A DNA stretch of 64,000 bases, taken from the NCBI RefSeq assembly GCF_023571765.1, contig NZ_JAMJXC010000004.1, positions 248,001-312,000 on the forward strand. Reading direction: 5' to 3'. The notes under the pieces are model-generated. The model was not told the origin of the DNA. It made no database searches and was given only the letters and a program-made list of their open reading frames with translations. Positions 1 to 64,000 of this stretch are shown piece after piece. The stretch comes from Xanthobacter aminoxidans. GTDB taxonomy: Bacteria; Pseudomonadota; Alphaproteobacteria; Rhizobiales; Xanthobacteraceae. A program made the position numbers and the translations under genes. Position 1 is the first letter of the stretch. Each line of letters starts with the position of its first letter.

Positions 1-11
1 TGAACGCGCCG

Positions 12-1157
12 ATGCGCAACGTCGTGATTGCAGGCTATGCCCGCTCGCCCTTCACCCTCGCCAGGAAGGGTGATCTGGCGCGCGTGCGCCCCGATGATCT
101 CGCGGCCCAGGTGGTGGCCGATCTCGTGGCCCGCACCGGCGTGAAGGTGGACGACATCGAGGACCTGATCGTCGGCTGCGCCTTCCCCGAGGCCGAGCAG
201 GGCTTCAACGTCGCCCGCCTCATCGGCATGATCGCCGGCCTGCCCGAGAGCGTCGCCGGCGTGACGCTGAACCGCTTCTGCGGCTCCTCCATGCAGTCGG
301 TCCACAACGCGGCCGGACAGATCCAGCTCGGCGCGGGCGAAGTGTTCATCTGCGCCGGCATCGAGAGCATGAGCCGCGTGCCCATGACCGGCTTCAACCC
401 CATGCCCAACCCCGCGCTCTACAAGTCCATGCCGCAGGCCTACATGGGCATGGGCGAGACCGCCGAGAACGTCGCGGCCAAGTGGCAGATCACCCGCGCC
501 GATCAGGACGCCTTCGCCCTCAAGAGCCACCAGAAGGCGACGAAGGCCGAGGCGGAAGGCCGCTTCAAGGACGAGATCGTCGCCATCAAGGCCAACGGCA
601 AGGTCAACAAGACCGTGGATCAGGACGGCTGCATCCGCCGCGACGCGACGGCCGAAGCCCTCGCCGCCCTCAAGCCCTCCTTCGACGAGAATGGCACGGT
701 GACGGCCGGCACCGCCTCTCCCCTCACCGACGGCGCCTCCGCCGTGCTGGTGTGCACCGAGGACTACGCGCTGAAGAACGGCCTTACCCCCCTCGCCCGC
801 ATCCGCAGCGTGGCGGTGGCCGGTTGCGCGCCGGAGATCATGGGCATCGGCCCCGTCGCCGCGACCAAGAGGGCGCTGGCCCGTGCCGGCATCGACGTGT
901 CCGAGATCGAGGTGGTGGAGCTGAACGAGGCCTTCGCCTCCCAGGCCCTCGCCTGCCAGCGGGAACTCGGCATCAAGGACGAGGTGCTGAACCTCGACGG
1001 CGGCGCCATCGCGCTGGGCCATCCCCTCGGCGCCACCGGCGCGCGCATCGTCGGCAAGGCGGCCTCGCTCCTGAAGCGGGAAGGCGCCAAGTACGCCCTC
1101 GCCACCCAGTGCATCGGCGGCGGACAGGGCATCGCCACCATCCTCGAGCGCGTCTGA
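12..1157 (+). CDS. fadA: Acetyl-CoA acyltransferase (thiolase), FadA type
   Basis: Catalyses the thiolytic last step of beta-oxidation, releasing acetyl-CoA from a 3-ketoacyl-CoA in the cytoplasm. The 381-residue length is normal for the thiolase family. The nucleophilic Cys90 lies in the motif NRFCGSSMQ, His337 in GHPLGATGAR and the second catalytic Cys367 in CIGGGQG, so all three catalytic residues are present. The gene lies 10 bases before the large dehydrogenase/hydratase gene, whose GAGGAGGG ribosome site follows directly after this stop codon, so the two are almost certainly co-transcribed. A TGA at bases 1-3 may be the end of an upstream gene outside the window. A biosynthetic acetoacetyl-CoA thiolase is the alternative, but the neighbours argue for degradation. 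Confidence 0.93.
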   Translation: MRNVVIAGYARSPFTLARKGDLARVRPDDLAAQVVADLVARTGVKVDDIEDLIVGCAFPEAEQGFNVARLIGMIAGLPESVAGVTLNRFCGSSMQSVHNAAGQIQLGAGEVFICAGIESMSRVPMTGFNPMPNPALYKSMPQAYMGMGETAENVAAKWQITRADQDAFALKSHQKATKAEAEGRFKDEIVAIKANGKVNKTVDQDGCIRRDATAEALAALKPSFDENGTVTAGTASPLTDGASAVLVCTEDYALKNGLTPLARIRSVAVAGCAPEIMGIGPVAATKRALARAGIDVSEIEVVELNEAFASQALACQRELGIKDEVLNLDGGAIALGHPLGATGARIVGKAASLLKREGAKYALATQCIGGGQGIATILERV

Positions 1158-1167
1158 GGAGGGCCGG

Positions 1168-3498
1168 ATGTCTTTTGAAATCAGGAAAGTCGCCGTCATC
1201 GGCGCCGGCGTCATGGGCGCAGGAATCGCCGCCCATGTGGCCAATGCGGGCGTGGAAGTGCTGCTCCTCGACATCGTTCCCGAGGGGGCGGCCAACCGCA
1301 ACGCCGTCGCCGAAAAGGCGGTGGAGAAGCTGCTGAAGGCCGATCCCGCGCCCTTCATGTCCAAGGCCGCGGCGAAGCTGGTGAAGCCGGGCAACATCGA
1401 GGACAACCTCGCCGACATCGCCGATTGCGACCTCATCATCGAAGCCATCATCGAGCGGCTCGACCTCAAGCAGGCGCTCTACGCGAAGATCGAGGCCGCC
1501 CGCCGGCCCGGCTCGGCGGTGTCGTCCAACACCTCGACCATTCCGCTGGCGGACCTCACGGCGGGGCTGCCCGAGAGCTTCCGCCGCGACTTCCTCATCA
1601 CCCATTTCTTCAATCCGCCCCGCTATATGCGGCTGCTGGAGATCGTCTCCGGGCCGGAGACGAATGCGGACACGGTGGCCGCCGTCGCCCGCTTCGCCGA
1701 CGTGAAGCTCGGCAAGACGGTGGTGATGTGCAAGGACACCCCCGGCTTCATCGCCAACCGGCTCGGCACCTACTGGCTGCAGCTGGCGGTGGGCGAGGCC
1801 TTCGCGCTGGGCATGAAGGTCGAGGATGCGGACGCGGTGATGGGCCGGCCCTTCGGCTTCCCCAAGACCGGCGTGTTCGGCCTCATCGACCTCGTGGGCC
1901 TCGACCTGATGCCCCACGTCCAGGGTTCGCTGAAGCGCGCACTTCCGGCCACGGACCCTTTCCACGCCACGCTTCGCGATGAGCCGCAGATCGAGAAGAT
2001 GATCTCGACCGGCTACACCGGCCGCAAGGGCAAGGGCGGCTTCTATCGCCTCAACCGCGAGGGCGGGCAGAAGCTGAAGGAAGCCATCGACCTCTCCACC
2101 GGCGCCTATCGCCCGCAGGCGAAGGCCCAGGTGGCGGAGCTGGAGGATGGCGGCGGCCGGGATCTCTTCGCCCTCCTCTCCGCCCCCGGCGAAGGCGGGC
2201 GCTATGCCCGCGCGGTGATGGTGCGCACCCTCGCCTATGCCGCGCGGCTGGTGCCCGAGGCAGCCGATGACATCGTCTCCATCGATGATGCCATGCGCTT
2301 GGGATATAATTGGAAATCCGGTCCGTTCGAGCTGATCGACAAGATCGGCGCGGCCCGCCTGATCGAGCTGTTGAAGGCGGACGGGGAAGAGGTGCCGCCG
2401 CTGCTGGCCCTCGCCGCCGACAAGCCCTTCTACCGGGTGGAAAACGGCCAACGTCAATACCTTACGCTGGATGGCACCTACCGCGACATCGTGCGCCCCG
2501 AGGGCGTACTGCTGCTCGCCGACATCAAGCTGAAGTCCCAGCCGCTGGCCAGGAACGGCTCGGCCGCGCTGTGGGATATCGGCGACGGCGTCGTGTGCCT
2601 GGAATTCACCTCCAAGAGCAATTCGCTGGACGAGGGCATCATCACGATGCTCGCCAAGGCGCTGAAGCTGGTGAAGGACAAGTACAAGGCGCTCGTCATC
2701 TATAACGAGGGCTCGAACTTCTCCGTCGGCGCCAATCTCGGCCTCGCTCTGTTTGCCTGCAACATCGGTGCCTTCGGCGAAGTCGAGAAACTGGTGGCCA
2801 CGGGGCAGAAGACCTATCAGGACGTGAAGTACGCGCCCTTCCCGGTGGTGGCCGCGCCTTCGGGCCTCGCCCTCGGCGGTGGATGCGAGATTCTCCTGCA
2901 TGTCGGTGCGGTTCAGGCCCATGCCGAGAGCTACATCGGGCTTGTCGAATGCGGAGTCGGGGTCCTGCCGGCCTGGGGTGGCTGCACGGCCATGCTGGAG
3001 CGCTGGGCGGCCGATCCGAAATTCCCGAAGGGGCCCATGCCGGCCCCCTCGAAGGTGTTCGAGACCGTCTCCACCGCCACCGTCGCCAAGTCCGCCGCCG
3101 AGGCGAAGGAGCTGAAGTTCCTGCGCGAGGGCGACGGCATCACCATGAACCGCGACCGGCTCCTTGCTGATGCCAAGGCCAAGGCCTTGGCGATGGTGGA
3201 AGGATACGCGCCGCCCAAGCCCGTGGAGTTCTTCCTGCCAGGTCCCTCCGGCAAGGCGGCCATGGACATGGCGGTAGAAGGCTTCGCCAAGAAAGGCCTC
3301 GCGACCCGTCACGACAAGGTGGTCTCCGCGGCCCTCGCCGAGGTGCTCACCGGCGGCGACGCCGACCACATCGCCCCAGTCCCGGCCGCGCGGGTGCTGG
3401 AGCTGGAGCGGGAAGGCTTCATGAAGCTCATCCGCACCACGGCCACGCTGGACCGCATCGAGCACGTGCTCGAAACCGGCCGGCCGCTCAGGAACTGA
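1168..3498 (+). CDS. 3-hydroxyacyl-CoA dehydrogenase / enoyl-CoA hydratase fusion, FadN type
   Basis: Bifunctional beta-oxidation enzyme that hydrates enoyl-CoA and oxidises the 3-hydroxyacyl-CoA with NAD. The dehydrogenase part is N-terminal: the Rossmann motif GAGVMGAG sits at residues 12-19 and a THFFNPPRYM segment carries the likely catalytic His. The crotonase-like part is C-terminal (roughly residues 460-720), with an oxyanion-type LALGGGCE segment. This order is the reverse of E. coli FadB and matches Bacillus FadN-type proteins of about 780-790 residues; this one has 776. It starts at the ATG 4 bases after a GAGGAGGG ribosome site. Together with the flanking thiolase and acyl-CoA dehydrogenase it makes a near-complete fatty-acid degradation set. 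Confidence 0.92.
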   Translation: MSFEIRKVAVIGAGVMGAGIAAHVANAGVEVLLLDIVPEGAANRNAVAEKAVEKLLKADPAPFMSKAAAKLVKPGNIEDNLADIADCDLIIEAIIERLDLKQALYAKIEAARRPGSAVSSNTSTIPLADLTAGLPESFRRDFLITHFFNPPRYMRLLEIVSGPETNADTVAAVARFADVKLGKTVVMCKDTPGFIANRLGTYWLQLAVGEAFALGMKVEDADAVMGRPFGFPKTGVFGLIDLVGLDLMPHVQGSLKRALPATDPFHATLRDEPQIEKMISTGYTGRKGKGGFYRLNREGGQKLKEAIDLSTGAYRPQAKAQVAELEDGGGRDLFALLSAPGEGGRYARAVMVRTLAYAARLVPEAADDIVSIDDAMRLGYNWKSGPFELIDKIGAARLIELLKADGEEVPPLLALAADKPFYRVENGQRQYLTLDGTYRDIVRPEGVLLLADIKLKSQPLARNGSAALWDIGDGVVCLEFTSKSNSLDEGIITMLAKALKLVKDKYKALVIYNEGSNFSVGANLGLALFACNIGAFGEVEKLVATGQKTYQDVKYAPFPVVAAPSGLALGGGCEILLHVGAVQAHAESYIGLVECGVGVLPAWGGCTAMLERWAADPKFPKGPMPAPSKVFETVSTATVAKSAAEAKELKFLREGDGITMNRDRLLADAKAKALAMVEGYAPPKPVEFFLPGPSGKAAMDMAVEGFAKKGLATRHDKVVSAALAEVLTGGDADHIAPVPAARVLELEREGFMKLIRTTATLDRIEHVLETGRPLRN

Positions 3499-3525
3499 GG
3501 GGCGCCGCGGCCTAACCGAAGATCA

Positions 3526-3645
3526 AGCCGTCATGGCCGGGCTTGTCCCGGCCATCCACATGGAGAGGCAGGGCGCCACGTTCCGAAGGGAGCGCAAGCG
3601 GCCCGACGTGGATGCCCGGGACAAGCCCGGGCATGACGGCACCGA
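3526..3645. repeat. REP-like intergenic palindrome, copy 1
   Basis: Two arms in inverted orientation, about 3530-3562 and 3607-3638, share the core GCCGGGCTTGTCCCGG or its variant and end in GTCATG/CATGAC. Each arm also folds on itself, so the element can form one long stem or two short hairpins. It fills most of the gap between the fused dehydrogenase and the acyl-CoA dehydrogenase. This family of palindromes is common between genes in Rhizobiales. In-frame reading through it produces spurious peptides, so it is not coding. Confidence 0.75.
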
Positions 3646-3707
3646 GGGAATCAGACGCCCCCTCCCCCACGAGGGACGGAGGCGAGCCAAAAACGGGAGC
3701 CAACGCC

Positions 3708-5498
3708 ATGCAGGTCTATACCCCCCCGCTGCGCGACATGCGCTTCGTCCTCCACGAGTTGCACGGCAGCGAGGAGCTGAGCAAGCTCAAGGGGCTGGAG
3801 GAGCTTTCGCCCGATCTCATCGATGCGGTGCTGGAGGAGGCGGGCAAGTTCGTCACCGAGGTGCTCGCGCCGCTCAACCAGTCCGGCGACCTTGAGGGCT
3901 GCACCTATGAGAACGGCGTGGTGCGCACGCCCAAGGGCTTCAAGGAGGCCTACACCGCCTTCCGCGAGGGCGGCTGGAACGGCATCGCCTGCGATCCGCA
4001 ATATGGCGGCCAAGGCCTGCCGGCGAGCGTGAACAAGCTCGTCGAGGAGATGCTCTGCTCGGGCAATCTCGCCTTCGGCATCTGCCCCGGCCTCACCCAC
4101 GGCGCCTATCAGGCGCTCAAAGCCTATGCCTCCGAGGAGCTGAAGGACCGCTTCCTGCCGAAAATGGTGGATGGCGTGTGGTCCGGCTCCATGTGCCTCA
4201 CCGAGCCACAATGCGGCACCGATCTCGGTCTCGTGCGCACCAAGGCGGAGCCGCAGCCGGATGGGTCCTACAAGGTCACCGGCAACAAGATCTTCATCTC
4301 CGCCGGCGAGCAGGACATGACGGAGAACATCGTCCACCTGGTGCTCGCCCGCCTGCCGGACGCGCCCAAGGGCATCAAGGGCATCTCCCTGTTCCTCGTC
4401 CCGAAGTTCCTGCCGAAGGAGGATGGCTCCGTCGGCCCGCGCAACGGCGTGCTGTGCACCGGCATCGAGCACAAGATGGGCATCCACGGCTCGTCCACCT
4501 GCCAGATGTCGTTCGACGAGGCCACCGGCTGGCTCGTGGGCGAGCCCCACAAGGGCATGCGCGCCATGTTCGCCATGATGAATTCGGAGCGCCTCTCCGT
4601 GGGCACGCAGGGCCTCGGCCTTGGCGAAGCCGCCTATCAGGCCGCCGTCGTCTATGCCAAGGAGCGCCTGCAGGGCCGTTCGCTGACCGGCGCCAAGCAC
4701 CCCGACAAGCCGGCCGATCCCATCATCGTCCACCCGGACGTGCGCCGCACGCTGATGACCATGCGCGCCTACAACGAGGGCTGCCGGGCGCTCGCCGGCT
4801 GGGTCGCCCGCGCGCTGGACCTGATGGAGCGGGCGGAAGACCCGGAGGAGCGCAAGCGCGCCGAGGACTTCACGGCGCTGATGACGCCCATCGTGAAGGC
4901 CCTGTTCACGGATCTGGGCTTCGAGGCCACCTCCATGGGCATGCAGGTCTATGGCGGGCACGGCTACATCCGCGACCATGGCATGGAGCAATATGTGCGC
5001 GATGCCCGCATCGCCATGATCTACGAGGGCACCAACGGCGTGCAGGCGCTGGACCTCGTGGGCCGCAAGCTGCCGGCGCACATGGGCCGTTATTTGCGCT
5101 CCTTCTTCCATCCCGTGCTGAACTACATGGATGCGAAGCTGGACGACGAGAATCTCGGCCCGCTGATTACCCCCCTCTCCAAGGCCTTCGGCGCGCTCCA
5201 GCTCGCCACCGCCCACATCGCCGAAAAGGGCCTGAAGGACCCGGAGGAGGCCGGCGCCGCCGCCACCGAATATCTGCGGCTGTTCGGCCTCGTGGCGCTG
5301 GGCTACATGTGGGTGCGCATGGCGGAAGTGGCCTATGAGAAGCGCGTCTCTAACCCGGACGACGCCGCCTTCTACGACGCCAAGATCGTCACCGCGCGCT
5401 TCTTCATGGAGAAGCTCCTGCCGGACGTGGCGGCCCTGTGGGGTTCCATCAAGGCCGGCAAGGGCGCCATGATGGCGCTGGACGAGGCGATGTTCTGA
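3708..5498 (+). CDS. Acyl-CoA dehydrogenase, long form (FadE/DmdC-like)
   Basis: Flavoprotein that oxidises acyl-CoA to trans-2-enoyl-CoA, the first step of beta-oxidation. The chosen ATG gives 596 residues, typical of the long acyl-CoA dehydrogenases with an extra C-terminal domain (DmdC-like group). An open frame runs further upstream, but only through the REP palindrome, so that start is rejected. The catalytic-base motif YEGTNGVQA is present with Glu440. A flavin-binding segment reading CLTEPQCGTDLG lies near residue 165. It follows the thiolase and the dehydrogenase/hydratase in the same direction. The exact chain-length preference, or a role with methylmercaptopropionyl-CoA, cannot be read from sequence. 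Confidence 0.9.
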   Translation: MQVYTPPLRDMRFVLHELHGSEELSKLKGLEELSPDLIDAVLEEAGKFVTEVLAPLNQSGDLEGCTYENGVVRTPKGFKEAYTAFREGGWNGIACDPQYGGQGLPASVNKLVEEMLCSGNLAFGICPGLTHGAYQALKAYASEELKDRFLPKMVDGVWSGSMCLTEPQCGTDLGLVRTKAEPQPDGSYKVTGNKIFISAGEQDMTENIVHLVLARLPDAPKGIKGISLFLVPKFLPKEDGSVGPRNGVLCTGIEHKMGIHGSSTCQMSFDEATGWLVGEPHKGMRAMFAMMNSERLSVGTQGLGLGEAAYQAAVVYAKERLQGRSLTGAKHPDKPADPIIVHPDVRRTLMTMRAYNEGCRALAGWVARALDLMERAEDPEERKRAEDFTALMTPIVKALFTDLGFEATSMGMQVYGGHGYIRDHGMEQYVRDARIAMIYEGTNGVQALDLVGRKLPAHMGRYLRSFFHPVLNYMDAKLDDENLGPLITPLSKAFGALQLATAHIAEKGLKDPEEAGAAATEYLRLFGLVALGYMWVRMAEVAYEKRVSNPDDAAFYDAKIVTARFFMEKLLPDVAALWGSIKAGKGAMMALDEAMF

Positions 5499-5517
5499 GT
5501 GTCGCGCCTCTTCGGTG

Positions 5518-5700
5518 GCGTCACCGTCATGGCCGGGCTTGTCCCGGCCATCCACGTGGCGAGGCCGGGGACCGCTTGCGGGTTTGGGCTCCAGCGGCTC
5601 GACGTGGATGCCCGGAACCCGCATGTTTGCGGGCTCCGCTCTTGGGGACGGAAGTCGGCAACCGACTTCCGGCACAAGGCCGGGCATGATGGCGGCAAGA
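5518..5700. repeat. REP-like intergenic palindrome, copy 2, with interrupted right arm
   Basis: The left arm, about 5527-5560, is nearly identical to the left arm of the copy at 3526. The right arm starts as GTGGATGCCCGG near 5604 and resumes as GGCCGGGCATGATGG near 5678, with about 55-60 bases between the two halves. The inserted piece holds its own hairpins, including the perfect pair GGAAGTCGG (5650-5658) and CCGACTTCC (5662-5670). Together with copy 1 it brackets the acyl-CoA dehydrogenase gene. Confidence 0.7.
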
Positions 5701-5729
5701 GCCCGCAATAATATTTACAAGGATCACCG

Positions 5730-6041
5730 ATGGCCGATCTCTCCTCCCTCGTCGAAGCCATACGCGACCGCGCCGAAGCCCTCTCCGAGCTGGGCTACAA
5801 GGTGCGCTTCGACCTCAGCGATACCGGCGAGGCCATCCTGCTCGATGCCACCGGCGGCAGTGTCGAGGTGGGCGAGGGCACGGGCGAGGCGGATGCGGTG
5901 CTGAAGCTCTCCACCGACACGCTGGACAAGCTCATCACCGGTCGCATCGGCCCGATGATGGCCTTTTCCACCGGCCGCCTGAAGGTGGAAGGCTCCCAGG
6001 GCGTCGCCCTGAAGCTTGCCGGCCTTCTCGACAAGGACTGA
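5730..6041 (+). CDS. SCP2 sterol-binding domain protein
   Basis: Stand-alone SCP2 domain of 103 residues, the usual size. The family forms a small alpha/beta fold with a hydrophobic tunnel for lipids or acyl-CoA. The sequence shows the expected pattern: an amphipathic N-terminal helix, the segment ADAVLKLSTDTLDKLITGR, then PMMAFSTGRLKVEGSQGVALKL. It follows the acyl-CoA dehydrogenase after the second REP element and plausibly binds or carries acyl-CoA for the beta-oxidation enzymes; that role is inferred from context. It is cytoplasmic, with no signal peptide. Confidence 0.85.
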   Translation: MADLSSLVEAIRDRAEALSELGYKVRFDLSDTGEAILLDATGGSVEVGEGTGEADAVLKLSTDTLDKLITGRIGPMMAFSTGRLKVEGSQGVALKLAGLLDKD

Positions 6042-6075
6042 GCCGGGGCCCAACGGCCCACAGCCTTTTCTCTCG

Positions 6076-8127
6076 TCAGTCGTTCGCCGTCGCGGTGGTC
6101 GCCCCACCGGCGGCGAGTGCCTGCATGAGCGTCTGGCGCAGCGCCTTGTCTTCGGCGGCATGGCGCGCGCCGGTGACGGAGAGGTGGTCCCCGTCCACAT
6201 AGAAGAAGCGCGTGCCCTCCCCGGCCGTGCAGCGGTCGTCCCGGCAGAAGATGTCCGCCATGCGGAAGGCCGAGACGCCGGGATGCCGGCTGGCCGTGGC
6301 CGCGAGGACCTCGTTGCCGAAACCGACGATGTCCAGCGCGCTCGCGCGCGGCTGGCTCATGCAGGCCTCAGTGCCGCCCGTCCCGTTGAACTCGCGCGTC
6401 GCGACGCAGCCGGCCGGGGCGGGCTTATATTCCGGCGACTGGCCCAGCACGATCACCTGCGGGCCGATCTGGCGCAGCTCGGCGACGGTGCGCTCCACCA
6501 TGTGGGCGAACACCTGCTTGCTGGTGGCCCGGTCGCGCGTCATGCCGCCCGGAATCTCGCTGCTGACGAGGGAGAATCCCGCATTCGACCGCGTCGTCCA
6601 GATGGACCAACGCCCCACCAGCACCACCACCTTGGGCTTGACGCGGCGGATCTCGTCCATCACGGCGGCGACGTAGCTGGCGCAGACGTTGCCGTTGTTG
6701 TGCTCCTGCCGGGCGATGCCGCCCACGAGCGGCGGGCACCCCGCCATGGTCTGGAGCCGCGCGGTGAGACCCATTTTTTCCACGACTTCCGCGAGGCCGA
6801 GGAAGGTCGCGCCCGCATGGGAATCGCCCCACACCAGCACGTCGTAGCTGCCCTTGGCCGCGCCCGGCCCCGCCGCGCACAGGGCGATGGGCTGCATCTG
6901 GTCGGGGGTCCAGAACCGCGCGTTGTTGTTGCACCGGCGCTGGAAGGCGCTGCGGTCGTCGGCCGCCGCCTCGGCCGCCGCGCCGAGCGCCGAGATGGGG
7001 AACACGCCCCGGCCGACCTTCTGAAGCGCAAGGGCGACACCCACCGTGAGCAGGATGGCGCAGGCCCCGGCGCCAATGCGCATCAGCCGTCGCCCGCCCA
7101 GCGCGCTGCCGCGCCGGAGCGGCGCCTCCACATATTTCAGCGACAGGCCGGAGATGACGCCGGCGGCGAGGATGACGATGCCGGATTCGATATAGGTGGT
7201 GTGCCGCCCCTTCCAGATCGCGATGAGCACCAGCATGGGCCAGTGCCACAGATAGAGCGCGTAGGAGATGCGGCCCACATAGACCATGCCCTTCAGGCTG
7301 AGCACGCGGGCGACGACGCCGTTCGGCGCGAAGCCGCCGGACATGATGATCGCCACCGCGCCCAGCACCGGCGGCAGGGCCCACAGCCCGGGGAAGACGG
7401 TTTCCTTGCCGAAGGCGAACACCGGGACGACGATGGCGAGCGCCCCGGCGATGCCGAGCCATGACGCGGCCTTTTCCGGCAGGCGCGGCAGCGTGACCAT
7501 GGCGAGGAGCGATCCCGCCAGCAACTCCCACGCCCGGCTCTGCAGCAGGAAGAAGGCGGCCGACTGCTCGGTCTCCACAATGCTCTCGGCATAGGCGAGC
7601 GAAGCCACTGCGATGAGGGCCAACACGCCGACCGCGAGCCGGCGGCCGCCCAGCTTCATCAGCACGAACAGGACGAGCGGGAAGAAGATGTAGAACTGCT
7701 CCTCCACCGCCAGCGACCACAGGTGCAGCAGTGGCACCTCGTCGGCGGCGGGGCCGAAATAGTTGAGCAGGCTCTCGAAATGGATGTTGGCGAAGAACAG
7801 GGCCGAGGGCACCAGCGTGCCCACATAGCCCTGCATCTGTCGCGGCATCAGGATGAGCGCGGCGAACAGCGTCGTCACCGCCATCATCAGGAACAGCGCG
7901 GGGAAGATGCGGCGGATGCGGCGGTCGTAGAAATCCACCAGCGAATAGGTGCCCGCCGTCATCTCCTGATGGAGGATGGACGTGATGAGAAAGCCGGAGA
8001 TGACGAAGAAGACGTCGACGCCGATATAGCCCCCGGTAAAGGGCGGAATGCGTGCATGGAACAGAACCACGCTGCCGACGGCGATGGCCCGAAGGCCGTC
8101 GATGTCGGACCGGTAGGCCAGACTCAT
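6076..8127 (-). CDS. AT3-SGNH surface O-acyltransferase, paralogue 1
   Basis: Membrane acyltransferase that moves an acyl (often acetyl) group across the inner membrane and attaches it to a surface glycan. It has 683 residues. The N-terminal half is an acyltransferase-3 domain with about ten membrane spans, beginning with YRSDIDGLRAIAV and the FYDRRIRRIFPALF motif. The C-terminal part, from about residue 400, is a periplasmic SGNH hydrolase domain with the nucleophile block WGDSHAG (Ser436) and the late DGDHLSVTGARH block. OafA-type O-antigen and capsule acetyltransferases share this layout. A closely related gene lies directly upstream in the same direction. The acceptor glycan is unknown; the capsule locus at 55-64 kb is one candidate. 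Confidence 0.9.
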   Translation of the reverse strand: MSLAYRSDIDGLRAIAVGSVVLFHARIPPFTGGYIGVDVFFVISGFLITSILHQEMTAGTYSLVDFYDRRIRRIFPALFLMMAVTTLFAALILMPRQMQGYVGTLVPSALFFANIHFESLLNYFGPAADEVPLLHLWSLAVEEQFYIFFPLVLFVLMKLGGRRLAVGVLALIAVASLAYAESIVETEQSAAFFLLQSRAWELLAGSLLAMVTLPRLPEKAASWLGIAGALAIVVPVFAFGKETVFPGLWALPPVLGAVAIIMSGGFAPNGVVARVLSLKGMVYVGRISYALYLWHWPMLVLIAIWKGRHTTYIESGIVILAAGVISGLSLKYVEAPLRRGSALGGRRLMRIGAGACAILLTVGVALALQKVGRGVFPISALGAAAEAAADDRSAFQRRCNNNARFWTPDQMQPIALCAAGPGAAKGSYDVLVWGDSHAGATFLGLAEVVEKMGLTARLQTMAGCPPLVGGIARQEHNNGNVCASYVAAVMDEIRRVKPKVVVLVGRWSIWTTRSNAGFSLVSSEIPGGMTRDRATSKQVFAHMVERTVAELRQIGPQVIVLGQSPEYKPAPAGCVATREFNGTGGTEACMSQPRASALDIVGFGNEVLAATASRHPGVSAFRMADIFCRDDRCTAGEGTRFFYVDGDHLSVTGARHAAEDKALRQTLMQALAAGGATTATAND

Positions 8128-8342
8128 CCTGGTGTCCTTGATCGGCGCGCCCTACGCGCACGCCCCCGCGGGGACCGCTTACCGACAAAATCCGGCTGGG
8201 GCAAATCGCGCGGAAGCCCGCCGCGCCGCCCGTCCGGGGCTGACGCAACGTTCGCCGCCGCTCCGCGCGGCCACGCTCCAGCTCACGAAAAGCGGGGCGG
8301 TAGGGGGTAGGCGGGAACCGGCGGGACGGCCGGTCGCCCCGG

Positions 8343-10427
8343 TCAGTCCTTGACCGTCGCCGGGGCCAGCGCGGCGCTGGTGTTGCCGCCCTCGCCGAGC
8401 GCCTTGAGTAGGGCCGCGCGCAGTGCCGGGTCCTGGCTCATGTGGTGGGCGCCGGTGGCGGAGAGGTGGTCGGCGTCCACATAGAAGAACTTCTCGCCGT
8501 CGCCGGCACGGCAGGTCCCGTCGCGGCAGAACACGTCCGACAGCAGGAAGGTGGTGGTACCGGGGAAGCTCGTCGCCGCCTTGGCGATCATCTCGTTGCC
8601 GATGCCGAGCACCTTGTCCGCCGCCGCGCTCGGCAGCTCGAGGCAGTTGCCGAGCTTGCTGCGATTGTAGAACTCCTTCTCGGCCACGCAGCGGCCGGGG
8701 GAGCGGCCGAATTCCGGCGTCTGGCCCACAAGAACCACGTGGATGCCGAGGTCGGAAAGCTCCTTCAGGGTGCGGTCCAGCATGTGGGCGAACACCTTCT
8801 GGCTCACCTCCCTGGAGCGCACGCCACCGCCCGGCACCTCGTCGGACGTGAGGGTGAAGGCGGGGCCGGCCTTGCTGGTCCACATGGCCCAGCGGCCCAC
8901 CAGCACGGCGACCTTGGGCTTGATGCGGCGGATTTCCTGCAGCACCTCGGCGTTGAAGGCGGTGCAGGTCCAGCTCGGCATGTCGTCGCGATGGGCCTGT
9001 CCGCCAATCAGGGGCGGGCAGCCGGCCATGGTCTGGAGCCGGGCCGTGTGGCCGAGGGCAGCCACCTGCTCGGCGATGCCGATGAAGGAGGCGCCGGCGT
9101 GGGAATCGCCCCACACCACCACGTCATATTCGCCCTTGGCCGCGCCCGGCCCCACCGAGCAGGCTGAAGCCGGGTTCAGCGCGGCGGCGCTGAAGCCCTT
9201 GGGCGAGTTGTTGCAGGAGCGGCTGAAGGGGCTCCTGTCCTCCATGGCCGCCTCGGCGCGCGCGCCGAGCGGAGAGATGGGATAGAAGCCGCCGCCCAGC
9301 CGTTCGAACAGCACGCCCACGGCCAGTGTCATGGCCATGGCCATGATGCCCGCCGCGAAGCGGCCCCGGCGCTTGCCGCCCAGCGAACCGGCGTGGCGCA
9401 GCGGCGTCTCCACATATTTCAGCGACAGCGAGGCGAAGATGAAGGCGACGATGAGCATGCCGCCGGCTTCGAAATAGGTCAGCGCGCGGCCCATATAGGT
9501 CTTGCCGAACACCAGCAGCGGCCAGTGCCAGAGATAGAGCGCATAGGAGATGCGCCCCACATAGACCACCTTCGGGCGGCTGAGCAGGAAGTTGGCGTAG
9601 CCCGCCGGATTGATGGTGCCGGCATAGATCACCGCCGCCGTGCCGAACACGATGGGCGCGGCGGACAGGCCCGGGAAGGTCATGTCGTGGCTGTAGGCGA
9701 AGACCGGGACCACGATGGCGAGGAGCCCCGCCACGCCGATCCAGTTCGCCGTCTTCTCCGACACCTTCGGCATGTGCACCAGCGCGAGCAGCGCGCCGAC
9801 CAGCAGTTCCCAGGCGCGGCTCTGCAGCAGGAAGAAGGAGGCGGTGGGCTGGGTGCGTGCGCTCAACTCGGCATAGACACCGGATACGACGGCGATGGTG
9901 AGGAAGCCGAGGATCGCCATCCGCCGCGGGCCGAGCACGATCCGCCCGCCGGTCTTGAGGAAGGCGAACATGAGCAGCGGGAAGAAGATGTAATACTGCT
10001 CCTCCACCGCCAGCGACCACAGATGGAGCAGCGGCGTCTCGTCGGCCTGGGGGCCGAAATAGTTCATCAGGCCCTGGAAGTGGATGTTGGCGTAGAACAG
10101 GGCCGAGGGAACGATGGATTGCGCGAACAGCACCATCTGCCGCGGCATCAGCAGGAAAGCCGCAATAAAGGTCGTCACCGGCAGCACGACGAACAGCGCC
10201 GGGAAGATGCGCCGGATGCGGCGGTCATAGAAATCGACGAGCGAGAACTCGCCCTTCATCATGTCATTATAGAGAATGGAGGTAATCAGGTAGCCAGACA
10301 GGACGAAGAAGATATCGACGCCGATGAAGCCGCCGCGAAACGGGGGAATGTGGGCGTGAAACAGCAGCGCCACCACGACCGCGACGGCGCGCAAGCCATC
10401 GATATCCGGCCGATACTTCAGATTCAT
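8343..10427 (-). CDS. AT3-SGNH surface O-acyltransferase, paralogue 2
   Basis: Second acyltransferase-3/SGNH fusion, 694 residues, with the same layout as its neighbour: YRPDIDGLRAVAV at the N terminus, YDRRIRRIFPALF, about ten membrane helices, then a periplasmic SGNH domain with WGDSHAG (Ser442) and a C-terminal DADHLSATGAHH block. The two proteins align along their length but differ at many positions, so the duplication is not recent. A gap of 215 bases separates them, so each may have its own promoter. The start is preceded by a purine-rich GGGGGCGGG stretch. Confidence 0.9.
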   Translation of the reverse strand: MNLKYRPDIDGLRAVAVVVALLFHAHIPPFRGGFIGVDIFFVLSGYLITSILYNDMMKGEFSLVDFYDRRIRRIFPALFVVLPVTTFIAAFLLMPRQMVLFAQSIVPSALFYANIHFQGLMNYFGPQADETPLLHLWSLAVEEQYYIFFPLLMFAFLKTGGRIVLGPRRMAILGFLTIAVVSGVYAELSARTQPTASFFLLQSRAWELLVGALLALVHMPKVSEKTANWIGVAGLLAIVVPVFAYSHDMTFPGLSAAPIVFGTAAVIYAGTINPAGYANFLLSRPKVVYVGRISYALYLWHWPLLVFGKTYMGRALTYFEAGGMLIVAFIFASLSLKYVETPLRHAGSLGGKRRGRFAAGIMAMAMTLAVGVLFERLGGGFYPISPLGARAEAAMEDRSPFSRSCNNSPKGFSAAALNPASACSVGPGAAKGEYDVVVWGDSHAGASFIGIAEQVAALGHTARLQTMAGCPPLIGGQAHRDDMPSWTCTAFNAEVLQEIRRIKPKVAVLVGRWAMWTSKAGPAFTLTSDEVPGGGVRSREVSQKVFAHMLDRTLKELSDLGIHVVLVGQTPEFGRSPGRCVAEKEFYNRSKLGNCLELPSAAADKVLGIGNEMIAKAATSFPGTTTFLLSDVFCRDGTCRAGDGEKFFYVDADHLSATGAHHMSQDPALRAALLKALGEGGNTSAALAPATVKD

Positions 10428-10509
10428 GCCCGCCCCCGGATCATGGCGCGCGGCCGCCCGCGCGCAAACCTCGCCTCAGGCGGGATAACAAAGCGGCGAC
10501 GTTGGGGCA

Positions 10510-10530
10510 ATTCCTCGCAAGGCGAGGAAT
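10510..10530. repeat. Perfect inverted repeat upstream of the acyltransferase pair
   Basis: ATTCCTCGC at 10510-10518 and GCGAGGAAT at 10522-10530 form a perfect 9-base stem with a 3-base loop, about 80 bases upstream of the start at 10427. A second short repeat, CAGGTG/CACCTG, sits at 10565-10579. These could be an operator for the acyltransferase gene or part of the end of the RND transcript, which runs the same way. No T-tract follows. Confidence 0.45.
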
Positions 10531-10623
10531 GGTCACGGTTCCTTAATCATTTTGTCATGGGGCGCAGGTGCAACACCTGGAGGTAGCACCTACAGGCATA
10601 CGCGTGGTGGTCGCAGAAGCCCC

Positions 10624-13600
10624 CTACTCCGCCGCCATCCGCTCCGGCGGCACGGGATGCGCGGGAGAGGCCTTCTCCTCGTGCCGCCCGGAAACGGCGT
10701 GGTGCACGATGGCGTCCAGCCGGTCGAGATAGAGGTAGACCACCGGCGTGATGAAGAGCGTGAGCAGCTGCGACACCAGAAGGCCGCCCACCACCGCGAC
10801 ACCCAAAGGCTGGCGCAGCTCGGAGCCGGCGCCGGCGCCGAGCGCGATGGGCAGCACGCCGAAGATGGCGGCGAGCGTGGTCATCATGATGGGCCGGAAC
10901 CGCAGCAGCGCCGCCTCGCGGATGGCGTCCTGCGCCGCCGCCCCGGCGCGCCGACGTTCCAGCGCCACGTCGATCATCATGATGGCGTTCTTCTTCACGA
11001 TGCCCACCAGCATGATGATGCCGATGATGGCGATCACCGACAGCTCCATCCCCGCTGCCATCAGGGTCAGGAGCGCGCCGATGCCGGCGGAGGGCAGGCC
11101 CGAGAGGATGGTGATGGGGTGGATAAAGCTCTCATAGAGCACGCCCAGCACGATGTAGATCACCACCACGGCGGCCAGGATCAGCAGCGGCTGGTTGGAG
11201 AGCGAATCCTGGAACACCTGCGCGGTGCCCTGGAAGCCGGTGATGACGCTGTCCGGCACCCGCGCCTCGGCGGCCGCCGCATTGATCTCCTCCACTGCCT
11301 GCCCCAGCGAGGTGCCCGGCGCGAGGTTGAAGGAGATGGTGACGGACGGCTGCTGCTGCTGGTGCTGCACCGAGAGCGGGCCCACCGTGCGCTTGATGTT
11401 CGCCACCGTCTCCAGCGGCACCACATTGCCGGAGGTGGTGCGCAGATAGACGCGGCCGAGGTCGCTCGGGTCGCGCTGGAAGATGGGCTGCACCTCGGCG
11501 ATGATCGCGAACTGGTTGGTGGGCGTGTACAGCGTCGCGATCTGGCGGGTGCCGAACTGGGTGTAGAGCGCATCCCGCAGCTGCTGCTCGGTGATGCCGA
11601 GCGCCGCCGCCTTGTCCTTGTCCAGATCGATGGTGAGCTGGGGATTGGTGATCTGGAGGTCGGAGGTCACGTCCCTGAGGCCCGGAAGCGTCGCGAGGCG
11701 CTGCTCCATCTGCTGGGCAAAGGTGTAGAGCGTCTCGGTATCCGGGCTCTGGAGCGTGTACTGGTACTGGCTCTTGGAGGCGACGCCGCCCACGTTGATG
11801 TTCTGCACGGGCTGGAAGAAGACGTTGACGCCAGGCACCTGCGCGACGCGCTTCCGCAGGCTCTGGATCACGTCATTGGCCGAGCCCACGCGCTCGCCCG
11901 GCCCGTTGCCCTTGGGCTTCAGGGCGATGAACAGGCGGCCCGTGTTGGTGGTGCGGCTGCTGCCGGTGGCGCCGGCGGTGGAGACGATATAGTCCACGGC
12001 CGGATCGGCGCGCACCACGTCCGCCACCTGCTTCTGGCGCTCCACCATGGCGGCGAAGGAGCTGTCCGTCGCCGCTTCAACCGTGCCGGTGATGAAGCCG
12101 TTGTCCTCCTGCGGGAAGAAGCCCTTGGGGATGACGATGTAGAGATAGACCGACAGGCCGATGGTGGCGAACGTCACCACCAGCATGAAGGGCTTGTGCC
12201 GCAGCACGAAATCGAGACTCACCCGATAGGCGTTCAGCCAGCTGTCGAACATCCGCTCGGTAACGCGGAAGAACCAGCCGGGCTTCTTCGTGTGGTCCAC
12301 CGGCTTCATCACGCGGGCGCACAGCATGGGCGTGAGCGTGAGGGAGACGAAGCCGGAGACGAGGATGGCCACCGAGATGGTCACCGCGAACTCGCGGAAC
12401 ACCCGGCCCACCACGCCGCCCATGAACAGCACGGGGATGAACACCGCCACCAGCGACAGCGTCATGGAGATGATGGTGAAGCCGATCTCGCGCGAGCCGC
12501 GCAGGGCGGCGCGGAACGGGCTCTCCCCCGCCTCCACGTGGCGATAGATGTTCTCCAGCACGACGATGGCATCGTCCACCACGAAGCCGACGCACAGGGT
12601 GAGCGCCAGCAGCGTCATGTTGTTGATGGAATAGCCGAAGCCCCACATGGCCGCGAAGGTGGCGATGATGGACAAGGGCAGCGCCAGCGAGGGGATGATC
12701 GTCGCGCGCACATTTCGCAGGAACAGGAAGATCACCAGCACCACGAGGACGATGGCCTCGAACAGGGTCTTCTGCACGTCCGCCACCGCATCGCGCACGG
12801 AGACGGAGCGGTCGTTCAGCACCTCGATCCCCACCGAGCCGGGCAGCTGGGCGCGGAACTGGGGCAGGCGATCGCGCACCTCATTCACCACCTGCACGGT
12901 GTTGGCGTCGGGCTGGCGGACCACGGCCAGCACCACCGAGCGGCGATCGTTAAACCAGCTGGCGACGCGCTCGTTCTCCACGCCGTCCGAGACGACCGCG
13001 ATCTCCTCGAGCCGCACCACCGAGCCGTCGCGCGCCTTCACCACCACCCGGCGGAACTGGGAGGCGTCCGCCTTGGGCGTGCCCATGTCGATGGTCTGCG
13101 CCTGCTTGGGCCCGGAGACGATGCCGAGCGGCGTATTGGAGGCCGCAGCCTCCACCGCCCGCTGGATGTCGTCCGGAGAGATGTTGCGCGCCCCGGCGGC
13201 GGCGGGATCGACGCGGATGCGCACCGCATATTTCTGCGAGCCGTAGATCTGCACCTGCGCCACGCCGGGCAGCTGGGAGATCTGCTGGCCGATCAGCGTG
13301 TCGGCATATTCGTTCACCGCCGACAGCGGCAGAGTGTCCGAGGAGATGGCAAGCAGGATCACCGGCGCGTCGGCGGGATTCACCTTCCGGAAGCTCGGCG
13401 GGGTGGTCATCTCGTCCGGCAGCTGGCGCTGGGCGACGGAGAGGGCGGACTGCACGTCGAGGGCCGCCGCGTCGATGCTGCGGTTCAGGTCGAACTGCAC
13501 CGTGATGGAGGTGGAGCCCTGGGTGGACGATGAGGTGAGCGAGGAGATGCCGGCGATGGTGGCGAGCTGGCGCTCGATGGGCGTCGCCACCGAGGTGGAC

Positions 13601-13773
13601 ATAGTCTCCGGGCTCGCACCGGGCAGGCTGGCGGAGATGTTGATGGTGGGGAAGTCCACCCGCGGCAGCGCCGCGACGGGAAGCTGGCGATAGGCGAACA
13701 GGCCCGCCACCACGAGCGACAGCATCAGCAGCGTCGTCATCACCGGGCGGCGGATGCACAGTTCGGAGAACAT
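10624..13773 (-). CDS. RND efflux pump inner-membrane transporter (MdtB/MdtC-like)
   Basis: Proton-driven trimeric exporter of the HAE1 group, 1,049 residues, which is the normal length. It opens with the characteristic FSELCIRRPVMTTLL segment and shows two large periplasmic loops, each following the first helix of one half. The proton-relay aspartate pair is visible in the fourth helix (GFVVDDAIVVLEN). The adaptor gene lies 4 bases upstream in the same direction, so both are translated from one message. No outer-membrane TolC-like channel is encoded here, so the pump probably shares one encoded elsewhere. The substrate (drugs, bile-like compounds, plant phenolics) cannot be told from sequence. 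Confidence 0.92.
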   Translation of the reverse strand: MFSELCIRRPVMTTLLMLSLVVAGLFAYRQLPVAALPRVDFPTINISASLPGASPETMSTSVATPIERQLATIAGISSLTSSSTQGSTSITVQFDLNRSIDAAALDVQSALSVAQRQLPDEMTTPPSFRKVNPADAPVILLAISSDTLPLSAVNEYADTLIGQQISQLPGVAQVQIYGSQKYAVRIRVDPAAAGARNISPDDIQRAVEAAASNTPLGIVSGPKQAQTIDMGTPKADASQFRRVVVKARDGSVVRLEEIAVVSDGVENERVASWFNDRRSVVLAVVRQPDANTVQVVNEVRDRLPQFRAQLPGSVGIEVLNDRSVSVRDAVADVQKTLFEAIVLVVLVIFLFLRNVRATIIPSLALPLSIIATFAAMWGFGYSINNMTLLALTLCVGFVVDDAIVVLENIYRHVEAGESPFRAALRGSREIGFTIISMTLSLVAVFIPVLFMGGVVGRVFREFAVTISVAILVSGFVSLTLTPMLCARVMKPVDHTKKPGWFFRVTERMFDSWLNAYRVSLDFVLRHKPFMLVVTFATIGLSVYLYIVIPKGFFPQEDNGFITGTVEAATDSSFAAMVERQKQVADVVRADPAVDYIVSTAGATGSSRTTNTGRLFIALKPKGNGPGERVGSANDVIQSLRKRVAQVPGVNVFFQPVQNINVGGVASKSQYQYTLQSPDTETLYTFAQQMEQRLATLPGLRDVTSDLQITNPQLTIDLDKDKAAALGITEQQLRDALYTQFGTRQIATLYTPTNQFAIIAEVQPIFQRDPSDLGRVYLRTTSGNVVPLETVANIKRTVGPLSVQHQQQQPSVTISFNLAPGTSLGQAVEEINAAAAEARVPDSVITGFQGTAQVFQDSLSNQPLLILAAVVVIYIVLGVLYESFIHPITILSGLPSAGIGALLTLMAAGMELSVIAIIGIIMLVGIVKKNAIMMIDVALERRRAGAAAQDAIREAALLRFRPIMMTTLAAIFGVLPIALGAGAGSELRQPLGVAVVGGLLVSQLLTLFITPVVYLYLDRLDAIVHHAVSGRHEEKASPAHPVPPERMAAE

Positions 13774-13777
13774 GGGC

Positions 13778-14953
13778 TCAGCTCCCGGTGGCGGGTGCGG
13801 CGGCGCGGGTGCGCACGTTCACGCGGCCGCCCTCGCGCAGGGAGAGCTGACCGTCCGTCACCACCGTCTCGCCGCCGTCGAGCCCCTTCGCAATGACGGT
13901 GCGCCCGTCCACCGTGCGCGCGACGGTGACAGGCCGCACATGGGCGATGCCATCGTCCACGATGAAGACGAACGGGCCGTCCTGCCCGTTCTGCACCGCC
14001 TCGCTGGGCACCGCGACCACGTTGTCCTCGATGCGCAGCGTCACCGTCACCGCGCCGAGGGCACCGGGCCACAGGCGCTCGTCGGCATTGGGGAAAATGG
14101 CGCGGGCGGTGAGGGTGCCGGTCTGCGGCTCGATGGTGTTGTCGATGACTGCCACGGTACCGCCCGAGACGGTCTCGCCCGTGCCCTGGAAGGTGAAGGA
14201 CACCTTGGCATCCTTCGCAGCCCTGAGGCCGGCGATGTAGCGCTCGGGCAGGCCGAAGGCGACATAGATGGGCGCGAGCTGGCGCACCGTCGCCAGCGTG
14301 TCGTCCACCCGGATCACCGTGCCGGGGCGCACCGCGGACACGCCGATGCGGCCGGTGGCGGGGGAGCGGATCTCGTAATAGCCGCGCTGCACCTTGAGCG
14401 CCGTCAGGTTGGCCTCGTCCTGCGCCACGGTCGCCTTCTGGACGTCGGCAGTGGTGCGGGCATCGTCCACCTGCACCTGGGAAACGGCGTTGCGGGTGGC
14501 GAGGCCCGCGTAGCGCTCCACGTCGCGCAGGTTCTTTTCCAGCTGAACCTTGTCGCGGTTGAGGGTCGCCTCGGCCTGGAGGATCTGCGCGTCGATCACC
14601 CGCGGGTCGAGCTGATAGAGGAGGTCGCCCTCCTTCACGGTCGCGCCGTCGGCGAAGCCCACCTTCTCCACGGCGGCAGCGACGCGCGAGCGCACCGGCA
14701 CCGTGACCATGGATTCCACCGTGCCCAGCGCCTCGACCCGCACCGGCAGGGAGGTGCGCTCCGCCTTGCCGGCAAGCACCGCGATCACGCGCGGCTGCGG
14801 CGCTGCCTTCTGGGCGCCCGTGCCGAGCCACGGCTTCTTGTCCCAGACCCACGCACCGCCGCCGAGGACGGCCAGAAGCAGGACTGCGAGGACAACCTTA
14901 CGGCCGGCCGATCCGCCGCTCTTCGCGCTACCAGGTGCATTCTCGGCTGGCAT
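13778..14953 (-). CDS. RND efflux periplasmic adaptor (membrane fusion protein)
   Basis: Periplasmic adaptor of 391 residues linking the RND pump at 10624-13773 to an outer-membrane channel. An N-terminal membrane anchor around residues 18-35 (KVVLAVLLLAVLGGGAWVW) is followed by a lipoyl-like half (VPVRSRVAAAVEKVGFADG), a long alpha-helical hairpin (LQAEATLNRDKVQLEKNL onward), the second lipoyl half and a beta-barrel domain. No lipobox cysteine is visible, so it is probably anchored by the helix. It is the first gene of a two-gene operon with its promoter in the 174-base gap before 15128. Confidence 0.9.
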   Translation of the reverse strand: MPAENAPGSAKSGGSAGRKVVLAVLLLAVLGGGAWVWDKKPWLGTGAQKAAPQPRVIAVLAGKAERTSLPVRVEALGTVESMVTVPVRSRVAAAVEKVGFADGATVKEGDLLYQLDPRVIDAQILQAEATLNRDKVQLEKNLRDVERYAGLATRNAVSQVQVDDARTTADVQKATVAQDEANLTALKVQRGYYEIRSPATGRIGVSAVRPGTVIRVDDTLATVRQLAPIYVAFGLPERYIAGLRAAKDAKVSFTFQGTGETVSGGTVAVIDNTIEPQTGTLTARAIFPNADERLWPGALGAVTVTLRIEDNVVAVPSEAVQNGQDGPFVFIVDDGIAHVRPVTVARTVDGRTVIAKGLDGGETVVTDGQLSLREGGRVNVRTRAAAPATGS

Positions 14954-15127
14954 GAACGTCCTCGATACTCCGCAGCGTCAGACCCGTCCGCGCCGCGATG
15001 CAACAACAATTCAGCGCTCTGGTCCAATTAAGCTTTTGTCACGCCTTGCGCGATGAACGAGAACGTAATGACGCATTCGTGAACAGCCAAGACCACGCTT
15101 GATTGCCGCGCTTGACTTGACCCTGGG

Positions 15128-16312
15128 TCAGAACTTGCGCGTGAGGTCGGCCAGATGCGCCAGCGCCCGGTCGATGGTCGCATCGTGCTTGGCGAAGCAG
15201 AAGCGCACCACGCTCTTCACCGCATCCTCCGCGTAGAAGGCGGAAACCGGGATCGCCGCGACCTTCCGGGTCTTGACCAGATCGAGGCAGAAGGCCTCGT
15301 CGTCGAAGGCGTTGGCGTGGGCAGCAAGGTCGATGGAGAGGAAATAGGTGCCGCGCGAGGGCAGCACCTCGAAGCCCAGCCCCTTCAGCCCCGCCGCGAG
15401 GCGGTCGCGGGAGCGCTGGAGGCCGGCGCGCATGGTGGTGAAGTAATCGTCCGGCTTGCCGAGCCCATAGGCCACCGCCGCCTGCAGGTTCGGCGGCGTG
15501 GTGAAGGTGAGGAACTGGTGCGCCTTGGACAGCACCTTCATGAGATGGGGCGCGGCGAAGACGAGGCCCACCTTCCAGCCGGTCATGCCGAAGATCTTGC
15601 CGGCGGAGGAGATCTTCACCGTGCGCTCGCGCATCCCCGGCAAAGCCATCAGCGGCTCGAACGTGAGGCCGTCGAACACCACGTGCTCCCACACCTCGTC
15701 GCACACCGCATAGGCGTTGAAGCGCACGCAATAGTCGGCAAGGAGCTGCATCTGCGCGCGGTCGTAGACGACGCCGGTAGGGTTCTGGGGATTGTTGAAC
15801 AGGACGAGCTTGGTGCGCTCGGAGAACACCTGGTCCAGCTTCTCCGGCGTCATGGCCCAGGAGGGCGGCTCCAGCCGCACGAGGCGGGGGATGCCCCCAG
15901 CCCTCTGCACCAGCGGCAGATAGGCGTCATAGAGCGGCTGGAACAGCACCACCTCGTCGCCCGGCTCGATGAGCGAGAAGAGCGCGCCGGCCAGCGCCTC
16001 GGTGGCGCCCGACGTGACCATGATCTCCGCCTCGGGATCAAGTTCCAGCCCCTGCCAGTGGCGATAGTGCGCGGCGGCGGCGCGGCGCAGCTCGGGCAGG
16101 CCCATCATGGGCGGATACTGGTTCCAGCCGTCCACCACCGCCTCGGCCGCCTTGCGGCGCACGTCCTCGGGGCCGGGATCGTCCGGAAAGCCCTGGCCGA
16201 GGTTCACCGCCTCATGGGTGCGGGCGAGCCCGGACATCACCTCGAAGATGGTGGTGGGCAGCCCGGCATAGATGGGATTGAGCGGACGGGGCGTAAATTG
16301 CGGGTGGGACAT
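15128..16312 (-). CDS. PLP-dependent class I/II aminotransferase
   Basis: Fold-type I aminotransferase of 394 residues. It carries the N-terminal NLGQGFPD segment, the cofactor-contacting NNPQNPTG motif (173-180), Asp205 in VCDEVWEH and the Schiff-base Lys239 in SSAGKIFGMTGWK. These features are closest to the methionine/kynurenine aminotransferase group (YbdL and KAT-like enzymes). It is followed downstream only by the divergent-looking efflux operon, so no pathway context is available. A perfect 13-base palindrome, TGACCCTGGGTCA at 15118-15130, overlaps its stop codon. The exact amino donor is not predictable. Confidence 0.87.
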   Translation of the reverse strand: MSHPQFTPRPLNPIYAGLPTTIFEVMSGLARTHEAVNLGQGFPDDPGPEDVRRKAAEAVVDGWNQYPPMMGLPELRRAAAAHYRHWQGLELDPEAEIMVTSGATEALAGALFSLIEPGDEVVLFQPLYDAYLPLVQRAGGIPRLVRLEPPSWAMTPEKLDQVFSERTKLVLFNNPQNPTGVVYDRAQMQLLADYCVRFNAYAVCDEVWEHVVFDGLTFEPLMALPGMRERTVKISSAGKIFGMTGWKVGLVFAAPHLMKVLSKAHQFLTFTTPPNLQAAVAYGLGKPDDYFTTMRAGLQRSRDRLAAGLKGLGFEVLPSRGTYFLSIDLAAHANAFDDEAFCLDLVKTRKVAAIPVSAFYAEDAVKSVVRFCFAKHDATIDRALAHLADLTRKF

Positions 16313-16362
16313 GGGAAATTCGCGATGTAAAGGGAGCGGACAAAGGGTCTGGCCCGCGCCCT

Positions 16363-16686
16363 TTAGACCCTTCCGTCTTCCTGCGGAAGTCCGGTTGAGA
16401 CCGCCGCCTCGCCCGGCATCAGCGGTTTCAGGGCCGCAAGCAAGGCCTCCGGCGTCACCTGCCCCATGGGCATCAGCACCTTGGCAGCCTCGGTGCGGCG
16501 GCCGGGGCGCATCACCAGCACCACCGTCTCGGCTCCGCCGCAGGCCGGATCACCGCAGGAAATCTCGGAGACGGAGACGGTCGCCTCCTCCTCCAGCGAC
16601 AGGGTGGTGCGCACCAGGTCCGCGAGGGTCCGCGAGGCATCGAGGGCGGGCCCGGCCTCGCCGCGGCGGCGCATGAACAGTCGCAT
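16363..16686 (-). CDS. Small unknown protein with CGDPAC motif
   Basis: Predicted cytoplasmic protein of 107 residues that I do not recognise. It contains a central ISCGDPACGGAETVV segment with two cysteines five positions apart, followed by a basic strand-like stretch (VMRPGRRTEAAKV) and a helix (TPEALLAALKPLM). The cysteine pair could bind a metal or be redox active, but there is no direct evidence. It lies between the aminotransferase (51 bases downstream) and the antiporter gene upstream, all in one direction. A second ATG four codons in (16674) is an alternative start. Confidence 0.6.
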   Translation of the reverse strand: MRLFMRRRGEAGPALDASRTLADLVRTTLSLEEEATVSVSEISCGDPACGGAETVVLVMRPGRRTEAAKVLMPMGQVTPEALLAALKPLMPGEAAVSTGLPQEDGRV

Positions 16687-16790
16687 CCAGTGGATCTCCG
16701 TGTACGGACGACTTCAACGGCGGACCTGTTTCGCCCGCGCTCGCGGCATGAACATGACGGCTGCGCGACTTTGGTGGCGCGACTTGGCCC

Positions 16791-18569
16791 CTATTCGTCG
16801 TCCTCGTCCTGCTCCGGGGGAAAGCCGAGCAGGCGGCGGACACGGGCGATGGAGCGCTTCAGCCGGCCCGCCTCCAGCCGCAGCACGGCATAGCTCACCC
16901 GCCCGTCCGTCACGCCGCGCACCTCGATCACCGCATGCCCATAGGCGATGCGCATGCCCGGTGCCGGCTGGTCGTCGGAGCGGTCGGCAAAGGCGTCGGC
17001 GATGGTGAGGCCGAGTTCGCTGTCGGGCACGGCGAGGCCGTAGAAGCTGGCGAGATCGCCGAGCCGCACCTCGCCGACGAAGGGGAAGGCGGCGCTGTCG
17101 TCGAGTGGCGTGGTCTCCTCGGGACGGAACATGCGGTCGAGCTGGTGGACGCGCTTGGGCGGCGCCAGCAGGTAGCCGTAATCGCCGGCCTTGAGCGTGC
17201 CGGCCGCCTCCGGCGTCAGCGTCTCGTTGGCCCGCACCACCATGACCAGGCGCGCCCAGGAGGGCAGTTGCGCCTGTCCCACCGCCGGCGTGCCGGCCAT
17301 GACGGGATAGGCCACCAGCTCCATTTCCGTCTGCCCCGGCAGGTCGATCTCGAAGCGCCGCACGCCGGGATCGGGATCGGACAGCGCCACGTCGAGCCGC
17401 CGCGCCGCATAGCCCATGGTCCATCCGTGCAGGATCAGCGAGACGACCACCACCGCGAAGGCGACGTTGAAATAGACCTCGGCCATGGGCAGGTGCGCCA
17501 GCATGGGGATGGTCGCGAGGAAGATGGAGACCGCGCCGCGCAAGCCTGCCCAGGAGACGAACAGCTTCTCCTTCAGCGAGAAATGAAACGGCGCGAGGCA
17601 GGCGAACACCGCTGCCGGCCGCCCGACGAGAATGAGGAACGCCGCCACCCCCAGCGCCGGCAGCGCGTACTGCATGATCTTGTTGGGGGATACCAGCATG
17701 CCCAGCATCACGAACATCACGATCTGGCAGAGCCAGGTGATGGTATCGAGAAACGATGTGATGGAGGCGATGGCCCGCACCGGCCGGTTTCCCACCACCA
17801 GCCCGGCGAGATAGACGGCGAGGAAGCCCGAGCCGTGCAGCAGCGAGGTGAGCGCGAACAGCAGCACCGCCACGCCCACCACCATCACCGGATGAAGGCC
17901 GCCGGGCAAGTCCACGCGATTGAGCAGCGCCACCAGCGCATAGCCGCCGGCGACTCCCAGTACCGCGCCGACCACCATCTCGCGCAAGGCGCCGAATACC
18001 ACTGCAAGGCCAGGGTCGGCCATCTGGCTGGTCAGCAGCTCCACCAGCAGCACGGTTAGGAACACGGCGGCGGGATCGTTGGTGGCCGACTCGATCTCGA
18101 TCACCGAGCCCACACGCCGGCCGAGGTGCAGCCCCTGGGCCCGCACGAGGAACAGTACGGCCGCGGCGTCGGTGGAGGCGACGATGGCGCCCACCAGCAA
18201 CGCCTCCATCCAGCCGAGCCCCAGCAGCGGCGCGGCGACCAGAGCCACCAGCACGGCGGTGAAGGCGACGCCCACCGTCGAAAGGCCCACGGCGGGCAGG
18301 ATGGCGCCGCGCATGGAGGCGACGCGCATCCGGAGGCCGCCGTCGAACAGGATCACCGCCAGCGCGGCGGACCCCACCATGTAGGTAGCCCAGTAGTCAT
18401 CGAAATGGATGCCGCCCGGCCCGCCCTCGCCGGCCGCGACGCCCACGGCGAGGAACACCAGCAGGATGGGCGCGCCGAAACGGGCGGCGAGCAGGCTGGA
18501 AAGCGTTCCAACAACAACCAGCGCCGCAACCACGAGGAGGACAATATTAGAGACGACAACCGATCCCAT
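16791..18569 (-). CDS. K+/H+ antiporter, CPA1 family (NhaP2/CvrA-like)
   Basis: Inner-membrane cation/proton exchanger of 592 residues. About twelve membrane helices fill the first 390 residues and include the ion-site signatures STDAAAVLFLVR and EIESATNDPAAVFLT. The C-terminal 190 residues are cytosolic and match the NhaP2 layout of a TrkA-C-like domain followed by a CorC/HlyC-associated domain. The family usually exports potassium in exchange for protons and helps volume and pH control. The extreme C terminus is acidic (EQDEDDE). Upstream, a 145-base gap separates it from a divergent small gene. Confidence 0.88.
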   Translation of the reverse strand: MGSVVVSNIVLLVVAALVVVGTLSSLLAARFGAPILLVFLAVGVAAGEGGPGGIHFDDYWATYMVGSAALAVILFDGGLRMRVASMRGAILPAVGLSTVGVAFTAVLVALVAAPLLGLGWMEALLVGAIVASTDAAAVLFLVRAQGLHLGRRVGSVIEIESATNDPAAVFLTVLLVELLTSQMADPGLAVVFGALREMVVGAVLGVAGGYALVALLNRVDLPGGLHPVMVVGVAVLLFALTSLLHGSGFLAVYLAGLVVGNRPVRAIASITSFLDTITWLCQIVMFVMLGMLVSPNKIMQYALPALGVAAFLILVGRPAAVFACLAPFHFSLKEKLFVSWAGLRGAVSIFLATIPMLAHLPMAEVYFNVAFAVVVVSLILHGWTMGYAARRLDVALSDPDPGVRRFEIDLPGQTEMELVAYPVMAGTPAVGQAQLPSWARLVMVVRANETLTPEAAGTLKAGDYGYLLAPPKRVHQLDRMFRPEETTPLDDSAAFPFVGEVRLGDLASFYGLAVPDSELGLTIADAFADRSDDQPAPGMRIAYGHAVIEVRGVTDGRVSYAVLRLEAGRLKRSIARVRRLLGFPPEQDEDDE

Positions 18570-18714
18570 GTGCTTCGAAAAGCCCCACCCCCTCGAATCC
18601 AGAACGCCACAGTAGCGCGACGACCGTCTAAGGCGTAAGGTTCCTAGTGTCGCGGTGCCGAATTACCAATTCTGTACTACGGACGGACCGATCCGGGGGC
18701 GGAAAGGGACGAGA

Positions 18715-19002
18715 ATGACATCCAGCGGCACCCCCAACGCCTATCTGGTCATGGCGATGGTAAACGAGGAGGGGAACCTCCTCCTGCAGAGCGAAACGAT
18801 CTGTTTCGATCGCGACCTTGCCTTCTCCATCGCGGATGATGAAGGCGACCATTGCACCTGGGTCGGGGTCTATGCCCTCGATGCCGACGGCCGGAGCATC
18901 CAGAACGGCGCCCTCTATTCCAGCGGCTCCCTGCACGCCTTCGGCTCGTCCAGCCGTGGCTACGGCATGGGCAGCGCGCAATCGGGCATGACGCTCTCTT
19001 AA
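18715..19002 (+). CDS. Small unknown protein
   Basis: Predicted protein of 95 residues, not recognised. The ATG at 18715 is preferred because AAGGGACGAG lies directly before it; an open frame continues 60 bases further upstream without a ribosome site. The sequence is mostly strand-like with a central acidic stretch (SIADDEGDHCTWVGVYALDADGR) and a serine/glycine-rich tail (SSGSLHAFGSSSRGYGMGS). No signal peptide or membrane helix is evident. It is divergent from the antiporter and convergent with the small gene at 19013. Confidence 0.5.
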   Translation: MTSSGTPNAYLVMAMVNEEGNLLLQSETICFDRDLAFSIADDEGDHCTWVGVYALDADGRSIQNGALYSSGSLHAFGSSSRGYGMGSAQSGMTLS

Positions 19003-19012
19003 ATCGCTTCGA

Positions 19013-19234
19013 TCAGCCGCCGGATCGATCCGCGGCGAGTCGCCCGTTGATGAAGGCCACCGCCTCGAACGGCGAGGCCACGCGCACAAGGCGCACGCGC
19101 CGGCTGCCGCACAGGTCGCAGCGCAAGGTGTTTCCCCGGATTTCGCTGGTGTCCTCAAGCCGCCCATCCTCGGACCGTGAGGAGAGGATGGAACGGCGGT
19201 GGCAGCGGTCGCATTCGGCGCAGATCATGGGCAT
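19013..19234 (-). CDS. Small zinc-ribbon-like protein
   Basis: Predicted protein of 73 residues with two cysteine pairs: an ICAECDRCHRRS cluster at the N terminus and RCDLCG about 30 residues later. The spacing suggests a treble-clef or zinc-ribbon fold that binds one zinc ion, as in small regulatory or nucleic-acid-binding proteins; that is inference. The ATG at 19234 is chosen as the start because it lies just before the first cysteine cluster; a GTG 24 bases upstream is an alternative. It is followed upstream by another small gene of the same orientation. Confidence 0.5.
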   Translation of the reverse strand: MPMICAECDRCHRRSILSSRSEDGRLEDTSEIRGNTLRCDLCGSRRVRLVRVASPFEAVAFINGRLAADRSGG

Positions 19235-19283
19235 GGGATAACCGCCGATCGCGGTCACATGATGGCCGCATTTGCGAATGTCC

Positions 19284-19526
19284 TCACAGCAGCGCGCGGA
19301 CCTCGAAGAAACGCCGCACCTGCTGCTCGGCGAAGGCCACGTCCTCCGGCCGTCCCGCCTCGGCGGCGCCGATCAGTGCCTTGAGGGCGCTGTCCAGCTC
19401 CGGGCCTTGCTCGCCTTCTGAGAAGCGCTGGAGCAGCACGCGGCCGCAATCGCCGAGCGTCGCCATCCACGAGCCGTCGTGGAGCCAGATGGGGCGGAGG
19501 AGTTGGGTTTCCCAGAAGCGTGCCAT
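19284..19526 (-). CDS. Small unknown protein
   Basis: Predicted cytoplasmic protein of 80 residues, not recognised. It begins with MARFWETQLLRPIWLHDG and is otherwise helical, with an alanine/glutamate-rich second half (PEDVAFAEQQVRRFFEVRALL). It sits between egtD and the zinc-ribbon-like gene, on the same strand as both, and could be the tail of the egtBD transcript. No strong ribosome site precedes the ATG, which lowers confidence. Confidence 0.45.
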   Translation of the reverse strand: MARFWETQLLRPIWLHDGSWMATLGDCGRVLLQRFSEGEQGPELDSALKALIGAAEAGRPEDVAFAEQQVRRFFEVRALL

Positions 19527-19567
19527 GGTGGAGGACTAACGAGGCCGGCGGCGGTTTGTTTCCCGGC

Positions 19568-20539
19568 TCAGACCGCTTCCAGCACCGCCACGGCGAACCA
19601 GCCGCGCGGATCGGTCCAGAGCGCCCCCTGCCGCCATCCGGCCGCCTGCGCCATGCCCATCAAACGCGGCGCGGCGTATTTGTAGGAATTCTCCGTGTGG
19701 ATGGTCTCGCCCGGGACGAAGGTGAAGCGCGCGTCGTCGAGCCGCACCGTCTGCGCCGCACGGCTCTCCAGATGCATCTCGATCCGGCTCTCCGCTTCAT
19801 TGAACAAGGCGCGGTGGTGGAAGGCAGCGAGGTCGAAATCGGCGCCCAGCTCGCGGTTGATGCGCGTCAGCAGATTGAGGTTGAAGGCGGCGGTGACGCC
19901 CTGATGGTCGTCATAGGCGGCTTCCAGCACCGCCCGCTCCTTCGGCAGGTCGAAGCCGAGCACCAGCGCCGCCCCCTCCCCCAGCGACTGCCGCGCATGG
20001 GTCAGGAACACGCCCGCCTCGCTCGGGGTGAAATTGCCGATGGTCGAGCCGGGAAAGAAGCCGACGCGCCGCCCGCCCTCGCCGAGGTGGGGCAGCGCCA
20101 GCGGCCGGGTGAAGTCGCCTTCCACCGGCGTCATGGCCACGGTGGGATAGTCCCGTGCCAGAGCGGCGACGGCGGCGCGCATGTGCGGGCCGGAAATGTC
20201 GATGGGCACATAGGCGGCCGGCCGCTCCAGCGCATCGAGCAGGAGGCGCACCTTGACGCTCGATCCCGAGCCGAACTCCACAAGGCTGGCGCCCGGCCCG
20301 GCGATGGCGGCGATGTCGCCCGCATGGGCCTTGAGCACACCGAGTTCGGTGCGGGTGGGATAGTATTCGGGCAGACGACAGATGAGATCGAACAGGCGCG
20401 AGCCGGCCTCGTCATAGAAATACTTGGGCGAAAGCTGCTTGGGGCTGGCGGACAGTCCCTCGATCACGTCGGCGCGGAAGGCCGCGCTCTCGGGCGTCTC
20501 GTGGCTCTGCTCGGCACGGAGAAGGGTCGAAGCGCGCAT
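19568..20539 (-). CDS. egtD: L-histidine N-alpha-methyltransferase EgtD
   Basis: Trimethylates the alpha-amino group of histidine to hercynine with SAM, the first step of ergothioneine synthesis. It has 323 residues, against about 321 in the mycobacterial enzyme. Visible family features are the N-terminal LSPKYFYDEAGSRLFD segment, the SAM loop LVEFGSGSSVK, YVPIDIS, and FFPGSTIGNF. The start ATG shares one base with the TGA of egtB (sequence TGATG), so translation is coupled. No egtA, egtC or egtE homologue is adjacent. The lyase step may use an unlinked PLP enzyme. Confidence 0.93.
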   Translation of the reverse strand: MRASTLLRAEQSHETPESAAFRADVIEGLSASPKQLSPKYFYDEAGSRLFDLICRLPEYYPTRTELGVLKAHAGDIAAIAGPGASLVEFGSGSSVKVRLLLDALERPAAYVPIDISGPHMRAAVAALARDYPTVAMTPVEGDFTRPLALPHLGEGGRRVGFFPGSTIGNFTPSEAGVFLTHARQSLGEGAALVLGFDLPKERAVLEAAYDDHQGVTAAFNLNLLTRINRELGADFDLAAFHHRALFNEAESRIEMHLESRAAQTVRLDDARFTFVPGETIHTENSYKYAAPRLMGMAQAAGWRQGALWTDPRGWFAVAVLEAV

Positions 20540-21849
20540 CAGGCATCCTCGGCAAGGCGCAGGCCGGCGAAGGCCCAGCGCTGGTGGGGATAGAAGAAAT
20601 TGCGGTAGGTGGCCCGGGCATGGCCCTCGGGCGTGGCGCAGCAGCCGCCGCGCAGCACCATCTGCGACGACATGAACTTGCCGTTGTATTCGCCGAGCGC
20701 GCCGGGCGCGGGGCGGTAGCCGGGATACGCGACATAGGGGCTCTGCGTCCATTCCCACACATCGCCAAACATCTGCGCGGGCAGATCATCGGTCGCGGCG
20801 GGAAGCGGGCGCAACGCGCCGCTGTCGAGGAAGTTGCCGGCTACGGGAAGTCCGCGCGCGGCCACTTCCCACTCCGCTTCCGTTGGCAGGCGCTTGCCGG
20901 CCCAGCGGGCGAAGGCGTCGGCCTCGTAATAGCTCACATGCACCACCGGCGCGGCGGGATCGAGCGGGTTCAGGCCATTGAGCGTAAAGGCCTGCCAGTC
21001 CCCGTCGTGGCTTTCCCAATAGAGCGGCGCCTCATACTCTCCTGCCTTCACCCGCGCCCAGCCGTCCGCCAGCCATAGGTCCGGCCGGCGATAGCCGCCG
21101 TCCGCGATGAAGGCGAGCCACTCGCCGTTGGTCACGGCGCGGGAGGCAAGGCGGAAGGGGCGCAGCAGCACCTCGTGGCGCGGGCCCTCATTGTCGTAGG
21201 AAAAGCCCTCCCCCGCATGGCCGATCTCGAAGATGCCGCCGGGATAGTCGATGAAGGCGAGCGGCCGGGCCTCGGCCGTCATCGCCGGGCGACCCGGCCG
21301 ATAGGCGGGGCGCAGGGGATTGGCGGCGAACAGGTTCAGGATGTCCATCAGGATCAGCTCCTGATGCTGCTGCTCGTGGTTGATGCCGATCTCAACCAGG
21401 GGCGCGAGGCGGGCATACGCCTCCTCGTCGGCATAGGCCAGAAGGTCGGTCATGGCGTGGGTGACATGCCGGCGATAGTCGGCCACCTCGGCCACCGTGG
21501 GGCGGGTGATGAGCCCGCGCGCGAAGCGGGCGTGGCGGGGGCCGGCGGCCTCGTAATAGGAATTGAACAGGAAGGCGAAGTCCGCGTTGGCGACTTCGTA
21601 GCCCGGCAGGTGCGGCACCAGCAGGAAGGTCTCGAAGAACCACGAGACATGGGCGAGGTGCCATTTGGTGGGGCTGCAATCCGGCATGGATTGCACGGTC
21701 TGGTCCTCGGGATGGAGATCCCCCGCCAGCGCTTCGGTCTGTCCCCGCACCTTGAGAAAGCGAGCGATGGCGGCATCCCGCGTGCCCGTCTCGCTGGCGT
21801 CCGATGGGGATGGACGCGCTGCCGCGTGCGGGTTCCAGGGTTTGTTCAT
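20539..21849 (-). CDS. egtB: Ergothioneine sulfoxide synthase EgtB
   Basis: Non-haem iron enzyme that joins hercynine to a cysteine-containing donor with O2 to give the sulfoxide precursor of ergothioneine. It has 436 residues. The N-terminal DinB-like domain supplies the iron ligands, seen as KWHLAHVSWFFE (His67) and INHEQQHQEL (His158, His162). The C-terminal half is a formylglycine-enzyme-like domain, with YPGGIFEIGH and the ending MVLRGGCCATPEGHARATYRNF. A GCGAGGAA ribosome site precedes the ATG. The absence of a nearby glutamate-cysteine ligase fits use of free cysteine as donor, as reported for some EgtB types, but this is not proven by sequence. Confidence 0.93.
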   Translation of the reverse strand: MNKPWNPHAAARPSPSDASETGTRDAAIARFLKVRGQTEALAGDLHPEDQTVQSMPDCSPTKWHLAHVSWFFETFLLVPHLPGYEVANADFAFLFNSYYEAAGPRHARFARGLITRPTVAEVADYRRHVTHAMTDLLAYADEEAYARLAPLVEIGINHEQQHQELILMDILNLFAANPLRPAYRPGRPAMTAEARPLAFIDYPGGIFEIGHAGEGFSYDNEGPRHEVLLRPFRLASRAVTNGEWLAFIADGGYRRPDLWLADGWARVKAGEYEAPLYWESHDGDWQAFTLNGLNPLDPAAPVVHVSYYEADAFARWAGKRLPTEAEWEVAARGLPVAGNFLDSGALRPLPAATDDLPAQMFGDVWEWTQSPYVAYPGYRPAPGALGEYNGKFMSSQMVLRGGCCATPEGHARATYRNFFYPHQRWAFAGLRLAEDA

Positions 21850-22012
21850 CGTTCCTCGCCCAACCTTGCGGCCCGATCCGCCTCCCGCTTAAACGCCGGG
21901 AGTGGGCCTGCGGTTTCTACGGGCATGTTCGGCTTCCGGACGCCAAACGTTACATCCCGCCTCGCGCGGGCCCTCGCACGATGTCGCGAGGCTGATGTCG
22001 GGGCGGTACCTT

Positions 22013-22837
22013 TCAGCCGGCAGCGAGGCCGATGAGCGCGTCGATGGAGCGGCGCGACGCGTTCGACGGCCGGAACATCGCCAGCGTGCGGACGCGACCG
22101 AGCGTGCCGTCGAGAGGCCGCGTCTCCACCTCCCCCGCCCGGCGCCAGCGCTCCACCGCCGCTTCAGGCAGGAGCGTGCGTCCGAGCCCGGCGGCGACGC
22201 AGCCCATGATGCCGTCCAGCGTCCCAAGCTCCAGCACAGGCAAGTCGCCGAACGTCTCGGCGAAGCGTGCGCGATAGCAGCAGCCCGCCCGGAACACGAC
22301 GGCCGCCGCCTCCGAAACGCCGCCGACGGGCAGCACCTCCACCAATTCCTCCTCGAACAGCGGCACGCTGGCGAAGCGCGCTTCCGCCGCCTCCTCGGCC
22401 ACCAAGGCGAGATCGATGTCGCCCCGCCCGAGGGCCGCAACCAGCTCGCCGCTGGTGCCGGTGGTGATGGACAGGCGCAGGTCCGGCAGCTTCGCCCGCA
22501 CCGCCTTCAGCAGCGGCGGCAGGCGGACGGCGGCGGTGGTTTCCATGGTGCCGAGGCGCAGTGGTGGAAAGGCCTCTGCGGCAGAGCGCAGCCGCTTCTC
22601 CGCCTCCTCCGACAAACGCACGATGCGCGCGCCATAGTCCAGCGCCAGCACGCCCGCCGCCGTGGGCACCATGCGCCCGTCGATGCGCTCCACCAGCTTC
22701 TGGCCGAGCCGGTCCTCCAGCTTGCGCAGGCGGGTGGTGACGTTGGACTGCACGCAGCCGAGGCGCCCGGCGGCGCGGGTGACGCTGCCGGTCTCGGCCA
22801 CCGCTTCGAGGAAGCGGAAATCGCGCAAGTCCATCAT
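22013..22837 (-). CDS. LysR-family transcriptional regulator
   Basis: DNA-binding regulator of 274 residues. The N-terminal 60 residues are a winged helix-turn-helix (FLEAVAETGSVTRAAGRLGCVQSNVTTR, recognised by its A-A-L-x-x-S-Q-x-like pattern), followed by a periplasmic-binding-like effector domain. It is divergent from the nitronate monooxygenase gene across an 87-base gap that is unusually AT-rich for this DNA, the usual arrangement for a LysR regulator and its target. The coinducer is unknown. Confidence 0.88.
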   Translation of the reverse strand: MMDLRDFRFLEAVAETGSVTRAAGRLGCVQSNVTTRLRKLEDRLGQKLVERIDGRMVPTAAGVLALDYGARIVRLSEEAEKRLRSAAEAFPPLRLGTMETTAAVRLPPLLKAVRAKLPDLRLSITTGTSGELVAALGRGDIDLALVAEEAAEARFASVPLFEEELVEVLPVGGVSEAAAVVFRAGCCYRARFAETFGDLPVLELGTLDGIMGCVAAGLGRTLLPEAAVERWRRAGEVETRPLDGTLGRVRTLAMFRPSNASRRSIDALIGLAAG

Positions 22838-22924
22838 CAGAAGTGAACGATAATATCAGAATGTTTCAATTTCAATGATTGGTGGAAGCGCGATAATGGC
22901 GGCCACCTCGCGGGAGACAACGCC
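22838..22924. promoter_or_regulatory. Divergent LysR/nitronate monooxygenase control region
   Basis: This 87-base gap contains an AT-rich core (22850-22880) within otherwise GC-rich DNA. A candidate plus-strand promoter is TTTCAA at 22870-22875 and GATAAT at 22892-22897 with 16 bases between. The repeated TTTCAAT units and flanking ATCA/TGAT could form a LysR binding site. The exact site is not defined. Confidence 0.4.
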
Positions 22925-24055
22925 ATGACAGACACCCTCGATGACGAAGCCGCCACCCGCTGGCCGGATCGGCGCATCCTCGATCTGTTCGGCATCGATC
23001 ATCCCATCCTGCTCGGCCCGCTGGCCGGTCCCGGCTCGCCGGAACTGGCCATTGCCGTGGGCTCGGCCGGCGGCCTCGCCTCCCTGCCCTGCGCCATGTA
23101 TGGGCCGGACGATCTGAAGGCGGCGGTGGCGAAGATCCGGGCGGGGCTCCCGGGCAAGCCGCTGAACCTCAACTTCTTCTGCCACACCCCGCCGCAGGAC
23201 GACCCGGCGCGGGCGCTGCGCTGGCGGGCGCGGCTGGCCGACTATTATGTCGAGGCCGGGCTGGACCCAGCCGCCACCACGCCCTCCCCCTCCCGCGCAC
23301 CGTTCGACGCCACCTTCTGCGCGGTGGTGGAGGAGGTGCGCCCCGAGGTGGTGAGCTTCCATTTCGGCCTGCCGGCGCCAGACCTCGTGGACCGGGTGAA
23401 GGCGACGGGAGCGAAGATCATCTCCTCCGCCACCACGGTGGCCGAAGCCCGCTGGCTGGAGGACCACGGCTGCGACGCCATCATCGCCATGGGCTTCGAG
23501 GCCGGCGGCCATCGCGCCCTCTTCCTCGGCGGCGACTATTCTCAGACCCCCATCAGCTGGCAGGACGTGGCGCGACAGGTGGGCACCTTCTCCCTCGTGC
23601 CGCAGGTGGCGGATGCGGTGAAGGTGCCGGTGATCGCCGCCGGCGGCATCGCCGATGCGCGGGGCATCGTGGCGGCGCTGGCGCTGGGGGCCTCGGCGGT
23701 GCAGATCGGCACCGCCTTCCTGTTCTCGCCGGAAGCGAAGGTGCCCGCCGTCCACCGCGCCGCGCTTGAAGCGGCGACCGACGAAAGCACTGCGCTCACC
23801 AACATCTTCACCGGCCGCCCGGCGCGCGGCATCATGAACCGCGTCATGCGCGAGGTCGGCCCCATCGCGCCGGAGGCGTCGGCCTTCCCCACCTCCGGCG
23901 GCGCCCTCGCCCCGCTGCGCGCCAAGGCCGAGGCCGAGGGCCGGGACGATTTCACCAACCTCTGGTGCGGCCAGTCCGCCGCCCTGAGCCCGCGCCTGCC
24001 GGCCGCGGACCTCACCCGCAAGCTCGCCGCGGAGGCACTCGCGCGGCTCGCCTGA
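22925..24055 (+). CDS. Nitronate monooxygenase (2-nitropropane dioxygenase family)
   Basis: FMN-dependent TIM-barrel enzyme that oxidises alkyl nitronates, such as propionate 3-nitronate, to carbonyl compounds and nitrite. It has 376 residues. It carries the N-terminal HPILLGPLAGPGSPELA segment and the flavin-binding IAAGGIADARGIVAALALG / AVQIGTAFLF segment. A strong GGGAG ribosome site precedes the ATG. Some members of this family are enoyl-ACP reductase-like (FabK), but this one lacks the size and context for that role. Control by the divergent LysR protein is likely. Confidence 0.85.
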   Translation: MTDTLDDEAATRWPDRRILDLFGIDHPILLGPLAGPGSPELAIAVGSAGGLASLPCAMYGPDDLKAAVAKIRAGLPGKPLNLNFFCHTPPQDDPARALRWRARLADYYVEAGLDPAATTPSPSRAPFDATFCAVVEEVRPEVVSFHFGLPAPDLVDRVKATGAKIISSATTVAEARWLEDHGCDAIIAMGFEAGGHRALFLGGDYSQTPISWQDVARQVGTFSLVPQVADAVKVPVIAAGGIADARGIVAALALGASAVQIGTAFLFSPEAKVPAVHRAALEAATDESTALTNIFTGRPARGIMNRVMREVGPIAPEASAFPTSGGALAPLRAKAEAEGRDDFTNLWCGQSAALSPRLPAADLTRKLAAEALARLA

Positions 24056-24155
24056 ACCGCCCCACGCGGACACCATCTCCCGCACCGCAGCGAAATTGGC
24101 CTCCCGTTTGCACCTCCTCCCTCAGCGTTCCTGTGCGGATGGTTTGGAGGATGCG

Positions 24156-25115
24156 ATGTCGGACGATGCCCTGAGCCCGGTGATCGTGGCCAAGAAGACG
24201 ATCGAGGCCGAAAACATGGCCTCTTTCGAACTGATCCCCGCCGAGGGCGGCGAGTTGCCCGCCTTCACCGCCGGCTCCCATGTGGATGTGAGCATCCCCG
24301 GCGGCCTCGTGCGGCAGTATTCGCTCATCAACAGCGAGAGCGAGCGCCATCGCTACGTGATCGGCGTGTGGAAGGACGCCAACAGCCGCGGTGGCTCCAA
24401 GGCGCTGTTCCAGCAGGTGAACGAGGGCGATCGACTCGCCGTCGGCACCCCGCGCAACCGCTTCGCCGTGCCGCGCGACACCAAGCGTGCGCTGCTCTTC
24501 GCCCGCGGCATCGGCGCGACGCCCATCCTGTCCATCGCCGATCATCTCAAGGCGAAGAACATCCCCTTCGAGTTCCACTACCTCTTCGCGGGCGGCTCGC
24601 CGGGCGCGTTCAAGTCCCCCATCGAGGCGTCCGCCTTCGCCGCCAATACGAGCTTCTATTTCGAGGCCCTCGAGCCGCGCCTCAACCCCGCGAACCTGCT
24701 CGCGGACCGGCCGGACGACACGCACCTCTTCCTGTGCGGCGTGGACTGGTGGCTCGACCCCATCATCGCCAGCGCGCAGCAGAAGGGCTTCGGCGTCAAC
24801 CGCATCCATGTGGAGCGCTTCACCGGCAAGGCGCCGCCCCCGCTGCTGGACAAGGTGTTCGACGTTAAGATCGCCTCCACCGGCAAGGTCATCAAGATCC
24901 CCGGCGACCGCTCCGTCTCCACCGCCATGGAAGAAGCCGGCGTGAAGATCCCCACCTCCTGCGAGCAGGGCGCCTGCGGCACCTGCAAGGTGAAGGTGCT
25001 GGAGGGCGAGGTGGACCACCGCGACAAGCGCCTCAAGCCCGAGGAGAAGGAACAGGGCTGGTTCCTGGCCTGCGTCTCGCGTGCCAAAGGCGACCTGCTG
25101 GTGTTGGATTTGTGA
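24156..25115 (+). CDS. 2Fe-2S flavoreductase, phthalate dioxygenase reductase family (VanB-like)
   Basis: NADH-dependent reductase that passes electrons to an oxygenase. It has 319 residues: an FMN-binding barrel with RQYSLINSES, an NAD-binding domain with FARGIGATPILS, and a C-terminal plant-type ferredoxin domain with C-x4-C-x2-C in CEQGACGTC and a fourth cysteine in FLACVS. The ATG at 24156 is chosen because GGAGG lies 5 bases before it; an in-frame upstream start has no such site. No oxygenase component is directly adjacent, which is unusual, since these reductases normally sit beside a Rieske oxygenase gene. Confidence 0.9.
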   Translation: MSDDALSPVIVAKKTIEAENMASFELIPAEGGELPAFTAGSHVDVSIPGGLVRQYSLINSESERHRYVIGVWKDANSRGGSKALFQQVNEGDRLAVGTPRNRFAVPRDTKRALLFARGIGATPILSIADHLKAKNIPFEFHYLFAGGSPGAFKSPIEASAFAANTSFYFEALEPRLNPANLLADRPDDTHLFLCGVDWWLDPIIASAQQKGFGVNRIHVERFTGKAPPPLLDKVFDVKIASTGKVIKIPGDRSVSTAMEEAGVKIPTSCEQGACGTCKVKVLEGEVDHRDKRLKPEEKEQGWFLACVSRAKGDLLVLDL

Positions 25116-25164
25116 CAATTCCGCTTCGCGCTTGCTGCCCCCGGGCGACGGAAGGACGAGACCC

Positions 25165-25365
25165 ATGGTGACCGAGGAAGATGTCTGGCGCACCGCCTTC
25201 ATCATCGCCGAGCAATACGGCCCGGAGGGCGTCGCCTTCGCCCACCGCATGGCCGAGAGCTTCGAGATGGGCGGCAAGGTGGAGGCGCATCGCACCTGGG
25301 TCTCCATCATGACCAAGGTGGAGGAGCTGGTGCAGGACGAAGACGCCCCGTCCCGCGCCAATTGA
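25165..25365 (+). CDS. Small unknown protein after the flavoreductase
   Basis: Predicted protein of 66 residues beginning MVTEEDVWRTAFIIAEQYG. It is short and amphipathic-helical (GVAFAHRMAESFEMGGKVEAHRTW), resembling small alphaproteobacterial proteins of unknown function; I cannot name the family with certainty. A good GGAAGGACGAG ribosome site precedes the ATG. An open frame extends 84 bases upstream but overlaps the reductase end and has no site. The 49-base gap suggests co-transcription with the reductase. Confidence 0.6.
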   Translation: MVTEEDVWRTAFIIAEQYGPEGVAFAHRMAESFEMGGKVEAHRTWVSIMTKVEELVQDEDAPSRAN

Positions 25366-25535
25366 CGACCAGCAGCGGGCCTGTGCCGCGGCAAACCCGG
25401 CGCAAGCCCGCACCGGCGCACGGTTTCACCCTGCGCGCAATGCCGCTGTGGCCAGCGGCTTTCGCCCCCTTGAAATTGCGGAGCACCCCGCGTAGGTTCC
25501 GCCCTCTCTTCGGCGCCCCGGTGCGCCGGAGCCGT

Positions 25536-25612
25536 GCAGGTGTAGCTCAGTTGGTTAGAGCGCCGGTCTGTGGAACCGGAGGTCGGTGGTTCGAGCCCAC
25601 CCACCTGTACCA
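25536..25612 (+). tRNA. tRNA-His (GTG anticodon)
   Basis: A full cloverleaf folds from this sequence with encoded CCA. The acceptor stem GCAGGTG/CACCTGT pairs fully except for a G1:T72 wobble. The D arm is GCTC/GAGC, the anticodon stem CCGGT/ACCGG with loop CTGTGGA, so the anticodon GTG is at 25570-25572. The T arm is GGTGG/CCACC with loop TTCGAGC. Position 73 is A, and there is no encoded G at -1 able to pair with C73. That is the atypical alphaproteobacterial form of tRNA-His. Confidence 0.95.
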
Positions 25613-25724
25613 TTCAGGCACTCCTGCTCCCCAAACGCCTTAGTCTTCACGCCAGACGCGGCAACGCGAGGCTTGGTCGTGTGCGCTTCGGCGCGCGCTC
25701 CGCCAGCATGCGCGAAGAAAGCTG

Positions 25725-25754
25725 TTGCGTGAAATGTATGCTTGATCCTACATT
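25725..25754 (+). promoter_or_regulatory. Candidate promoter/operator of the GntR gene
   Basis: An AT-rich island contains TTGCGT (25725-25730) and TACATT (25749-25754) 18 bases apart, which could be -35 and -10 elements. The same stretch holds the inverted repeat AATGTA (25733-25738) and TACATT (25749-25754), a possible regulator site for autoregulation. It lies 70 bases upstream of the GntR start. Confidence 0.3.
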
Positions 25755-25824
25755 CATATAAAGCCGGCCTGAAGTACGCTTCGGACGGGTTCCAGCGCCA
25801 ATGTTCGCGCCAGGGTTACGCCCC

Positions 25825-26646
25825 ATGTCCGAGACGTTGACCAGCGTTGCCGCACTGGACGCCGAAGGGCCTTTCCCGCCCCTCGATCGCGCCTCCCCTT
25901 TGCCGCTCTACGCCCAGATCAAGCAGCGGCTCATCGGCCTGATCCTCAAGTGGGACCAGGGCGACCGGCGCTTCTTTTCGGATGAGCAGCTCTGCGCCAT
26001 GTTCTCGGTCAGCCGGGACACCGCGCGGCAGGCGGTGGCGGAACTGGTGCAGGAGGGCCTGCTCACCCGCAGCCGCGGCCTCGGCACGTTCGTCTCCGTG
26101 CGCAAGCTGGAAGAGCGCTTCAATCCGGGCATGGACTTCCTGAACCAGTGGGCCGCTACCGGCATGCCCATGCAGGCCACCGTGCTCGCCTTCGAGCGCA
26201 TCGCGGCCGACGAGACCATCGCCGCGAGCCTCGAGACCGAAGTCGGCGCGCCGGTCCTGTTCATCAAGCGCCTGCGGGCCGCGGCGCGCGTGCCGCTCGC
26301 CATCGACTATCGCTATCTGCCGGCCGACCTCACCGCCGACTGGACGGAAGAGGCGGTGCATGGCTCGCCGCTCCACCGCCTGTGGCAGAGCGTCGATCTC
26401 AAGGCGGGTGACTTCACCATCGAGGCCGGCGTCGCCGGGCCGGAGGAGGTGGAATATCTGCACCTCTCCAAGGGCGCACCGGTGCTGATCCGCACCCTGA
26501 GCTATCGCGACGCCACGGGCCGCCTTGCCCTGTCCGGCCACACGGTGCACCGCGCCGATCTCGTGCGCTATTCGCTCAGCGTTCCCCTTTCGCGCGACGG
26601 CGCGCCGCCGGCCGAGATGGACCGCAGCGGCGTCCACGACGACTGA
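25825..26646 (+). CDS. GntR-family regulator, HutC/UTRA subfamily
   Basis: Transcription factor of 273 residues from the ATG at 25825; an in-frame ATG at 25801 would add eight residues. The N-terminal 75 residues are a winged helix (LPLYAQIKQRLIGLI, then SVSRDTARQAVAELVQEGLLTRSRGLGTFV). The rest is a UTRA effector-binding domain with PVLFIKRLRAAARVPLAIDYRYLP. HutC-type members bind a small effector, often a catabolic intermediate such as urocanate or an amino sugar. It is the first gene of a long plus-strand run of transport and catabolic genes and is the probable local regulator. Confidence 0.88.
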   Translation: MSETLTSVAALDAEGPFPPLDRASPLPLYAQIKQRLIGLILKWDQGDRRFFSDEQLCAMFSVSRDTARQAVAELVQEGLLTRSRGLGTFVSVRKLEERFNPGMDFLNQWAATGMPMQATVLAFERIAADETIAASLETEVGAPVLFIKRLRAAARVPLAIDYRYLPADLTADWTEEAVHGSPLHRLWQSVDLKAGDFTIEAGVAGPEEVEYLHLSKGAPVLIRTLSYRDATGRLALSGHTVHRADLVRYSLSVPLSRDGAPPAEMDRSGVHDD

Positions 26647-26703
26647 CCGCCGCGCCCGCCGCCGTTTCCGCTCCGGGCATGGCGTCCGGGGCACCGTGAA
26701 CAA

Positions 26704-26719
26704 GGCGCGAAAAAGCGCC
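26704..26719 (+). promoter_or_regulatory. Stem-loop before the solute-binding protein gene
   Basis: GGCGC (26704-26708) and GCGCC (26715-26719) enclose a six-base loop GAAAAA and sit just before the AGAGGAGG ribosome site at 26725-26732. It could protect the message or modulate translation of the solute-binding protein gene; no function is proven. Confidence 0.35.
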
Positions 26720-26738
26720 CTTCCAGAGGAGGCCAGAA

Positions 26739-27929
26739 GTGCAGTTCGGACGACGCAGCTTCCTGAAGATGGTGCCCGCCGCCGCCCTCACGGCCACCGG
26801 CACCGGGACCGTGGCAGGCCTCTGGAGCAGCGCCGCCCGCGCCGCCGAGCCGCTGCGCGTGGGCTCCATCCTCTCCGTGACCGGCCCGGCGGCCTTCCTC
26901 GGCGAGGACATGAAAGCGGGCCTCGAACTCGCGGTGGACGAGTTCAATGCCGCCGGCGGCATGGGCGGCCGCAAGATCGAGTGGACCTATTACGACGCCG
27001 AGAGCCAGACCCAGAAAGGCATCACTGCCACGCGCCGGCTCATCAGCCAGGACAAGGTGGAAGTGATCCTGAGCGGCGGCAACATGAGCGGCATCGCGCT
27101 CGCCATGGCGCCCATCACCAATGCCGCCAAGGTGCCCTTCATCTCGTCGGAGGGCGCGCTCGCCATCGTCACGCCGGTGGCGGAGCGCCAGTATGTGTTC
27201 AAGAGCACGGTAGACGATGGCGACGTGCTGGAGCGCATCGCCGACTATCTCGACAAGAAGAAGATCAAGAAGGTGGCGCTCATCGCCGATACGTCGGGCT
27301 TCGGCCAGGGCGCGGTGGGGCAGATGAAGATCGTCGGGCCGAAGCGCGGCCTCGATGTGATGTATGAATCCTTCGCCCCCTCCGACACCGACATGATGCC
27401 CCAGCTGACCCGCATCCGCGATGCCGGCGCCGAGGCCATCATCTGCTGGACGGTGACGCCCGCCGGTGTCGTCTTCCTCAAGCAGGCGCAGCAATTGGGC
27501 CTCGATAAGAAGACGCTGATCCACAGCTACGGCTTCGTCTCGGCAGACTACATGAAGCTCGCCGGCGACGCCGCCAACACCCTGCTCCTCGCCAGCCTCA
27601 AGCTGCCCGTGGGCGACCAACTGCCGGACAGCGACCCGCTCAAGGCCGGCATCCTCAAGCTGATGAAGGCCTATGAGGCCCGCTTCAAGCGCCCCGCCAG
27701 CATCTATGCGGCGGAATCCTACGACGCGGCGCTGCTCGCCCGCGAGGCGCTGAAAAAGGTGGGGGGCGATGTCTCCAAGCTCACCCAGGGCATGGAGCAG
27801 ATCAAGGATTTCCCCGGCATCTCCGGCGTCTTCACCTTCTCGGCGGAGCGCCATTCGGGGCTCTCGAAGCAGGACATCGTGCTGGTCAACTGGCGGGACG
27901 GCCGCTTCAACCTCGCCGACTACGCCTGA
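26739..27929 (+). CDS. ABC solute-binding protein, branched-chain amino-acid type, Tat-exported
   Basis: Periplasmic ligand-binding protein of 396 residues, type I fold of the LivJ group. It starts at GTG, 6 bases after AGAGGAGG. The signal peptide carries the twin-arginine pattern RRSFLK at residues 5-10, a hydrophobic stretch and an ARAAEP cleavage region near residue 36. The mature part shows SILSVTGPAAFLGEDMKAG and the ligand-pocket segment SGGNMSGIALAMAP. Members of this family in catabolic clusters bind amino acids, amides or aromatic compounds. It is separated from the LivHMGF genes by the two di-iron protein genes, an unusual order. Confidence 0.9.
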   Translation: MQFGRRSFLKMVPAAALTATGTGTVAGLWSSAARAAEPLRVGSILSVTGPAAFLGEDMKAGLELAVDEFNAAGGMGGRKIEWTYYDAESQTQKGITATRRLISQDKVEVILSGGNMSGIALAMAPITNAAKVPFISSEGALAIVTPVAERQYVFKSTVDDGDVLERIADYLDKKKIKKVALIADTSGFGQGAVGQMKIVGPKRGLDVMYESFAPSDTDMMPQLTRIRDAGAEAIICWTVTPAGVVFLKQAQQLGLDKKTLIHSYGFVSADYMKLAGDAANTLLLASLKLPVGDQLPDSDPLKAGILKLMKAYEARFKRPASIYAAESYDAALLAREALKKVGGDVSKLTQGMEQIKDFPGISGVFTFSAERHSGLSKQDIVLVNWRDGRFNLADYA

Positions 27930-27957
27930 CGGGAACCATCAACGGGAGGAAACAGCC

Positions 27958-28911
27958 ATGGCCCTTTCGCGAGACATGTCCGCCGAGCAGGCGTTCGAGG
28001 TGGTCCAGACGCTGCTGGACGCCCCGGAGGACCGCTTTCCGCTGACCTTCAATTCGGACCTGCCGCGCATCCGCGAGCTGTTCCACGCGGCGACGCGGAA
28101 CCAGTGGGACCCCAAGACCGACGTGGACTGGGACCAGCTCGATCCGTCCAAGTACACCGATGAGCAGCGCTACGCCGCCCGGCTCTACTGGAGCCGGCGG
28201 GCGTGGAGCGAGTACGGCGCCATCTCCGAAAGCCCGGCGCTGCAGGTGCGTTTCGGGGTGGAGAACCGCCCCTCCGACATGCAGCTCTTCTTTACCATCC
28301 GCTCGCAGGAGGAGGCGCGCCACGCCGAGGCGTGCCACGCCATGGCGGAGAAGCTCGGCGGCTATATCGAGAAGCCGGTGCAGCAGCTGTTCGAGGGTTC
28401 GGTCTCCACCCACGGCGTGCGCCGCGCCGCGCTCAATGCGGACGTGCCGCTGGAGGGCATCATCGCCGCCCTCGTCTGCACGGCCGAAGAGATCGCCTTC
28501 GACGTGTTCAAGCACCTGAACGACGTCACCCATGATCCCGTCGCCAAGCAGATCGTGCGCTACATCATGCGCGACGAGAGCCGGCACTGCGCCTTCGGCT
28601 GGTACTTCCTCGAAGCCATCTGCGAGCAGCTCACCCCAGAGCAGAAGAAGATGATCGAGGATGCCGTCATCACCATGATGGAGAAGGTGGAGCTGAACGG
28701 CTACCACAGCGCGTGGCTGGCGCCGGAGAACCCGGCCTCCAACGCCGAGGTGGAAGCCGATCGCATCACCTACGAGGCGGGCCTCGGCTCCACCGTGGAA
28801 GAGGTGGAGAAGCCGGTGTTCATCGCCACCGTGCAGCGCATCCGCGAGCAGATGCGGGCGCTGGGCATCGAGCTGCCCCCGTTCACGCATTCCAAGCTCG
28901 GGACCATCTGA
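27958..28911 (+). CDS. Ferritin-like di-iron protein A
   Basis: Predicted oxygenase-like protein of 317 residues, predominantly helical, cytoplasmic. The start ATG follows a GGGAGGAAACAGCC ribosome site. Candidate di-iron ligands follow the four-helix pattern: Glu85 or Glu91, an E-x-x-H pair at Glu119-His122 (QEEARHAE), Glu177 or Glu178, and a second E-x-x-H at Glu207-His210 (RDESRHCAFGW). The double E-x-x-H pattern is shared by ribonucleotide reductase R2, fatty-acid desaturases and N-oxygenases of the AurF type. The W-x-P-x-x-D-V-D-W box near residue 50-58 is also found in the paralogue. The exact reaction is not known. Its gene follows the binding-protein gene by 28 bases. Confidence 0.75.
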   Translation: MALSRDMSAEQAFEVVQTLLDAPEDRFPLTFNSDLPRIRELFHAATRNQWDPKTDVDWDQLDPSKYTDEQRYAARLYWSRRAWSEYGAISESPALQVRFGVENRPSDMQLFFTIRSQEEARHAEACHAMAEKLGGYIEKPVQQLFEGSVSTHGVRRAALNADVPLEGIIAALVCTAEEIAFDVFKHLNDVTHDPVAKQIVRYIMRDESRHCAFGWYFLEAICEQLTPEQKKMIEDAVITMMEKVELNGYHSAWLAPENPASNAEVEADRITYEAGLGSTVEEVEKPVFIATVQRIREQMRALGIELPPFTHSKLGTI

Positions 28912-28912
28912 C

Positions 28913-29848
28913 ATGCCGCTCCACGCCACGCGGGCCGAGCCCTCCCTGCCGCCGGTGCGGCTGCTGGTCGAGCGGCGCTTTCCGCTCGAGATGAACGTTA
29001 CGCTGCCGGACATCCGCGCCCTCTACGACACGGGCAAGGCCGGCCGCTGGAACCCGCACCGCGACGTGGACTGGAGCGCGCTCAAGCCGGAGAGCTATCC
29101 GGACGCGGTGCGCGCCGCCGCCCGCCGCACCTGGAGCCGGCGGGTCTGGACCGAGGCTACCGGCCTGACCGAGACGCCGGCCCTCATCGTTCGCTTCTGC
29201 ATGGAGGTGGGCCGGGAGATCGACCCGAAATTCTATCTCACCACTCGCAACACCGAAGAGGCGTGGCACGTCGAGTGCTACGACCGGATCGCGGAGGGCT
29301 TCGGCGGTCGCCTCGCCCGCCCCGCCGCCAAGGCCTATGAGGCGGTGTTCAATCGCCACCTGCATCGCCGGGTGATGGATGCGAGCCAGTTGCTCGACGC
29401 CTATGTGGCGGCCCACGCCGCCTTCGAGGATGGGCTGGAACTGGAACTGGCCAAGGCCTGGCGCGCGGCGGCGACCAACCCAGCCGTGCAGTCCGTGCTC
29501 GACCATGTCATCGCCGACAAGGAGCGCCACGCCGCCTTCGGCTGGCTCTATCTCGCCGCGAAGGCGGAGGGCTGGAGCAAGGAGGCACGCGAGACCATCG
29601 CCACCGAGCTGTCAGACTATGTGCGGGACGTGGTGCTGAAGGGCTATCACTGCCCCTGGCTCGCACCGGAGCACGCCGCGGCCGAGGCGGAAGCCGACGC
29701 GATCACCGCCGAGGCCGGCCTCGGCGGCGCGCCGCGCGGGGCGGAGGAGGATGCGCTCGCGACGTTCGCCGGCAACGCCCGTGCCCGCCTCGCGGAACTC
29801 GGGGTGATGGTGCCCCTGTTCGAGACCAACCGCATGCGCAGTTTCTGA
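28913..29848 (+). CDS. Ferritin-like di-iron protein B, paralogue with altered ligand
   Basis: Paralogue of the protein at 27958, 311 residues, starting one base after its stop. It shares the WNPHRDVDW box, the first E-x-x-H pair (Glu116-His119 in EEAWHVE) and Glu172. In the last metal-binding helix the aligned segment reads ADKERHAAFGW, so the position of Glu207 in protein A is Lys203 here; Glu204 is one place away. It may therefore lack one iron ligand and act as a partner subunit, or use the neighbouring Glu. A downstream ATG at codon 27 is an alternative start. Co-translation with protein A is certain from spacing. Confidence 0.72.
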   Translation: MPLHATRAEPSLPPVRLLVERRFPLEMNVTLPDIRALYDTGKAGRWNPHRDVDWSALKPESYPDAVRAAARRTWSRRVWTEATGLTETPALIVRFCMEVGREIDPKFYLTTRNTEEAWHVECYDRIAEGFGGRLARPAAKAYEAVFNRHLHRRVMDASQLLDAYVAAHAAFEDGLELELAKAWRAAATNPAVQSVLDHVIADKERHAAFGWLYLAAKAEGWSKEARETIATELSDYVRDVVLKGYHCPWLAPEHAAAEAEADAITAEAGLGGAPRGAEEDALATFAGNARARLAELGVMVPLFETNRMRSF

Positions 29849-29850
29849 TC

Positions 29851-29872
29851 CCTCGGACGTCTCGTTCCGAGG
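29851..29872 (+). terminator. Intercistronic stem-loop
   Basis: CCTCGGA (29851-29857) and TCCGAGG (29866-29872) form a perfect 7-base stem with an 8-base loop directly after the stop of di-iron protein B. No T-tract follows. It could reduce read-through into the permease genes or stabilise the upstream message. Confidence 0.35.
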
Positions 29873-30029
29873 AAACGGGCGGGCCTTGTGCCTGACCCGG
29901 ACCTGTCCCGGCCGTCCGCGCCCATCGGGGGGAAGCCCTGATCCTTCCGGAGCGCGGCGGCCGGGACTTTCATCCCCTCCCCGGAGGGATATTCACCCAG
30001 AGAGCTGCCAAAGGCCGCCCTTCACAGCC

Positions 30030-30911
30030 ATGCAGACCACAACCGCCCTCCTCCAGGTCCTGTCATCCGGCATCGGCACGGGCGCCGTCTATGCGCTGGT
30101 GGCGCTCGGCTTCAACGTGGTCTTCAAGAGCACGGGCGCGATGAATTTCGCGCAGGGCGAATGGGTGGTGATGGGCGGCATGGTCACAGCCCTCCTCATC
30201 GGCACCTTTTCCAGCGTGGGTCTCGCGGTGGTGGCGGCGGTGGTGCTGGTGGGCGTGGTGGGGCTCCTCTCCGAGCGCCTCACGGTGCAGCCCCTGAAGC
30301 GGCCGGATGCCCTCGTCATCACCCTCGTCACCATCGGACTCTCCATCGTCAGCCGCAGCCTCGTGATGTTGGTGCTGGGCAAGAAGCCGGTGGGCTATGC
30401 CGGCTTCTCCGGCAACACCGCGCTCTCCTTCGGCGGGGTGAGCATCCAGAGCCAGACGCTGTGGATCATCGCCATCACCCTCGCCTTCCTTGTGGTGATG
30501 CACGCCTTCTTCGAGCGCACCATCCTCGGCAAGGCGCTGCGCGCGGCGGCGGCGGACCGGGAGGCGGCGGCCATCGTGGGCGTGAATGTGGGAAGCACCG
30601 TGCTGCTCTCCTTCGGCATCGCGGCGCTGGCGGGAGCGCTCGCCGGGGCCATCGTCACGCCCCTCACCCTCGCTTCCTACGACCAGGGCGCCATATTCGG
30701 CTTCAAGGGCTTCAGCGCCGCCATGCTGGGCGGGCTCGGCAGCCTGCCGGGCGCCGTGGTGGGTGGGCTGGCGCTGGGGCTCCTGGAGGCGTTCGGCAGC
30801 TTCTACATCTCGTCCGATTTCAAGGATGCCATCGCATTTGCCGTGCTGCTGCTCATCCTGTTCGTGCGCCCCTCCGGCCTGCTCGGCCGGGCCGACATCG
30901 TGAAGGTGTGA
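30030..30911 (+). CDS. livH: ABC branched-chain amino-acid permease LivH
   Basis: Inner-membrane permease of 293 residues with about eight membrane helices. Family features are the GIGTGAVYALVALGFNVVFKSTG start, the FAQGEWVVMGG segment, and the cytosolic coupling loop with LRAAAADREAAAIVGVN. The ATG at 30030 is chosen, since frame extension upstream reads through non-coding sequence. No clear ribosome site is visible. It pairs with LivM (4 bases between) to form the membrane channel. Confidence 0.9.
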   Translation: MQTTTALLQVLSSGIGTGAVYALVALGFNVVFKSTGAMNFAQGEWVVMGGMVTALLIGTFSSVGLAVVAAVVLVGVVGLLSERLTVQPLKRPDALVITLVTIGLSIVSRSLVMLVLGKKPVGYAGFSGNTALSFGGVSIQSQTLWIIAITLAFLVVMHAFFERTILGKALRAAAADREAAAIVGVNVGSTVLLSFGIAALAGALAGAIVTPLTLASYDQGAIFGFKGFSAAMLGGLGSLPGAVVGGLALGLLEAFGSFYISSDFKDAIAFAVLLLILFVRPSGLLGRADIVKV

Positions 30912-30915
30912 GGCC

Positions 30916-31917
30916 ATGGCGAGCATCGAGGCGAAGACCGGACCGATGACCCACAGCCGCCTGCCCCAGCGCGGCCTCTCCCGCCATGCCCGCCTCGCCT
31001 TGGTGTGGCTGGCGCTGGCGGCGGTGCCCTTCGTGGTGCCCAATGCCTACTGGATCTCGCTCGCCAACCTCGCCCTCATCAATCTGGTGCTGATCGCCTC
31101 CCTCAACCTGCTGATGGGCTATGGCGGCCAGATCTCCCTCGCCCACGCCGGCTTCTTCGGCCTGGGAGCCTATGCGAGCGGCATCCTGAATGTGCGCTAC
31201 GGCGTGCCACCCTGGGCCGGGCTGCCGGCGGCCGCCGTCGTCGCCGGCCTTGGTGCGCTTCTCATCGGCATTCCGGCGTTGCGGCTGCGCGGGCACTATC
31301 TCGCCATGGCGACGCTGGGGTGGAACGCCATCCTCGTCGTCTTTTTCACCCAATTGGTGGGGTTCACCGGCGGGCCCAACGGCCTCCTCGGAGTCGAGCC
31401 TTTCTCGATCTTCGGCCATGCGCTGGACACCGAGGCGAAGGCCTTCCCGCTGGCGTGGGCAGTGGCCTTCTTCGTGATGCTCGCCATCTCCAATCTTCTC
31501 GCCTCGCGCATCGGCCGCAGCATTCGCGCGGTGGCGACCAACGAGCTGGGCGCGCAATCGCTGGGCATCGACAGCTTCCGGACCAAGCTCGCCGTGTTCG
31601 TGCTCAGCGCTGGCATGGCCGGCATCGCCGGCAGCCTCTATGTCCACATCAACCAGTATGCCTCGCCGGAGACCTTCGGCATCGCGCCCTCCATCATGCT
31701 CCTCGTGATGGTCGCCATCGGCGGGGCGGGCACCTTCTACGGGCCGATGCTGGGCGCGCTGATCTACACCGCCGTGCCGCAGATCCTGCTCGATTATGAG
31801 GATGCCGAGCTGATGCTGTTCGGCCTCGGCCTTCTGGTGGTGCTGATCCTCTTCCCGCGCGGCCTCGCAGGCATCCCCGCGGCACTGACCGGCCTTGTGC
31901 GCAGGAGGCGGGCATGA
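30916..31917 (+). CDS. livM: ABC branched-chain amino-acid permease LivM
   Basis: Second permease subunit, 333 residues, with about ten membrane helices. Signature segments are NLLMGYGGQISLAHAGFFGLGAY, ALRLRGHYLAMATLG and the coupling loop IRAVATNELGAQSLGID. Its stop overlaps the livG start in an ATGA, so the two are translationally coupled. Confidence 0.9.
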   Translation: MASIEAKTGPMTHSRLPQRGLSRHARLALVWLALAAVPFVVPNAYWISLANLALINLVLIASLNLLMGYGGQISLAHAGFFGLGAYASGILNVRYGVPPWAGLPAAAVVAGLGALLIGIPALRLRGHYLAMATLGWNAILVVFFTQLVGFTGGPNGLLGVEPFSIFGHALDTEAKAFPLAWAVAFFVMLAISNLLASRIGRSIRAVATNELGAQSLGIDSFRTKLAVFVLSAGMAGIAGSLYVHINQYASPETFGIAPSIMLLVMVAIGGAGTFYGPMLGALIYTAVPQILLDYEDAELMLFGLGLLVVLILFPRGLAGIPAALTGLVRRRRA

Positions 31918-32705
31918 ACACGCCGCGCAGGACCGACGATCTTCTGGAGGTGGAAAACCTCACCTGCCGCTTCGCCGGCGTCACCGCCGTGGACGACCTC
32001 TCCTTCCGCGTGAAGGCCGGGGAGATCAAGGCGGTGATCGGCCCCAACGGCGCCGGCAAGTCCACGCTGTTCAACATGATCGCCGGCGTCACCCGCCCCA
32101 CCGACGGCACTATCAAGTTCGACGGCGCGCGCATCGACCGCCTGCCGACCCACGCGCGCGCCCGCCGGGGCATCGCCCGCACCTTCCAGAACCTGCAGAT
32201 CTTCCGCGAGATGAGCGTGCTGGAAAACGTGATGGTGGGCCGCCATCTGCGCGGCCGCACCACCACCCTGTCCGGCCTCCTCCACCTCCCGTCCGTGGGC
32301 GCTGAGGAGCGGGCGATGGAGGCCGCCGCCATGGCCCTGCTGGAGCGCTTCGGCCTCGCCGCCAAGGCCCATGCGCCGGCGGGGTCACTGGCCTTCGGGC
32401 AGATGAAGGTGCTGGAGCTGGCGCGCGCCCTCGCCTCCGAGCCGCGCTTGCTGCTGCTGGACGAGCCCGCCGCCGGCCTGCCCCACGCCGAGGCGGACAA
32501 GATGGCCGAGACTATCCGCGACCTGAACCGCGACGGCATGACCGTGCTGCTGGTGGAGCACAACATGCGCATGGTCATGTCGCTCTCCCACGACATTCTG
32601 GTGCTCAACAACGGCCGGCGCATCGCCGAGGGCACGGCGGAAGACGTCCGTCGCCACCCGGAGGTGCTCTCCGCCTATCTCGGTGAGGAGGCGGCCGATG
32701 CTTGA
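31914..32705 (+). CDS. livG: ABC transporter ATP-binding protein LivG
   Basis: First ATPase of the importer, 263 residues. Walker A is GPNGAGKST near residue 43, the Q loop is in FQNLQ, the signature is the family-typical degenerate AGSLAFGQMK and Walker B is LLLLDEPAAGL. The end shows the C-terminal LAYLGEE-like region usual for LivG. It overlaps livM by four bases and livF by eight. Confidence 0.92.
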   Translation: MNTPRRTDDLLEVENLTCRFAGVTAVDDLSFRVKAGEIKAVIGPNGAGKSTLFNMIAGVTRPTDGTIKFDGARIDRLPTHARARRGIARTFQNLQIFREMSVLENVMVGRHLRGRTTTLSGLLHLPSVGAEERAMEAAAMALLERFGLAAKAHAPAGSLAFGQMKVLELARALASEPRLLLLDEPAAGLPHAEADKMAETIRDLNRDGMTVLLVEHNMRMVMSLSHDILVLNNGRRIAEGTAEDVRRHPEVLSAYLGEEAADA

Positions 32706-33411
32706 GGTGGAAGGCCTCGTCGCCGGCTATGGCGGCACCGAAATTCTGCACGCGGTTTCCCTGAAGGTGGCGCACGGCCAGTCCGTCTGCCTCATCGGCG
32801 CCAACGGCGCGGGCAAGACCACCCTGCTGCGCACCCTCGCCGGCCTCATCCGCCCCACGGCGGGGCGCATTTTCTTCGACGGGGCGGACATCACCAACCT
32901 CTCCACCTCGGCCCGGCTGTCGCGCGGGCTGGCGCTGGTGCCGGAGGGGCGCCGGGTATTCGCGCCCATGACGGTGGAGGAGAATCTGGAGATGGGCGCC
33001 TTCCGCCGGCTGTGGCCGCGCCGGGCGCAGGGCGTCGCCAGTGACCGCGACATGGTGTTCGCGCTCTTCCCGCGCCTCGCCGAGCGGCGGCGGCAGGCGG
33101 CGGGACTGCTCTCCGGCGGCGAGCAGCAGATGCTCGCCATCGGCCGCGCCCTCATGGGCCGCCCGCGCCTCCTGCTGTTGGACGAGCCCTCCATGGGCCT
33201 CGCCCCAAAAGTGGTGCAGGAGATTTTCGCCACCATCCGCCGCCTGAATGCCGAGGGCATGTCCCTCCTCATCGCCGAGCAGAATGCGAGCATGGCTCTG
33301 CGCAGCGCCGCCCACGGCTATGTCCTCGCCGAGGGGGCCGTCGTGCGCGACGGCGCAGGCGCCGACCTGCTCCATGACGACGGCGTGCGCGCCGCCTATC
33401 TCGGCCTGTGA
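32698..33411 (+). CDS. livF: ABC transporter ATP-binding protein LivF
   Basis: Second ATPase, 237 residues. Walker A is GANGAGKTT, the signature LLSGGEQQM and Walker B LLLLDEPSMGL. The ATG at 32698 is chosen because GAGGAGG lies just before it; a GTG 15 bases upstream overlaps that site. It completes a full LivHMGF importer with the binding protein at 26739. Confidence 0.92.
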   Translation: MLEVEGLVAGYGGTEILHAVSLKVAHGQSVCLIGANGAGKTTLLRTLAGLIRPTAGRIFFDGADITNLSTSARLSRGLALVPEGRRVFAPMTVEENLEMGAFRRLWPRRAQGVASDRDMVFALFPRLAERRRQAAGLLSGGEQQMLAIGRALMGRPRLLLLDEPSMGLAPKVVQEIFATIRRLNAEGMSLLIAEQNASMALRSAAHGYVLAEGAVVRDGAGADLLHDDGVRAAYLGL

Positions 33412-33426
33412 GTTTTCGGAAATCCC

Positions 33427-34272
33427 ATGCCGCATACCCTCATCGATCCCGCGCTCGAAGCCGAATACGCCCTGCGCCGTCGGCATCCCGAGCGCGAGAG
33501 CGTCTATGACGGCCATCGCCGCCTCGGCGCCGCGCTGCGCGCCACCGGCGGCTGGCGGCTCGACCAGCGTTACGGGCCGGGGCCGCGCTGCCTGCTGGAT
33601 GTCTTCCCGGCGGGCGAAGGGGCGCCGGTGCTGTTCTTCATCCATGGCGGCTACTGGCGGGCGCTGGACAAATCCGATGTCTCCTTCATCGCCGGCCCCT
33701 GCCTGGCCTCAGGGGTGACGCTGGTGGCGCCGGGCTATGACCTCGCGCCGGGCGTGCGCGTCGCCGACATCGTGGACGAGATGCGGCTCGCGTTGCGCTG
33801 GGTGGTGGAGAACCTTGCCCCCTCCCGCATCCTGATGGCCGGCCATTCGGCGGGCGGGCAGCTCGCTGCCATGCTGGCGCTCGATCAGGCGGAACGGGGC
33901 AACGGCCTCATCTGCGCCCTCGCCGGACTGTCCGGCGTGTATGACCTGCGCCCCCTGCGGCACACCTCCATCAATGCCGACCTCCGCCTCTCGGCCCCGG
34001 AAGCGGCGGCGATGAGCCCGCTGCTGCGTCTGGGCGACCTTCCACCCGGCGCGCGACTGATGCCGCTCTTGGCCGCCGTCGGGGGCGAGGAGACGGACGG
34101 CTTCAAGCGCTGGAGCCGCGATTTCGCCGAGCTGTGGGGCGCGCGCGGTGGCGCCGTGCAGCGCATGGAGCCGGCGCGCCGCAACCATTTCACCCTACTC
34201 GATCCCCTGGCCGATGGCGACGATCCGCTCACCCGCGCGATCCTCGCCCTCGCCCGCCCTCCGGAGGCCTGA
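33427..34272 (+). CDS. Alpha/beta-hydrolase, kynurenine formamidase-like
   Basis: Serine hydrolase of 281 residues. The oxyanion box HGGYW is at residues 73-77 and the nucleophile elbow GHSAGG contains Ser141; the C-terminal NHFTLLDPL holds the catalytic His. This set (HGGYW plus GHSAGG) is typical of arylformamidases such as kynurenine formamidase and related amide or ester hydrolases. Tryptophan-pathway neighbours (TDO, kynureninase) are missing, so a different N-acyl or ester substrate is likely. The gene follows livF by 15 bases and is immediately followed by the RidA-like gene. Confidence 0.8.
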   Translation: MPHTLIDPALEAEYALRRRHPERESVYDGHRRLGAALRATGGWRLDQRYGPGPRCLLDVFPAGEGAPVLFFIHGGYWRALDKSDVSFIAGPCLASGVTLVAPGYDLAPGVRVADIVDEMRLALRWVVENLAPSRILMAGHSAGGQLAAMLALDQAERGNGLICALAGLSGVYDLRPLRHTSINADLRLSAPEAAAMSPLLRLGDLPPGARLMPLLAAVGGEETDGFKRWSRDFAELWGARGGAVQRMEPARRNHFTLLDPLADGDDPLTRAILALARPPEA

Positions 34273-34665
34273 ATGCCCGCTCTCTCCCCCGTGCTCGCCA
34301 CCCCCGCCGACGCAGCTCTGCCCTACAGCCCCGCCGTGCTGGCAAGCGGCCCGGTGCGCACGCTCTACATTTCGGGACAGGTGGGTATCGATGCCTCCGG
34401 GCAAGTGCCGGCGGATTTCGAGGGGCAGGTGCGCGCCGCCTTCGCCAATCTGGAGGCCGTGCTTGCGGCGGCCGGCATGGGGCTCGGCGACCTCGCCAAG
34501 GTCACGGCCTATCTCACCGATCCCGCCGACTATGCCGGCTACGGGGCGCTGCGCACGGAGCTGCTCAAGGGCCACAAGCCGGCCTCGACCCTGATCATCG
34601 CCGCAGCGCTTGCCCGCCCCGAATGGCGGTTCGAGATCGAGGCCGTGGCGGTCGCTGCCGCCTGA
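34273..34665 (+). CDS. RidA-family protein lacking the canonical arginine
   Basis: Small YjgF/YER057c/UK114-fold protein of 130 residues; its ATG follows the hydrolase TGA without a gap. Family features are LYISGQVGIDASGQVP, a helix with ANLEAVLAAAGMGLGDLAKVTAYLTD and the ending RFEIEAVAVAA. The family's PAR-S motif, which carries the catalytic arginine of archetypal RidA enamine/imine deaminases, reads KPASTLI here, with no arginine nearby. It is thus probably a divergent Rid subgroup. Adjacent transport and hydrolase genes suggest it acts on an intermediate of the same pathway. Confidence 0.85.
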   Translation: MPALSPVLATPADAALPYSPAVLASGPVRTLYISGQVGIDASGQVPADFEGQVRAAFANLEAVLAAAGMGLGDLAKVTAYLTDPADYAGYGALRTELLKGHKPASTLIIAAALARPEWRFEIEAVAVAAA

Positions 34666-34668
34666 CCG

Positions 34669-35301
34669 TCAGGCCGAAATCCCCTGCCGAAGGGCCAGGA
34701 GCGCCAGTGCGATATCCGACTGGACGCCGAGCTTGGCGCGGATCTGGGAGCGGATGTTGGCCACCGTCTTGGGGCTGAGGTTCAAGGTCTCGGCGATGTC
34801 GTCCGTGCCCTTGTCGGCGAGGAGCAGCCGCAGCACCTCGAACTCGCGCGGGCTCAGCACCTCGGCGACAGATGGGGTCTCCTTGAGGCGGGAAAGCGCG
34901 AGCTCGTGGTCAACGTCCGGGCTCAGCGCCATGCGGCCGGCGAGCACGTCGCGCACCGCGCCGATCAGCACCTCGGGCGGGCTGCTCTTCGTCACGTAGC
35001 CCAGCGCCCCGGCGCGGATGGCCTGCACCGCGAAGGCGGCATTCTGGTGCATGGTGAAGACGAGGATGCGCGCCGTCCCCTCCCATTGCCGGATGCGCCG
35101 GATGGCCTCCACGCCGCCGAAGCCGGGCAGAGACAAGTCCATCACCACCAGATCGGGCCGCGCCTGCTTGAACAGCCGGTAGGCCTCGGCCCCCTCCCCC
35201 GCCTCCGCCACCACGGCGAGGCCGGGCTGGCGATCCAGAAGGGCGCGGTAGCCTTCACGCACCACAGCGTGGTCGTCCACCAGCATGATGCGTTGGGTCA
35301 T
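34669..35301 (-). CDS. NarL/LuxR-type response regulator
   Basis: Response regulator of 210 residues. The receiver domain shows the acidic pair near DD (residues 9-10), the phospho-acceptor Asp55 in VVMDLSLPG and a conserved Lys in VTKSSP. The C-terminal LuxR-type helix-turn-helix spans LSPREFEVLRLLLADKGTDDIAETLNLSPKTVANIR. Its start overlaps the stop of the kinase by four bases (ATGA). It converges with the RidA-like gene, with only three bases between the stops. Confidence 0.9.
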   Translation of the reverse strand: MTQRIMLVDDHAVVREGYRALLDRQPGLAVVAEAGEGAEAYRLFKQARPDLVVMDLSLPGFGGVEAIRRIRQWEGTARILVFTMHQNAAFAVQAIRAGALGYVTKSSPPEVLIGAVRDVLAGRMALSPDVDHELALSRLKETPSVAEVLSPREFEVLRLLLADKGTDDIAETLNLSPKTVANIRSQIRAKLGVQSDIALALLALRQGISA

Positions 35302-36677
35302 GATGCTGCCTCCCCGGCCGGGAGCGGGAGCCGCGCGCGCAGCAGCAGGCCACCGGCGGGCGCGGTCCCGATGGAAAGTTCGCCCCCCATGGCTGCCACG
35401 CGCTCGCGCATGCCGAGCAGGCCGAACCCGTCCGCCGCCGGTGCCGGCGCGCCCCGGCCGTCGTCCTCCACGGTGAGCGTGACGACATCGCCCGCCGGAC
35501 CCGTCTCACGCGCAAGGAGCAGCCGCACGTTGGAGGCACCGGCGTGCTTCGCGGCATTGGTGATGGCCTCCTGCGCGATGCGGTAGAGGCCGGCGGCGAA
35601 GGCCGGCTCCAGCGGGTCGAGGCGGCCGGAGACATCGAGGCTGAAGCGGGTCATGGCGCCGAGCCGGCCGTTCCAGCCTGAAACTAGCCCCTCAAGGCTG
35701 GCGACGAGGCCGAGTTCCTCCACCTCCGGTGGCCGCAGGCGCAGCAGCGCGCCACGCAGGGCATGCATCATGGATTGGGCGGTGCGGCCGATGCTCTGAC
35801 ATTCCGGAACGAGGGCTGGGCAATCGCGCGCCGCCGTCTGGCCGGCGAGGGCCGCCACCGCGCCGATGGCGGCGAGGCTCTGGCCGAATTCGTCGTGCAG
35901 CTCGCGTGCGAGCGCCCGCCGCTCCTCGTCCTGCACCGCGATCAGCCGGCGGGTGAGGTTGCGGCTCTCGTCAAGCGCCGCCTGAAGCCTCGCCGCCAGC
36001 GCATTGAACACCTGCCCCACCGCCGACAGCTCGGCGAGATCGAAGGCCGGCATACGGGCGGAGAGGTCGCCGCGCGTCAGGCGATCCAGCCCCTCGCCGA
36101 TGATGCGGGTGGGCCTGAGCGCCCGCGCCAAGGCGAGATAGACCAGCGCGCACAGCACCAGCAGCATGGCCGCGACCAATACGGCGAGGCGGCTTACCTC
36201 GCGCCACGCCCGCCCCGCCTGCGTTTCCGGGGCGAGGGTGACGGTGACAACGCCTTCCGCCGCCCCGCCCACCGCCACCATGCGCTCAGCCGTGCCCCGC
36301 GCTCCGAACAAGCCGTCATAAAGGCGCTGAAACAGCTCCGGCGTGCGCCCGTCGTCCGGCTCGGCACCGCTGCACAGGCGCTGCAAGCCCTCGGCGCCGG
36401 CAGGGCGGAAGGCGATGCACAGGCCGGGCGCCATCAAGGCCGGCGCAAGGCGCTGGAGATCGGGAAACACGCCGGGCGCGCCGCGCACCCACTGCATCTG
36501 CTGGCGCTGGAACGCGAGATCGCGGGCCATCAGATCGGCGATGCGGGCCACCTGCACCTCGCCCGCACGCACGCCATCAAGGAGCAGCCAGCCCACCGCC
36601 CCGACTAGGCACAGCGCCATCAGCGCGGCGATCTGGAGGGTCAGCCGGAGCTTGAGGTCGAGCCGGGAACGGGTCAT
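35298..36677 (-). CDS. Histidine kinase, HisKA_3/NarX-like
   Basis: Sensor kinase of 459 residues from the ATG at 36677; an upstream in-frame ATG at 36710 adds 11 residues. A first membrane helix lies near residues 15-37, a periplasmic sensor region of about 120 residues follows, then a second helix (VSRLAVLVAAMLLVLCALVYLAL), a HAMP linker, the phospho-acceptor segment ELHDEFGQ of the NarL-type kinases and a C-terminal ATPase domain (NAAKHAGASN; DDGRGAP; GFGLLGMRERV). It phosphorylates the co-translated response regulator. The signal is unknown; divergent to it is a DUF3280-like secreted protein, possibly a target. Confidence 0.87.
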   Translation of the reverse strand: MTRSRLDLKLRLTLQIAALMALCLVGAVGWLLLDGVRAGEVQVARIADLMARDLAFQRQQMQWVRGAPGVFPDLQRLAPALMAPGLCIAFRPAGAEGLQRLCSGAEPDDGRTPELFQRLYDGLFGARGTAERMVAVGGAAEGVVTVTLAPETQAGRAWREVSRLAVLVAAMLLVLCALVYLALARALRPTRIIGEGLDRLTRGDLSARMPAFDLAELSAVGQVFNALAARLQAALDESRNLTRRLIAVQDEERRALARELHDEFGQSLAAIGAVAALAGQTAARDCPALVPECQSIGRTAQSMMHALRGALLRLRPPEVEELGLVASLEGLVSGWNGRLGAMTRFSLDVSGRLDPLEPAFAAGLYRIAQEAITNAAKHAGASNVRLLLARETGPAGDVVTLTVEDDGRGAPAPAADGFGLLGMRERVAAMGGELSIGTAPAGGLLLRARLPLPAGEAAS

Positions 36678-36860
36678 CGGTTCACTCGCAGGCGGGCACC
36701 GGGCGGCCACGATGCCGGTCAGGACCTTAGGGACGTGGGCGCGCCGGCGGAAGATCGCCGCCGCACGTCGGGAAATCTTCCCGGCCCCCGGCGTGAACCC
36801 GTCTCTGGCCGGAGGGCGGCGTCGGCGGCACGCTCAGGCCATCAGACCGGAGAAACGACC

Positions 36861-37364
36861 ATGGCGCTGCGCCCCTTCCCGCTCCTGCCCGCCCTCGCCG
36901 TTCTCGGCACACTCGCGAGCGGCGCCGCCGCTGGCGGGGAGGCACGCGGCGTGGCGATCATCGATTTCACCTACAGCGATTCATCCGGCGAGCCGCGCGA
37001 CCAGACCGCCGAGCATCAGGCGCGACTGAAGGCCTTCATGGCAGCCCTCGCCACCGACCTGGCCGCCGGCGGGCGCCTGCGCGTGGTGACGCCGGACTGC
37101 GATCCCGCCCCCTGTACGCTCACGGCCGGCGCGGTGCCGGAGCTGGCCGAGGCGGCGAAGCAGGCCGGCGCCGACCTGCTCGTGGTCGGCGGCATCCACA
37201 AGATGAGCACGCTGGTGCAGATGGCCAAGGTGGAGGTGGTCTCGGTGAAGGCGGGGCGCGTGGTGTTCCAGAAGCTCTACACCTTCCGGGGCGACAATGA
37301 CGAAGCATGGCGCCGCGCGGAAACCTTCATCGCCGGCCAGATTCTTACCGTGCCGCAGGATTGA
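36861..37364 (+). CDS. Secreted DUF3280/DUF2380-like protein
   Basis: Predicted periplasmic protein of 167 residues. The start ATG at 36861 gives a clear signal peptide (MALRPFPLLPALAVLGTLASGAAAGG). The mature part has VAIIDFTYSDSSGEP, a conserved central cysteine pair in DCDPAPC and the strand/helix pattern GADLLVVGGIHKMS. This matches the DUF3280/DUF2380 family, often encoded near two-component systems and PQQ enzymes in methylotrophs. It is divergent from the NarX/NarL-like pair, with 183 bases between, and is a likely regulatory target or sensing partner. Confidence 0.7.
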   Translation: MALRPFPLLPALAVLGTLASGAAAGGEARGVAIIDFTYSDSSGEPRDQTAEHQARLKAFMAALATDLAAGGRLRVVTPDCDPAPCTLTAGAVPELAEAAKQAGADLLVVGGIHKMSTLVQMAKVEVVSVKAGRVVFQKLYTFRGDNDEAWRRAETFIAGQILTVPQD

Positions 37365-37488
37365 TCCAGGCTCCCGGATGGCCCCGGCAGCCGTCCTTTG
37401 CGGCACGCGCCATGCTGCTCGGGCAGGAGATGTTCAAGCACTGCCTTGACCACTAATGTCCGCGGCTCTGCATTGGGAGGAGCCGATC

Positions 37489-39144
37489 GTGGAACTCAGA
37501 CCGTTCAATTACAGCCTTCCACCTTCGCTTCGCACCTCGGCCGTGGCGGGTGCTCTGGTAGCGGGTGCGCTGCTTGTCTCGGCGGTGGCGCAGGCCGAGG
37601 TGCCGGCCAAGGTCGTCGAGCAGCTCGGCGCGCCGGCCTCGATCAGCACGGGCTTCGGGCCGCTGACCTTCAAGGACGGCGTGCCGACGGCCGAGACGGC
37701 CGAGAAGACCTACGACATCCTCGATTTCAATCAGGCGCTCGCCGCCTACAACAACAGCTTTCGCGGCGCCTCGGCGCTCGCCATCGTCAAGGGCTTCGAG
37801 ACCATCGGCGCCAAGCCCGGCGATGTGGTCATCTTCTCCAAGCTGATGGATTCCCATTCGCTGTTCCTGACGGCCAACGCCGACACGGTCTACTACCTGA
37901 CCGGACTTGACCTGAGCAAAGGCCCGGTCGTGGTCGAGCAGCCCTCCGACGCGGTGGGCACCATCAACGACATGTGGTTCTCGTGGATCATCGACATCGG
38001 CGGGCCGGGGCCGGATCGCGGGCTCGGCGGCAAGTACCTGATCGTCGGGCCGGACTATGATGGGCCCCTGCCGGAAGGCGGCTATTTCATCGGGCGCTCC
38101 AAGACCAACTTCGCGCTCTATGCGGCGCGGGCCTATCTGAAGGACAACGATCCCAAGCCCGCGATCGAGAACATCAGGAAGACCATGAAGGTCTATCCCT
38201 ACCAGCCGGGCGCCTACGGCTCGAGCCTCGCGCAGGCGCTGGACGGGAAGGTCCGCATCGCCCCCGAGCCCAAGATCCTCGAGACCAGGTTCATCGAGGG
38301 CAGCGGCCTGTCGTTCAACACGATCCCGCCCAGCGACATCGGCTTCTTCGAGCTGATCAACGAGAACGTCCAGATGCAGCCGGCGACCAGCTACGACGTG
38401 GAGCTGGCCGGCCAGCTCGCCGCCATCGGCATCGTCCACGGCAAGCCGTTCAATCCCGATGGGCGGATGAAGAAAATCCTGTCGGACGCGGCGGCCTTCG
38501 GGCAGGCGACCGGGCGGGCACTCAACTGGCGCTATGCGATGAAGCACCCGGACTGGGCCTATTACAAGGACTCCAGATGGGGCAGCATGCTGTGGCAGGG
38601 CGGCGCCTTCTTCGAGACGCCCCCGCCCGTCTTCGAGGCGGGCGTATTCAAGCCCCTGCCGCCGACCGGCGCGCGGACGCTCGATTCCCGCACGGCCTTC
38701 TATTACGGCTACACGCTTGATTCCCCCGGCATGATCATGCGCGTACCGGGCATCGGCTCGCAGTATCTGATGAGCTTCCTCGATCCCGAGGGGAATCCCT
38801 TCGACGGCGCGAAGACCTACAAGGTGGTGCTGCCGCCGCACATCCCGGCGGCGGCCTTCTGGTCGCTCACGCTCTACGACAACCAGACCCGCTCGATGCT
38901 GCAGACGCCCCAGAACTATCCCCGCGCCGGCAGCCAGGGCTATCCCTCCCCAGCGGCCGAGGCGGCGGCGGACGGCACGACCACCATCTGGTTCGGGCCG
39001 ACCCAGCCCCAGGGCGTCGCGCGCGCCAACTGGATCCAGACCATGCCCGGCAAGGGCTGGTTCACCATCCTGCGTCTCTACAGCCCGCTGCCGTCCTTCT
39101 TCGACAAGAGCTGGCGGGTGGGCGAGATCGAGACCGTGAAGTAG
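37489..39144 (+). CDS. Secreted DUF1254/DUF1214 domain protein
   Basis: Predicted exported protein of 551 residues. The GTG at 37489 is chosen because a strong GGGAGGAG site precedes it by 8 bases and it exposes a signal peptide ending SAVAQAEVP. The N-terminal DUF1254 region includes FNQALAAYNNSF and TANADTVYYLTG; the C-terminal DUF1214 region includes FWSLTLYDNQTRSML and NWIQTMPGKGWFTILRLYSP. These two domains are widely found together in Gram-negative bacteria; their molecular role is not established. The gene is followed by a strong stem-loop. Confidence 0.87.
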   Translation: MELRPFNYSLPPSLRTSAVAGALVAGALLVSAVAQAEVPAKVVEQLGAPASISTGFGPLTFKDGVPTAETAEKTYDILDFNQALAAYNNSFRGASALAIVKGFETIGAKPGDVVIFSKLMDSHSLFLTANADTVYYLTGLDLSKGPVVVEQPSDAVGTINDMWFSWIIDIGGPGPDRGLGGKYLIVGPDYDGPLPEGGYFIGRSKTNFALYAARAYLKDNDPKPAIENIRKTMKVYPYQPGAYGSSLAQALDGKVRIAPEPKILETRFIEGSGLSFNTIPPSDIGFFELINENVQMQPATSYDVELAGQLAAIGIVHGKPFNPDGRMKKILSDAAAFGQATGRALNWRYAMKHPDWAYYKDSRWGSMLWQGGAFFETPPPVFEAGVFKPLPPTGARTLDSRTAFYYGYTLDSPGMIMRVPGIGSQYLMSFLDPEGNPFDGAKTYKVVLPPHIPAAAFWSLTLYDNQTRSMLQTPQNYPRAGSQGYPSPAAEAAADGTTTIWFGPTQPQGVARANWIQTMPGKGWFTILRLYSPLPSFFDKSWRVGEIETVK

Positions 39145-39150
39145 CGGCTT

Positions 39151-39185
39151 CCGGCCCGGAAGCGCGCCCTGCGCTTCCGGGCCGG
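39151..39185. terminator. Strong stem-loop between convergent genes
   Basis: CCGGCCCGGAAGCGC (39151-39165) and GCGCTTCCGGGCCGG (39171-39185) are a perfect 15-base inverted repeat with a 5-base loop. It lies 6 bases after the DUF1254 gene and 19 bases before the stop of the opposing small gene, so it could end both transcripts. No T-run follows. Confidence 0.75.
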
Positions 39186-39204
39186 TCTCCGATCCTTGTC
39201 GGCT

Positions 39205-39531
39205 TCAGCGCCCGCGCTGGTCCCAGCGGCCGCCCATGGTGTTGACGAGGTGGACGTAGTCGAACAGGTCGCTCAGCATGAAATGGCGGTTCTCGATGGT
39301 GGTCATATGCGCCACCGTGTGCGGATCGCCCTCCAGATAGCGGAAGGCCGTGGCGCGGAACTGCTCCGGTAGGGCCAGATTGAACGGCGAGGGCTGGGTC
39401 AGCATGCGGCAGATCTGGTCGAACAGCAGGCGGAAGCGCTCGTCCTCCGGGTCCATGTAGACATCCCCGAAGTCCGCCTTGTAGCGCCCGAAGAGCGCGA
39501 GATAATCGTCGGCGTCCGGCTTTTGCTGCAT
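39205..39531 (-). CDS. Small unknown protein
   Basis: Predicted cytoplasmic protein of 108 residues, not recognised. The ATG at 39531 is preceded by GGGAGGAAG, which fixes the start. The sequence is acidic and helical, with aromatic-rich segments (DDYLALFGRYKADFGDVYMD and RHFMLSDLFDYVHLVNTMGG). It is convergent with the DUF1254 gene and divergent from the GAF kinase, so its partners are unclear. Confidence 0.6.
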   Translation of the reverse strand: MQQKPDADDYLALFGRYKADFGDVYMDPEDERFRLLFDQICRMLTQPSPFNLALPEQFRATAFRYLEGDPHTVAHMTTIENRHFMLSDLFDYVHLVNTMGGRWDQRGR

Positions 39532-39757
39532 CGGGCTTCCTCCCTTGGCTCCGCCAGGGCGCAAACAAGTTCGATGCCAGACGCCGCCGCTTCACACGCG
39601 AGGGACACCAGGTCGCGGCCTCTCGCGTACCTGTCGCGTGCCTGTCGCTGGCCCCTGCCCCGTCCCGCGCATTCGGGGACTTGGGTGAAAAGCGCTATGC
39701 TCCCCTGCGAGAAAATGCCATTGAGGATCAACCTGTCGGCAAGCTCGGGATACGCCT

Positions 39758-40852
39758 TTGAATACCGCGTTGAGGGAGAGTGAGCGGCTCAAGGCGCTAG
39801 CCAGCTTCAACATGCTGGACAGCCCGAGGGAGCGGGATTTCGACGAAATCGCCGAATTGACCTCGCGCATCTGCGAAACGCCGATCGCCGTCGTGAACTT
39901 CATCTCCGACCATCGTCAGTTCTTCAAGGCCGAGGTCGGCCTGGGGGTCCGCGAGACGCCCCTGGACAGCTCGTTCTGCGCCAAGGCGATCCTGGAACAA
40001 GAGTTTCTTCTCGTTCCTGACGCGACCCTGGACCCGCGCTTTGCCTGCAATCCCCTGGTCACGGGGGAGCCGAACCTGCGCTTCTATGCAGGCGCGTTGC
40101 TGAAGACCACCGAAGGCCATGCCATCGGCACCCTGTGCGTCTTGGATTACCGGCCCCGGCAGCTTTCCCAGCTTCAGCAGGACACCCTCAAGGTGCTCGC
40201 CCGTCAGGTCATGCGGCAGCTGGAGCTCCGGCAGGCCCTGCGCGAGCGTGACGAAGCGCAGAAGCAGCAGGCCGTCCTGAATGCCGAGATCACGCACCGG
40301 ATGAAGAATACGCTGGCCATGGTTCAGGCCATTGCGACCCAGACGCTCCGGGGCGTGCAGGAGCGCGATGCCGTCGAGGCCCTCTGCCGGCGGATCGCGG
40401 CCATGGGCATCGCGCACGACCAGTTGCTCCAGCAGGACTGGATGGCCGCCTCCATGATGAGCGTCGTGCGACCGATGCTCGAACTTCATGGGGACGACGG
40501 CCGCATCGCGACATCCGGCCCCGACATCGAACTCGGTCCGAAGACCACGCTCTCGCTCTCCCTGCTCCTTCACGAGCTGGCGACGAACGCGGCCAAACAT
40601 GGGGCGCTGTCCGTACCCGGCGGCAAGGTCGACCTGTCGTGGACGATCGACGAAGAGGCGGGCGAGCCGACACTTCGGATGACCTGGCAGGAGTCGGGTG
40701 GCCCGATGGTGAACGAGCCCGGCCGGCGAAGCTTCGGGTCTCTTCTGATCGAGATGGGACTGCTCGGGAAGGGCGGCGTCGTGAAGGAGTGGATGCCGTC
40801 CGGGCTGGTGGCGCGGTTCGAGGCGCGCATGGCGGACGTTCAAAGGCGCTGA
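39758..40852 (+). CDS. GAF-domain histidine kinase of the HWE/HisKA_2 group
   Basis: Soluble kinase of 364 residues with no membrane helix. Residues 20-165 are a GAF sensor domain (FDEIAELTSRICETPIAVV), followed by an HWE-type phosphorylation helix with His180 in THRMKNTLAMVQAIA and an ATPase domain (ELATNAAKHGALS). A TTG at 39758 is the likeliest start, as it recovers the full GAF N terminus; the next ATG, inside that domain, is less attractive. Such kinases in Rhizobiales include light and stress sensors. No response regulator gene is adjacent, so its partner is unlinked. Confidence 0.82.
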   Translation: MNTALRESERLKALASFNMLDSPRERDFDEIAELTSRICETPIAVVNFISDHRQFFKAEVGLGVRETPLDSSFCAKAILEQEFLLVPDATLDPRFACNPLVTGEPNLRFYAGALLKTTEGHAIGTLCVLDYRPRQLSQLQQDTLKVLARQVMRQLELRQALRERDEAQKQQAVLNAEITHRMKNTLAMVQAIATQTLRGVQERDAVEALCRRIAAMGIAHDQLLQQDWMAASMMSVVRPMLELHGDDGRIATSGPDIELGPKTTLSLSLLLHELATNAAKHGALSVPGGKVDLSWTIDEEAGEPTLRMTWQESGGPMVNEPGRRSFGSLLIEMGLLGKGGVVKEWMPSGLVARFEARMADVQRR

Positions 40853-40873
40853 AACCGCCCGCGGACGAGTCGA

Positions 40874-40888
40874 GGCCGCGACGCGGCC
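40874..40888. terminator. Stem-loop between convergent genes
   Basis: GGCCGC (40874-40879) and GCGGCC (40883-40888) form a 6-base stem with a 3-base loop in the 48-base gap between the GAF kinase and the VIT gene, which converge. No T-run follows, so termination is only plausible. Confidence 0.35.
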
Positions 40889-40900
40889 GCCGCCTGAGCC

Positions 40901-41644
40901 TTACGAGAGCAACCGCCCCACCAGCACACCAGCTGCCGCAGCGGAAGCGGCGATGGTCAGCGTCTCCGCCGTGGCGCGCACGATGGAGCGCTTGCCCACG
41001 ATGCCGCGCCCGACACCCAGCGCCACCAGCAGCGCCGTCGTCAGCAGCAGCGAGACGATCCGCGCCTGATCCATAGGCAGGAAGGCGAAGGGCAGCACCG
41101 GGGTGAAACCGGCGAACAGGTCCGAGACGAACATCCAGAAGGCATGCGAGGTCGGGCTGGCGCCATCGTCCGCCTCGTCGAGTTCGGAGCGCAGGCCGAG
41201 GGTGGCGCGCGGCGCACGCTTCAGTGCTTCCGCCACCTGCGCCACGTCCGCCGCCGCCATGCCGCCGCGTGTGAGGGCCGCCGCGACGGTCTCCACCTGC
41301 GCCGCAGCCTCCGTCGCATCCACCGGCCCGTTGCGCCGGGCGCGGCGGGCGTCACGCACCGATTCCGCATCGAGATAGCTGCCCGCCATCATGGAGACGG
41401 CTGCTGCCGCCGCACCAGTGGCGCCAGCGATCAGCACCGCGCGGGGATCGTTGGTGCTCATGGCCACGCCGAAGACGAGGCCGAAGATGGAGACGGTGCC
41501 GTCCTCCATGCCGAACACCACATCGCCGATGGACGCCTTGAGCGAGGCAACGACGCGCGACGGCAGCGACATGATGCGTTTCTCCAGCCCGATCCTGACA
41601 GCCTCGCTGCTCATGACACGACCGGCAAGCTGACGAAAGGGCAT
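40901..41644 (-). CDS. VIT/CCC1-family metal transporter
   Basis: Inner-membrane protein of 247 residues in the vacuolar iron transporter family, which exports Fe2+ or Mn2+. The first membrane segment carries the typical DVVFGMEDGTVSIFGLVFGVA motif, followed by GSYLDAESVRDARR and a helical cytosolic region; the C-terminal three helices include VSDLFAGFTPVLPF. The start at 41644 follows an AAGGA site; the open frame extends 141 bases further upstream without one. It is divergent from the solute-binding protein gene with 155 bases between. Confidence 0.8.
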   Translation of the reverse strand: MPFRQLAGRVMSSEAVRIGLEKRIMSLPSRVVASLKASIGDVVFGMEDGTVSIFGLVFGVAMSTNDPRAVLIAGATGAAAAAVSMMAGSYLDAESVRDARRARRNGPVDATEAAAQVETVAAALTRGGMAAADVAQVAEALKRAPRATLGLRSELDEADDGASPTSHAFWMFVSDLFAGFTPVLPFAFLPMDQARIVSLLLTTALLVALGVGRGIVGKRSIVRATAETLTIAASAAAAGVLVGRLLS

Positions 41645-41799
41645 TCCAATTCCTTGGGCATTCCTTTCCGGAATGAAAGCCGACTGAAAGCTGAAAGGGT
41701 TTATCCGTGTTGGCGTGGAGAAGCCGGCCATCTCATAAGCGCCGCAGGTCCACCACCAGGAAACGCGGGCGCAGGGCGCCCTCACGGGAAGGGCATCAC

Positions 41800-42846
41800 A
41801 TGCTGAAATCCTCTGCTCGCACCCTTGCGCGCGGCCGCCTGAAGGCGCTCGCCGGCGCGGCCGTCATCGCCGCCGGCCTGCTCGGCCCGGTTGCCGCCCA
41901 TGCCGAGAAGCTGACCATCATCGTCGGTGGCATGGAAAAGCAGATCTACCTGCCCGCCGCCCTCACCAATGCGCTCGGCTACTTCAAGGATGAAGGGCTC
42001 GAGGTGGAGCTCATCAACTCCCGCGCCGGTGTCGAGGCGGAAAACGAACTGCTCGCCGGCGCCGTGCAGGGCGTGGTGGGCTTCTACGACCACACCATCG
42101 ATCTTCAGGCCAAGGGCAAGTTCATCACCTCCGTGGTGCAGTTCAGCCAGGCGCCCGGCGAAGTGCAGATGGTCGCGACCAAATATGCCGACCAGATCAA
42201 GTCTCCGGCCGACTTCAAGGGCCACACGCTGGGCGTGACCGGCCTCGGCTCCTCCACGGACTTCCTCACCCGCTATCTCGCCTTCAAGGGCGGGCTGAAG
42301 CCGGGCGACTATTCCCTGCTGCCGGTGGGCGCGGGCAACACCTTCATCGCCGCCATGAAGCAGGACCAGATCCAGTCCGGCATGACCACCGAGCCGACCA
42401 TCGGCCAGCTGGTGAAGATGGGCGTTGCCAAGATCCTCATCGACATGCGCACGCCGGAGAAGACGGTGGCGGCCCTCGGCGGCCTCTATCCGGCCGCCTC
42501 CTTCTACGTGCAGGCGAGCTGGCTGGAGAGCCATCCCGCCGAGGCGCAGAAGCTCGCCAACGCCTTCGTGCGCACCATGCGCTTCATCGCCAGCCACTCG
42601 GCGGCGGAGATCGCGGAGAAGATGCCGAAGGACTATTACGTCGGCGACAAGGACCTCTACATTCAGGGTCTGGCCGAGGGTAAGGCGCAGTTCACGCCGG
42701 ACGGCCGCATGCCCGCCGGTGGTCCCGAGACGGTGCTGAAGGTGCTGCAGGCCTTCTCCAAGAACGTGCAGGGCAAGGCCATCGACCTGTCCAAGACTTA
42801 CACCACCACCTACGTGGACAACGCCGCCAAGACGCTCGGCAACTGA
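41800..42846 (+). CDS. ABC solute-binding protein, NitT/TauT type
   Basis: Periplasmic binding protein of 348 residues. A signal peptide ends near residue 36 (VAAHAEKLTIIVGG); the mature part has the family layout EKQIYLPAALTNALGYFKDEGLEVELIN. A strong GGGAAGGG ribosome site precedes the ATG. Members bind nitrate, sulfonates, taurine or pyrimidine precursors; the ligand here is unknown. It is followed by the ATPase and permease genes of the same importer. Confidence 0.88.
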   Translation: MLKSSARTLARGRLKALAGAAVIAAGLLGPVAAHAEKLTIIVGGMEKQIYLPAALTNALGYFKDEGLEVELINSRAGVEAENELLAGAVQGVVGFYDHTIDLQAKGKFITSVVQFSQAPGEVQMVATKYADQIKSPADFKGHTLGVTGLGSSTDFLTRYLAFKGGLKPGDYSLLPVGAGNTFIAAMKQDQIQSGMTTEPTIGQLVKMGVAKILIDMRTPEKTVAALGGLYPAASFYVQASWLESHPAEAQKLANAFVRTMRFIASHSAAEIAEKMPKDYYVGDKDLYIQGLAEGKAQFTPDGRMPAGGPETVLKVLQAFSKNVQGKAIDLSKTYTTTYVDNAAKTLGN

Positions 42847-42965
42847 GCCTCGGCACCTGACGCTCGTCTGCTGACCCCGGCGCTGCGGCCTCGTCGCGGC
42901 GCCCCTCATCACACCCCGAAAGAATTGAGGTCGCCGCGCCCCGCGCCGGCGGCGGGAGGAAACGC

Positions 42966-43835
42966 ATGTCCCTTCAGACCCTCGATCCCGCCCGCCCGGC
43001 GGTGATCCCCGGCGCGATGGCCGCCGCCGGCCTCGGCCCGGCCATCGAGCTCGACAACGTCACCCGCCGGTTCCTGACGCCCGACGGCAAGTCCATGACG
43101 GCGCTGCGGGACTTCAACATGAGCGTGGACCGCGGCGAGTTCGCCTGCGTGGTCGGCCCCACCGGCTGCGGCAAGTCCACCACGCTCAACCTCGTCACCG
43201 GCCTCGCCAAGCCCAGCGCCGGCGAGGTGCGGGTGATGGGCCAGCCGGTCAACGGCATCCACAAGGACGTGGGCTTCGTGTTCCAGGCGGATGCGCTGTT
43301 CCCCTGGCGCTCGGTGCTCGACAACGTGGCCGCCGGCCCGCTCTATCGCGGCCTGCCCAAGTCCGTCGCTTACGATAAGGCGCGCGACTGGATCGCCCGC
43401 GTAGGCCTCGCCCGCTTCGAGAGCCATTATCCGCACCAGCTTTCCGGTGGCATGAGGAAGCGCGTGGCGCTGGCGCAGACCTTCATCAACGAGCCGAAGA
43501 TCCTGCTCATGGACGAGCCCTTCTCGGCCCTCGACGTGCAGACCCGCACCAACATGCAGGATGAGTTGCTCAGCCTGTGGTCCGGCTCCGGCGCATCCGT
43601 GGTGTTTGTGACCCATGACCTCGAAGAGGCCGTCGCGCTCGCCGACAAGGTGTATGTGCTCACCGCCGGCCCGGCCACGGTGAAGAGCGTCTACACCATC
43701 GACCTGCCGCGCCCGCGGGTGATGGCGGAAATCCGCTACGACGCAGCCTTCGTCGAGCGCTGCCGCACCATCTGGGATGATCTGCGCGAGGAAGTGCAGA
43801 TCGGCCAGCAGCGCACCCTCGATACCGGCCACTGA
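42966..43835 (+). CDS. ABC transporter ATP-binding protein, NitT/TauT type
   Basis: ATPase of 289 residues in the TauB/SsuB group. Walker A is GPTGCGKST, the signature LSGGMRKR, Walker B ILLMDEPFSALD and the switch His lies in VTHDLEEA. A GGCGGGAGGAAA site precedes the ATG, and 119 bases separate it from the binding-protein gene. The C-terminal tail is longer than average. Confidence 0.9.
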   Translation: MSLQTLDPARPAVIPGAMAAAGLGPAIELDNVTRRFLTPDGKSMTALRDFNMSVDRGEFACVVGPTGCGKSTTLNLVTGLAKPSAGEVRVMGQPVNGIHKDVGFVFQADALFPWRSVLDNVAAGPLYRGLPKSVAYDKARDWIARVGLARFESHYPHQLSGGMRKRVALAQTFINEPKILLMDEPFSALDVQTRTNMQDELLSLWSGSGASVVFVTHDLEEAVALADKVYVLTAGPATVKSVYTIDLPRPRVMAEIRYDAAFVERCRTIWDDLREEVQIGQQRTLDTGH

Positions 43836-43851
43836 ACGGGAGGAACGACCA

Positions 43852-44736
43852 ATGACCATGCAGGCAGACGCCGCTTCCGCCCCCTTCGCCGCCCATCGCG
43901 CGGTGCCCACCGAAGCCGAGATCGAGGCCAAGGCCCGCGCCCGGCTGAAGGCCCGCCGTGCCCTCGTCATCTCGCTTCGCATCGCCATCCTCGTCGCCGT
44001 GCTCGGCATCTGGGAAATCGGCGCCCTCACCGGCTTCATCGACCCGTTCTTCTTCGCCAGCCCCTCCGGCATCGCCGAGCAGATCTGGGTGTGGATGACG
44101 GAAGGCACCTCGCAGGGCCCGCTCTGGGTGCAGATCCTGGTGACGCTGGAGGAAACCATCCTCGGCTTCTTCATCGGCGCCGTGGGCGGCATCGTGTGCG
44201 GCATCGTGCTGGGCCGCAACAAGCTGCTGGCGGACGTGTTCTCCATCTACATCAAGATCGCCAATTCCATCCCGCGCGTGGTGCTCGGCTCCATCTTCAT
44301 CATCGCGCTGGGCCTCGGCATGGCGTCCAAGGTGGCGCTGGCGGTGGTGATGGTGTTCTTCGTGGTGTTCGCCAATGCCTTCCAGGGCGTGCGCGAGGCC
44401 GACCGTGCCATGATCGCCAACGCCCAGATCCTCGGCGCCTCGCCCTTCCAGATCACCACTTCGGTCATCATCCCCTCGGCCATGAGCTGGATCCTGGCCT
44501 CGCTCCACGTCTCCTTCGGCTTCGCGCTGGTGGGCGCGGTGGTGGGCGAATTCCTCGGCGCCAAGCAGGGCGTGGGTCTCCTGATCGCCACCGCGCAGGG
44601 CGCGTTCAACGCCAACGGCGTGTTCGCGGCCATGATCATCCTCGCGGTGGTAGCGCTGGTGATGGAATTCCTCATCACGCTGGTGGAGAACCACCTCGTG
44701 AAGTGGCGCCCGGTGCCCTACAGCGAGCAGAACTGA
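43852..44736 (+). CDS. ABC transporter permease, NitT/TauT type
   Basis: Permease of 294 residues with about six membrane helices after a charged N-terminal region. The coupling loop shows the family EAA pattern in MIANAQILGASPFQITTSVIIPSA. An ACGGGAGGAA site precedes the ATG at 43852, 16 bases after the ATPase stop. It completes the importer. Confidence 0.9.
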   Translation: MTMQADAASAPFAAHRAVPTEAEIEAKARARLKARRALVISLRIAILVAVLGIWEIGALTGFIDPFFFASPSGIAEQIWVWMTEGTSQGPLWVQILVTLEETILGFFIGAVGGIVCGIVLGRNKLLADVFSIYIKIANSIPRVVLGSIFIIALGLGMASKVALAVVMVFFVVFANAFQGVREADRAMIANAQILGASPFQITTSVIIPSAMSWILASLHVSFGFALVGAVVGEFLGAKQGVGLLIATAQGAFNANGVFAAMIILAVVALVMEFLITLVENHLVKWRPVPYSEQN

Positions 44737-44757
44737 GGGCTTGACCCCTCACGCACG

Positions 44758-44785
44758 ACGGCCCCGGACAAACCTCCGGGGCCGT
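44758..44785 (+). terminator. Terminator after the NitT/TauT-type operon
   Basis: ACGGCCCCGG (44758-44767) and CCGGGGCCGT (44776-44785) form a perfect 10-base stem with an 8-base loop, 21 bases after the permease stop, followed by TGCCGTTTGCG. It is a good intrinsic-terminator candidate for the importer operon. Confidence 0.75.
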
Positions 44786-44972
44786 TGCCGTTTGCGTTCC
44801 CCGGACAAGCGACGGCGCTGCCGGAGCGCTGATCCGGGGTCCCGCGCAAGACTCCCGCGCAGCGGGGCAATGCCCTAGGATGCCAAGGGCAAGAAGCGCC
44901 TTCGGCGGTCTTTCGCGCTGGGCCCCGGCTCGCATTCCGCTGATGCTGCATGCGTCCGGGGTGCGAGGGCGG

Positions 44973-46343
44973 TTAGGCCGCCGGCAGCCGCATCTCCACC
45001 CTAAGCCCGCCGGCCGCCGCCGTGCCGAGCAAGAGCCTGCCGCCCGCGCCGTCCACCACCTCGCGCACGATGGAGAGGCCGATGCCGGAGCCCTCGCCCG
45101 GCGTGCCCGGCACCCGGTAGAAGCGCTCGAACGCCTTGTCGCGCTCCTCGGGCGGAATGCCCGGCCCGGAATCCTCCACCACCAGTACAGCCTCGTCCGC
45201 CGTCCCCTCCACAGTAACGGTGACGGTGCCGCCCCTGGGCGTGTAGCGCAAAGCGTTCTCCACGAGGTTCACCACCGCCTCGCGCATCATGGCGCCATCG
45301 CCGCGCGTGACGGCGGGGGCGTTCACGTCGAGGCCGAGGTCGATGTCCCGTTCCACCGCGAGATGGGCGAGCCCCTCCAGCACCTGCCGGGCGGACTGGG
45401 CGAGGTCGATGTCCTCGTCGCGCGGGCGGCGGCTGCCCGGCTCGGCGCGGGACAAGGTGAGCAGCTGGGCGGCGAGGCGGGCGAGGCGGCGGGTGCTCTC
45501 CTCGGCGCCCGCCAAAGCCTCGGCGCGCTCGGCCGCCTCCCCGGTTCGGCGGGCGAAGGCCACCTGCGTGGAGAGCAGCGCCAGCGGCGTGCGCAGCTGG
45601 TGCGCAGCATTGGCGACGAAGCGGCGCTGCGCCGCCATCTGCCCGGCGACGCGGCCCATATAGGTGTTGAGCGCGGCCACCAGCGGGCGCAGCTCGCTCT
45701 GCACGGCATGGTCCGGAAGGGGGGAGAGATCGTCCCGCCCCTTCTCCATCACCGCCTCGCGCAGGCGCATCAGCGGCGCCAGCCCCCGCCCGAGGCCGAT
45801 GATGACCAGCACGCCAGCCGCCACCAGCAGGATGAGCTGCTGGCCGAAATTGCCCACCCACAATTCCCGCACCATGGCCGCATGTCCGGCGAGGGTGACG
45901 CCCACCACGACAGTCACCCGCGCCCCGTCGGTGGCGCCCACCAAAGGATAGGACAGGGCCGCGAGCCTGAGGTCGCTGCCGCGATAGCTGCCGGTGAAAT
46001 GCACCGGCGCGCTCGCCTTCGGCAGCGGCTCGGGCAGAGGCAGGTCGGGATAGCCGGTGAGCAGGCGCCCGGCCGATGTGTCCACCCGGTAGAACACCCG
46101 GTCGCGATGCCCCGTGTCGAACATCTCCAGCGCCACGGGCGGCACGATGGCGTCGATGACGCCCCGGTCGATGCGCACATCCTCGGCGATGGCCCGCACC
46201 GAGGCATCGAGGGTGCGGTCGGTGACCAGATCGGCGGTGGCGCTCGCCTGCCGCCAGCTGGTGAAGACGTTCACCGCCACGAGCCCCGCCAGCGGCAGCA
46301 GCAGCCAGCGCAGGAGCTGGAGGCGCAGGCTATCCATGCGCAT
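44973..46343 (-). CDS. Sensor histidine kinase (TctE/QseC-like)
   Basis: Membrane sensor kinase of 456 residues. A membrane helix near residues 9-29 is followed by a periplasmic domain of the 2CSK_N kind (DASVRAIAEDVRIDRGVIDAIVPP), a second helix (LILLVAAGVLVIIGLG), a HAMP-like linker, the phospho-acceptor segment ANAAHQLRTPLALLSTQ and an ATPase domain with VVNLVENALRYTPRGG, DSGPGIPPEER and GSGIGLSIV. The start overlaps the response-regulator stop by 14 bases; an ATG six bases in is equally possible. TctE relatives sense tricarboxylates, but the ligand here is unproven. Confidence 0.87.
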   Translation of the reverse strand: MRMDSLRLQLLRWLLLPLAGLVAVNVFTSWRQASATADLVTDRTLDASVRAIAEDVRIDRGVIDAIVPPVALEMFDTGHRDRVFYRVDTSAGRLLTGYPDLPLPEPLPKASAPVHFTGSYRGSDLRLAALSYPLVGATDGARVTVVVGVTLAGHAAMVRELWVGNFGQQLILLVAAGVLVIIGLGRGLAPLMRLREAVMEKGRDDLSPLPDHAVQSELRPLVAALNTYMGRVAGQMAAQRRFVANAAHQLRTPLALLSTQVAFARRTGEAAERAEALAGAEESTRRLARLAAQLLTLSRAEPGSRRPRDEDIDLAQSARQVLEGLAHLAVERDIDLGLDVNAPAVTRGDGAMMREAVVNLVENALRYTPRGGTVTVTVEGTADEAVLVVEDSGPGIPPEERDKAFERFYRVPGTPGEGSGIGLSIVREVVDGAGGRLLLGTAAAGGLRVEMRLPAA

Positions 46344-47001
46344 GCTGCAACAGATAGCCGAGCCCGCGCAGGGTCACGATCCGCACGTCGGCCCCCTCCA
46401 GCTTCTTGCGCAGGCGGTGGACATAGATCTCGATGGCGCTGGGGTCGGCGAGATCGTCGAGGCCGAAGATGCTCTGCGAAAGCTGCGCCTTGCTCACCGT
46501 CTGCCCGGCCTTGATGAGCAGCGCCTCCAGCACCGCATGCTCGCGCGGGGTCAGCGCCAGAGGCTCGGGGCCGAGGCGGAACAGGCGGGTGTTGGTGTCG
46601 AAGGCGAGCGTGCCGCAGGTGATGAGCGGGTCCGGCCGGCGCGCCGAGCGGCGCAGCTGCACGCGGATGCGCGCTTCCAGCTCGGCAATGTCGAAGGGCT
46701 TCGCGAGATAATCGTCCGCCCCTTCATCCAGCCCGGCCACACGCCCGTCGAGGCTGGCATTGGCGGTGAGGATGATGACCGGCACCGCATTCGCCCGGCT
46801 GCGCAGGCGCTTCAGAAGCTGCATCCCGCCCATGCCGGGCAGGCCGAGGTCGAGGATGACGAGATCGTAGGTCTCCAGCGCCAGCGCCTGATCCGCCGCC
46901 TCCCCGTCATTGAGCACGTCCACGACGAAATTGTCCCGCCGCAGAATCTTGGCGAGCCAGTCGGCAAGCTCGTGATTGTCCTCGACCAGCAGGAGACGCA
47001 T
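46330..47001 (-). CDS. OmpR-family response regulator (TctD/QseB-like)
   Basis: Response regulator of 223 residues. The receiver carries EDN at residues 7-9, the phospho-acceptor Asp51 in VILDLGLPG, Thr79 and Lys101 in LAKPF. The C-terminal winged helix has LTPREHAVLEALLIKAGQTVSKAQL and IEIYVHRLRKKLEG. The ATG at 47001 is clear; the open frame upstream is antisense to the autotransporter and rejected. It is divergent from the autotransporter gene across 252 bases, so the surface protein is a natural regulatory target. Confidence 0.9.
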   Translation of the reverse strand: MRLLLVEDNHELADWLAKILRRDNFVVDVLNDGEAADQALALETYDLVILDLGLPGMGGMQLLKRLRSRANAVPVIILTANASLDGRVAGLDEGADDYLAKPFDIAELEARIRVQLRRSARRPDPLITCGTLAFDTNTRLFRLGPEPLALTPREHAVLEALLIKAGQTVSKAQLSQSIFGLDDLADPSAIEIYVHRLRKKLEGADVRIVTLRGLGYLLQHAHG

Positions 47002-47253
47002 GAAACGGGAGCCCGGCCGCCCCGGCGGCGACGTCCCAGTCTCGCCGTGCGGCGGGGGGCGATCAAGTGCGCGGCAGCAGCATTTCCCGTGTGCACTGCA
47101 ACACCTTAACCAAGGCGGCGAACGCTTCGGAATGGTGGCTGACAACCGCCAGCTAAGCGTTGCGCTGGGGCCGAATCGGGAGGTAACTTCCGCAAGGTTT
47201 TCACTCGTCCGTCCTGCAACCAAAGCTGCCCCGCCGTTCCGGGAGAGGTGCGC

Positions 47254-50200
47254 ATGTCCCGCCTGCTTGCGACCAGCCTGCTCGCCTCGACCTCTCTGCT
47301 GGCGCTCGCGCTGGCCGGCCCGGTGGCCCGTGCCGGTGACTATGTGATCCCCTCGGGCACGGTGGTGGCCGCCCCGGTGGTGGTGAGCACCTCGACGCCC
47401 GGCGCGCCCTTCGGCAGCGTCATCAACCAGGGCGGCATCGTCTATTCCGAGACAGCGAAGAATTCGTCCTTCGCGCTGACCGTGGACGCCCCCTCGCTGA
47501 CGAACGGCATCCTCAATGCCGGTACCATCAGCGTCACGCAATCCCTCACCAAGCTGAGCGTCGCCGCTGGCAGCACCCAGCCCAGCACCAGTGCCGAAAC
47601 CAAGGGCATCCTGATTTACCCGGCTCCCTCGCCCACCCCGCTGTCCGGCAGCATCGAGAACAGCGGCAGCATCCAGGCGAACCGCATCATCAATGCCGCT
47701 CCGGTCATCGGTAACGGCGACGTCGCCGTCAACGAATATGCCCAAGGCATTCACGTCGCGACGTATTTCGCCGGCGGCATCGTTAACACCAACAGCGGCG
47801 TTCTCGACATCTCCAACGAGGTCACCGCCGTCTACAGCCCGGTCGCCGGCAATAGCTCGATGACGCTCACCACGAACGTCTCGGCGATCGGGGTGTTGTC
47901 GGTGAGCAGCGCCGCGGCAAACAGCATCGACAACGCCGGAACCATATCCGTCCGGGCGCGCGGGGCCATCACCGAGAAACTGGTGACATCCTCGGCTGCC
48001 TGGCTGCTGGCGGCCGCCACCGCCCGCGCCATCGGCGTCCAGATGAGCCAGCTCGGCGCCAACATGCCGCCCGGCGTCTCGGGTGCCACGCTGGCGAACT
48101 CCGGCATCATCGATGTGGTGGCCTCCATCACCCACACCACCAACTTCACGGTCGCCACCACCCTGAACATCCACCCGGCGCGGCTGGTGGAATCGAGCGC
48201 GGTCGTACTCGCCTCGGGGATCAGCACCACCGAGGCGCAGATCACGAGCTTTCAGAACACCGGCACCATTACCGTCGAAGGCTCGGCGCTGAGCGTCTCG
48301 AAGGCGAGCGTCGCCGCCTACAACACCGCGGCCCTTCTCAACTACAATGATCCCAAGACCCCGCAGACCAACCCGGAAATGGGCTCGGTGGGCGGCTCGG
48401 TGACGGCCTATGGCGTCTCCTTCGCCAACGGCAGCCTGGGCGACCTTACCAACAGCGGCAGCATCGACGTGACCGGCGTGGCCGACACCACCACGAGCGC
48501 GTCCGCCTCCGCACTCGACAAGACCCGCGTCGCGCAGCAGAATTTCGCGGCCGTCGCCCTCACCGGCATCAATGTGGCCGTCGACACCCTCACCGGCCCC
48601 ATCGTGAACAGCGGCGTGGTGAACCTCTCGGCCACGGCCTCGCTCCAGAGCCAGTCGACAGCCAGTTCCGACGGAGCGCCGACGAAGAAGAAGGCCGAGG
48701 TGGCGGCGAGCGGCTATCTCTACACCCACCTCGCCGGCATCAGCGTGGTCGCCAGCGGATACGCCGCCAGCGACTACAGCGCCACGGTGCGCAATTCGGG
48801 CATCATCAAGCTGACCTCGAAAGCCACCGGCTCGCAGTCCGGCCTCGCTTTGTCGGAGCGGGAGGCGGAAGCCAACGTCACCTACAGCGCCGGCGCGAAC
48901 TTCCTGTCCGGCGCCCTGCTCTTCGCCACCAATTCCGCCGCGGGCGTCTATATCAGCGCGCCGAACGTGGCCGAGGTGACAAACTCCGGCGTCATCGACG
49001 TCTCCTCCACCTATGCCTCCAACCTCTCCGCCACCGCGGGCGGCGGCAGCAAGACGGCGACGGCGACGGCAAGCTCCGGCGTCTCCTCCTTCAACAGCTT
49101 CGGCCTCAACATCACCGAGGTGGCGGGCGGCCCCTCCACCGGCACAGTCGCGACCACGGGCATCACCAATTCCGGCACCATCGCCCTCGCCTCCGCCGTG
49201 GCGCTGACCAACGTCGCCGCGGCGAACGCAAGTTCCTCCGACGGCGCAGCGGTGGCCTCGGCGCTCAGCCAGTCCACGGCGCTCAGCACCGTACCCGGGC
49301 TCGACGGCGCCATTGCCGCCAGCTACGGCATCTATGCGAGCCTCGACGGGCTTGCCGGCAACCTCACCAATTCCGGCGTGATCTCGGTCGATCAGGCGCT
49401 CACCATCACCACCGTCAGCTCGGCCGCCGGCGCGAGCGCGCAGGCCACTTCCGTCGCGGACGGGCTGTCGCTGGCCATGGGCATCCTCGCCTTGCCCGGC
49501 CAGGTCAGCGGATCGCTGGTGAATTCCGGCGCCATCACCGCCGTCGCTTCCGGCACATTCGGCGCAGTCGCGAGCACGACGGCGGGAAGTGGCGAGGCCG
49601 AGGCGAAGGCGGACGCCACGGGCATCGTGCTCGCCAGCGGCATCGTCGCGTCGACGGACGGACTGGCAGGATTTTCCAACAGCGCGACGGTGCTTTCCCA
49701 GGCGAGCGCCACCACCACCGTCTCCGCCGTCTCCAGCGGCACCGGAGAGGTGAAGACATCCGCCCACGGCGTCGGCTCGGCGCTGGCGATGGGCGTCATG
49801 CTGTCGGGCACGCAGAAGATCTCCGGCGACGTCACCAACACCTCCATCATCGGCGCGACCGCGCTGTCCAATGTCACGGCATCGGGCAAGGGCGGCACGG
49901 TTTCCAAGGACGCGACGGCCGTCTCCTCCGCCTTCGGCCTCTTCACCGCGGCCGGCGCGGGCATCGGCGGCGATCTCGTCAATACGGGCACCATCGGCGG
50001 CAGCGCCACCGCGAACGCCACCGCCAGCGGCGGCACGGCGGATGCCTCCGCCTTCGCCTATGGCCTTGCCCTCGATGCCACCGGCGGCGTCGGCGGCAGC
50101 ATCATCAATTCCGGCATCGTGGTCGCCACCGCATCGGCCGGCGCCACGGGGGCCAGCACCAGCGCGAAGGCCGTCGCCGTGGGCCTCCAGATCGCCTCCG

Positions 50201-52383
50201 GCACGGTGGGGGGCGCGCTCGCCAACACCGGCGCCATCGCCGCACAGGCGACGGGCACCGACGCCACCGCCATCGGCATCGGCATCGGCTCCACGATCGA
50301 CGGCATGGCCCTGGGCGCGGCGCAGGTGACCACCCTCGATACCCTCAAGGTGGACACCGCCCTCGCCACCGCCGGTGCGGTGACGCTCACCGGCGGCCTC
50401 GTGAATACGGGCGGCATCACCGCCACCACCGGCGCCACGGGCAGCGCCACCGCCATCAAGGTGGCGGGCGGCAGCAACATCGGCACGCTCACCAATCGCG
50501 GCGGCATCTACGCCATCGAGGGCAACAACGCCGGCATCGCCATCGACCTGACCGGCGAGGGCTCCGCCACCCGCGTCCTGCTGCAGGATGGAACTGTTTT
50601 CGGCGACCTTGCGCTCTCCTCCACCTATGCCGACGCCATCACCTGGAGCGGCGGCACGCTAAACGGCGACGTGCTCGGCGGCGGGCTCGGCAGCCTCACG
50701 GTGCTGGCCGGGGCGGACACGAGCTTCGCCTATTCGGGCACGCTGGAGAGCCTCGCGAGCGTCAACGTCGGCGGCGACGGCACGCCGGTGAGCCTCGCCT
50801 TCATCGGCACGGCGGTGGGCATCGGGACCTTCGCCGTGAAGGATCAGGGCACGCTGATCCTCACCGCCGACAGCGCCATCGAAGCCAAGTCCTACACCCA
50901 GGCCGCCGGCGGCACACTGGGCGTCTATCTCTCCCCGCAATGGACCGCCGCGCCCATCGTCGCGACGAACGCGGAGCTCGACGGCACGGTGGCCGTGCTT
51001 GGGGCGACCGGGATCCGCGCGAAGACCACGAGCTACGATCTCGTCTCTTCGTCCGACATCTCCGGCTCCTTCGCCGACGTGACCACCCCCAACAGCCTGC
51101 TCTCCGCCGCCGTCACCTATGATGCGGACGGGGCGACGCTGGTGCTCACCCGCAACGCCACCACCTCCCTCGCCGGCCTCTCCCTCGCGGGTCGCTCGCT
51201 GGCGGCGGGCATCGATCTCAACTACCAGCGGCTCTCGCTCTCCTCGCCGCTGAGCCCGGTGCTGGACAGCTTCTATGTCGGCACCGACGGGCAGGTGGCG
51301 AACCTCCTCAACCAGATGTCCGGCGCACCTCTGGCCGATGCGAAGACGGCCGGCATGGCGACCTTCGGCACCATCAACGGGCAGATCAGCCAGCAGCTCG
51401 CCGCCACCCGCGGCACAGGCGCCCTGCCCAGCGGCGGCAGCGCGCTCCTCTCCTATGGCGCGGGCGAGGTGAACCTCTCCGGCAACGCCTATGCCGCGAC
51501 CGGTTCCGCGTCCGGAGCCTCCAGCCCCTGGACATCCCTTGCAGCGGCTGCACCGGCGCCGCAGAACGGCGTGTGGCTGCGACCGTTCGGCAACTGGGGC
51601 AGCACTGACACCGGCAACGGCACGGTCTCCAGCTCCGGCGGCGGCGTGCTCGGCGGCATCGAGCGGGCGTTCGGCGACGATGCACGCGGCGGCGCCGTCT
51701 TCAGCTACCAGACGGCCAATCTCGGCTTCACCACGCCCGCCTCGGGCTCGGTGGACCAGTGGACCGCCTCGCTCTATGCGGAAAAGCAGTGGGGCGCCTT
51801 CTACGCCAATCTGTTCGGCACCTACGGCTACCAGACCTACGACATGAGCCGCTCCATCGCGTTCGGCGGCACCCTCCTCACCGCACGCTCGAACTTTTCG
51901 GGCAATGCGGGCGCGGTGGTGGGCGAGGCGGGCTATGACTATGCCTATGCACCCGGTGCCAAGCTTGAGCCCTATCTGCGCCTCGCCTATGCGGCGCTGG
52001 GCACCGACACCTTCGCCGAGCGCGGGGCCGGCGTGTTCAACCTGAACGTCGCCGCCGACACCACCCAGTCGCTGCAATCCACCCTCGGCCTGCGCATCAT
52101 CCAGCCGCTGTCGCTCTCGACCCTGCCGGTGACGCTGCGGCTGGAGGCGGGCTGGCAGCACGAATATCTCGACACGGGCGCGAGCCTCGGCGCCGCCTTC
52201 CTGTCCGACAGCACCATCGCCTTCAACATCCTGTCGGGCGGGCCGAGCGATCTGGCGCTGGCGGCGGCGGGCCTCTCCTTCGCGCTCACGGCCAATATCG
52301 ACGGCTACCTCGAATATCGCGGCAGCTTCGGCGACGGCTATTCCAACAGCACGGCCTCCGCACAGCTTCGGCTGCGGTTCTGA
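47254..52383 (+). CDS. Large autotransporter (type V secretion) adhesin-like protein
   Basis: Surface protein of 1,709 residues. The ATG at 47254 follows a GGGAGAGG site; a GTG six bases earlier lacks one. The signal peptide ends at ARA-GD (27/28). Residues about 30-1430 form a passenger built of short repeats with recurrent N-S-G-x-I turns (ITNSGTI, LVNSGAI, LTNSGVI), as in beta-helical passengers. The last 270 residues, from about 1438 (GVWLRPFGNWG), form the outer-membrane barrel, ending in the typical aromatic terminus RLRF. The composition (Ala, Ser, Thr, Gly, Val) is unlike the rest of the genome but codon use is similar. It is likely a repeat-type adhesin; a specific ligand is unknown. 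Confidence 0.9.
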   Translation: MSRLLATSLLASTSLLALALAGPVARAGDYVIPSGTVVAAPVVVSTSTPGAPFGSVINQGGIVYSETAKNSSFALTVDAPSLTNGILNAGTISVTQSLTKLSVAAGSTQPSTSAETKGILIYPAPSPTPLSGSIENSGSIQANRIINAAPVIGNGDVAVNEYAQGIHVATYFAGGIVNTNSGVLDISNEVTAVYSPVAGNSSMTLTTNVSAIGVLSVSSAAANSIDNAGTISVRARGAITEKLVTSSAAWLLAAATARAIGVQMSQLGANMPPGVSGATLANSGIIDVVASITHTTNFTVATTLNIHPARLVESSAVVLASGISTTEAQITSFQNTGTITVEGSALSVSKASVAAYNTAALLNYNDPKTPQTNPEMGSVGGSVTAYGVSFANGSLGDLTNSGSIDVTGVADTTTSASASALDKTRVAQQNFAAVALTGINVAVDTLTGPIVNSGVVNLSATASLQSQSTASSDGAPTKKKAEVAASGYLYTHLAGISVVASGYAASDYSATVRNSGIIKLTSKATGSQSGLALSEREAEANVTYSAGANFLSGALLFATNSAAGVYISAPNVAEVTNSGVIDVSSTYASNLSATAGGGSKTATATASSGVSSFNSFGLNITEVAGGPSTGTVATTGITNSGTIALASAVALTNVAAANASSSDGAAVASALSQSTALSTVPGLDGAIAASYGIYASLDGLAGNLTNSGVISVDQALTITTVSSAAGASAQATSVADGLSLAMGILALPGQVSGSLVNSGAITAVASGTFGAVASTTAGSGEAEAKADATGIVLASGIVASTDGLAGFSNSATVLSQASATTTVSAVSSGTGEVKTSAHGVGSALAMGVMLSGTQKISGDVTNTSIIGATALSNVTASGKGGTVSKDATAVSSAFGLFTAAGAGIGGDLVNTGTIGGSATANATASGGTADASAFAYGLALDATGGVGGSIINSGIVVATASAGATGASTSAKAVAVGLQIASGTVGGALANTGAIAAQATGTDATAIGIGIGSTIDGMALGAAQVTTLDTLKVDTALATAGAVTLTGGLVNTGGITATTGATGSATAIKVAGGSNIGTLTNRGGIYAIEGNNAGIAIDLTGEGSATRVLLQDGTVFGDLALSSTYADAITWSGGTLNGDVLGGGLGSLTVLAGADTSFAYSGTLESLASVNVGGDGTPVSLAFIGTAVGIGTFAVKDQGTLILTADSAIEAKSYTQAAGGTLGVYLSPQWTAAPIVATNAELDGTVAVLGATGIRAKTTSYDLVSSSDISGSFADVTTPNSLLSAAVTYDADGATLVLTRNATTSLAGLSLAGRSLAAGIDLNYQRLSLSSPLSPVLDSFYVGTDGQVANLLNQMSGAPLADAKTAGMATFGTINGQISQQLAATRGTGALPSGGSALLSYGAGEVNLSGNAYAATGSASGASSPWTSLAAAAPAPQNGVWLRPFGNWGSTDTGNGTVSSSGGGVLGGIERAFGDDARGGAVFSYQTANLGFTTPASGSVDQWTASLYAEKQWGAFYANLFGTYGYQTYDMSRSIAFGGTLLTARSNFSGNAGAVVGEAGYDYAYAPGAKLEPYLRLAYAALGTDTFAERGAGVFNLNVAADTTQSLQSTLGLRIIQPLSLSTLPVTLRLEAGWQHEYLDTGASLGAAFLSDSTIAFNILSGGPSDLALAAAGLSFALTANIDGYLEYRGSFGDGYSNSTASAQLRLRF

Positions 52384-52386
52384 AGC

Positions 52387-54480
52387 ATGGTCGCGGATCG
52401 CGGCGGGCCGCTGCCGACGCTGGAGCGGGCGTGGGAACTCTACCGCGCCGGCGACCTGAGCGGTGCGGAGGCGGTGGCGCGGGCCATCGTCCAGCGCGCC
52501 GTGCTGGGCGAGGCGGCGGCATTGGGCGAGGCGGCGCACCTCGTCGGCGTCATCCTCGTGCAAACTGGGCGCACGGAAGAGGCCGTCAGCTTCATGGCGC
52601 GGGCGGCCGACGCCGATCCCGGCCGGGCCTCCTACCACAGCAACCTGTGCGAGATGCGCCGCCAGACCGGTGACCGGGCCGGCGCCGTCGCCGCCGGGCG
52701 CGCGGCGGTCGCGGCCGATCCCGCCTATGCGGCCGGGCACAACAATCTCGGCATCGCATTGTTCGAGACCGGCGCGCTGGAAGAAGCCCTCGCCTGCTAC
52801 GGCCGGGCCATCGGCCTGCGCCCCACCTTCGCCGAGGCCCACAACAACCTCGGCAATGCATTGCGCGCCAAGGGCCTGCCGGGCGAGGCCATCGCCGCCT
52901 TCCGTGCCGCGCTGGCCCAGCGCGGGCATTATCCGGAAGCCTGGAACAACCTCGGCAACGTGCTGCGCGAGACGGGCGATTTCCGCGAGGCAGACGCCGC
53001 CTTCCACACCGCCATCGCCCAGCGGCGGGACTATGTGGAACCCTACAATTCCCTCGCCCTCTCCCTGTTCGCGCAGGAGCGCAGCGAGGAGGCCTTCGCG
53101 GTGCTGGCGCTGGCCATTTCGGCGGCGCCCGAGCGGCCGGAGCCGGCCTTCTATCTGGCGCAGGGCCTGCTCAACGAGCGCAAGGCGGAGGGCGCGCGCT
53201 CGGCCTGCCAGCGGGCGCTGCGCGCCAACCCGCACCATGTGCCGACGCTGGTCCTCCTCGCCCGCATCCTGCGCGATCTGGAGCGCGGCGACGAGGCGAT
53301 GGACGCCGCCCGCCGGGCGCTGGCCCTCGCCCCGGATGATCTCGACGCGCTGAACGTACTCGGCCTGCTGCTGATGGAAACCGGCGACCTGCGCGGCGCC
53401 TGCGCCCTGTTCGAGCGGGCGCTGGCGAACGATCCCGCATCGGTCAACAACCGCATCAACCTCGTCGCGGCCCGCAAGGTGCGGCCGGACGAGGATATGG
53501 TGACAGCGCTGGAAAGTGCACTCTCAGCCGAGACCGGCGAAGCCGAGCGCATCCCGCTCCATTATGCCCTCGGCAAGGCCTATGACGACCTCGGCCGCCA
53601 CGCCGAGGCCATGGACCAGTTCATCGCCGGCGCCCGGCTGAAGCGCGCGCAGCTGACCTATGACGAGCCCGCCGCGCTGGCCACCTTCGACCGCATCCGC
53701 GCCATTTTCACCCCCGCCTTCCTCGCCGAGCGGGCCGGCATGGGGGATGCGGACGCGCGGCCGATCTTCATCGTCGGCATGCCGCGCTCGGGCAGCACGC
53801 TGGTGGAGCAGATTCTTGCCAGCCATCCCGCCATTCAGGGTGGCGGCGAGATGGACCTGTTCCACCGCGCGGTGAACCGCATCGACCAGGCCTTCGGCGG
53901 CATGGTCCATTATCCCGAGCTGATGCATCTCATCGAGCGGCCGGAGATGGCCGAGATCACCTCCGCCTATCTCGACGCCCTCCCCGCCCGCGCGCCCGGC
54001 AAGCGGCTGGTGGCGGACAAGATGCTCAACAACTACTTCTACCTCGGCCTCATCCACCTCCTGTTCCCGCGCGCCGTCATCATCCATTGCCGGCGCGATC
54101 CGGTGGACACGGCCATCTCCTGCTTCTCCAAGCTGTTCCGCGACGACCTGCCCTACAGCTACGATTTCGCCGAGCTCGCCCGCCACCATGCCGCCTATGC
54201 CGGGCTGATGGCGCACTGGGACGAGGTGCTGCCGGAAGGCACCATCCTGCCCATGGACTACGAGGCAGTGGTGGCCGACATCGAGGGCTCCGCCCGGCGC
54301 CTCATCGCCACCTGCGGGGAGGCATGGGACCCGGCCTGCCTGAAATTCCACGAGACGGAGCGGCCGGTGCGCACGGCCAGCATCACCCAGGTGCGCGAGC
54401 CGCTCTATGCCACCTCGGTCGGCCGCTGGCGGCGCTACGGACCCGCCATCCAGCCGCTGCTGGATGCGCTGGGGCGCTGA
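52387..54480 (+). CDS. TPR-sulfotransferase fusion protein
   Basis: Protein of 697 residues. Residues 1-400 contain about ten tetratricopeptide units (for example AGHNNLGIALFETGALEEAL, AHNNLGNALRAKGL). The C-terminal half is a sulfotransferase domain with the PAPS 5'-phosphosulfate loop GMPRSGSTLVEQIL starting at residue 464 and a 3'-phosphate segment VIIHCRRDPVDTAISCF. This domain is related to tyrosylprotein sulfotransferases and bacterial relatives. The ATG lies 3 bases after the autotransporter stop and no separate ribosome site is seen, so it is translated from the same message. It may sulfate that protein or another cell-surface molecule. Confidence 0.87.
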   Translation: MVADRGGPLPTLERAWELYRAGDLSGAEAVARAIVQRAVLGEAAALGEAAHLVGVILVQTGRTEEAVSFMARAADADPGRASYHSNLCEMRRQTGDRAGAVAAGRAAVAADPAYAAGHNNLGIALFETGALEEALACYGRAIGLRPTFAEAHNNLGNALRAKGLPGEAIAAFRAALAQRGHYPEAWNNLGNVLRETGDFREADAAFHTAIAQRRDYVEPYNSLALSLFAQERSEEAFAVLALAISAAPERPEPAFYLAQGLLNERKAEGARSACQRALRANPHHVPTLVLLARILRDLERGDEAMDAARRALALAPDDLDALNVLGLLLMETGDLRGACALFERALANDPASVNNRINLVAARKVRPDEDMVTALESALSAETGEAERIPLHYALGKAYDDLGRHAEAMDQFIAGARLKRAQLTYDEPAALATFDRIRAIFTPAFLAERAGMGDADARPIFIVGMPRSGSTLVEQILASHPAIQGGGEMDLFHRAVNRIDQAFGGMVHYPELMHLIERPEMAEITSAYLDALPARAPGKRLVADKMLNNYFYLGLIHLLFPRAVIIHCRRDPVDTAISCFSKLFRDDLPYSYDFAELARHHAAYAGLMAHWDEVLPEGTILPMDYEAVVADIEGSARRLIATCGEAWDPACLKFHETERPVRTASITQVREPLYATSVGRWRRYGPAIQPLLDALGR

Positions 54481-54484
54481 GACT

Positions 54485-55315
54485 TCAACGTTTGTTCCGG
54501 CGCAGGAGCCGCATCTGCACCCGCGCGAAAACGCCGGAAACGAGGCCCTGCAGGCGCGCGATGGCGGCAAGCTGCGCGGTCGGTGCGGAAATGAAGCCCC
54601 CGCGCTCGGCGGTGCGGACAAGATGCGCCGCCACCACCTGCGGCGCGAGCGGCTGGCCGGAGCCGGCAAACGGCGCGATGGCGGCGGGACGCCGCGGACG
54701 CTCCTGGGCGAGCTGCGGCGTGTCCGTATCCGATGGCACAGAGACCGTCACGCTGACGCCGGCTGCGGCCAGCTCGATGCGCAGCGCCTCGGCGAACCCG
54801 CGCACCGCGAACTTGGACGCGCAATAGCCGGCATAGCCCGCGACCCCGAACAGCCCGGCGGCGGAGGAGACCATGGCGATGTGCCCCTGCCCCGCCGCCA
54901 CCATGAACGGGGCTGCAGCACGCACGAGATTCGCGGTGCCGAGAAAATTGGTTTCCATCTGGGCCCCCGTGGCGGCGACGTCCTGCTCCAGGAAGAAGCC
55001 CGGCTCGACGATGCCTGCGCTCGCCACAACCCAGAGCGGCGGCCCGTGGTGCGCGACGAGGGCGTCCGCCAGCGCGGCGCATGCCGCAGAATCGCGCACG
55101 TCGAGCGTGTGGGCGACCACGACGATTCGCTGCGCCTCCAGATTCGACCGCGCCCGGGCAAGTCGCGCCGGATCGCGACCGAGAATCGCAACCGTGCAAC
55201 CTCTGTTCCCAAGGATTTCCGCGACGCAAAGGCCGATGCCACTCGCCCCCCCGCTGATGATGGCGAGGGGCCGGTGCGGGCGGCCAGACCCTGCTGCGAC
55301 CAAATGCTCCGACAT
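54485..55315 (-). CDS. Short-chain dehydrogenase/reductase
   Basis: Rossmann-fold oxidoreductase of 276 residues. The cofactor motif GGASGIG is at residues 22-28 and the catalytic triad includes Ser150 or Ser151, Tyr164 and Lys168 in YCASK. The general pattern, including DTDTPQLAQE, resembles 3-ketodihydrosphingosine reductases and related lipid-modifying SDRs; that assignment is tentative. Its stop is 4 bases from that of the sulfotransferase, with which it converges. It is divergent from the polysaccharide export gene. Confidence 0.8.
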   Translation of the reverse strand: MSEHLVAAGSGRPHRPLAIISGGASGIGLCVAEILGNRGCTVAILGRDPARLARARSNLEAQRIVVVAHTLDVRDSAACAALADALVAHHGPPLWVVASAGIVEPGFFLEQDVAATGAQMETNFLGTANLVRAAAPFMVAAGQGHIAMVSSAAGLFGVAGYAGYCASKFAVRGFAEALRIELAAAGVSVTVSVPSDTDTPQLAQERPRRPAAIAPFAGSGQPLAPQVVAAHLVRTAERGGFISAPTAQLAAIARLQGLVSGVFARVQMRLLRRNKR

Positions 55316-55415
55316 GGCAGACTTACCTTGTTACCGCCTTACGTTCGGTAGCCGAGGGCACCGATGGCGCCGCGATACCTTGCAACTGCACCTGCCAACT
55401 GCGCATTTTTGCGGG

Positions 55416-55461
55416 ACAACGTTGACGTGTTGCAGTACCGCAACGCTCCCTTAAACGTTGT
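55416..55461. promoter_or_regulatory. Nested inverted repeats between SDR and export genes
   Basis: ACAACGTT (55416-55423) and AACGTTGT (55454-55461) are an 8-base inverted pair with 36 bases between their centres, each holding the palindrome AACGTT. Between them lies GTTGC (55429-55433) and GCAAC (55440-55444). This lies in the 179-base divergent gap, and is a good candidate for a regulator binding site controlling the capsule genes. Confidence 0.45.
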
Positions 55462-55494
55462 GTGGCTAGGTCGCAGTGCATGGCGAGGGGATGT

Positions 55495-56691
55495 ATGATA
55501 GCCCTGCTCCTCCAGCGGCGGGACCGTAGCGCGTCAATGTTGTCAGCAAAGAAATTTTTCGCATCGCTGCTGATCGCGGCCGCAACCTGCGGCTGCACGG
55601 CCTTACCCTCTTCCGGCCCATCCCGCGTCGAGATCGAGATGACGCAGCCCACCGACGACCAGCGCTATCTGCTGGTGGACGTGGACGACCGCACGCTGTC
55701 CCTTCTGGCGCAGGAGCGCCCCGCCACCTTCGGCGGCCGCTTCGGCGACTATCGCCCGCCCACCCGCTACGTGGTGGGCGTGGGCGACGTCATTTCCGTC
55801 ACCATCTGGGAAGCGGCGGCCGGCGGCTTGTTCTCCGGCCCGATCATCGACCGGCTCGGCACCGGCTCGCGCAGCACCGCCATCCCCGAGCAGCAGGTGG
55901 CGCAGGACGGCTCCATCACCGTGCCCTATGCCGGGCGCATCCCGGTGGCTGGCCGCACCACGGCGCAGATCGAAGCCGCCGTGGTCGAGAAGCTGAGCGG
56001 CAAGGCCATCGAGCCGCAGGTGGTTGTGGTGGTCACGCGCAGCGTCAGCAACGCGGCCACCGTACTCGGCGAAGCCACCTCCGGCGCGGTCGTGCCGCTG
56101 TCCCCGCGGGGCGACCGGGTGCTGGACGTGGTCGCCGCCGCCGGCGGCATCAAGATTCCCGCCCACGAGGTGTTCGTGCGCCTGAGCCGCGGCGGCACCA
56201 CCGTGACCGTGCCCATGCAGGCGCTGCTCAACGATCCGAAGGAGGACGTCTACGTCCGCCCGCTGGACAAGATCGTGCTGATCCGCGATCCGCAGACCTA
56301 CACCGTGTTCGGCGCCGCCGGAAACCCGACCATCGTGCCGTTCGATGCGGTGGGCATCACGCTGGAAGAAGCGGTGGCCCGCGTTGGCGGCCTGATCGAT
56401 TCCCGTGCCGATCCGTCCGGCGTCTATCTGATGCGCATCGAGCCGGCGCGCTTCGCCGCCCGCCTGCGGCCGGATTCCCAGCCCTTGGAGAGCAACGGCT
56501 ATGTCCGCGTGATCTACCGCTGGAACATGCGCGACCCGAATTTCGTGTTCCTCGCCCGCAGCTTCCAGATCCGCAAAAAGGATGCGATCTACGTCGCCAA
56601 TGCGCCTCTGGCGGACCTGCAGAAGATCACCTCACTGTTCAACTCCGTCGCCCAGCCCGTGGTCAGCACGGTCTCTGTGGCGGCGCAATAG
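55495..56691 (+). CDS. Polysaccharide export outer-membrane lipoprotein (OPX; KpsD/BexD/Wza family)
   Basis: Outer-membrane channel component for capsule or exopolysaccharide export, 398 residues. A good GCGAGGGG site precedes the ATG at 55495; a GTG at 55462 and an ATG at 55537 are weaker. A signal sequence leads to a lipobox-like CGC-TALPSSGP, whose last Cys is probably lipidated. The polysaccharide-export domain is seen in YVVGVGDVISVTIWEAA and IPVAGRTTAQIEAAVVEKL, followed by SLBB-like segments. It is followed by an inner-membrane co-polymerase gene 7 bases later. Confidence 0.88.
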   Translation: MIALLLQRRDRSASMLSAKKFFASLLIAAATCGCTALPSSGPSRVEIEMTQPTDDQRYLLVDVDDRTLSLLAQERPATFGGRFGDYRPPTRYVVGVGDVISVTIWEAAAGGLFSGPIIDRLGTGSRSTAIPEQQVAQDGSITVPYAGRIPVAGRTTAQIEAAVVEKLSGKAIEPQVVVVVTRSVSNAATVLGEATSGAVVPLSPRGDRVLDVVAAAGGIKIPAHEVFVRLSRGGTTVTVPMQALLNDPKEDVYVRPLDKIVLIRDPQTYTVFGAAGNPTIVPFDAVGITLEEAVARVGGLIDSRADPSGVYLMRIEPARFAARLRPDSQPLESNGYVRVIYRWNMRDPNFVFLARSFQIRKKDAIYVANAPLADLQKITSLFNSVAQPVVSTVSVAAQ

Positions 56692-56698
56692 GGCCGGC

Positions 56699-58048
56699 AT
56701 GGTCTCCCCGGCGCGTGCGTCCAGCGAGATCGCGAAGACGAGCCTGAAGGAAGGTGCGGCGGCACCGCAGAGCGGCCTCTTCGGCCGCCTGCGCGGCGTG
56801 CTGCCGGCGGTGGCGGAGCACGTCCGGCGTGTCGTTCCAGCCTTCGCCCGCCAGTCCGCCACCGCGCCCGCACCAGCAGGAAGGGCTGGTCCCGTCCCGC
56901 AACCGCATGCGGACGGGCGCACGAATGCCGGCGACCGCAGGCGCGCGAAACCCATCACCCGGCGCCAACTCGCGGCGGTCGCCTTCGGGCTCTGCGTTCT
57001 TCTGCCGACGCTCGCGAGCTTTCTCTATCTGGCCTTCGTCGCGGTTCCCCAGTTCCGTTCGGAGGCCCGCTTCGTGGTGCGCGGCAATCTCAAGGACGTG
57101 GCCGGCAGCGGCAGCGCGGTGGGCAACCTGCCGGCGCTGTCCAACTACCAGGAAGCCCGCCTCGTGCTGGAGTACACCCGCAGCCACGCCATCATCGACG
57201 CCATGCAGAAGCAGCTCGACCTGCGCCGCCTGTTCGGCATCACGGCGCGCGATCCCGTCTTCGGCCTCGCCCAGGGGGCCAGCGAGGAAATGCTGCTCGA
57301 TTACTGGAACCGGCAGGTGAAGGCGAGCCTTGAGGTCGTCTCGGGGGTGATCACGCTCGACGTGTACGCCTTCAGCCCGGAGAGCGCGGCGTTCCTCGGC
57401 GCCGCCATCCTGCGCCAGCTGGAGGCGGTGGCCAACGAGCTCACCGTTCGCAATCGCGGCGACCGTGTGCTCCAGGCGGAAACCGAGGAGCGCGCCGCCT
57501 TCACCGACCTCGCGCTGGTGCGCACCGAGGTCGAAGCGTTCCGCAACGCCCAGGGCACAGTCAATCCGGTGCTCAGCGCAGCCGTTTCCTACGCCATGAT
57601 CGGCAAGCTGCGCGATCAACGGGCGGCACTGAACACCGACCTCAGCACGGCACGGGCCCGTCTTATGGAAGATTCGCCTGTGGTGCGCGCGCTCAAGGAG
57701 CGCCTGCGCTCGCTCGATGAGAAGATCGAAGCGCTCGACACCGAGCTGCTCGGCCGGTCGGACAAGCAGCCCGGGACGAGTTCGAACCTGCTCGCCTCGG
57801 CGGAGCTGGAGGTCCGTCGCGGCCTCGCCGAGCAGCGCTTGCGGCAAGCAGAGACCGAGCTGCTCGACGCGCGGCTCCAGCAGGCGGAGAAGCAGGTCTA
57901 CATCCTGACCTTCATGTCTCCGACCATGCTCACAGAAAAGAACTTTCCCAACCCCCTCTCCCAGACCATGGCAGTGTTCGCCACCCTGTTCGCCTGCTGG
58001 GCCGTGGTGGCTCTTTGCATCGAAGGCATCTACGCCCGCAGCCATTGA
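56699..58048 (+). CDS. Capsule export inner-membrane protein (KpsE/BexC/WcbD-like)
   Basis: Co-polymerase/adaptor of 449 residues with two membrane helices. An unusual N-terminal stretch of about 85 residues rich in Ala and Pro precedes the first helix (RRQLAAVAFGLCVLLPTLASFLYLAFVAVP). The periplasmic part is a long coiled-coil region (ALKERLRSLDEKIEALDTELLG), and a second helix (MAVFATLFACWAVVALCIEGI) ends the protein. KpsE and BexC proteins have this layout and link the ABC exporter to the OPX channel. The KpsM/KpsT transporter itself is not in the window. The start at 56699 lies 7 bases after the OPX stop. Confidence 0.85.
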   Translation: MVSPARASSEIAKTSLKEGAAAPQSGLFGRLRGVLPAVAEHVRRVVPAFARQSATAPAPAGRAGPVPQPHADGRTNAGDRRRAKPITRRQLAAVAFGLCVLLPTLASFLYLAFVAVPQFRSEARFVVRGNLKDVAGSGSAVGNLPALSNYQEARLVLEYTRSHAIIDAMQKQLDLRRLFGITARDPVFGLAQGASEEMLLDYWNRQVKASLEVVSGVITLDVYAFSPESAAFLGAAILRQLEAVANELTVRNRGDRVLQAETEERAAFTDLALVRTEVEAFRNAQGTVNPVLSAAVSYAMIGKLRDQRAALNTDLSTARARLMEDSPVVRALKERLRSLDEKIEALDTELLGRSDKQPGTSSNLLASAELEVRRGLAEQRLRQAETELLDARLQQAEKQVYILTFMSPTMLTEKNFPNPLSQTMAVFATLFACWAVVALCIEGIYARSH

Positions 58049-58087
58049 GCCAAGGGTGGCCTGTGCGCGATTCACAAAAGGCTCCCC

Positions 58088-59158
58088 TCAGGCAGGCTCG
58101 ACCGGGGCCTCCTCGGTGGCCTCGTCAGCGCGCCGGAACGCCTCGGAAATGTCCGTGAAGATCTGGCTGTCGGCGGCAAGCAGATCCTGGGCCGAGGGCC
58201 ATTCGCGCACAAGTTCCGTCAGCTTCAGGACCTGCCGCGACCAGCTGTATTCGGGCAGGGGCGGCAGATTGACGTCCAGCACCGCGCCGAGGGTCTCCCA
58301 ATAGGTCTCGACATCACTCGACAGGCCCACCACATCCATCTCGGAAAGGGTCTGGAGCGCGGCTTCAACCGCCGTCTCTTCGAGCTGCTCGTCCGAGCTG
58401 CGGCAGGTCAGGAGGCGGGCCACAGGGCTGACCAGCAGCCGGCGCTCGCTGGAATTCAGCGATCCGAGCCAGGTCTCCAGATCCTCCATCTCATCAAGGC
58501 TGGTCTTGCCAAGGCTGTTGACCAGCGGCTTGTGAGTCTCGTTGAGCACGGAAAACGCGAGGTTGGGCGTCTTCACCGCCCAGCGCAGCACCAGCAGCTC
58601 TTCCGCCAGTTCCTCGAACGGATCCCGAACAAGCACCGAGCACCTGAAGTTCTGATGCCGCAGATGCGGCTCGTAGGCGCGAAAGAAAATACGCCCTGAA
58701 CAGAAGATAGACGACGAAAAAGCAATACCAATGATAGAGCGCACCGCCTCTTCTGGAACACGATCGAGGCGCGTGAAGGTCATATGAAAGAAATTCTGCA
58801 AAGGATCATTCAGGCCAGCCTGCGGAAAAAGGCGTGTCTCCAGCCGAAACAACTTGGTATCGGCCTTGGCAGTTTCGGGGCGGCGCCGGTAGATCCTGAT
58901 ATTCGTGGCTTCGTCATAGAGCTCCACGTCCGGATACTGGGAGAGGTCGGGAATCTGGTGCTCGTCGATATAAAAGCCGCAGATGCCGGTGTCGTGCAGG
59001 CCATGCTCGCGCAGCAGCGGGCGCAAGACCGTCGCGGGCAGCACCACGCGCTTCTCGCCACCCATGAACACCGCCACACGTGGCGTGGCGGAAGGATGGT
59101 CGGGCATGACCCAACCCACGATCCGCGTCCCCACATCCTCGTCGATGCTAAACAGCAC
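58088..59158 (-). CDS. Unknown capsule-locus protein
   Basis: Predicted cytoplasmic protein of 356 residues, not recognised. The first 100 residues are strand-rich (TRIVGWVMPDHPSATPRVAVFMGGEKRVVLP), in the manner of a small beta domain; the rest is helical, with an ending rich in acidic residues. No glycosyltransferase or Walker motif is visible. It is the last gene of a five-gene minus-strand set with epimerase, glycosyltransferase, methyltransferase and co-polymerase; 45 bases separate it from the latter. Context suggests a role in the synthesis, modification or export of the same polysaccharide. Confidence 0.65.
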   Translation of the reverse strand: MLFSIDEDVGTRIVGWVMPDHPSATPRVAVFMGGEKRVVLPATVLRPLLREHGLHDTGICGFYIDEHQIPDLSQYPDVELYDEATNIRIYRRRPETAKADTKLFRLETRLFPQAGLNDPLQNFFHMTFTRLDRVPEEAVRSIIGIAFSSSIFCSGRIFFRAYEPHLRHQNFRCSVLVRDPFEELAEELLVLRWAVKTPNLAFSVLNETHKPLVNSLGKTSLDEMEDLETWLGSLNSSERRLLVSPVARLLTCRSSDEQLEETAVEAALQTLSEMDVVGLSSDVETYWETLGAVLDVNLPPLPEYSWSRQVLKLTELVREWPSAQDLLAADSQIFTDISEAFRRADEATEEAPVEPA

Positions 59159-59203
59159 GGCGCACCTCTTGGCCGACCATGATCACGGCGGAACCTCCTT
59201 CCA

Positions 59204-60490
59204 TCAGCGGCGGTGGTCGCGGATCACGGCGACGAGGATCATGGCATTGATCCAGATGATGCCGGACAGCACGAACACGAACAGGCTGGTCTGGAACCAG
59301 CCGGGGGGCGCGGGGTTCGTCGACATGCTCGGGGGGACGAAAACGTTGACGAAGGCCGCCTGGCCGCGCGCCCGCCGATCCGCCTCCTGCAGGCCCGCCA
59401 CGGCGATGGACTGCAGCATCTCGGCGAATCTCACGTCAAGCTCGGATTCCTCGAACGACGTAAGCGCCGAGGCCGCCGTCGTCTTGCTGCCGCTTTGGGC
59501 GATCGTGCCCTTGAGGGAGACGATTTCGCTGTTGAGGGCGCGCAATCGATCCCGCAGCACCACGAGCGTCGGTCCGTCGGGAGCCGAGAGGCGGGTCAGG
59601 GCGCGCACCTCCCGGTCGGCGGCGATGCGCTCATGCTCAAGCCGCAGTAGGCTCTCGCTCAGCATCTGAGCCGCCTGGACCGGGTCTACCGCGCGCTGGC
59701 GGACCCGCCATTCCTGCTGGTGGGCGAGGGCTTCGGCGAAACGATGCTGGGCGCTGACCAACTGCTCCCTGGCACGCCGGACGGCATCAGCGCGGGTCTG
59801 CACCACCACATCGTTGAGGAGCCGCTCGCCATCTTTCAGGATCCGGTCCGCGATGGTGCGGGCATCCTCTGGGGTGAAGGCCCAGACGCGCAGCAGCACG
59901 ATGTCCGAGCGACGGTCGACCGAGGCCCGAACGTGGCGGTTCCAGTAGCGCCTGAGCTGCTCCAGGTTCGCGTCAGCGCGCAGCGCCTGGAACGGATCGA
60001 TGTCCGGGCGGGTGAAGAAGGGGCGGATCCACCCTTCCTGGTCCAGGCGCGCCACGTAGTCGAGGCTGGCCACGTAATTGGTGAGCAGGAAGGGGGCTTG
60101 GGCATGGGAGAGGAACGCTGCTCCACCGCCGAGAATGGAGGAGAGGCCACTGAGCGCGCTCGACACCGCCCCCTTTATGCCCTCGTCGCTGAAGCTCGAA
60201 TCGGCATTTCCGGAAAGGCCCTCGCGGATCGCGACGCGGGCTTCCGACAGGTAGAGCGGGCTCGCCACCAAGCCGGCATAGAGCGCCGCCACGGCGGTGG
60301 GCAGAACCACCATGAGCGCGAAAGTCAAGCGCAGCAGGGCGAACCAACGCGCTGAAGCGGTCGCCCCGGTCCCATAGGTGCGCGGGAGCCGGCGCCAGCG
60401 GAGCACGGGACGCACGAAAGGCAGCACCGCGAAAGCGCGGCTGCGCTGGATGAGGACCCGGATGGGCGGCGCGTCGGGCAGCCCGGCCAT
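59204..60490 (-). CDS. Second KpsE/BexC-like capsule export protein
   Basis: Inner-membrane co-polymerase of 428 residues with a short N-terminal cytosolic part, a helix around residue 55-75 (LTFALMVVLPTAVAALYAGLVASPL), a periplasmic region with LSSILGGGAAFL and coiled-coil segments, and a second helix (FQTSLFVFVLSGIIWINAMILVAVI). It is clearly of the same family as the protein at 56699, but with different length and sequence. The ATG at 60490 is chosen because GCGAGG lies 5 bases before it; a GTG two codons upstream overlaps the methyltransferase stop. It is transcribed in the opposite direction to the first copy. Confidence 0.82.
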   Translation of the reverse strand: MAGLPDAPPIRVLIQRSRAFAVLPFVRPVLRWRRLPRTYGTGATASARWFALLRLTFALMVVLPTAVAALYAGLVASPLYLSEARVAIREGLSGNADSSFSDEGIKGAVSSALSGLSSILGGGAAFLSHAQAPFLLTNYVASLDYVARLDQEGWIRPFFTRPDIDPFQALRADANLEQLRRYWNRHVRASVDRRSDIVLLRVWAFTPEDARTIADRILKDGERLLNDVVVQTRADAVRRAREQLVSAQHRFAEALAHQQEWRVRQRAVDPVQAAQMLSESLLRLEHERIAADREVRALTRLSAPDGPTLVVLRDRLRALNSEIVSLKGTIAQSGSKTTAASALTSFEESELDVRFAEMLQSIAVAGLQEADRRARGQAAFVNVFVPPSMSTNPAPPGWFQTSLFVFVLSGIIWINAMILVAVIRDHRR

Positions 60491-60492
60491 CG

Positions 60493-61350
60493 TCACCTCG
60501 CCTTCAACACCACGACGTCCTGGAAATCATGCAGCGCCCCGATGGCCACGTCCACGACATCGAATCTCCCAGCCCATTCCCGGCGGACATAGGCTTCGGA
60601 CACGAACGTTATGCCATAGTCGTAGGCGTCGCTGTCCAGGTGGCAATCCTGACGGATGAAGCTGTAGCCGCGCCCCCGGCACAGCTCCACGGCGGTGGCA
60701 TCGACCACTTGGCGCGGAATGGCGAGCATCTCGAAGATGGGCGCCTCGTCGATGGCCCGCTGCAGCGCCCGCGCGCCGTGGATGGAGAGCATCAGGGTCG
60801 CGCCGGGCCGCGCCACGCGGGCGAGCTCCCCGAGATAGAAGAGATGATCGCGCTCGCTCAGATGGCTGAACACCGATATGGAGACGACCGCGTCGAAACT
60901 GTCATCCGCTGCCGGCAACGGCATGCGGGGCGCGGTCAGCACCGCCTCCACATGGGAGAGATGGCTCCCCACCCATGCGATGTTGCTGGGGTCCACATCC
61001 ATGCCCACGTAACGGCCGCGAAAGCCGTGAAACATCCGCGCGAGGCGGCCGACGCCCACGCCGAAATCGAGGATCGAGCGGAAATCGCGCAGCGGCACGG
61101 GGCTGAGTGCGCTCAGCGCCCGCATGAAGTCGACACCGTGGCTCGCGAAATGGGCAGGGTCGGTGAGTCCGGAGGTCACGCGCATCAGCTCGGCGGGCGG
61201 CAGCGGCGCGATCTCACCCTCCGGGGCCCAGACGCCACCACGGGGAAGGTTGCGCTCCAGCCAAGCGTTCAGATCGCCGTCGACGCCATCGGCGCACGCC
61301 TCGTCCCTGCCGCGCGGTTCTTTTTCTGCAACGACCATCTCTTTATTCAT
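60493..61350 (-). CDS. Class I SAM-dependent methyltransferase
   Basis: Methyltransferase of 285 residues. Motif I is DFGVGVGR at residues 95-102, the SAM ribose-binding acidic residue lies in VGMDVDPSN, and SISVFSHL with the following helix forms the motif of the Methyltransf_11 fold. There is no membrane helix. It overlaps the glycosyltransferase stop by four bases (ATGA) and its stop lies next to the start of the second co-polymerase, so all are translated together. The probable target is a sugar or a reducing-end group of the polysaccharide. Confidence 0.85.
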   Translation of the reverse strand: MNKEMVVAEKEPRGRDEACADGVDGDLNAWLERNLPRGGVWAPEGEIAPLPPAELMRVTSGLTDPAHFASHGVDFMRALSALSPVPLRDFRSILDFGVGVGRLARMFHGFRGRYVGMDVDPSNIAWVGSHLSHVEAVLTAPRMPLPAADDSFDAVVSISVFSHLSERDHLFYLGELARVARPGATLMLSIHGARALQRAIDEAPIFEMLAIPRQVVDATAVELCRGRGYSFIRQDCHLDSDAYDYGITFVSEAYVRREWAGRFDVVDVAIGALHDFQDVVVLKAR

Positions 61351-62663
61351 CGCTGTGCATGCTTCCGATCATAAAAGGCGACTACATCCCTAACCATATC
61401 CTGGGAAGTGCGTCCATAATGCGTCCGGGCGCTCATGTCCCGCGCGAGGCCAGGATGGGCGGCGAACCGCTCCAGCCGGCCGGCGAGCTCCTCCACCGAT
61501 CCCTTGGCGAAGCTGAAGCCGTTCTGCCCCTCCTCTACGAATTCGCTCATTCCCTCGACGTCCGCGATCAGCACGGGCGTGTGAGTCGCGAGGGCCTGCA
61601 GCAGGATGAGGGGACTGTTTTCCACCCAGGTGGAGGGAATCACCAGAAGGTCGATCTCGGAGAGCACCTGGGCGATCCGCTCCACCGGGAAGGTGCCCCG
61701 GAACGACACGTCGAGCCCCTCCGCGAGGCCCCTCACCTTTGCCGCATAGGCGGGATCCATGGTCTCGTCGCCGAAGACGGCGAGGGAGAAAGCTTCCGGC
61801 GTCGCCCTCCGCATGGCCGCCAGCAGAAGATGCAGCCCCTTGTGGGCGGCGAGCTGACCGATGAAGCCGAGCCGGATCGGTCCAGGGGGGGCGAGCGGCT
61901 TCGGCGCGCGATCAATGTCGATGCCGAAGCGGTTGAGCTCGAGGGGCACTTCGATGCCGCTACGCCGATAGGATTCCATCAGGAATCGCGTCGGCGTCAG
62001 GGCTCCCGCATAAGTGTGATAGCGCGCGGCGAGATGATCCGGCCGCGCCACGAGACCCTTGATGTTGGTGCGCCAGGACATGGGTGCGAGCCGCGGGATC
62101 CGCGCGATCACGCCGGGCGCAGCCGCCCTGAGCGCTCGCCCGAACAGCGAGGCCCCCGTCCGGGGATCGGAAAAATAGGCGCATGCGATGCAGTTCGAGC
62201 GCACGGCATCCGGGCCGGAGCAGAGGCTGCCATCCACGGCGCTGAGCCTGTTGTTGAAGCAGAAGCCGAAGAAATCCGTGAAGGTCGCCACCGTGACGAT
62301 GCCCAGCCGCCGTGTCACGTCCAGCAACGCCGTGGTATGGTTGAGCAGGTGACAGACATGGACCACATCGGGACGGATGCCACGCAGGATCCGCGCATGG
62401 AGCGCGCGCAGCGCCGGCAGGTCATAGGTTTCACGCAGCGTGCGGTTCGGCCGGACATTCCGATCGATTCGCAGGACAGGAACGTCGTCGAGCACGTAGC
62501 GCTCGATGCGGCTTGCCTGAGCCGGCTCCCCCGGAAAAGTCGCCGTCACGATCACCGGCTCGTGGCCGAGCGCAAGCAGCTCTCGCGCTAGGATCCTTGT
62601 GTAGCTTTCCGTCCCGTAAAAGTGCTCCGGGTAGTAGCAATGGACAAAAAGGGCGACCCGCAT
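61347..62663 (-). CDS. Glycosyltransferase family 4 (GT-B)
   Basis: Glycosyltransferase of 438 residues. The N-terminal domain has ALFVHCYYPEHFYGTESYTRILARELLALGHEP and the C-terminal GT-B domain shows RLGFIGQLAAHKGLHLLLAAM and the E-x7-E-like segment STWVENSPLILLQALATHTPV. An unusual cysteine-bearing insert (FNNRLSAVDGSLCSGPDAVRSNCIACAYF) lies near residues 138-166. It probably adds a sugar to the growing capsule or exopolysaccharide repeat. The start lies within the 3' end of the epimerase gene. Confidence 0.88.
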   Translation of the reverse strand: MRVALFVHCYYPEHFYGTESYTRILARELLALGHEPVIVTATFPGEPAQASRIERYVLDDVPVLRIDRNVRPNRTLRETYDLPALRALHARILRGIRPDVVHVCHLLNHTTALLDVTRRLGIVTVATFTDFFGFCFNNRLSAVDGSLCSGPDAVRSNCIACAYFSDPRTGASLFGRALRAAAPGVIARIPRLAPMSWRTNIKGLVARPDHLAARYHTYAGALTPTRFLMESYRRSGIEVPLELNRFGIDIDRAPKPLAPPGPIRLGFIGQLAAHKGLHLLLAAMRRATPEAFSLAVFGDETMDPAYAAKVRGLAEGLDVSFRGTFPVERIAQVLSEIDLLVIPSTWVENSPLILLQALATHTPVLIADVEGMSEFVEEGQNGFSFAKGSVEELAGRLERFAAHPGLARDMSARTHYGRTSQDMVRDVVAFYDRKHAQR

Positions 62664-63583
62664 TCAATATCCATCTCGGCGCGCAACTTGGAAAGGATCA
62701 TCTCAATGCCGAGATCGAGACCGATGGTCGGCCGCCAGCCGATCCGCTCCTGAGCCCGCCGAACATCTAGCACCGACGCGCGCACGTCGAAAGCCCGGGC
62801 CGCCACACGCTCGATCTGAAGGCGACGGCCGAGAGCGGCCTCCAGCTTCGCCACCACCTGATTGAGCGAATGCCCCTTGCCGGCACCGATGTTGATGGGT
62901 CCGCTCACATTGTGCCGCACCCCGGCAGCCACCAGGGCGCCGACGACATCGTCCACGTGCACGTAGTCGCGCACCACCTCCCCGTTGCCGAAGAGCTTGA
63001 TAGGCTCGTTGCGCAGCCCGGCCCGCGCGAAGAGGGTGACCGCTCCGAGCCCTTTCCTCTCGTTCTGGCGGGCGCCGTAGCAATTGCTGATACGCAGCGC
63101 CACGCCATCGACGCCGTAGAGCGCCCGATACTTGTCGATATAGTGCTCCACCATCAGCTTGGAGACGCCGTAGGCGCTCATCGGCCGGGTGGGGTGCTCC
63201 TCGCAGATGGGCAAGCGCTCCGACGCCCCGTAGACGCTGCCGCCGGACGAGGCGAAGACGATGCGCAAGCCGGGAACGCGCCGCGAGGCTTCCAGCATCC
63301 GCACCGTGCCGACCACGTTCTCAAGAATGTCGCGGGCCGGGTCATGCGCGGCGATCGAGGGGATGGTGGACCACGCCAGATGATAGACCGTGTCCACATC
63401 CTTCAGCAGCCGCGCCCAATCGTCGAAGGTAGACAGATCGAGCACCTCCCACCGCACCCTGGGATGGGCGGGAAGATCACCCGGAGTTCGCGTCGTCGCG
63501 ATGACGCCAATTTCACTCTTCGACAAACGCTCACAAAGGCCGCGACCGATGAGGCCGCTGCCACCGATAACAAGAGATACCAT
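62588..63583 (-). CDS. NAD-dependent sugar epimerase/dehydratase (GalE-like)
   Basis: Extended SDR of 331 residues. The cofactor motif GGSGLIG is at residues 7-13 and the catalytic Tyr138 and Lys142 lie in YGVSK, with the Ser/Ser segment FASSGGSVYG. It is most like UDP-glucose/UDP-N-acetylglucosamine 4-epimerases, and provides a sugar nucleotide for the locus. The ATG at 63583 gives the natural N terminus. The last 25 residues run past the glycosyltransferase start, giving a 76-base overlap in another frame; a frameshift that lengthened the epimerase tail is possible. Confidence 0.87.
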   Translation of the reverse strand: MVSLVIGGSGLIGRGLCERLSKSEIGVIATTRTPGDLPAHPRVRWEVLDLSTFDDWARLLKDVDTVYHLAWSTIPSIAAHDPARDILENVVGTVRMLEASRRVPGLRIVFASSGGSVYGASERLPICEEHPTRPMSAYGVSKLMVEHYIDKYRALYGVDGVALRISNCYGARQNERKGLGAVTLFARAGLRNEPIKLFGNGEVVRDYVHVDDVVGALVAAGVRHNVSGPINIGAGKGHSLNQVVAKLEAALGRRLQIERVAARAFDVRASVLDVRRAQERIGWRPTIGLDLGIEMILSKLRAEMDIECGSPFLSIATTRSTFTGRKATQGS

Positions 63584-63856
63584 CGCCGCCCCCGCTCTCG
63601 CGATGAACGCGCACCCACCGCGTACCCGCCCTTGCTGCCGCCGCCTCGTCGACAACGGCACCGTTGAAGCGCCAGCTAGGAAACAGCCGCCCTCCAATCG
63701 CTCGATCGGAAAGAGTTCCTGTCCTATCTTGCTACCTTAACGCGTGCGGCGCATCATAGCCATCCCCTTCTAGGGGGACACGGTAAATTATGGACTAATG
63801 CAGCAATTCTGCCACTGGGAGATGGTAGTTAGGTATCTCAAGACCCAGTTCGCAGC
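63584..63856. other. Intergenic gap upstream of the epimerase
   Basis: This 273-base gap separates the partial glycosyltransferase from the epimerase, both on the minus strand. The part at 63720-63850 is AT-rich compared with the rest. A short hairpin with stem CCCC/GGGG lies at 63764-63776. A promoter for the epimerase operon is likely here, but no clear -35/-10 pair was identified. Confidence 0.5.
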
Positions 63857-64000
63857 CTAGACCCCGCCCGCCACGAGGTCGAGGTGGCTCAGCGCCTCCG
63901 CATAGGCTTCGCCGTAAGCCGCGACCATGCCATCAAGGCCGAACGCGCGGGCCCGTTCGATGTTGGCGGCGCCGAGGACGTCGAGACACGCCGGCGCATC
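63857..64000 (-). CDS. Glycosyltransferase, C-terminal fragment (cut by window end)
   Basis: Only the last 47 codons are in the window, ending with TAG at 63857-63859. The translated tail contains ANIERARAFGLDGMVAAYG followed by EAYAEAL, which is typical of the last helix of GT4-type glycosyltransferases. It is the first known gene upstream of the epimerase set, on the same strand, and extends beyond base 64000. Confidence 0.65.
   Translation of the reverse strand, partial: DAPACLDVLGAANIERARAFGLDGMVAAYGEAYAEALSHLDLVAGGV

Follow-up and report, generated by a model that had tools for sequence, protein, structure and literature searches.

An operon of Xanthobacter aminoxidans pairing a predicted dimetal protein and its metal-site-degenerate paralogue with a Liv-type transporter and a hydrolase

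Described ferritin-fold systems and the Xanthobacter operon

Phenylacetyl-CoA epoxidase contains two ferritin-fold subunits of the same fold, PaaA and PaaC, of which one holds a full di-iron site (Glu, Glu-x-x-His, an acidic residue and Glu-x-x-His) and the other is structural, according to PMC4498308. The two proteins studied here, D1 and D2, resemble this system as paired ferritin-fold subunits in a dedicated catabolic operon. However, D1 scores only 21.1 bits against the PaaA model TIGR02156 (cut-off 280), PaaB, PaaE and PaaK have no counterpart among the operon's ten genes (Pfam, NCBIfam), and the best of the solved folds listed for D1 are R2-like rather than PaaA. R2-like ligand-binding oxidases and ribonucleotide reductase R2 are the best Foldseek matches of the D1 AF2 model (pLDDT 88.9), and both D1 E-x-x-H motifs align with them, although identity is about 17% and model NF006200 is matched at 27.8 bits against a cut-off of 194; D1 and D2 also differ from these proteins in belonging to a catabolic operon as paired paralogues. 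The fold of D1 also suits proteins without substrate oxygenation, such as R2.

In class Ie R2 proteins (QSK and VPK variants), Lys replaces a metal-binding Glu and three Glu are replaced, as stated in PMC11846895, and their Asp112–Lys237 spacing of 125 resembles that of 122 between Glu81 and Lys203 in D2, which may be the equivalent residues. D2 differs in being the predicted partner of a metal-competent paralogue. The Rut pathway likewise has an oxygenase, a hydrolase and a Rid-like gene in one operon, but the Rid arginine is missing here; its oxygenase and hydrolase are presumably unrelated to those of the present operon, and the Liv transporter is a further difference.

Catabolic operons that combine a dedicated importer with an oxygenase and a hydrolase are already known. 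Here, the proposed oxygenase pair falls short of every curated NCBIfam enzyme family, and the metal site of the partner carries a lysine. The operon offers a direct way to test what use a ferritin-fold oxygenase makes of a dead paralogue. Since several soil- and plant-associated genera carry the operon, it may mark a nutrient that has not yet been assigned.

The window, which is the whole 64,000-nucleotide stretch of DNA that was analysed, holds nine plus-strand genes behind a GntR gene, ten in total, at 25825-34665 (Table 1). The gene order and strand claimed in the earlier note are borne out by the ORF coordinates and by Pfam matches to GntR/UTRA, Peripla_BP_6, BPD_transp_2 (twice), ABC_tran (twice), Abhydrolase_3 and Ribonuc_L-PSP. 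With start codons picked from the in-frame options for each gene, the intergenic gaps from GntR to the Rid-like gene are 92, 28, 1, 181, 4, −4, −23, 15 and 0 bp, and the 181 bp between D2 and LivH is the sole wide spacing downstream of the binding protein (SBP) gene.

Table 1. Coordinates in the window of the operon's genes and of its predicted operator
Feature	Position	Strand	Basis
Probable GntR operator, palindrome	25733..25754		Half-site match, genome scan, shuffles
GntR/HutC-type (UTRA) regulator	25825..26646	+	Pfam, NCBIfam
Periplasmic binding protein (SBP), HAAT/Peripla_BP_6, twin-arginine signal	26739..27929	+	Pfam; GTG start
D1, ferritin-like (R2/AurF-like), complete di-metal ligand set	27958..28911	+	Pfam, alignment, AF2, Foldseek
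D2, D1 paralogue, broken metal site	28913..29848	+	Alignment, AF2, Foldseek
LivH-type permease	30030..30911	+	Pfam, NCBIfam
LivM-type permease	30916..31917	+	Pfam, NCBIfam
LivG-type ATPase	31914..32705	+	Pfam, NCBIfam
LivF-type ATPase, GTG start	32683..33411	+	Pfam, NCBIfam
Alpha/beta hydrolase, kynurenine formamidase relative, HGGYW and GHSAGG motifs	33427..34272	+	Pfam, NCBIfam, solved relatives
Rid-like protein, Ser replacing the catalytic Arg	34273..34665	+	Pfam, alignment

On balance, and with moderate confidence, we favour as a whole the reading of a GntR-controlled catabolic operon in which import is followed by oxygenation by D1, with D2 non-catalytic, and then by hydrolytic cleavage. 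GntR, bound at the palindrome, would probably act as a repressor until an inducer arrives, and the binding protein and LivHMGF would bring in a small organic molecule. D1, as an R2/AurF-like dimetal protein, would activate O2 and presumably oxygenate the imported molecule, while D2, a degenerate paralogue, would complex with D1 and perform no metal chemistry of its own, as PaaC does for PaaA. Cleavage by the hydrolase would then follow, the most likely target in the oxidised product being an amide or N-acyl bond. Such a catabolic operon would be spreading horizontally.

Recurrence and regulation of the gene set

Related loci were chosen by means of two peptide patterns of D1, a selection in which distant relatives whose neighbouring genes differ are under-represented; 51 loci were obtained, 39 of them with enough flank. 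Among these 39, D2 lies near D1 in 38, a GntR gene is present in 30, and GntR, SBP, D1, D2 and LivHMGF occur together in 28, of which 25 also have the hydrolase and 18 the Rid-like gene. The set recurs across Alpha- and Betaproteobacteria, so the arrangement is more than chance. Pairwise distance vectors for nine components over 25 loci correlate at r 0.80–0.95 (0.93 for the D1–D2 pair), with related species as non-independent points. The earlier proposal of an operon for regulated uptake, O2-dependent oxidation and hydrolysis is supported by this recurrence as a unit, and the suggested neighbourhood check of the di-iron genes found the unit staying together among near relatives. Three remote D1-like matches (25–26%) have D2, hydrolase and Rid-like genes all absent nearby. 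D1, D2 and the hydrolase look like an enzyme core, because this trio was found without LivHMGF in the stretch read at L051, L052, L054 and L060 (L052 and L060 being short contigs). In the open-access literature no characterised homologous cluster turned up, and searches for the operon, its parts, a host strain or candidate substrates led to no paper that could be recognised as a description of it, by which absence from print is not established.

For comparisons of gene content, hydrolase and Rid residues and operators, L018, L019 and L017 were added to the 51 loci, and L017 was also used in the D1 tree and in an extra check of D1/D2 ligands. L020, L021 and L025 were taken as the same genomes as L030, L041 and L026, of which only the latter are included in the 51, and L068 and L069 both come from one MAG. 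Two recurring gene "families" (clusters 6 and 8) produced by a simple gene caller were identified by position as antisense shadows of operon genes.

The palindrome AATGTATG-N6-C(A/C)TACATT lies 92 bp ahead of the gntR start and is predicted to be the probable GntR operator. The window's copy has 13 of 14 half-site bases, and all 14 are found in L026, L056 and L017. It is the only zero-mismatch site in the 5.8-Mb genome for a pattern that was written with the window site in view. With up to 3 mismatches allowed, the pattern gave 7+7 genome sites and its reversed control 7+4, so that the sites other than that of the window are at chance level. The palindrome beats all 200 shuffles in 11 of 38 upstream regions and does not in the remaining 27. 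Another candidate operator, GTNTANAC, is present in five upstream regions, and the palindrome was preferred. The next-best genome palindrome (G000:C2:72658, 2 mismatches), whose neighbours resemble methyl- and acyltransferases by eye, was dropped.

No reductase or ferredoxin gene is present among the operon's ten genes. Upstream, at 22925–25115, lie two genes that by eye look like a VanB-like reductase and a nitronate monooxygenase; they were rejected as electron donors for want of linkage. Across 14 genomes of the genus, the tRNA-His end of the query was matched every time and the 3′ end of the reductase in 12 genomes, G008 and G010 being the exceptions, whereas D1 was found in four (G000, G001, G003 and G011). 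The reductase is therefore unlinked to the operon, though it may still have some role. Both upstream genes also lie by the operon in G003 (L018), but the stretches that were read for G001 and for G011 contain neither.

Transporter, binding protein and hydrolase

The five-part HAAT set is complete by Pfam and NCBIfam, with SBP and LivH, M, G and F types, and every NCBIfam amino-acid and urea model listed for the transporter scores under its own cut-off. The claim of a Tat-exported binding protein stands for the window, where the twin-arginine signal reads GRRSFLK, but not for the family, as the strict RRxF[LIVMF] motif occurs in just 6 of 35 related binding-protein loci. Tat export is therefore lineage-specific, and it was ruled out as a defining feature of the operon.

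The hydrolase residues H73, G74, G75, W77, G139-H-S141-A-G143 and H254 show no more than one exception across 35 sequences, that of the window included; we take HGGxW to be the oxyanion motif and GxSxG the nucleophile motif, together with a catalytic His, of kynurenine formamidase and HSL hydrolases. The score against NCBIfam HaHSL_fam is 160.8 bits, under the cut-off of 320, and a kynurenine formamidase is the third-best solved relative. An amidase-signature gene is present, and the hydrolase was not found, in L048, L056, L071, L072 and L017 (L071 being cut by a contig end). Among the 51 loci, the 32 that hold the hydrolase gave no amidase match in tblastn with one amidase query (E<=1e-6). 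On the D1 tree the swap takes two changes, of which well-supported branches force only one, and it may have been a single event. L031 has a second esterase and neither the hydrolase nor an amidase.

The amidase genes at loci where the hydrolase was not found lend indirect support to amide hydrolysis. Mainly from the amide-hydrolase types beside D1/D2 (kynurenine-formamidase-like, amidase-signature and creatininase), we infer a nitrogenous substrate; the open-access literature yielded no support for homarine, or for imidazole with creatininase, as candidates. Ester hydrolysis is possible given the lipase and esterase resemblance of the enzyme, whose best NCBIfam scores are with HSL lipases and whose best solved match is named Lipase 1. 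These likenesses, a second HSL-type esterase in 10 of the 51 loci, and the nearest relatives of the binding protein, 3sg0 and 4dqd, which we assume to be Rhodopseudomonas receptors for aromatic acids, would all fit a nitrogen-free substrate, with an imported aromatic or alicyclic acid being oxygenated and a lactone-like product opened by an ester or lactone hydrolase. We nevertheless consider this unlikely in view of the amidase-signature genes replacing the hydrolase and of creatininase-type amidohydrolases in five loci.

The D1/D2 pair and the Rid-like protein

D1, which we propose as the catalytic oxygenase subunit, has a helical-bundle fold (AF2, Foldseek) and fits the dimetal carboxylate pattern E, E-x-x-H, E, E-x-x-H in all 46 rows of alignment A3, which consists of 43 of the 51 loci (two rows each for L051 and L052) and the window. 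E85, E91, E119, H122, E177, E207 and H210 are invariant in these rows. The ligands were assigned by conservation, with E85 or E91 as the first Glu and E177 (46/46) or E178 (36/46) as the third-helix ligand, and phmmer pairs E178 with the R2lox Glu. The same ligands are kept in eight of eight further complete rows, L017 included; of the eight D1 loci outside A3, seven give complete sequences in which no ligand is missing, and L075 breaks off behind its first E-x-x-H.

D1 might instead be an AurF-like N-oxygenase, converting an amine to a hydroxylamine or a nitroso/nitro compound, and not a carbon oxygenase. The Pfam family AurF (PF11583, p-aminobenzoate N-oxygenase) is matched by 44 of the 46 D1 rows at E<=0.001, yet the window's D1 is only marginally above the cut-off (30.0 against 29.6 bits), DUF455 and R2 models also give weak matches, and the folds nearest D1 are R2-like oxidases. 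The AurF family has one more His ligand, placed four residues ahead of the last Glu; in D1 this position is held by Ile (35 rows) or Val (11 rows) and by His in none. Even though nitrogen is the target of AurF and of its relatives CmlI and DnfA (PMC11440038), we find this reading quite improbable.

D1 and D2 are paralogous, with 36% identity. D2 of the window reaches no Pfam family, AurF is matched weakly by 1 of 42 D2 rows, and the best Foldseek matches of its AF2 model (pLDDT 91.3) are again R2-like oxidases. Its second E-x-x-H reads K203-E-R-H206, where K203 is the equivalent of D1 E207. In alignment A4 (41 of 46 loci and the window, 42 rows) this position is Lys in 38 rows, Tyr in three, Arg in one and Glu in none, and the first His of the ligand set is missing in 13. 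Of the five D2 loci outside A4, four have Lys and L045 is cut. Outside A4, Lys is found in the partner proteins of L066, L069 and L074, the last of which has lost nearly all other ligands.

The description of both proteins as di-iron thus holds for D1, with its full ligand set in 46/46 rows, but not for D2, whose last Glu is missing in 42/42. The two are better read as a catalytic subunit and a metal-site-degenerate partner, like PaaA and PaaC, which would form a complex; D2, with several acidic residues left, may bind one metal. More tentatively, D1/D2 could be an undescribed two-subunit R2-like oxygenase class in which the second subunit's metal has been swapped for a lysine that nearly all D2 proteins examined retain, even an actinobacterial partner otherwise nearly ligand-free, and which would open an imported N-heterocycle oxidatively, with the N-acyl product cut by interchangeable amide hydrolases. 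We regard this fuller picture as possible but doubtful.

Imine and enamine hydrolysis by Rid proteins needs a conserved Arg, at position 105 in RidA and 104 in RutC (PMC4433059, PMC8113886). Among 27 Rid-like sequences, including that of the window, this position is Ser in 21, Ala in six and Arg in none, so that the RidA-type enamine/imine clean-up put forward in the earlier note, and with it a RutC-like step, is unsupported. The Rid-like gene is present in 23 of the 51 loci, and since it was not found in 10 of the 28 core loci, the step looks dispensable. Rut-like nitrogen scavenging, with O2 attack on a ring, amide hydrolysis, removal of an enamine or imine by Rid and both di-iron proteins catalytic, shares the oxygenase–hydrolase–Rid-like gene order and could draw on those 23 loci, but is made very unlikely by the missing arginine that RutC has, the D2 metal site broken in 42/42 rows and the core loci in which no Rid-like gene was found. 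The Rut analogy presumably also fails at the type of oxygenase and hydrolase. In the favoured reading of import, D1 oxygenation and hydrolysis, the Rid-like protein would do something different from classical imine hydrolysis, and the operon also offers a direct way to test the function of Rid proteins that lack the arginine.

Composition and recurrence of the operon

Gene-level re-analysis of the window, which lies in a genome of 5.8 Mb, bore out the ten genes and the spacing described in the earlier note. Pfam and NCBIfam identified the regulator as GntR/UTRA, the binding protein as Peripla_BP_6, the transporter subunits as LivH-, LivM-, LivG- and LivF-type, and the products of the last two genes as an α/β hydrolase and a Ribonuc_L-PSP (Rid-like) protein. 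All NCBIfam Liv and urea transporter models listed fell below cut-off for the operon transporter, and therefore the ligand cannot be read from its family name. The ferritin-like protein D1 reached Pfam AurF marginally, and its paralogue D2 reached no family in Pfam or NCBIfam. No description of the operon was found in the open-access literature searched, and a paper outside that scope may exist.

We compared 51 loci from a scan of named genomes, picked by two D1 peptide patterns (46–97% identity), with Xanthobacter sp. YC-JY1 the closest named relative among the loci compared. Components were located by mapping the window's genes onto the loci and counted where at least 3 kb before and at least 6.5 kb after D1 were available (39 of 51). 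The gene set recurs as a unit: GntR, binding protein, D1, D2 and LivHMGF occur together in 28 of these 39 loci, from genera including Xanthobacter, Bradyrhizobium, Azospirillum, Achromobacter, Candidimonas, Variovorax, Comamonas, Ottowia and Paraburkholderia, and from several metagenome-assembled genomes. Singly, D2 was located in 38 loci, LivG and LivF in 33 each, LivM in 32, GntR, the binding protein and LivH in 30 each, the hydrolase in 28 and the Rid-like gene in 21. One more operon copy is held by a 1.09-Mb Paraburkholderia plasmid. Component distances run parallel (r 0.80–0.95 over 25 loci, which are kin, so that r is not a probability), as would be expected of a block travelling together.

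D1 was present in five of 101 genomes of relatives (E≤1e-20). A class-wide sample gave matches in 5 of 385 genomes (E≤1e-15), namely the window's own genome, a second with 66% identity and three with 25–26%. The full set is absent around these three remote matches; GntR lies near one together with a VanB-like reductase (L022) and near another together with remote Liv genes (L024), and no operon components were found near the third (L023).

Metal sites of D1 and D2

We aligned 46 D1 and 42 D2 rows; E85, E91, E119, H122, E177, E207 and H210 are present in all 46 D1 sequences. The phmmer alignment of D1 with R2lox pairs E119/H122 and E207/H210 with the R2lox E-x-x-H motifs. It pairs the third-helix glutamate of R2lox with E178, which is Glu in 36 of the 46 rows, not with the invariant E177, and the third-helix ligand of D1 was therefore assigned by conservation. 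Where D1 has E207, D2 carries Lys in 38 rows, Tyr in 3 and Arg in 1; Asp stands at the E177 position in 38 rows, and 13 of the 42 have lost the H122 equivalent. Rows left out of the alignment agree where complete. The D1-partner proteins of L066, L069 and L074 also have the lysine, and that of L074 has lost nearly all other ligands.

AF2 models of D1 (pLDDT 88.9, pTM 0.85) and D2 (pLDDT 91.3, pTM 0.88) both found R2-like oxidases as best structural matches (first rows: E 2.5e-6, TM 0.63 for D1; E 2e-4, TM 0.57 for D2). PMC4498308 describes PaaA/PaaC as a metal-bearing subunit paired with a structural one that shares its fold, a precedent for D1 with D2 as its putative structural partner. Class Ie R2, with lysine in place of a metal ligand according to PMC11846895, is a precedent for the D2 lysine.

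Variant loci and the Rid-like protein

D1, D2 and the hydrolase, the probable enzyme core, occur together, with transporter genes not found near D1, in L051, L052, L054 and L060 (L052 and L060 are short contigs). In L051 and L052, D1 is present as a tandem pair and D2 and the hydrolase come next, with no transporter within the stretch covered. An amidase-signature gene is present, and the hydrolase was not found, in L048, L056, L071, L072 and L017 (L071 ends shortly after); the L056 copy matches Pfam PF01425, and none of 32 hydrolase loci gave an amidase match. On the D1 tree the amidase label needs two changes (bootstrap range 2–3), only one of which is required by well-supported branches. 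Creatininase-type amidohydrolases are neighbours of D1 in L041, L066, L070, L074 and L076. A sister clade (L062, L064, L065, L068, L073) shows D2–D1 order with a molybdenum hydroxylase, with UbiD decarboxylase in all but L068; some of these loci also hold Liv genes or one for a Rid-like protein. Taken together, the enzyme core and the amidase, creatininase and molybdenum hydroxylase/UbiD neighbours lead us to infer an oxidation step and then the cleavage of an amide-like bond, in a setting of aromatic or heteroaromatic compounds.

By eye, the gene adjoining D1 in L068 and L069 resembles ferredoxin-NADP reductase. L066, L070 and L074 are actinobacterial D1 clusters with the creatininase-type protein. 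Common to all three are genes that by eye resemble zinc alcohol dehydrogenase, together with a methylmalonyl-CoA-mutase-type pair; a TenA-like gene is additionally present in L066 and L074.

A role for the Rid-like protein in clearing an unstable nitrogen intermediate, as the earlier note proposed, is unsupported by sequence because the arginine on which imine hydrolysis depends is replaced in all 27 sequences, window included (Ser 21, Ala 6). According to PMC4433059, changing this arginine almost abolished imine hydrolysis, Rid4–7 are without it and serine takes its place in about 10% of RidA. RutC, in contrast, has the arginine (PMC8113886). Some other activity of the Rid-like protein is possible.

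Probable operator, tRNA-His and flanking genes

Features in and around the operon (window coordinates)
Feature	Position	Strand	Remark
tRNA-His	25536–25612
22-bp palindrome	25733–25754		upstream of gntR
Response regulator and histidine kinase	34669-36710	minus	facing the operon; named by eye
Large protein	37456-39144		presumably DUF1254/DUF1214-like

The palindrome, with 0.06 matches expected by chance in the window, is the sole unmismatched match in the genome to a pattern composed with knowledge of this site, and looser matches across the genome are at control level. L026, L056 and L017 carry it without mismatch. Eleven of 38 upstream regions beat all 200 mononucleotide shuffles and 27 did not; the half-sites were derived from L026, L056 and L017, which makes those three circular, and L026 is itself related to the window, L018 and L019. 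Four Achromobacter loci have a different upstream palindrome, TCTAGTTAACTAGA, and thus the operator has probably drifted along with its regulator.

Upstream DNA similarity stops within 2 bases of the tRNA-His 3′ end in 12 of the 13 further genomes from the genus and extends nine bases further past it in G003, which makes this end a possible insertion site. The operon lies just beyond tRNA-His in the window's genome and G003, about 29 kb away in G001 and some 0.8 Mb away in G011, and no D1 was found in 10 of 14 genomes from the genus. This similarity limit, the varied locations and the patchy D1 fit a variable region beside tRNA-His as one of several operon homes, with the operon having been gained or lost within the genus.

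Divergently from gntR, upstream on the opposite strand, 17 loci (L017, L038–L047, L049, L050, L053, L054, L056, L076) encode proteins of ~410–460 aa, whose four sequence clusters look like one family. Four representatives matched no NCBIfam model at E≤1e-5, one run against Pfam matched no model, and the window showed no such gene upstream of its gntR. Across the 21 genomes searched, the window's histidine kinase had a close relative (92%) in G001 alone, the others being at 38–40%. A close copy (80%) of the large protein occurs in one other of the 14 genomes from the genus, and more distant copies occur in three places.
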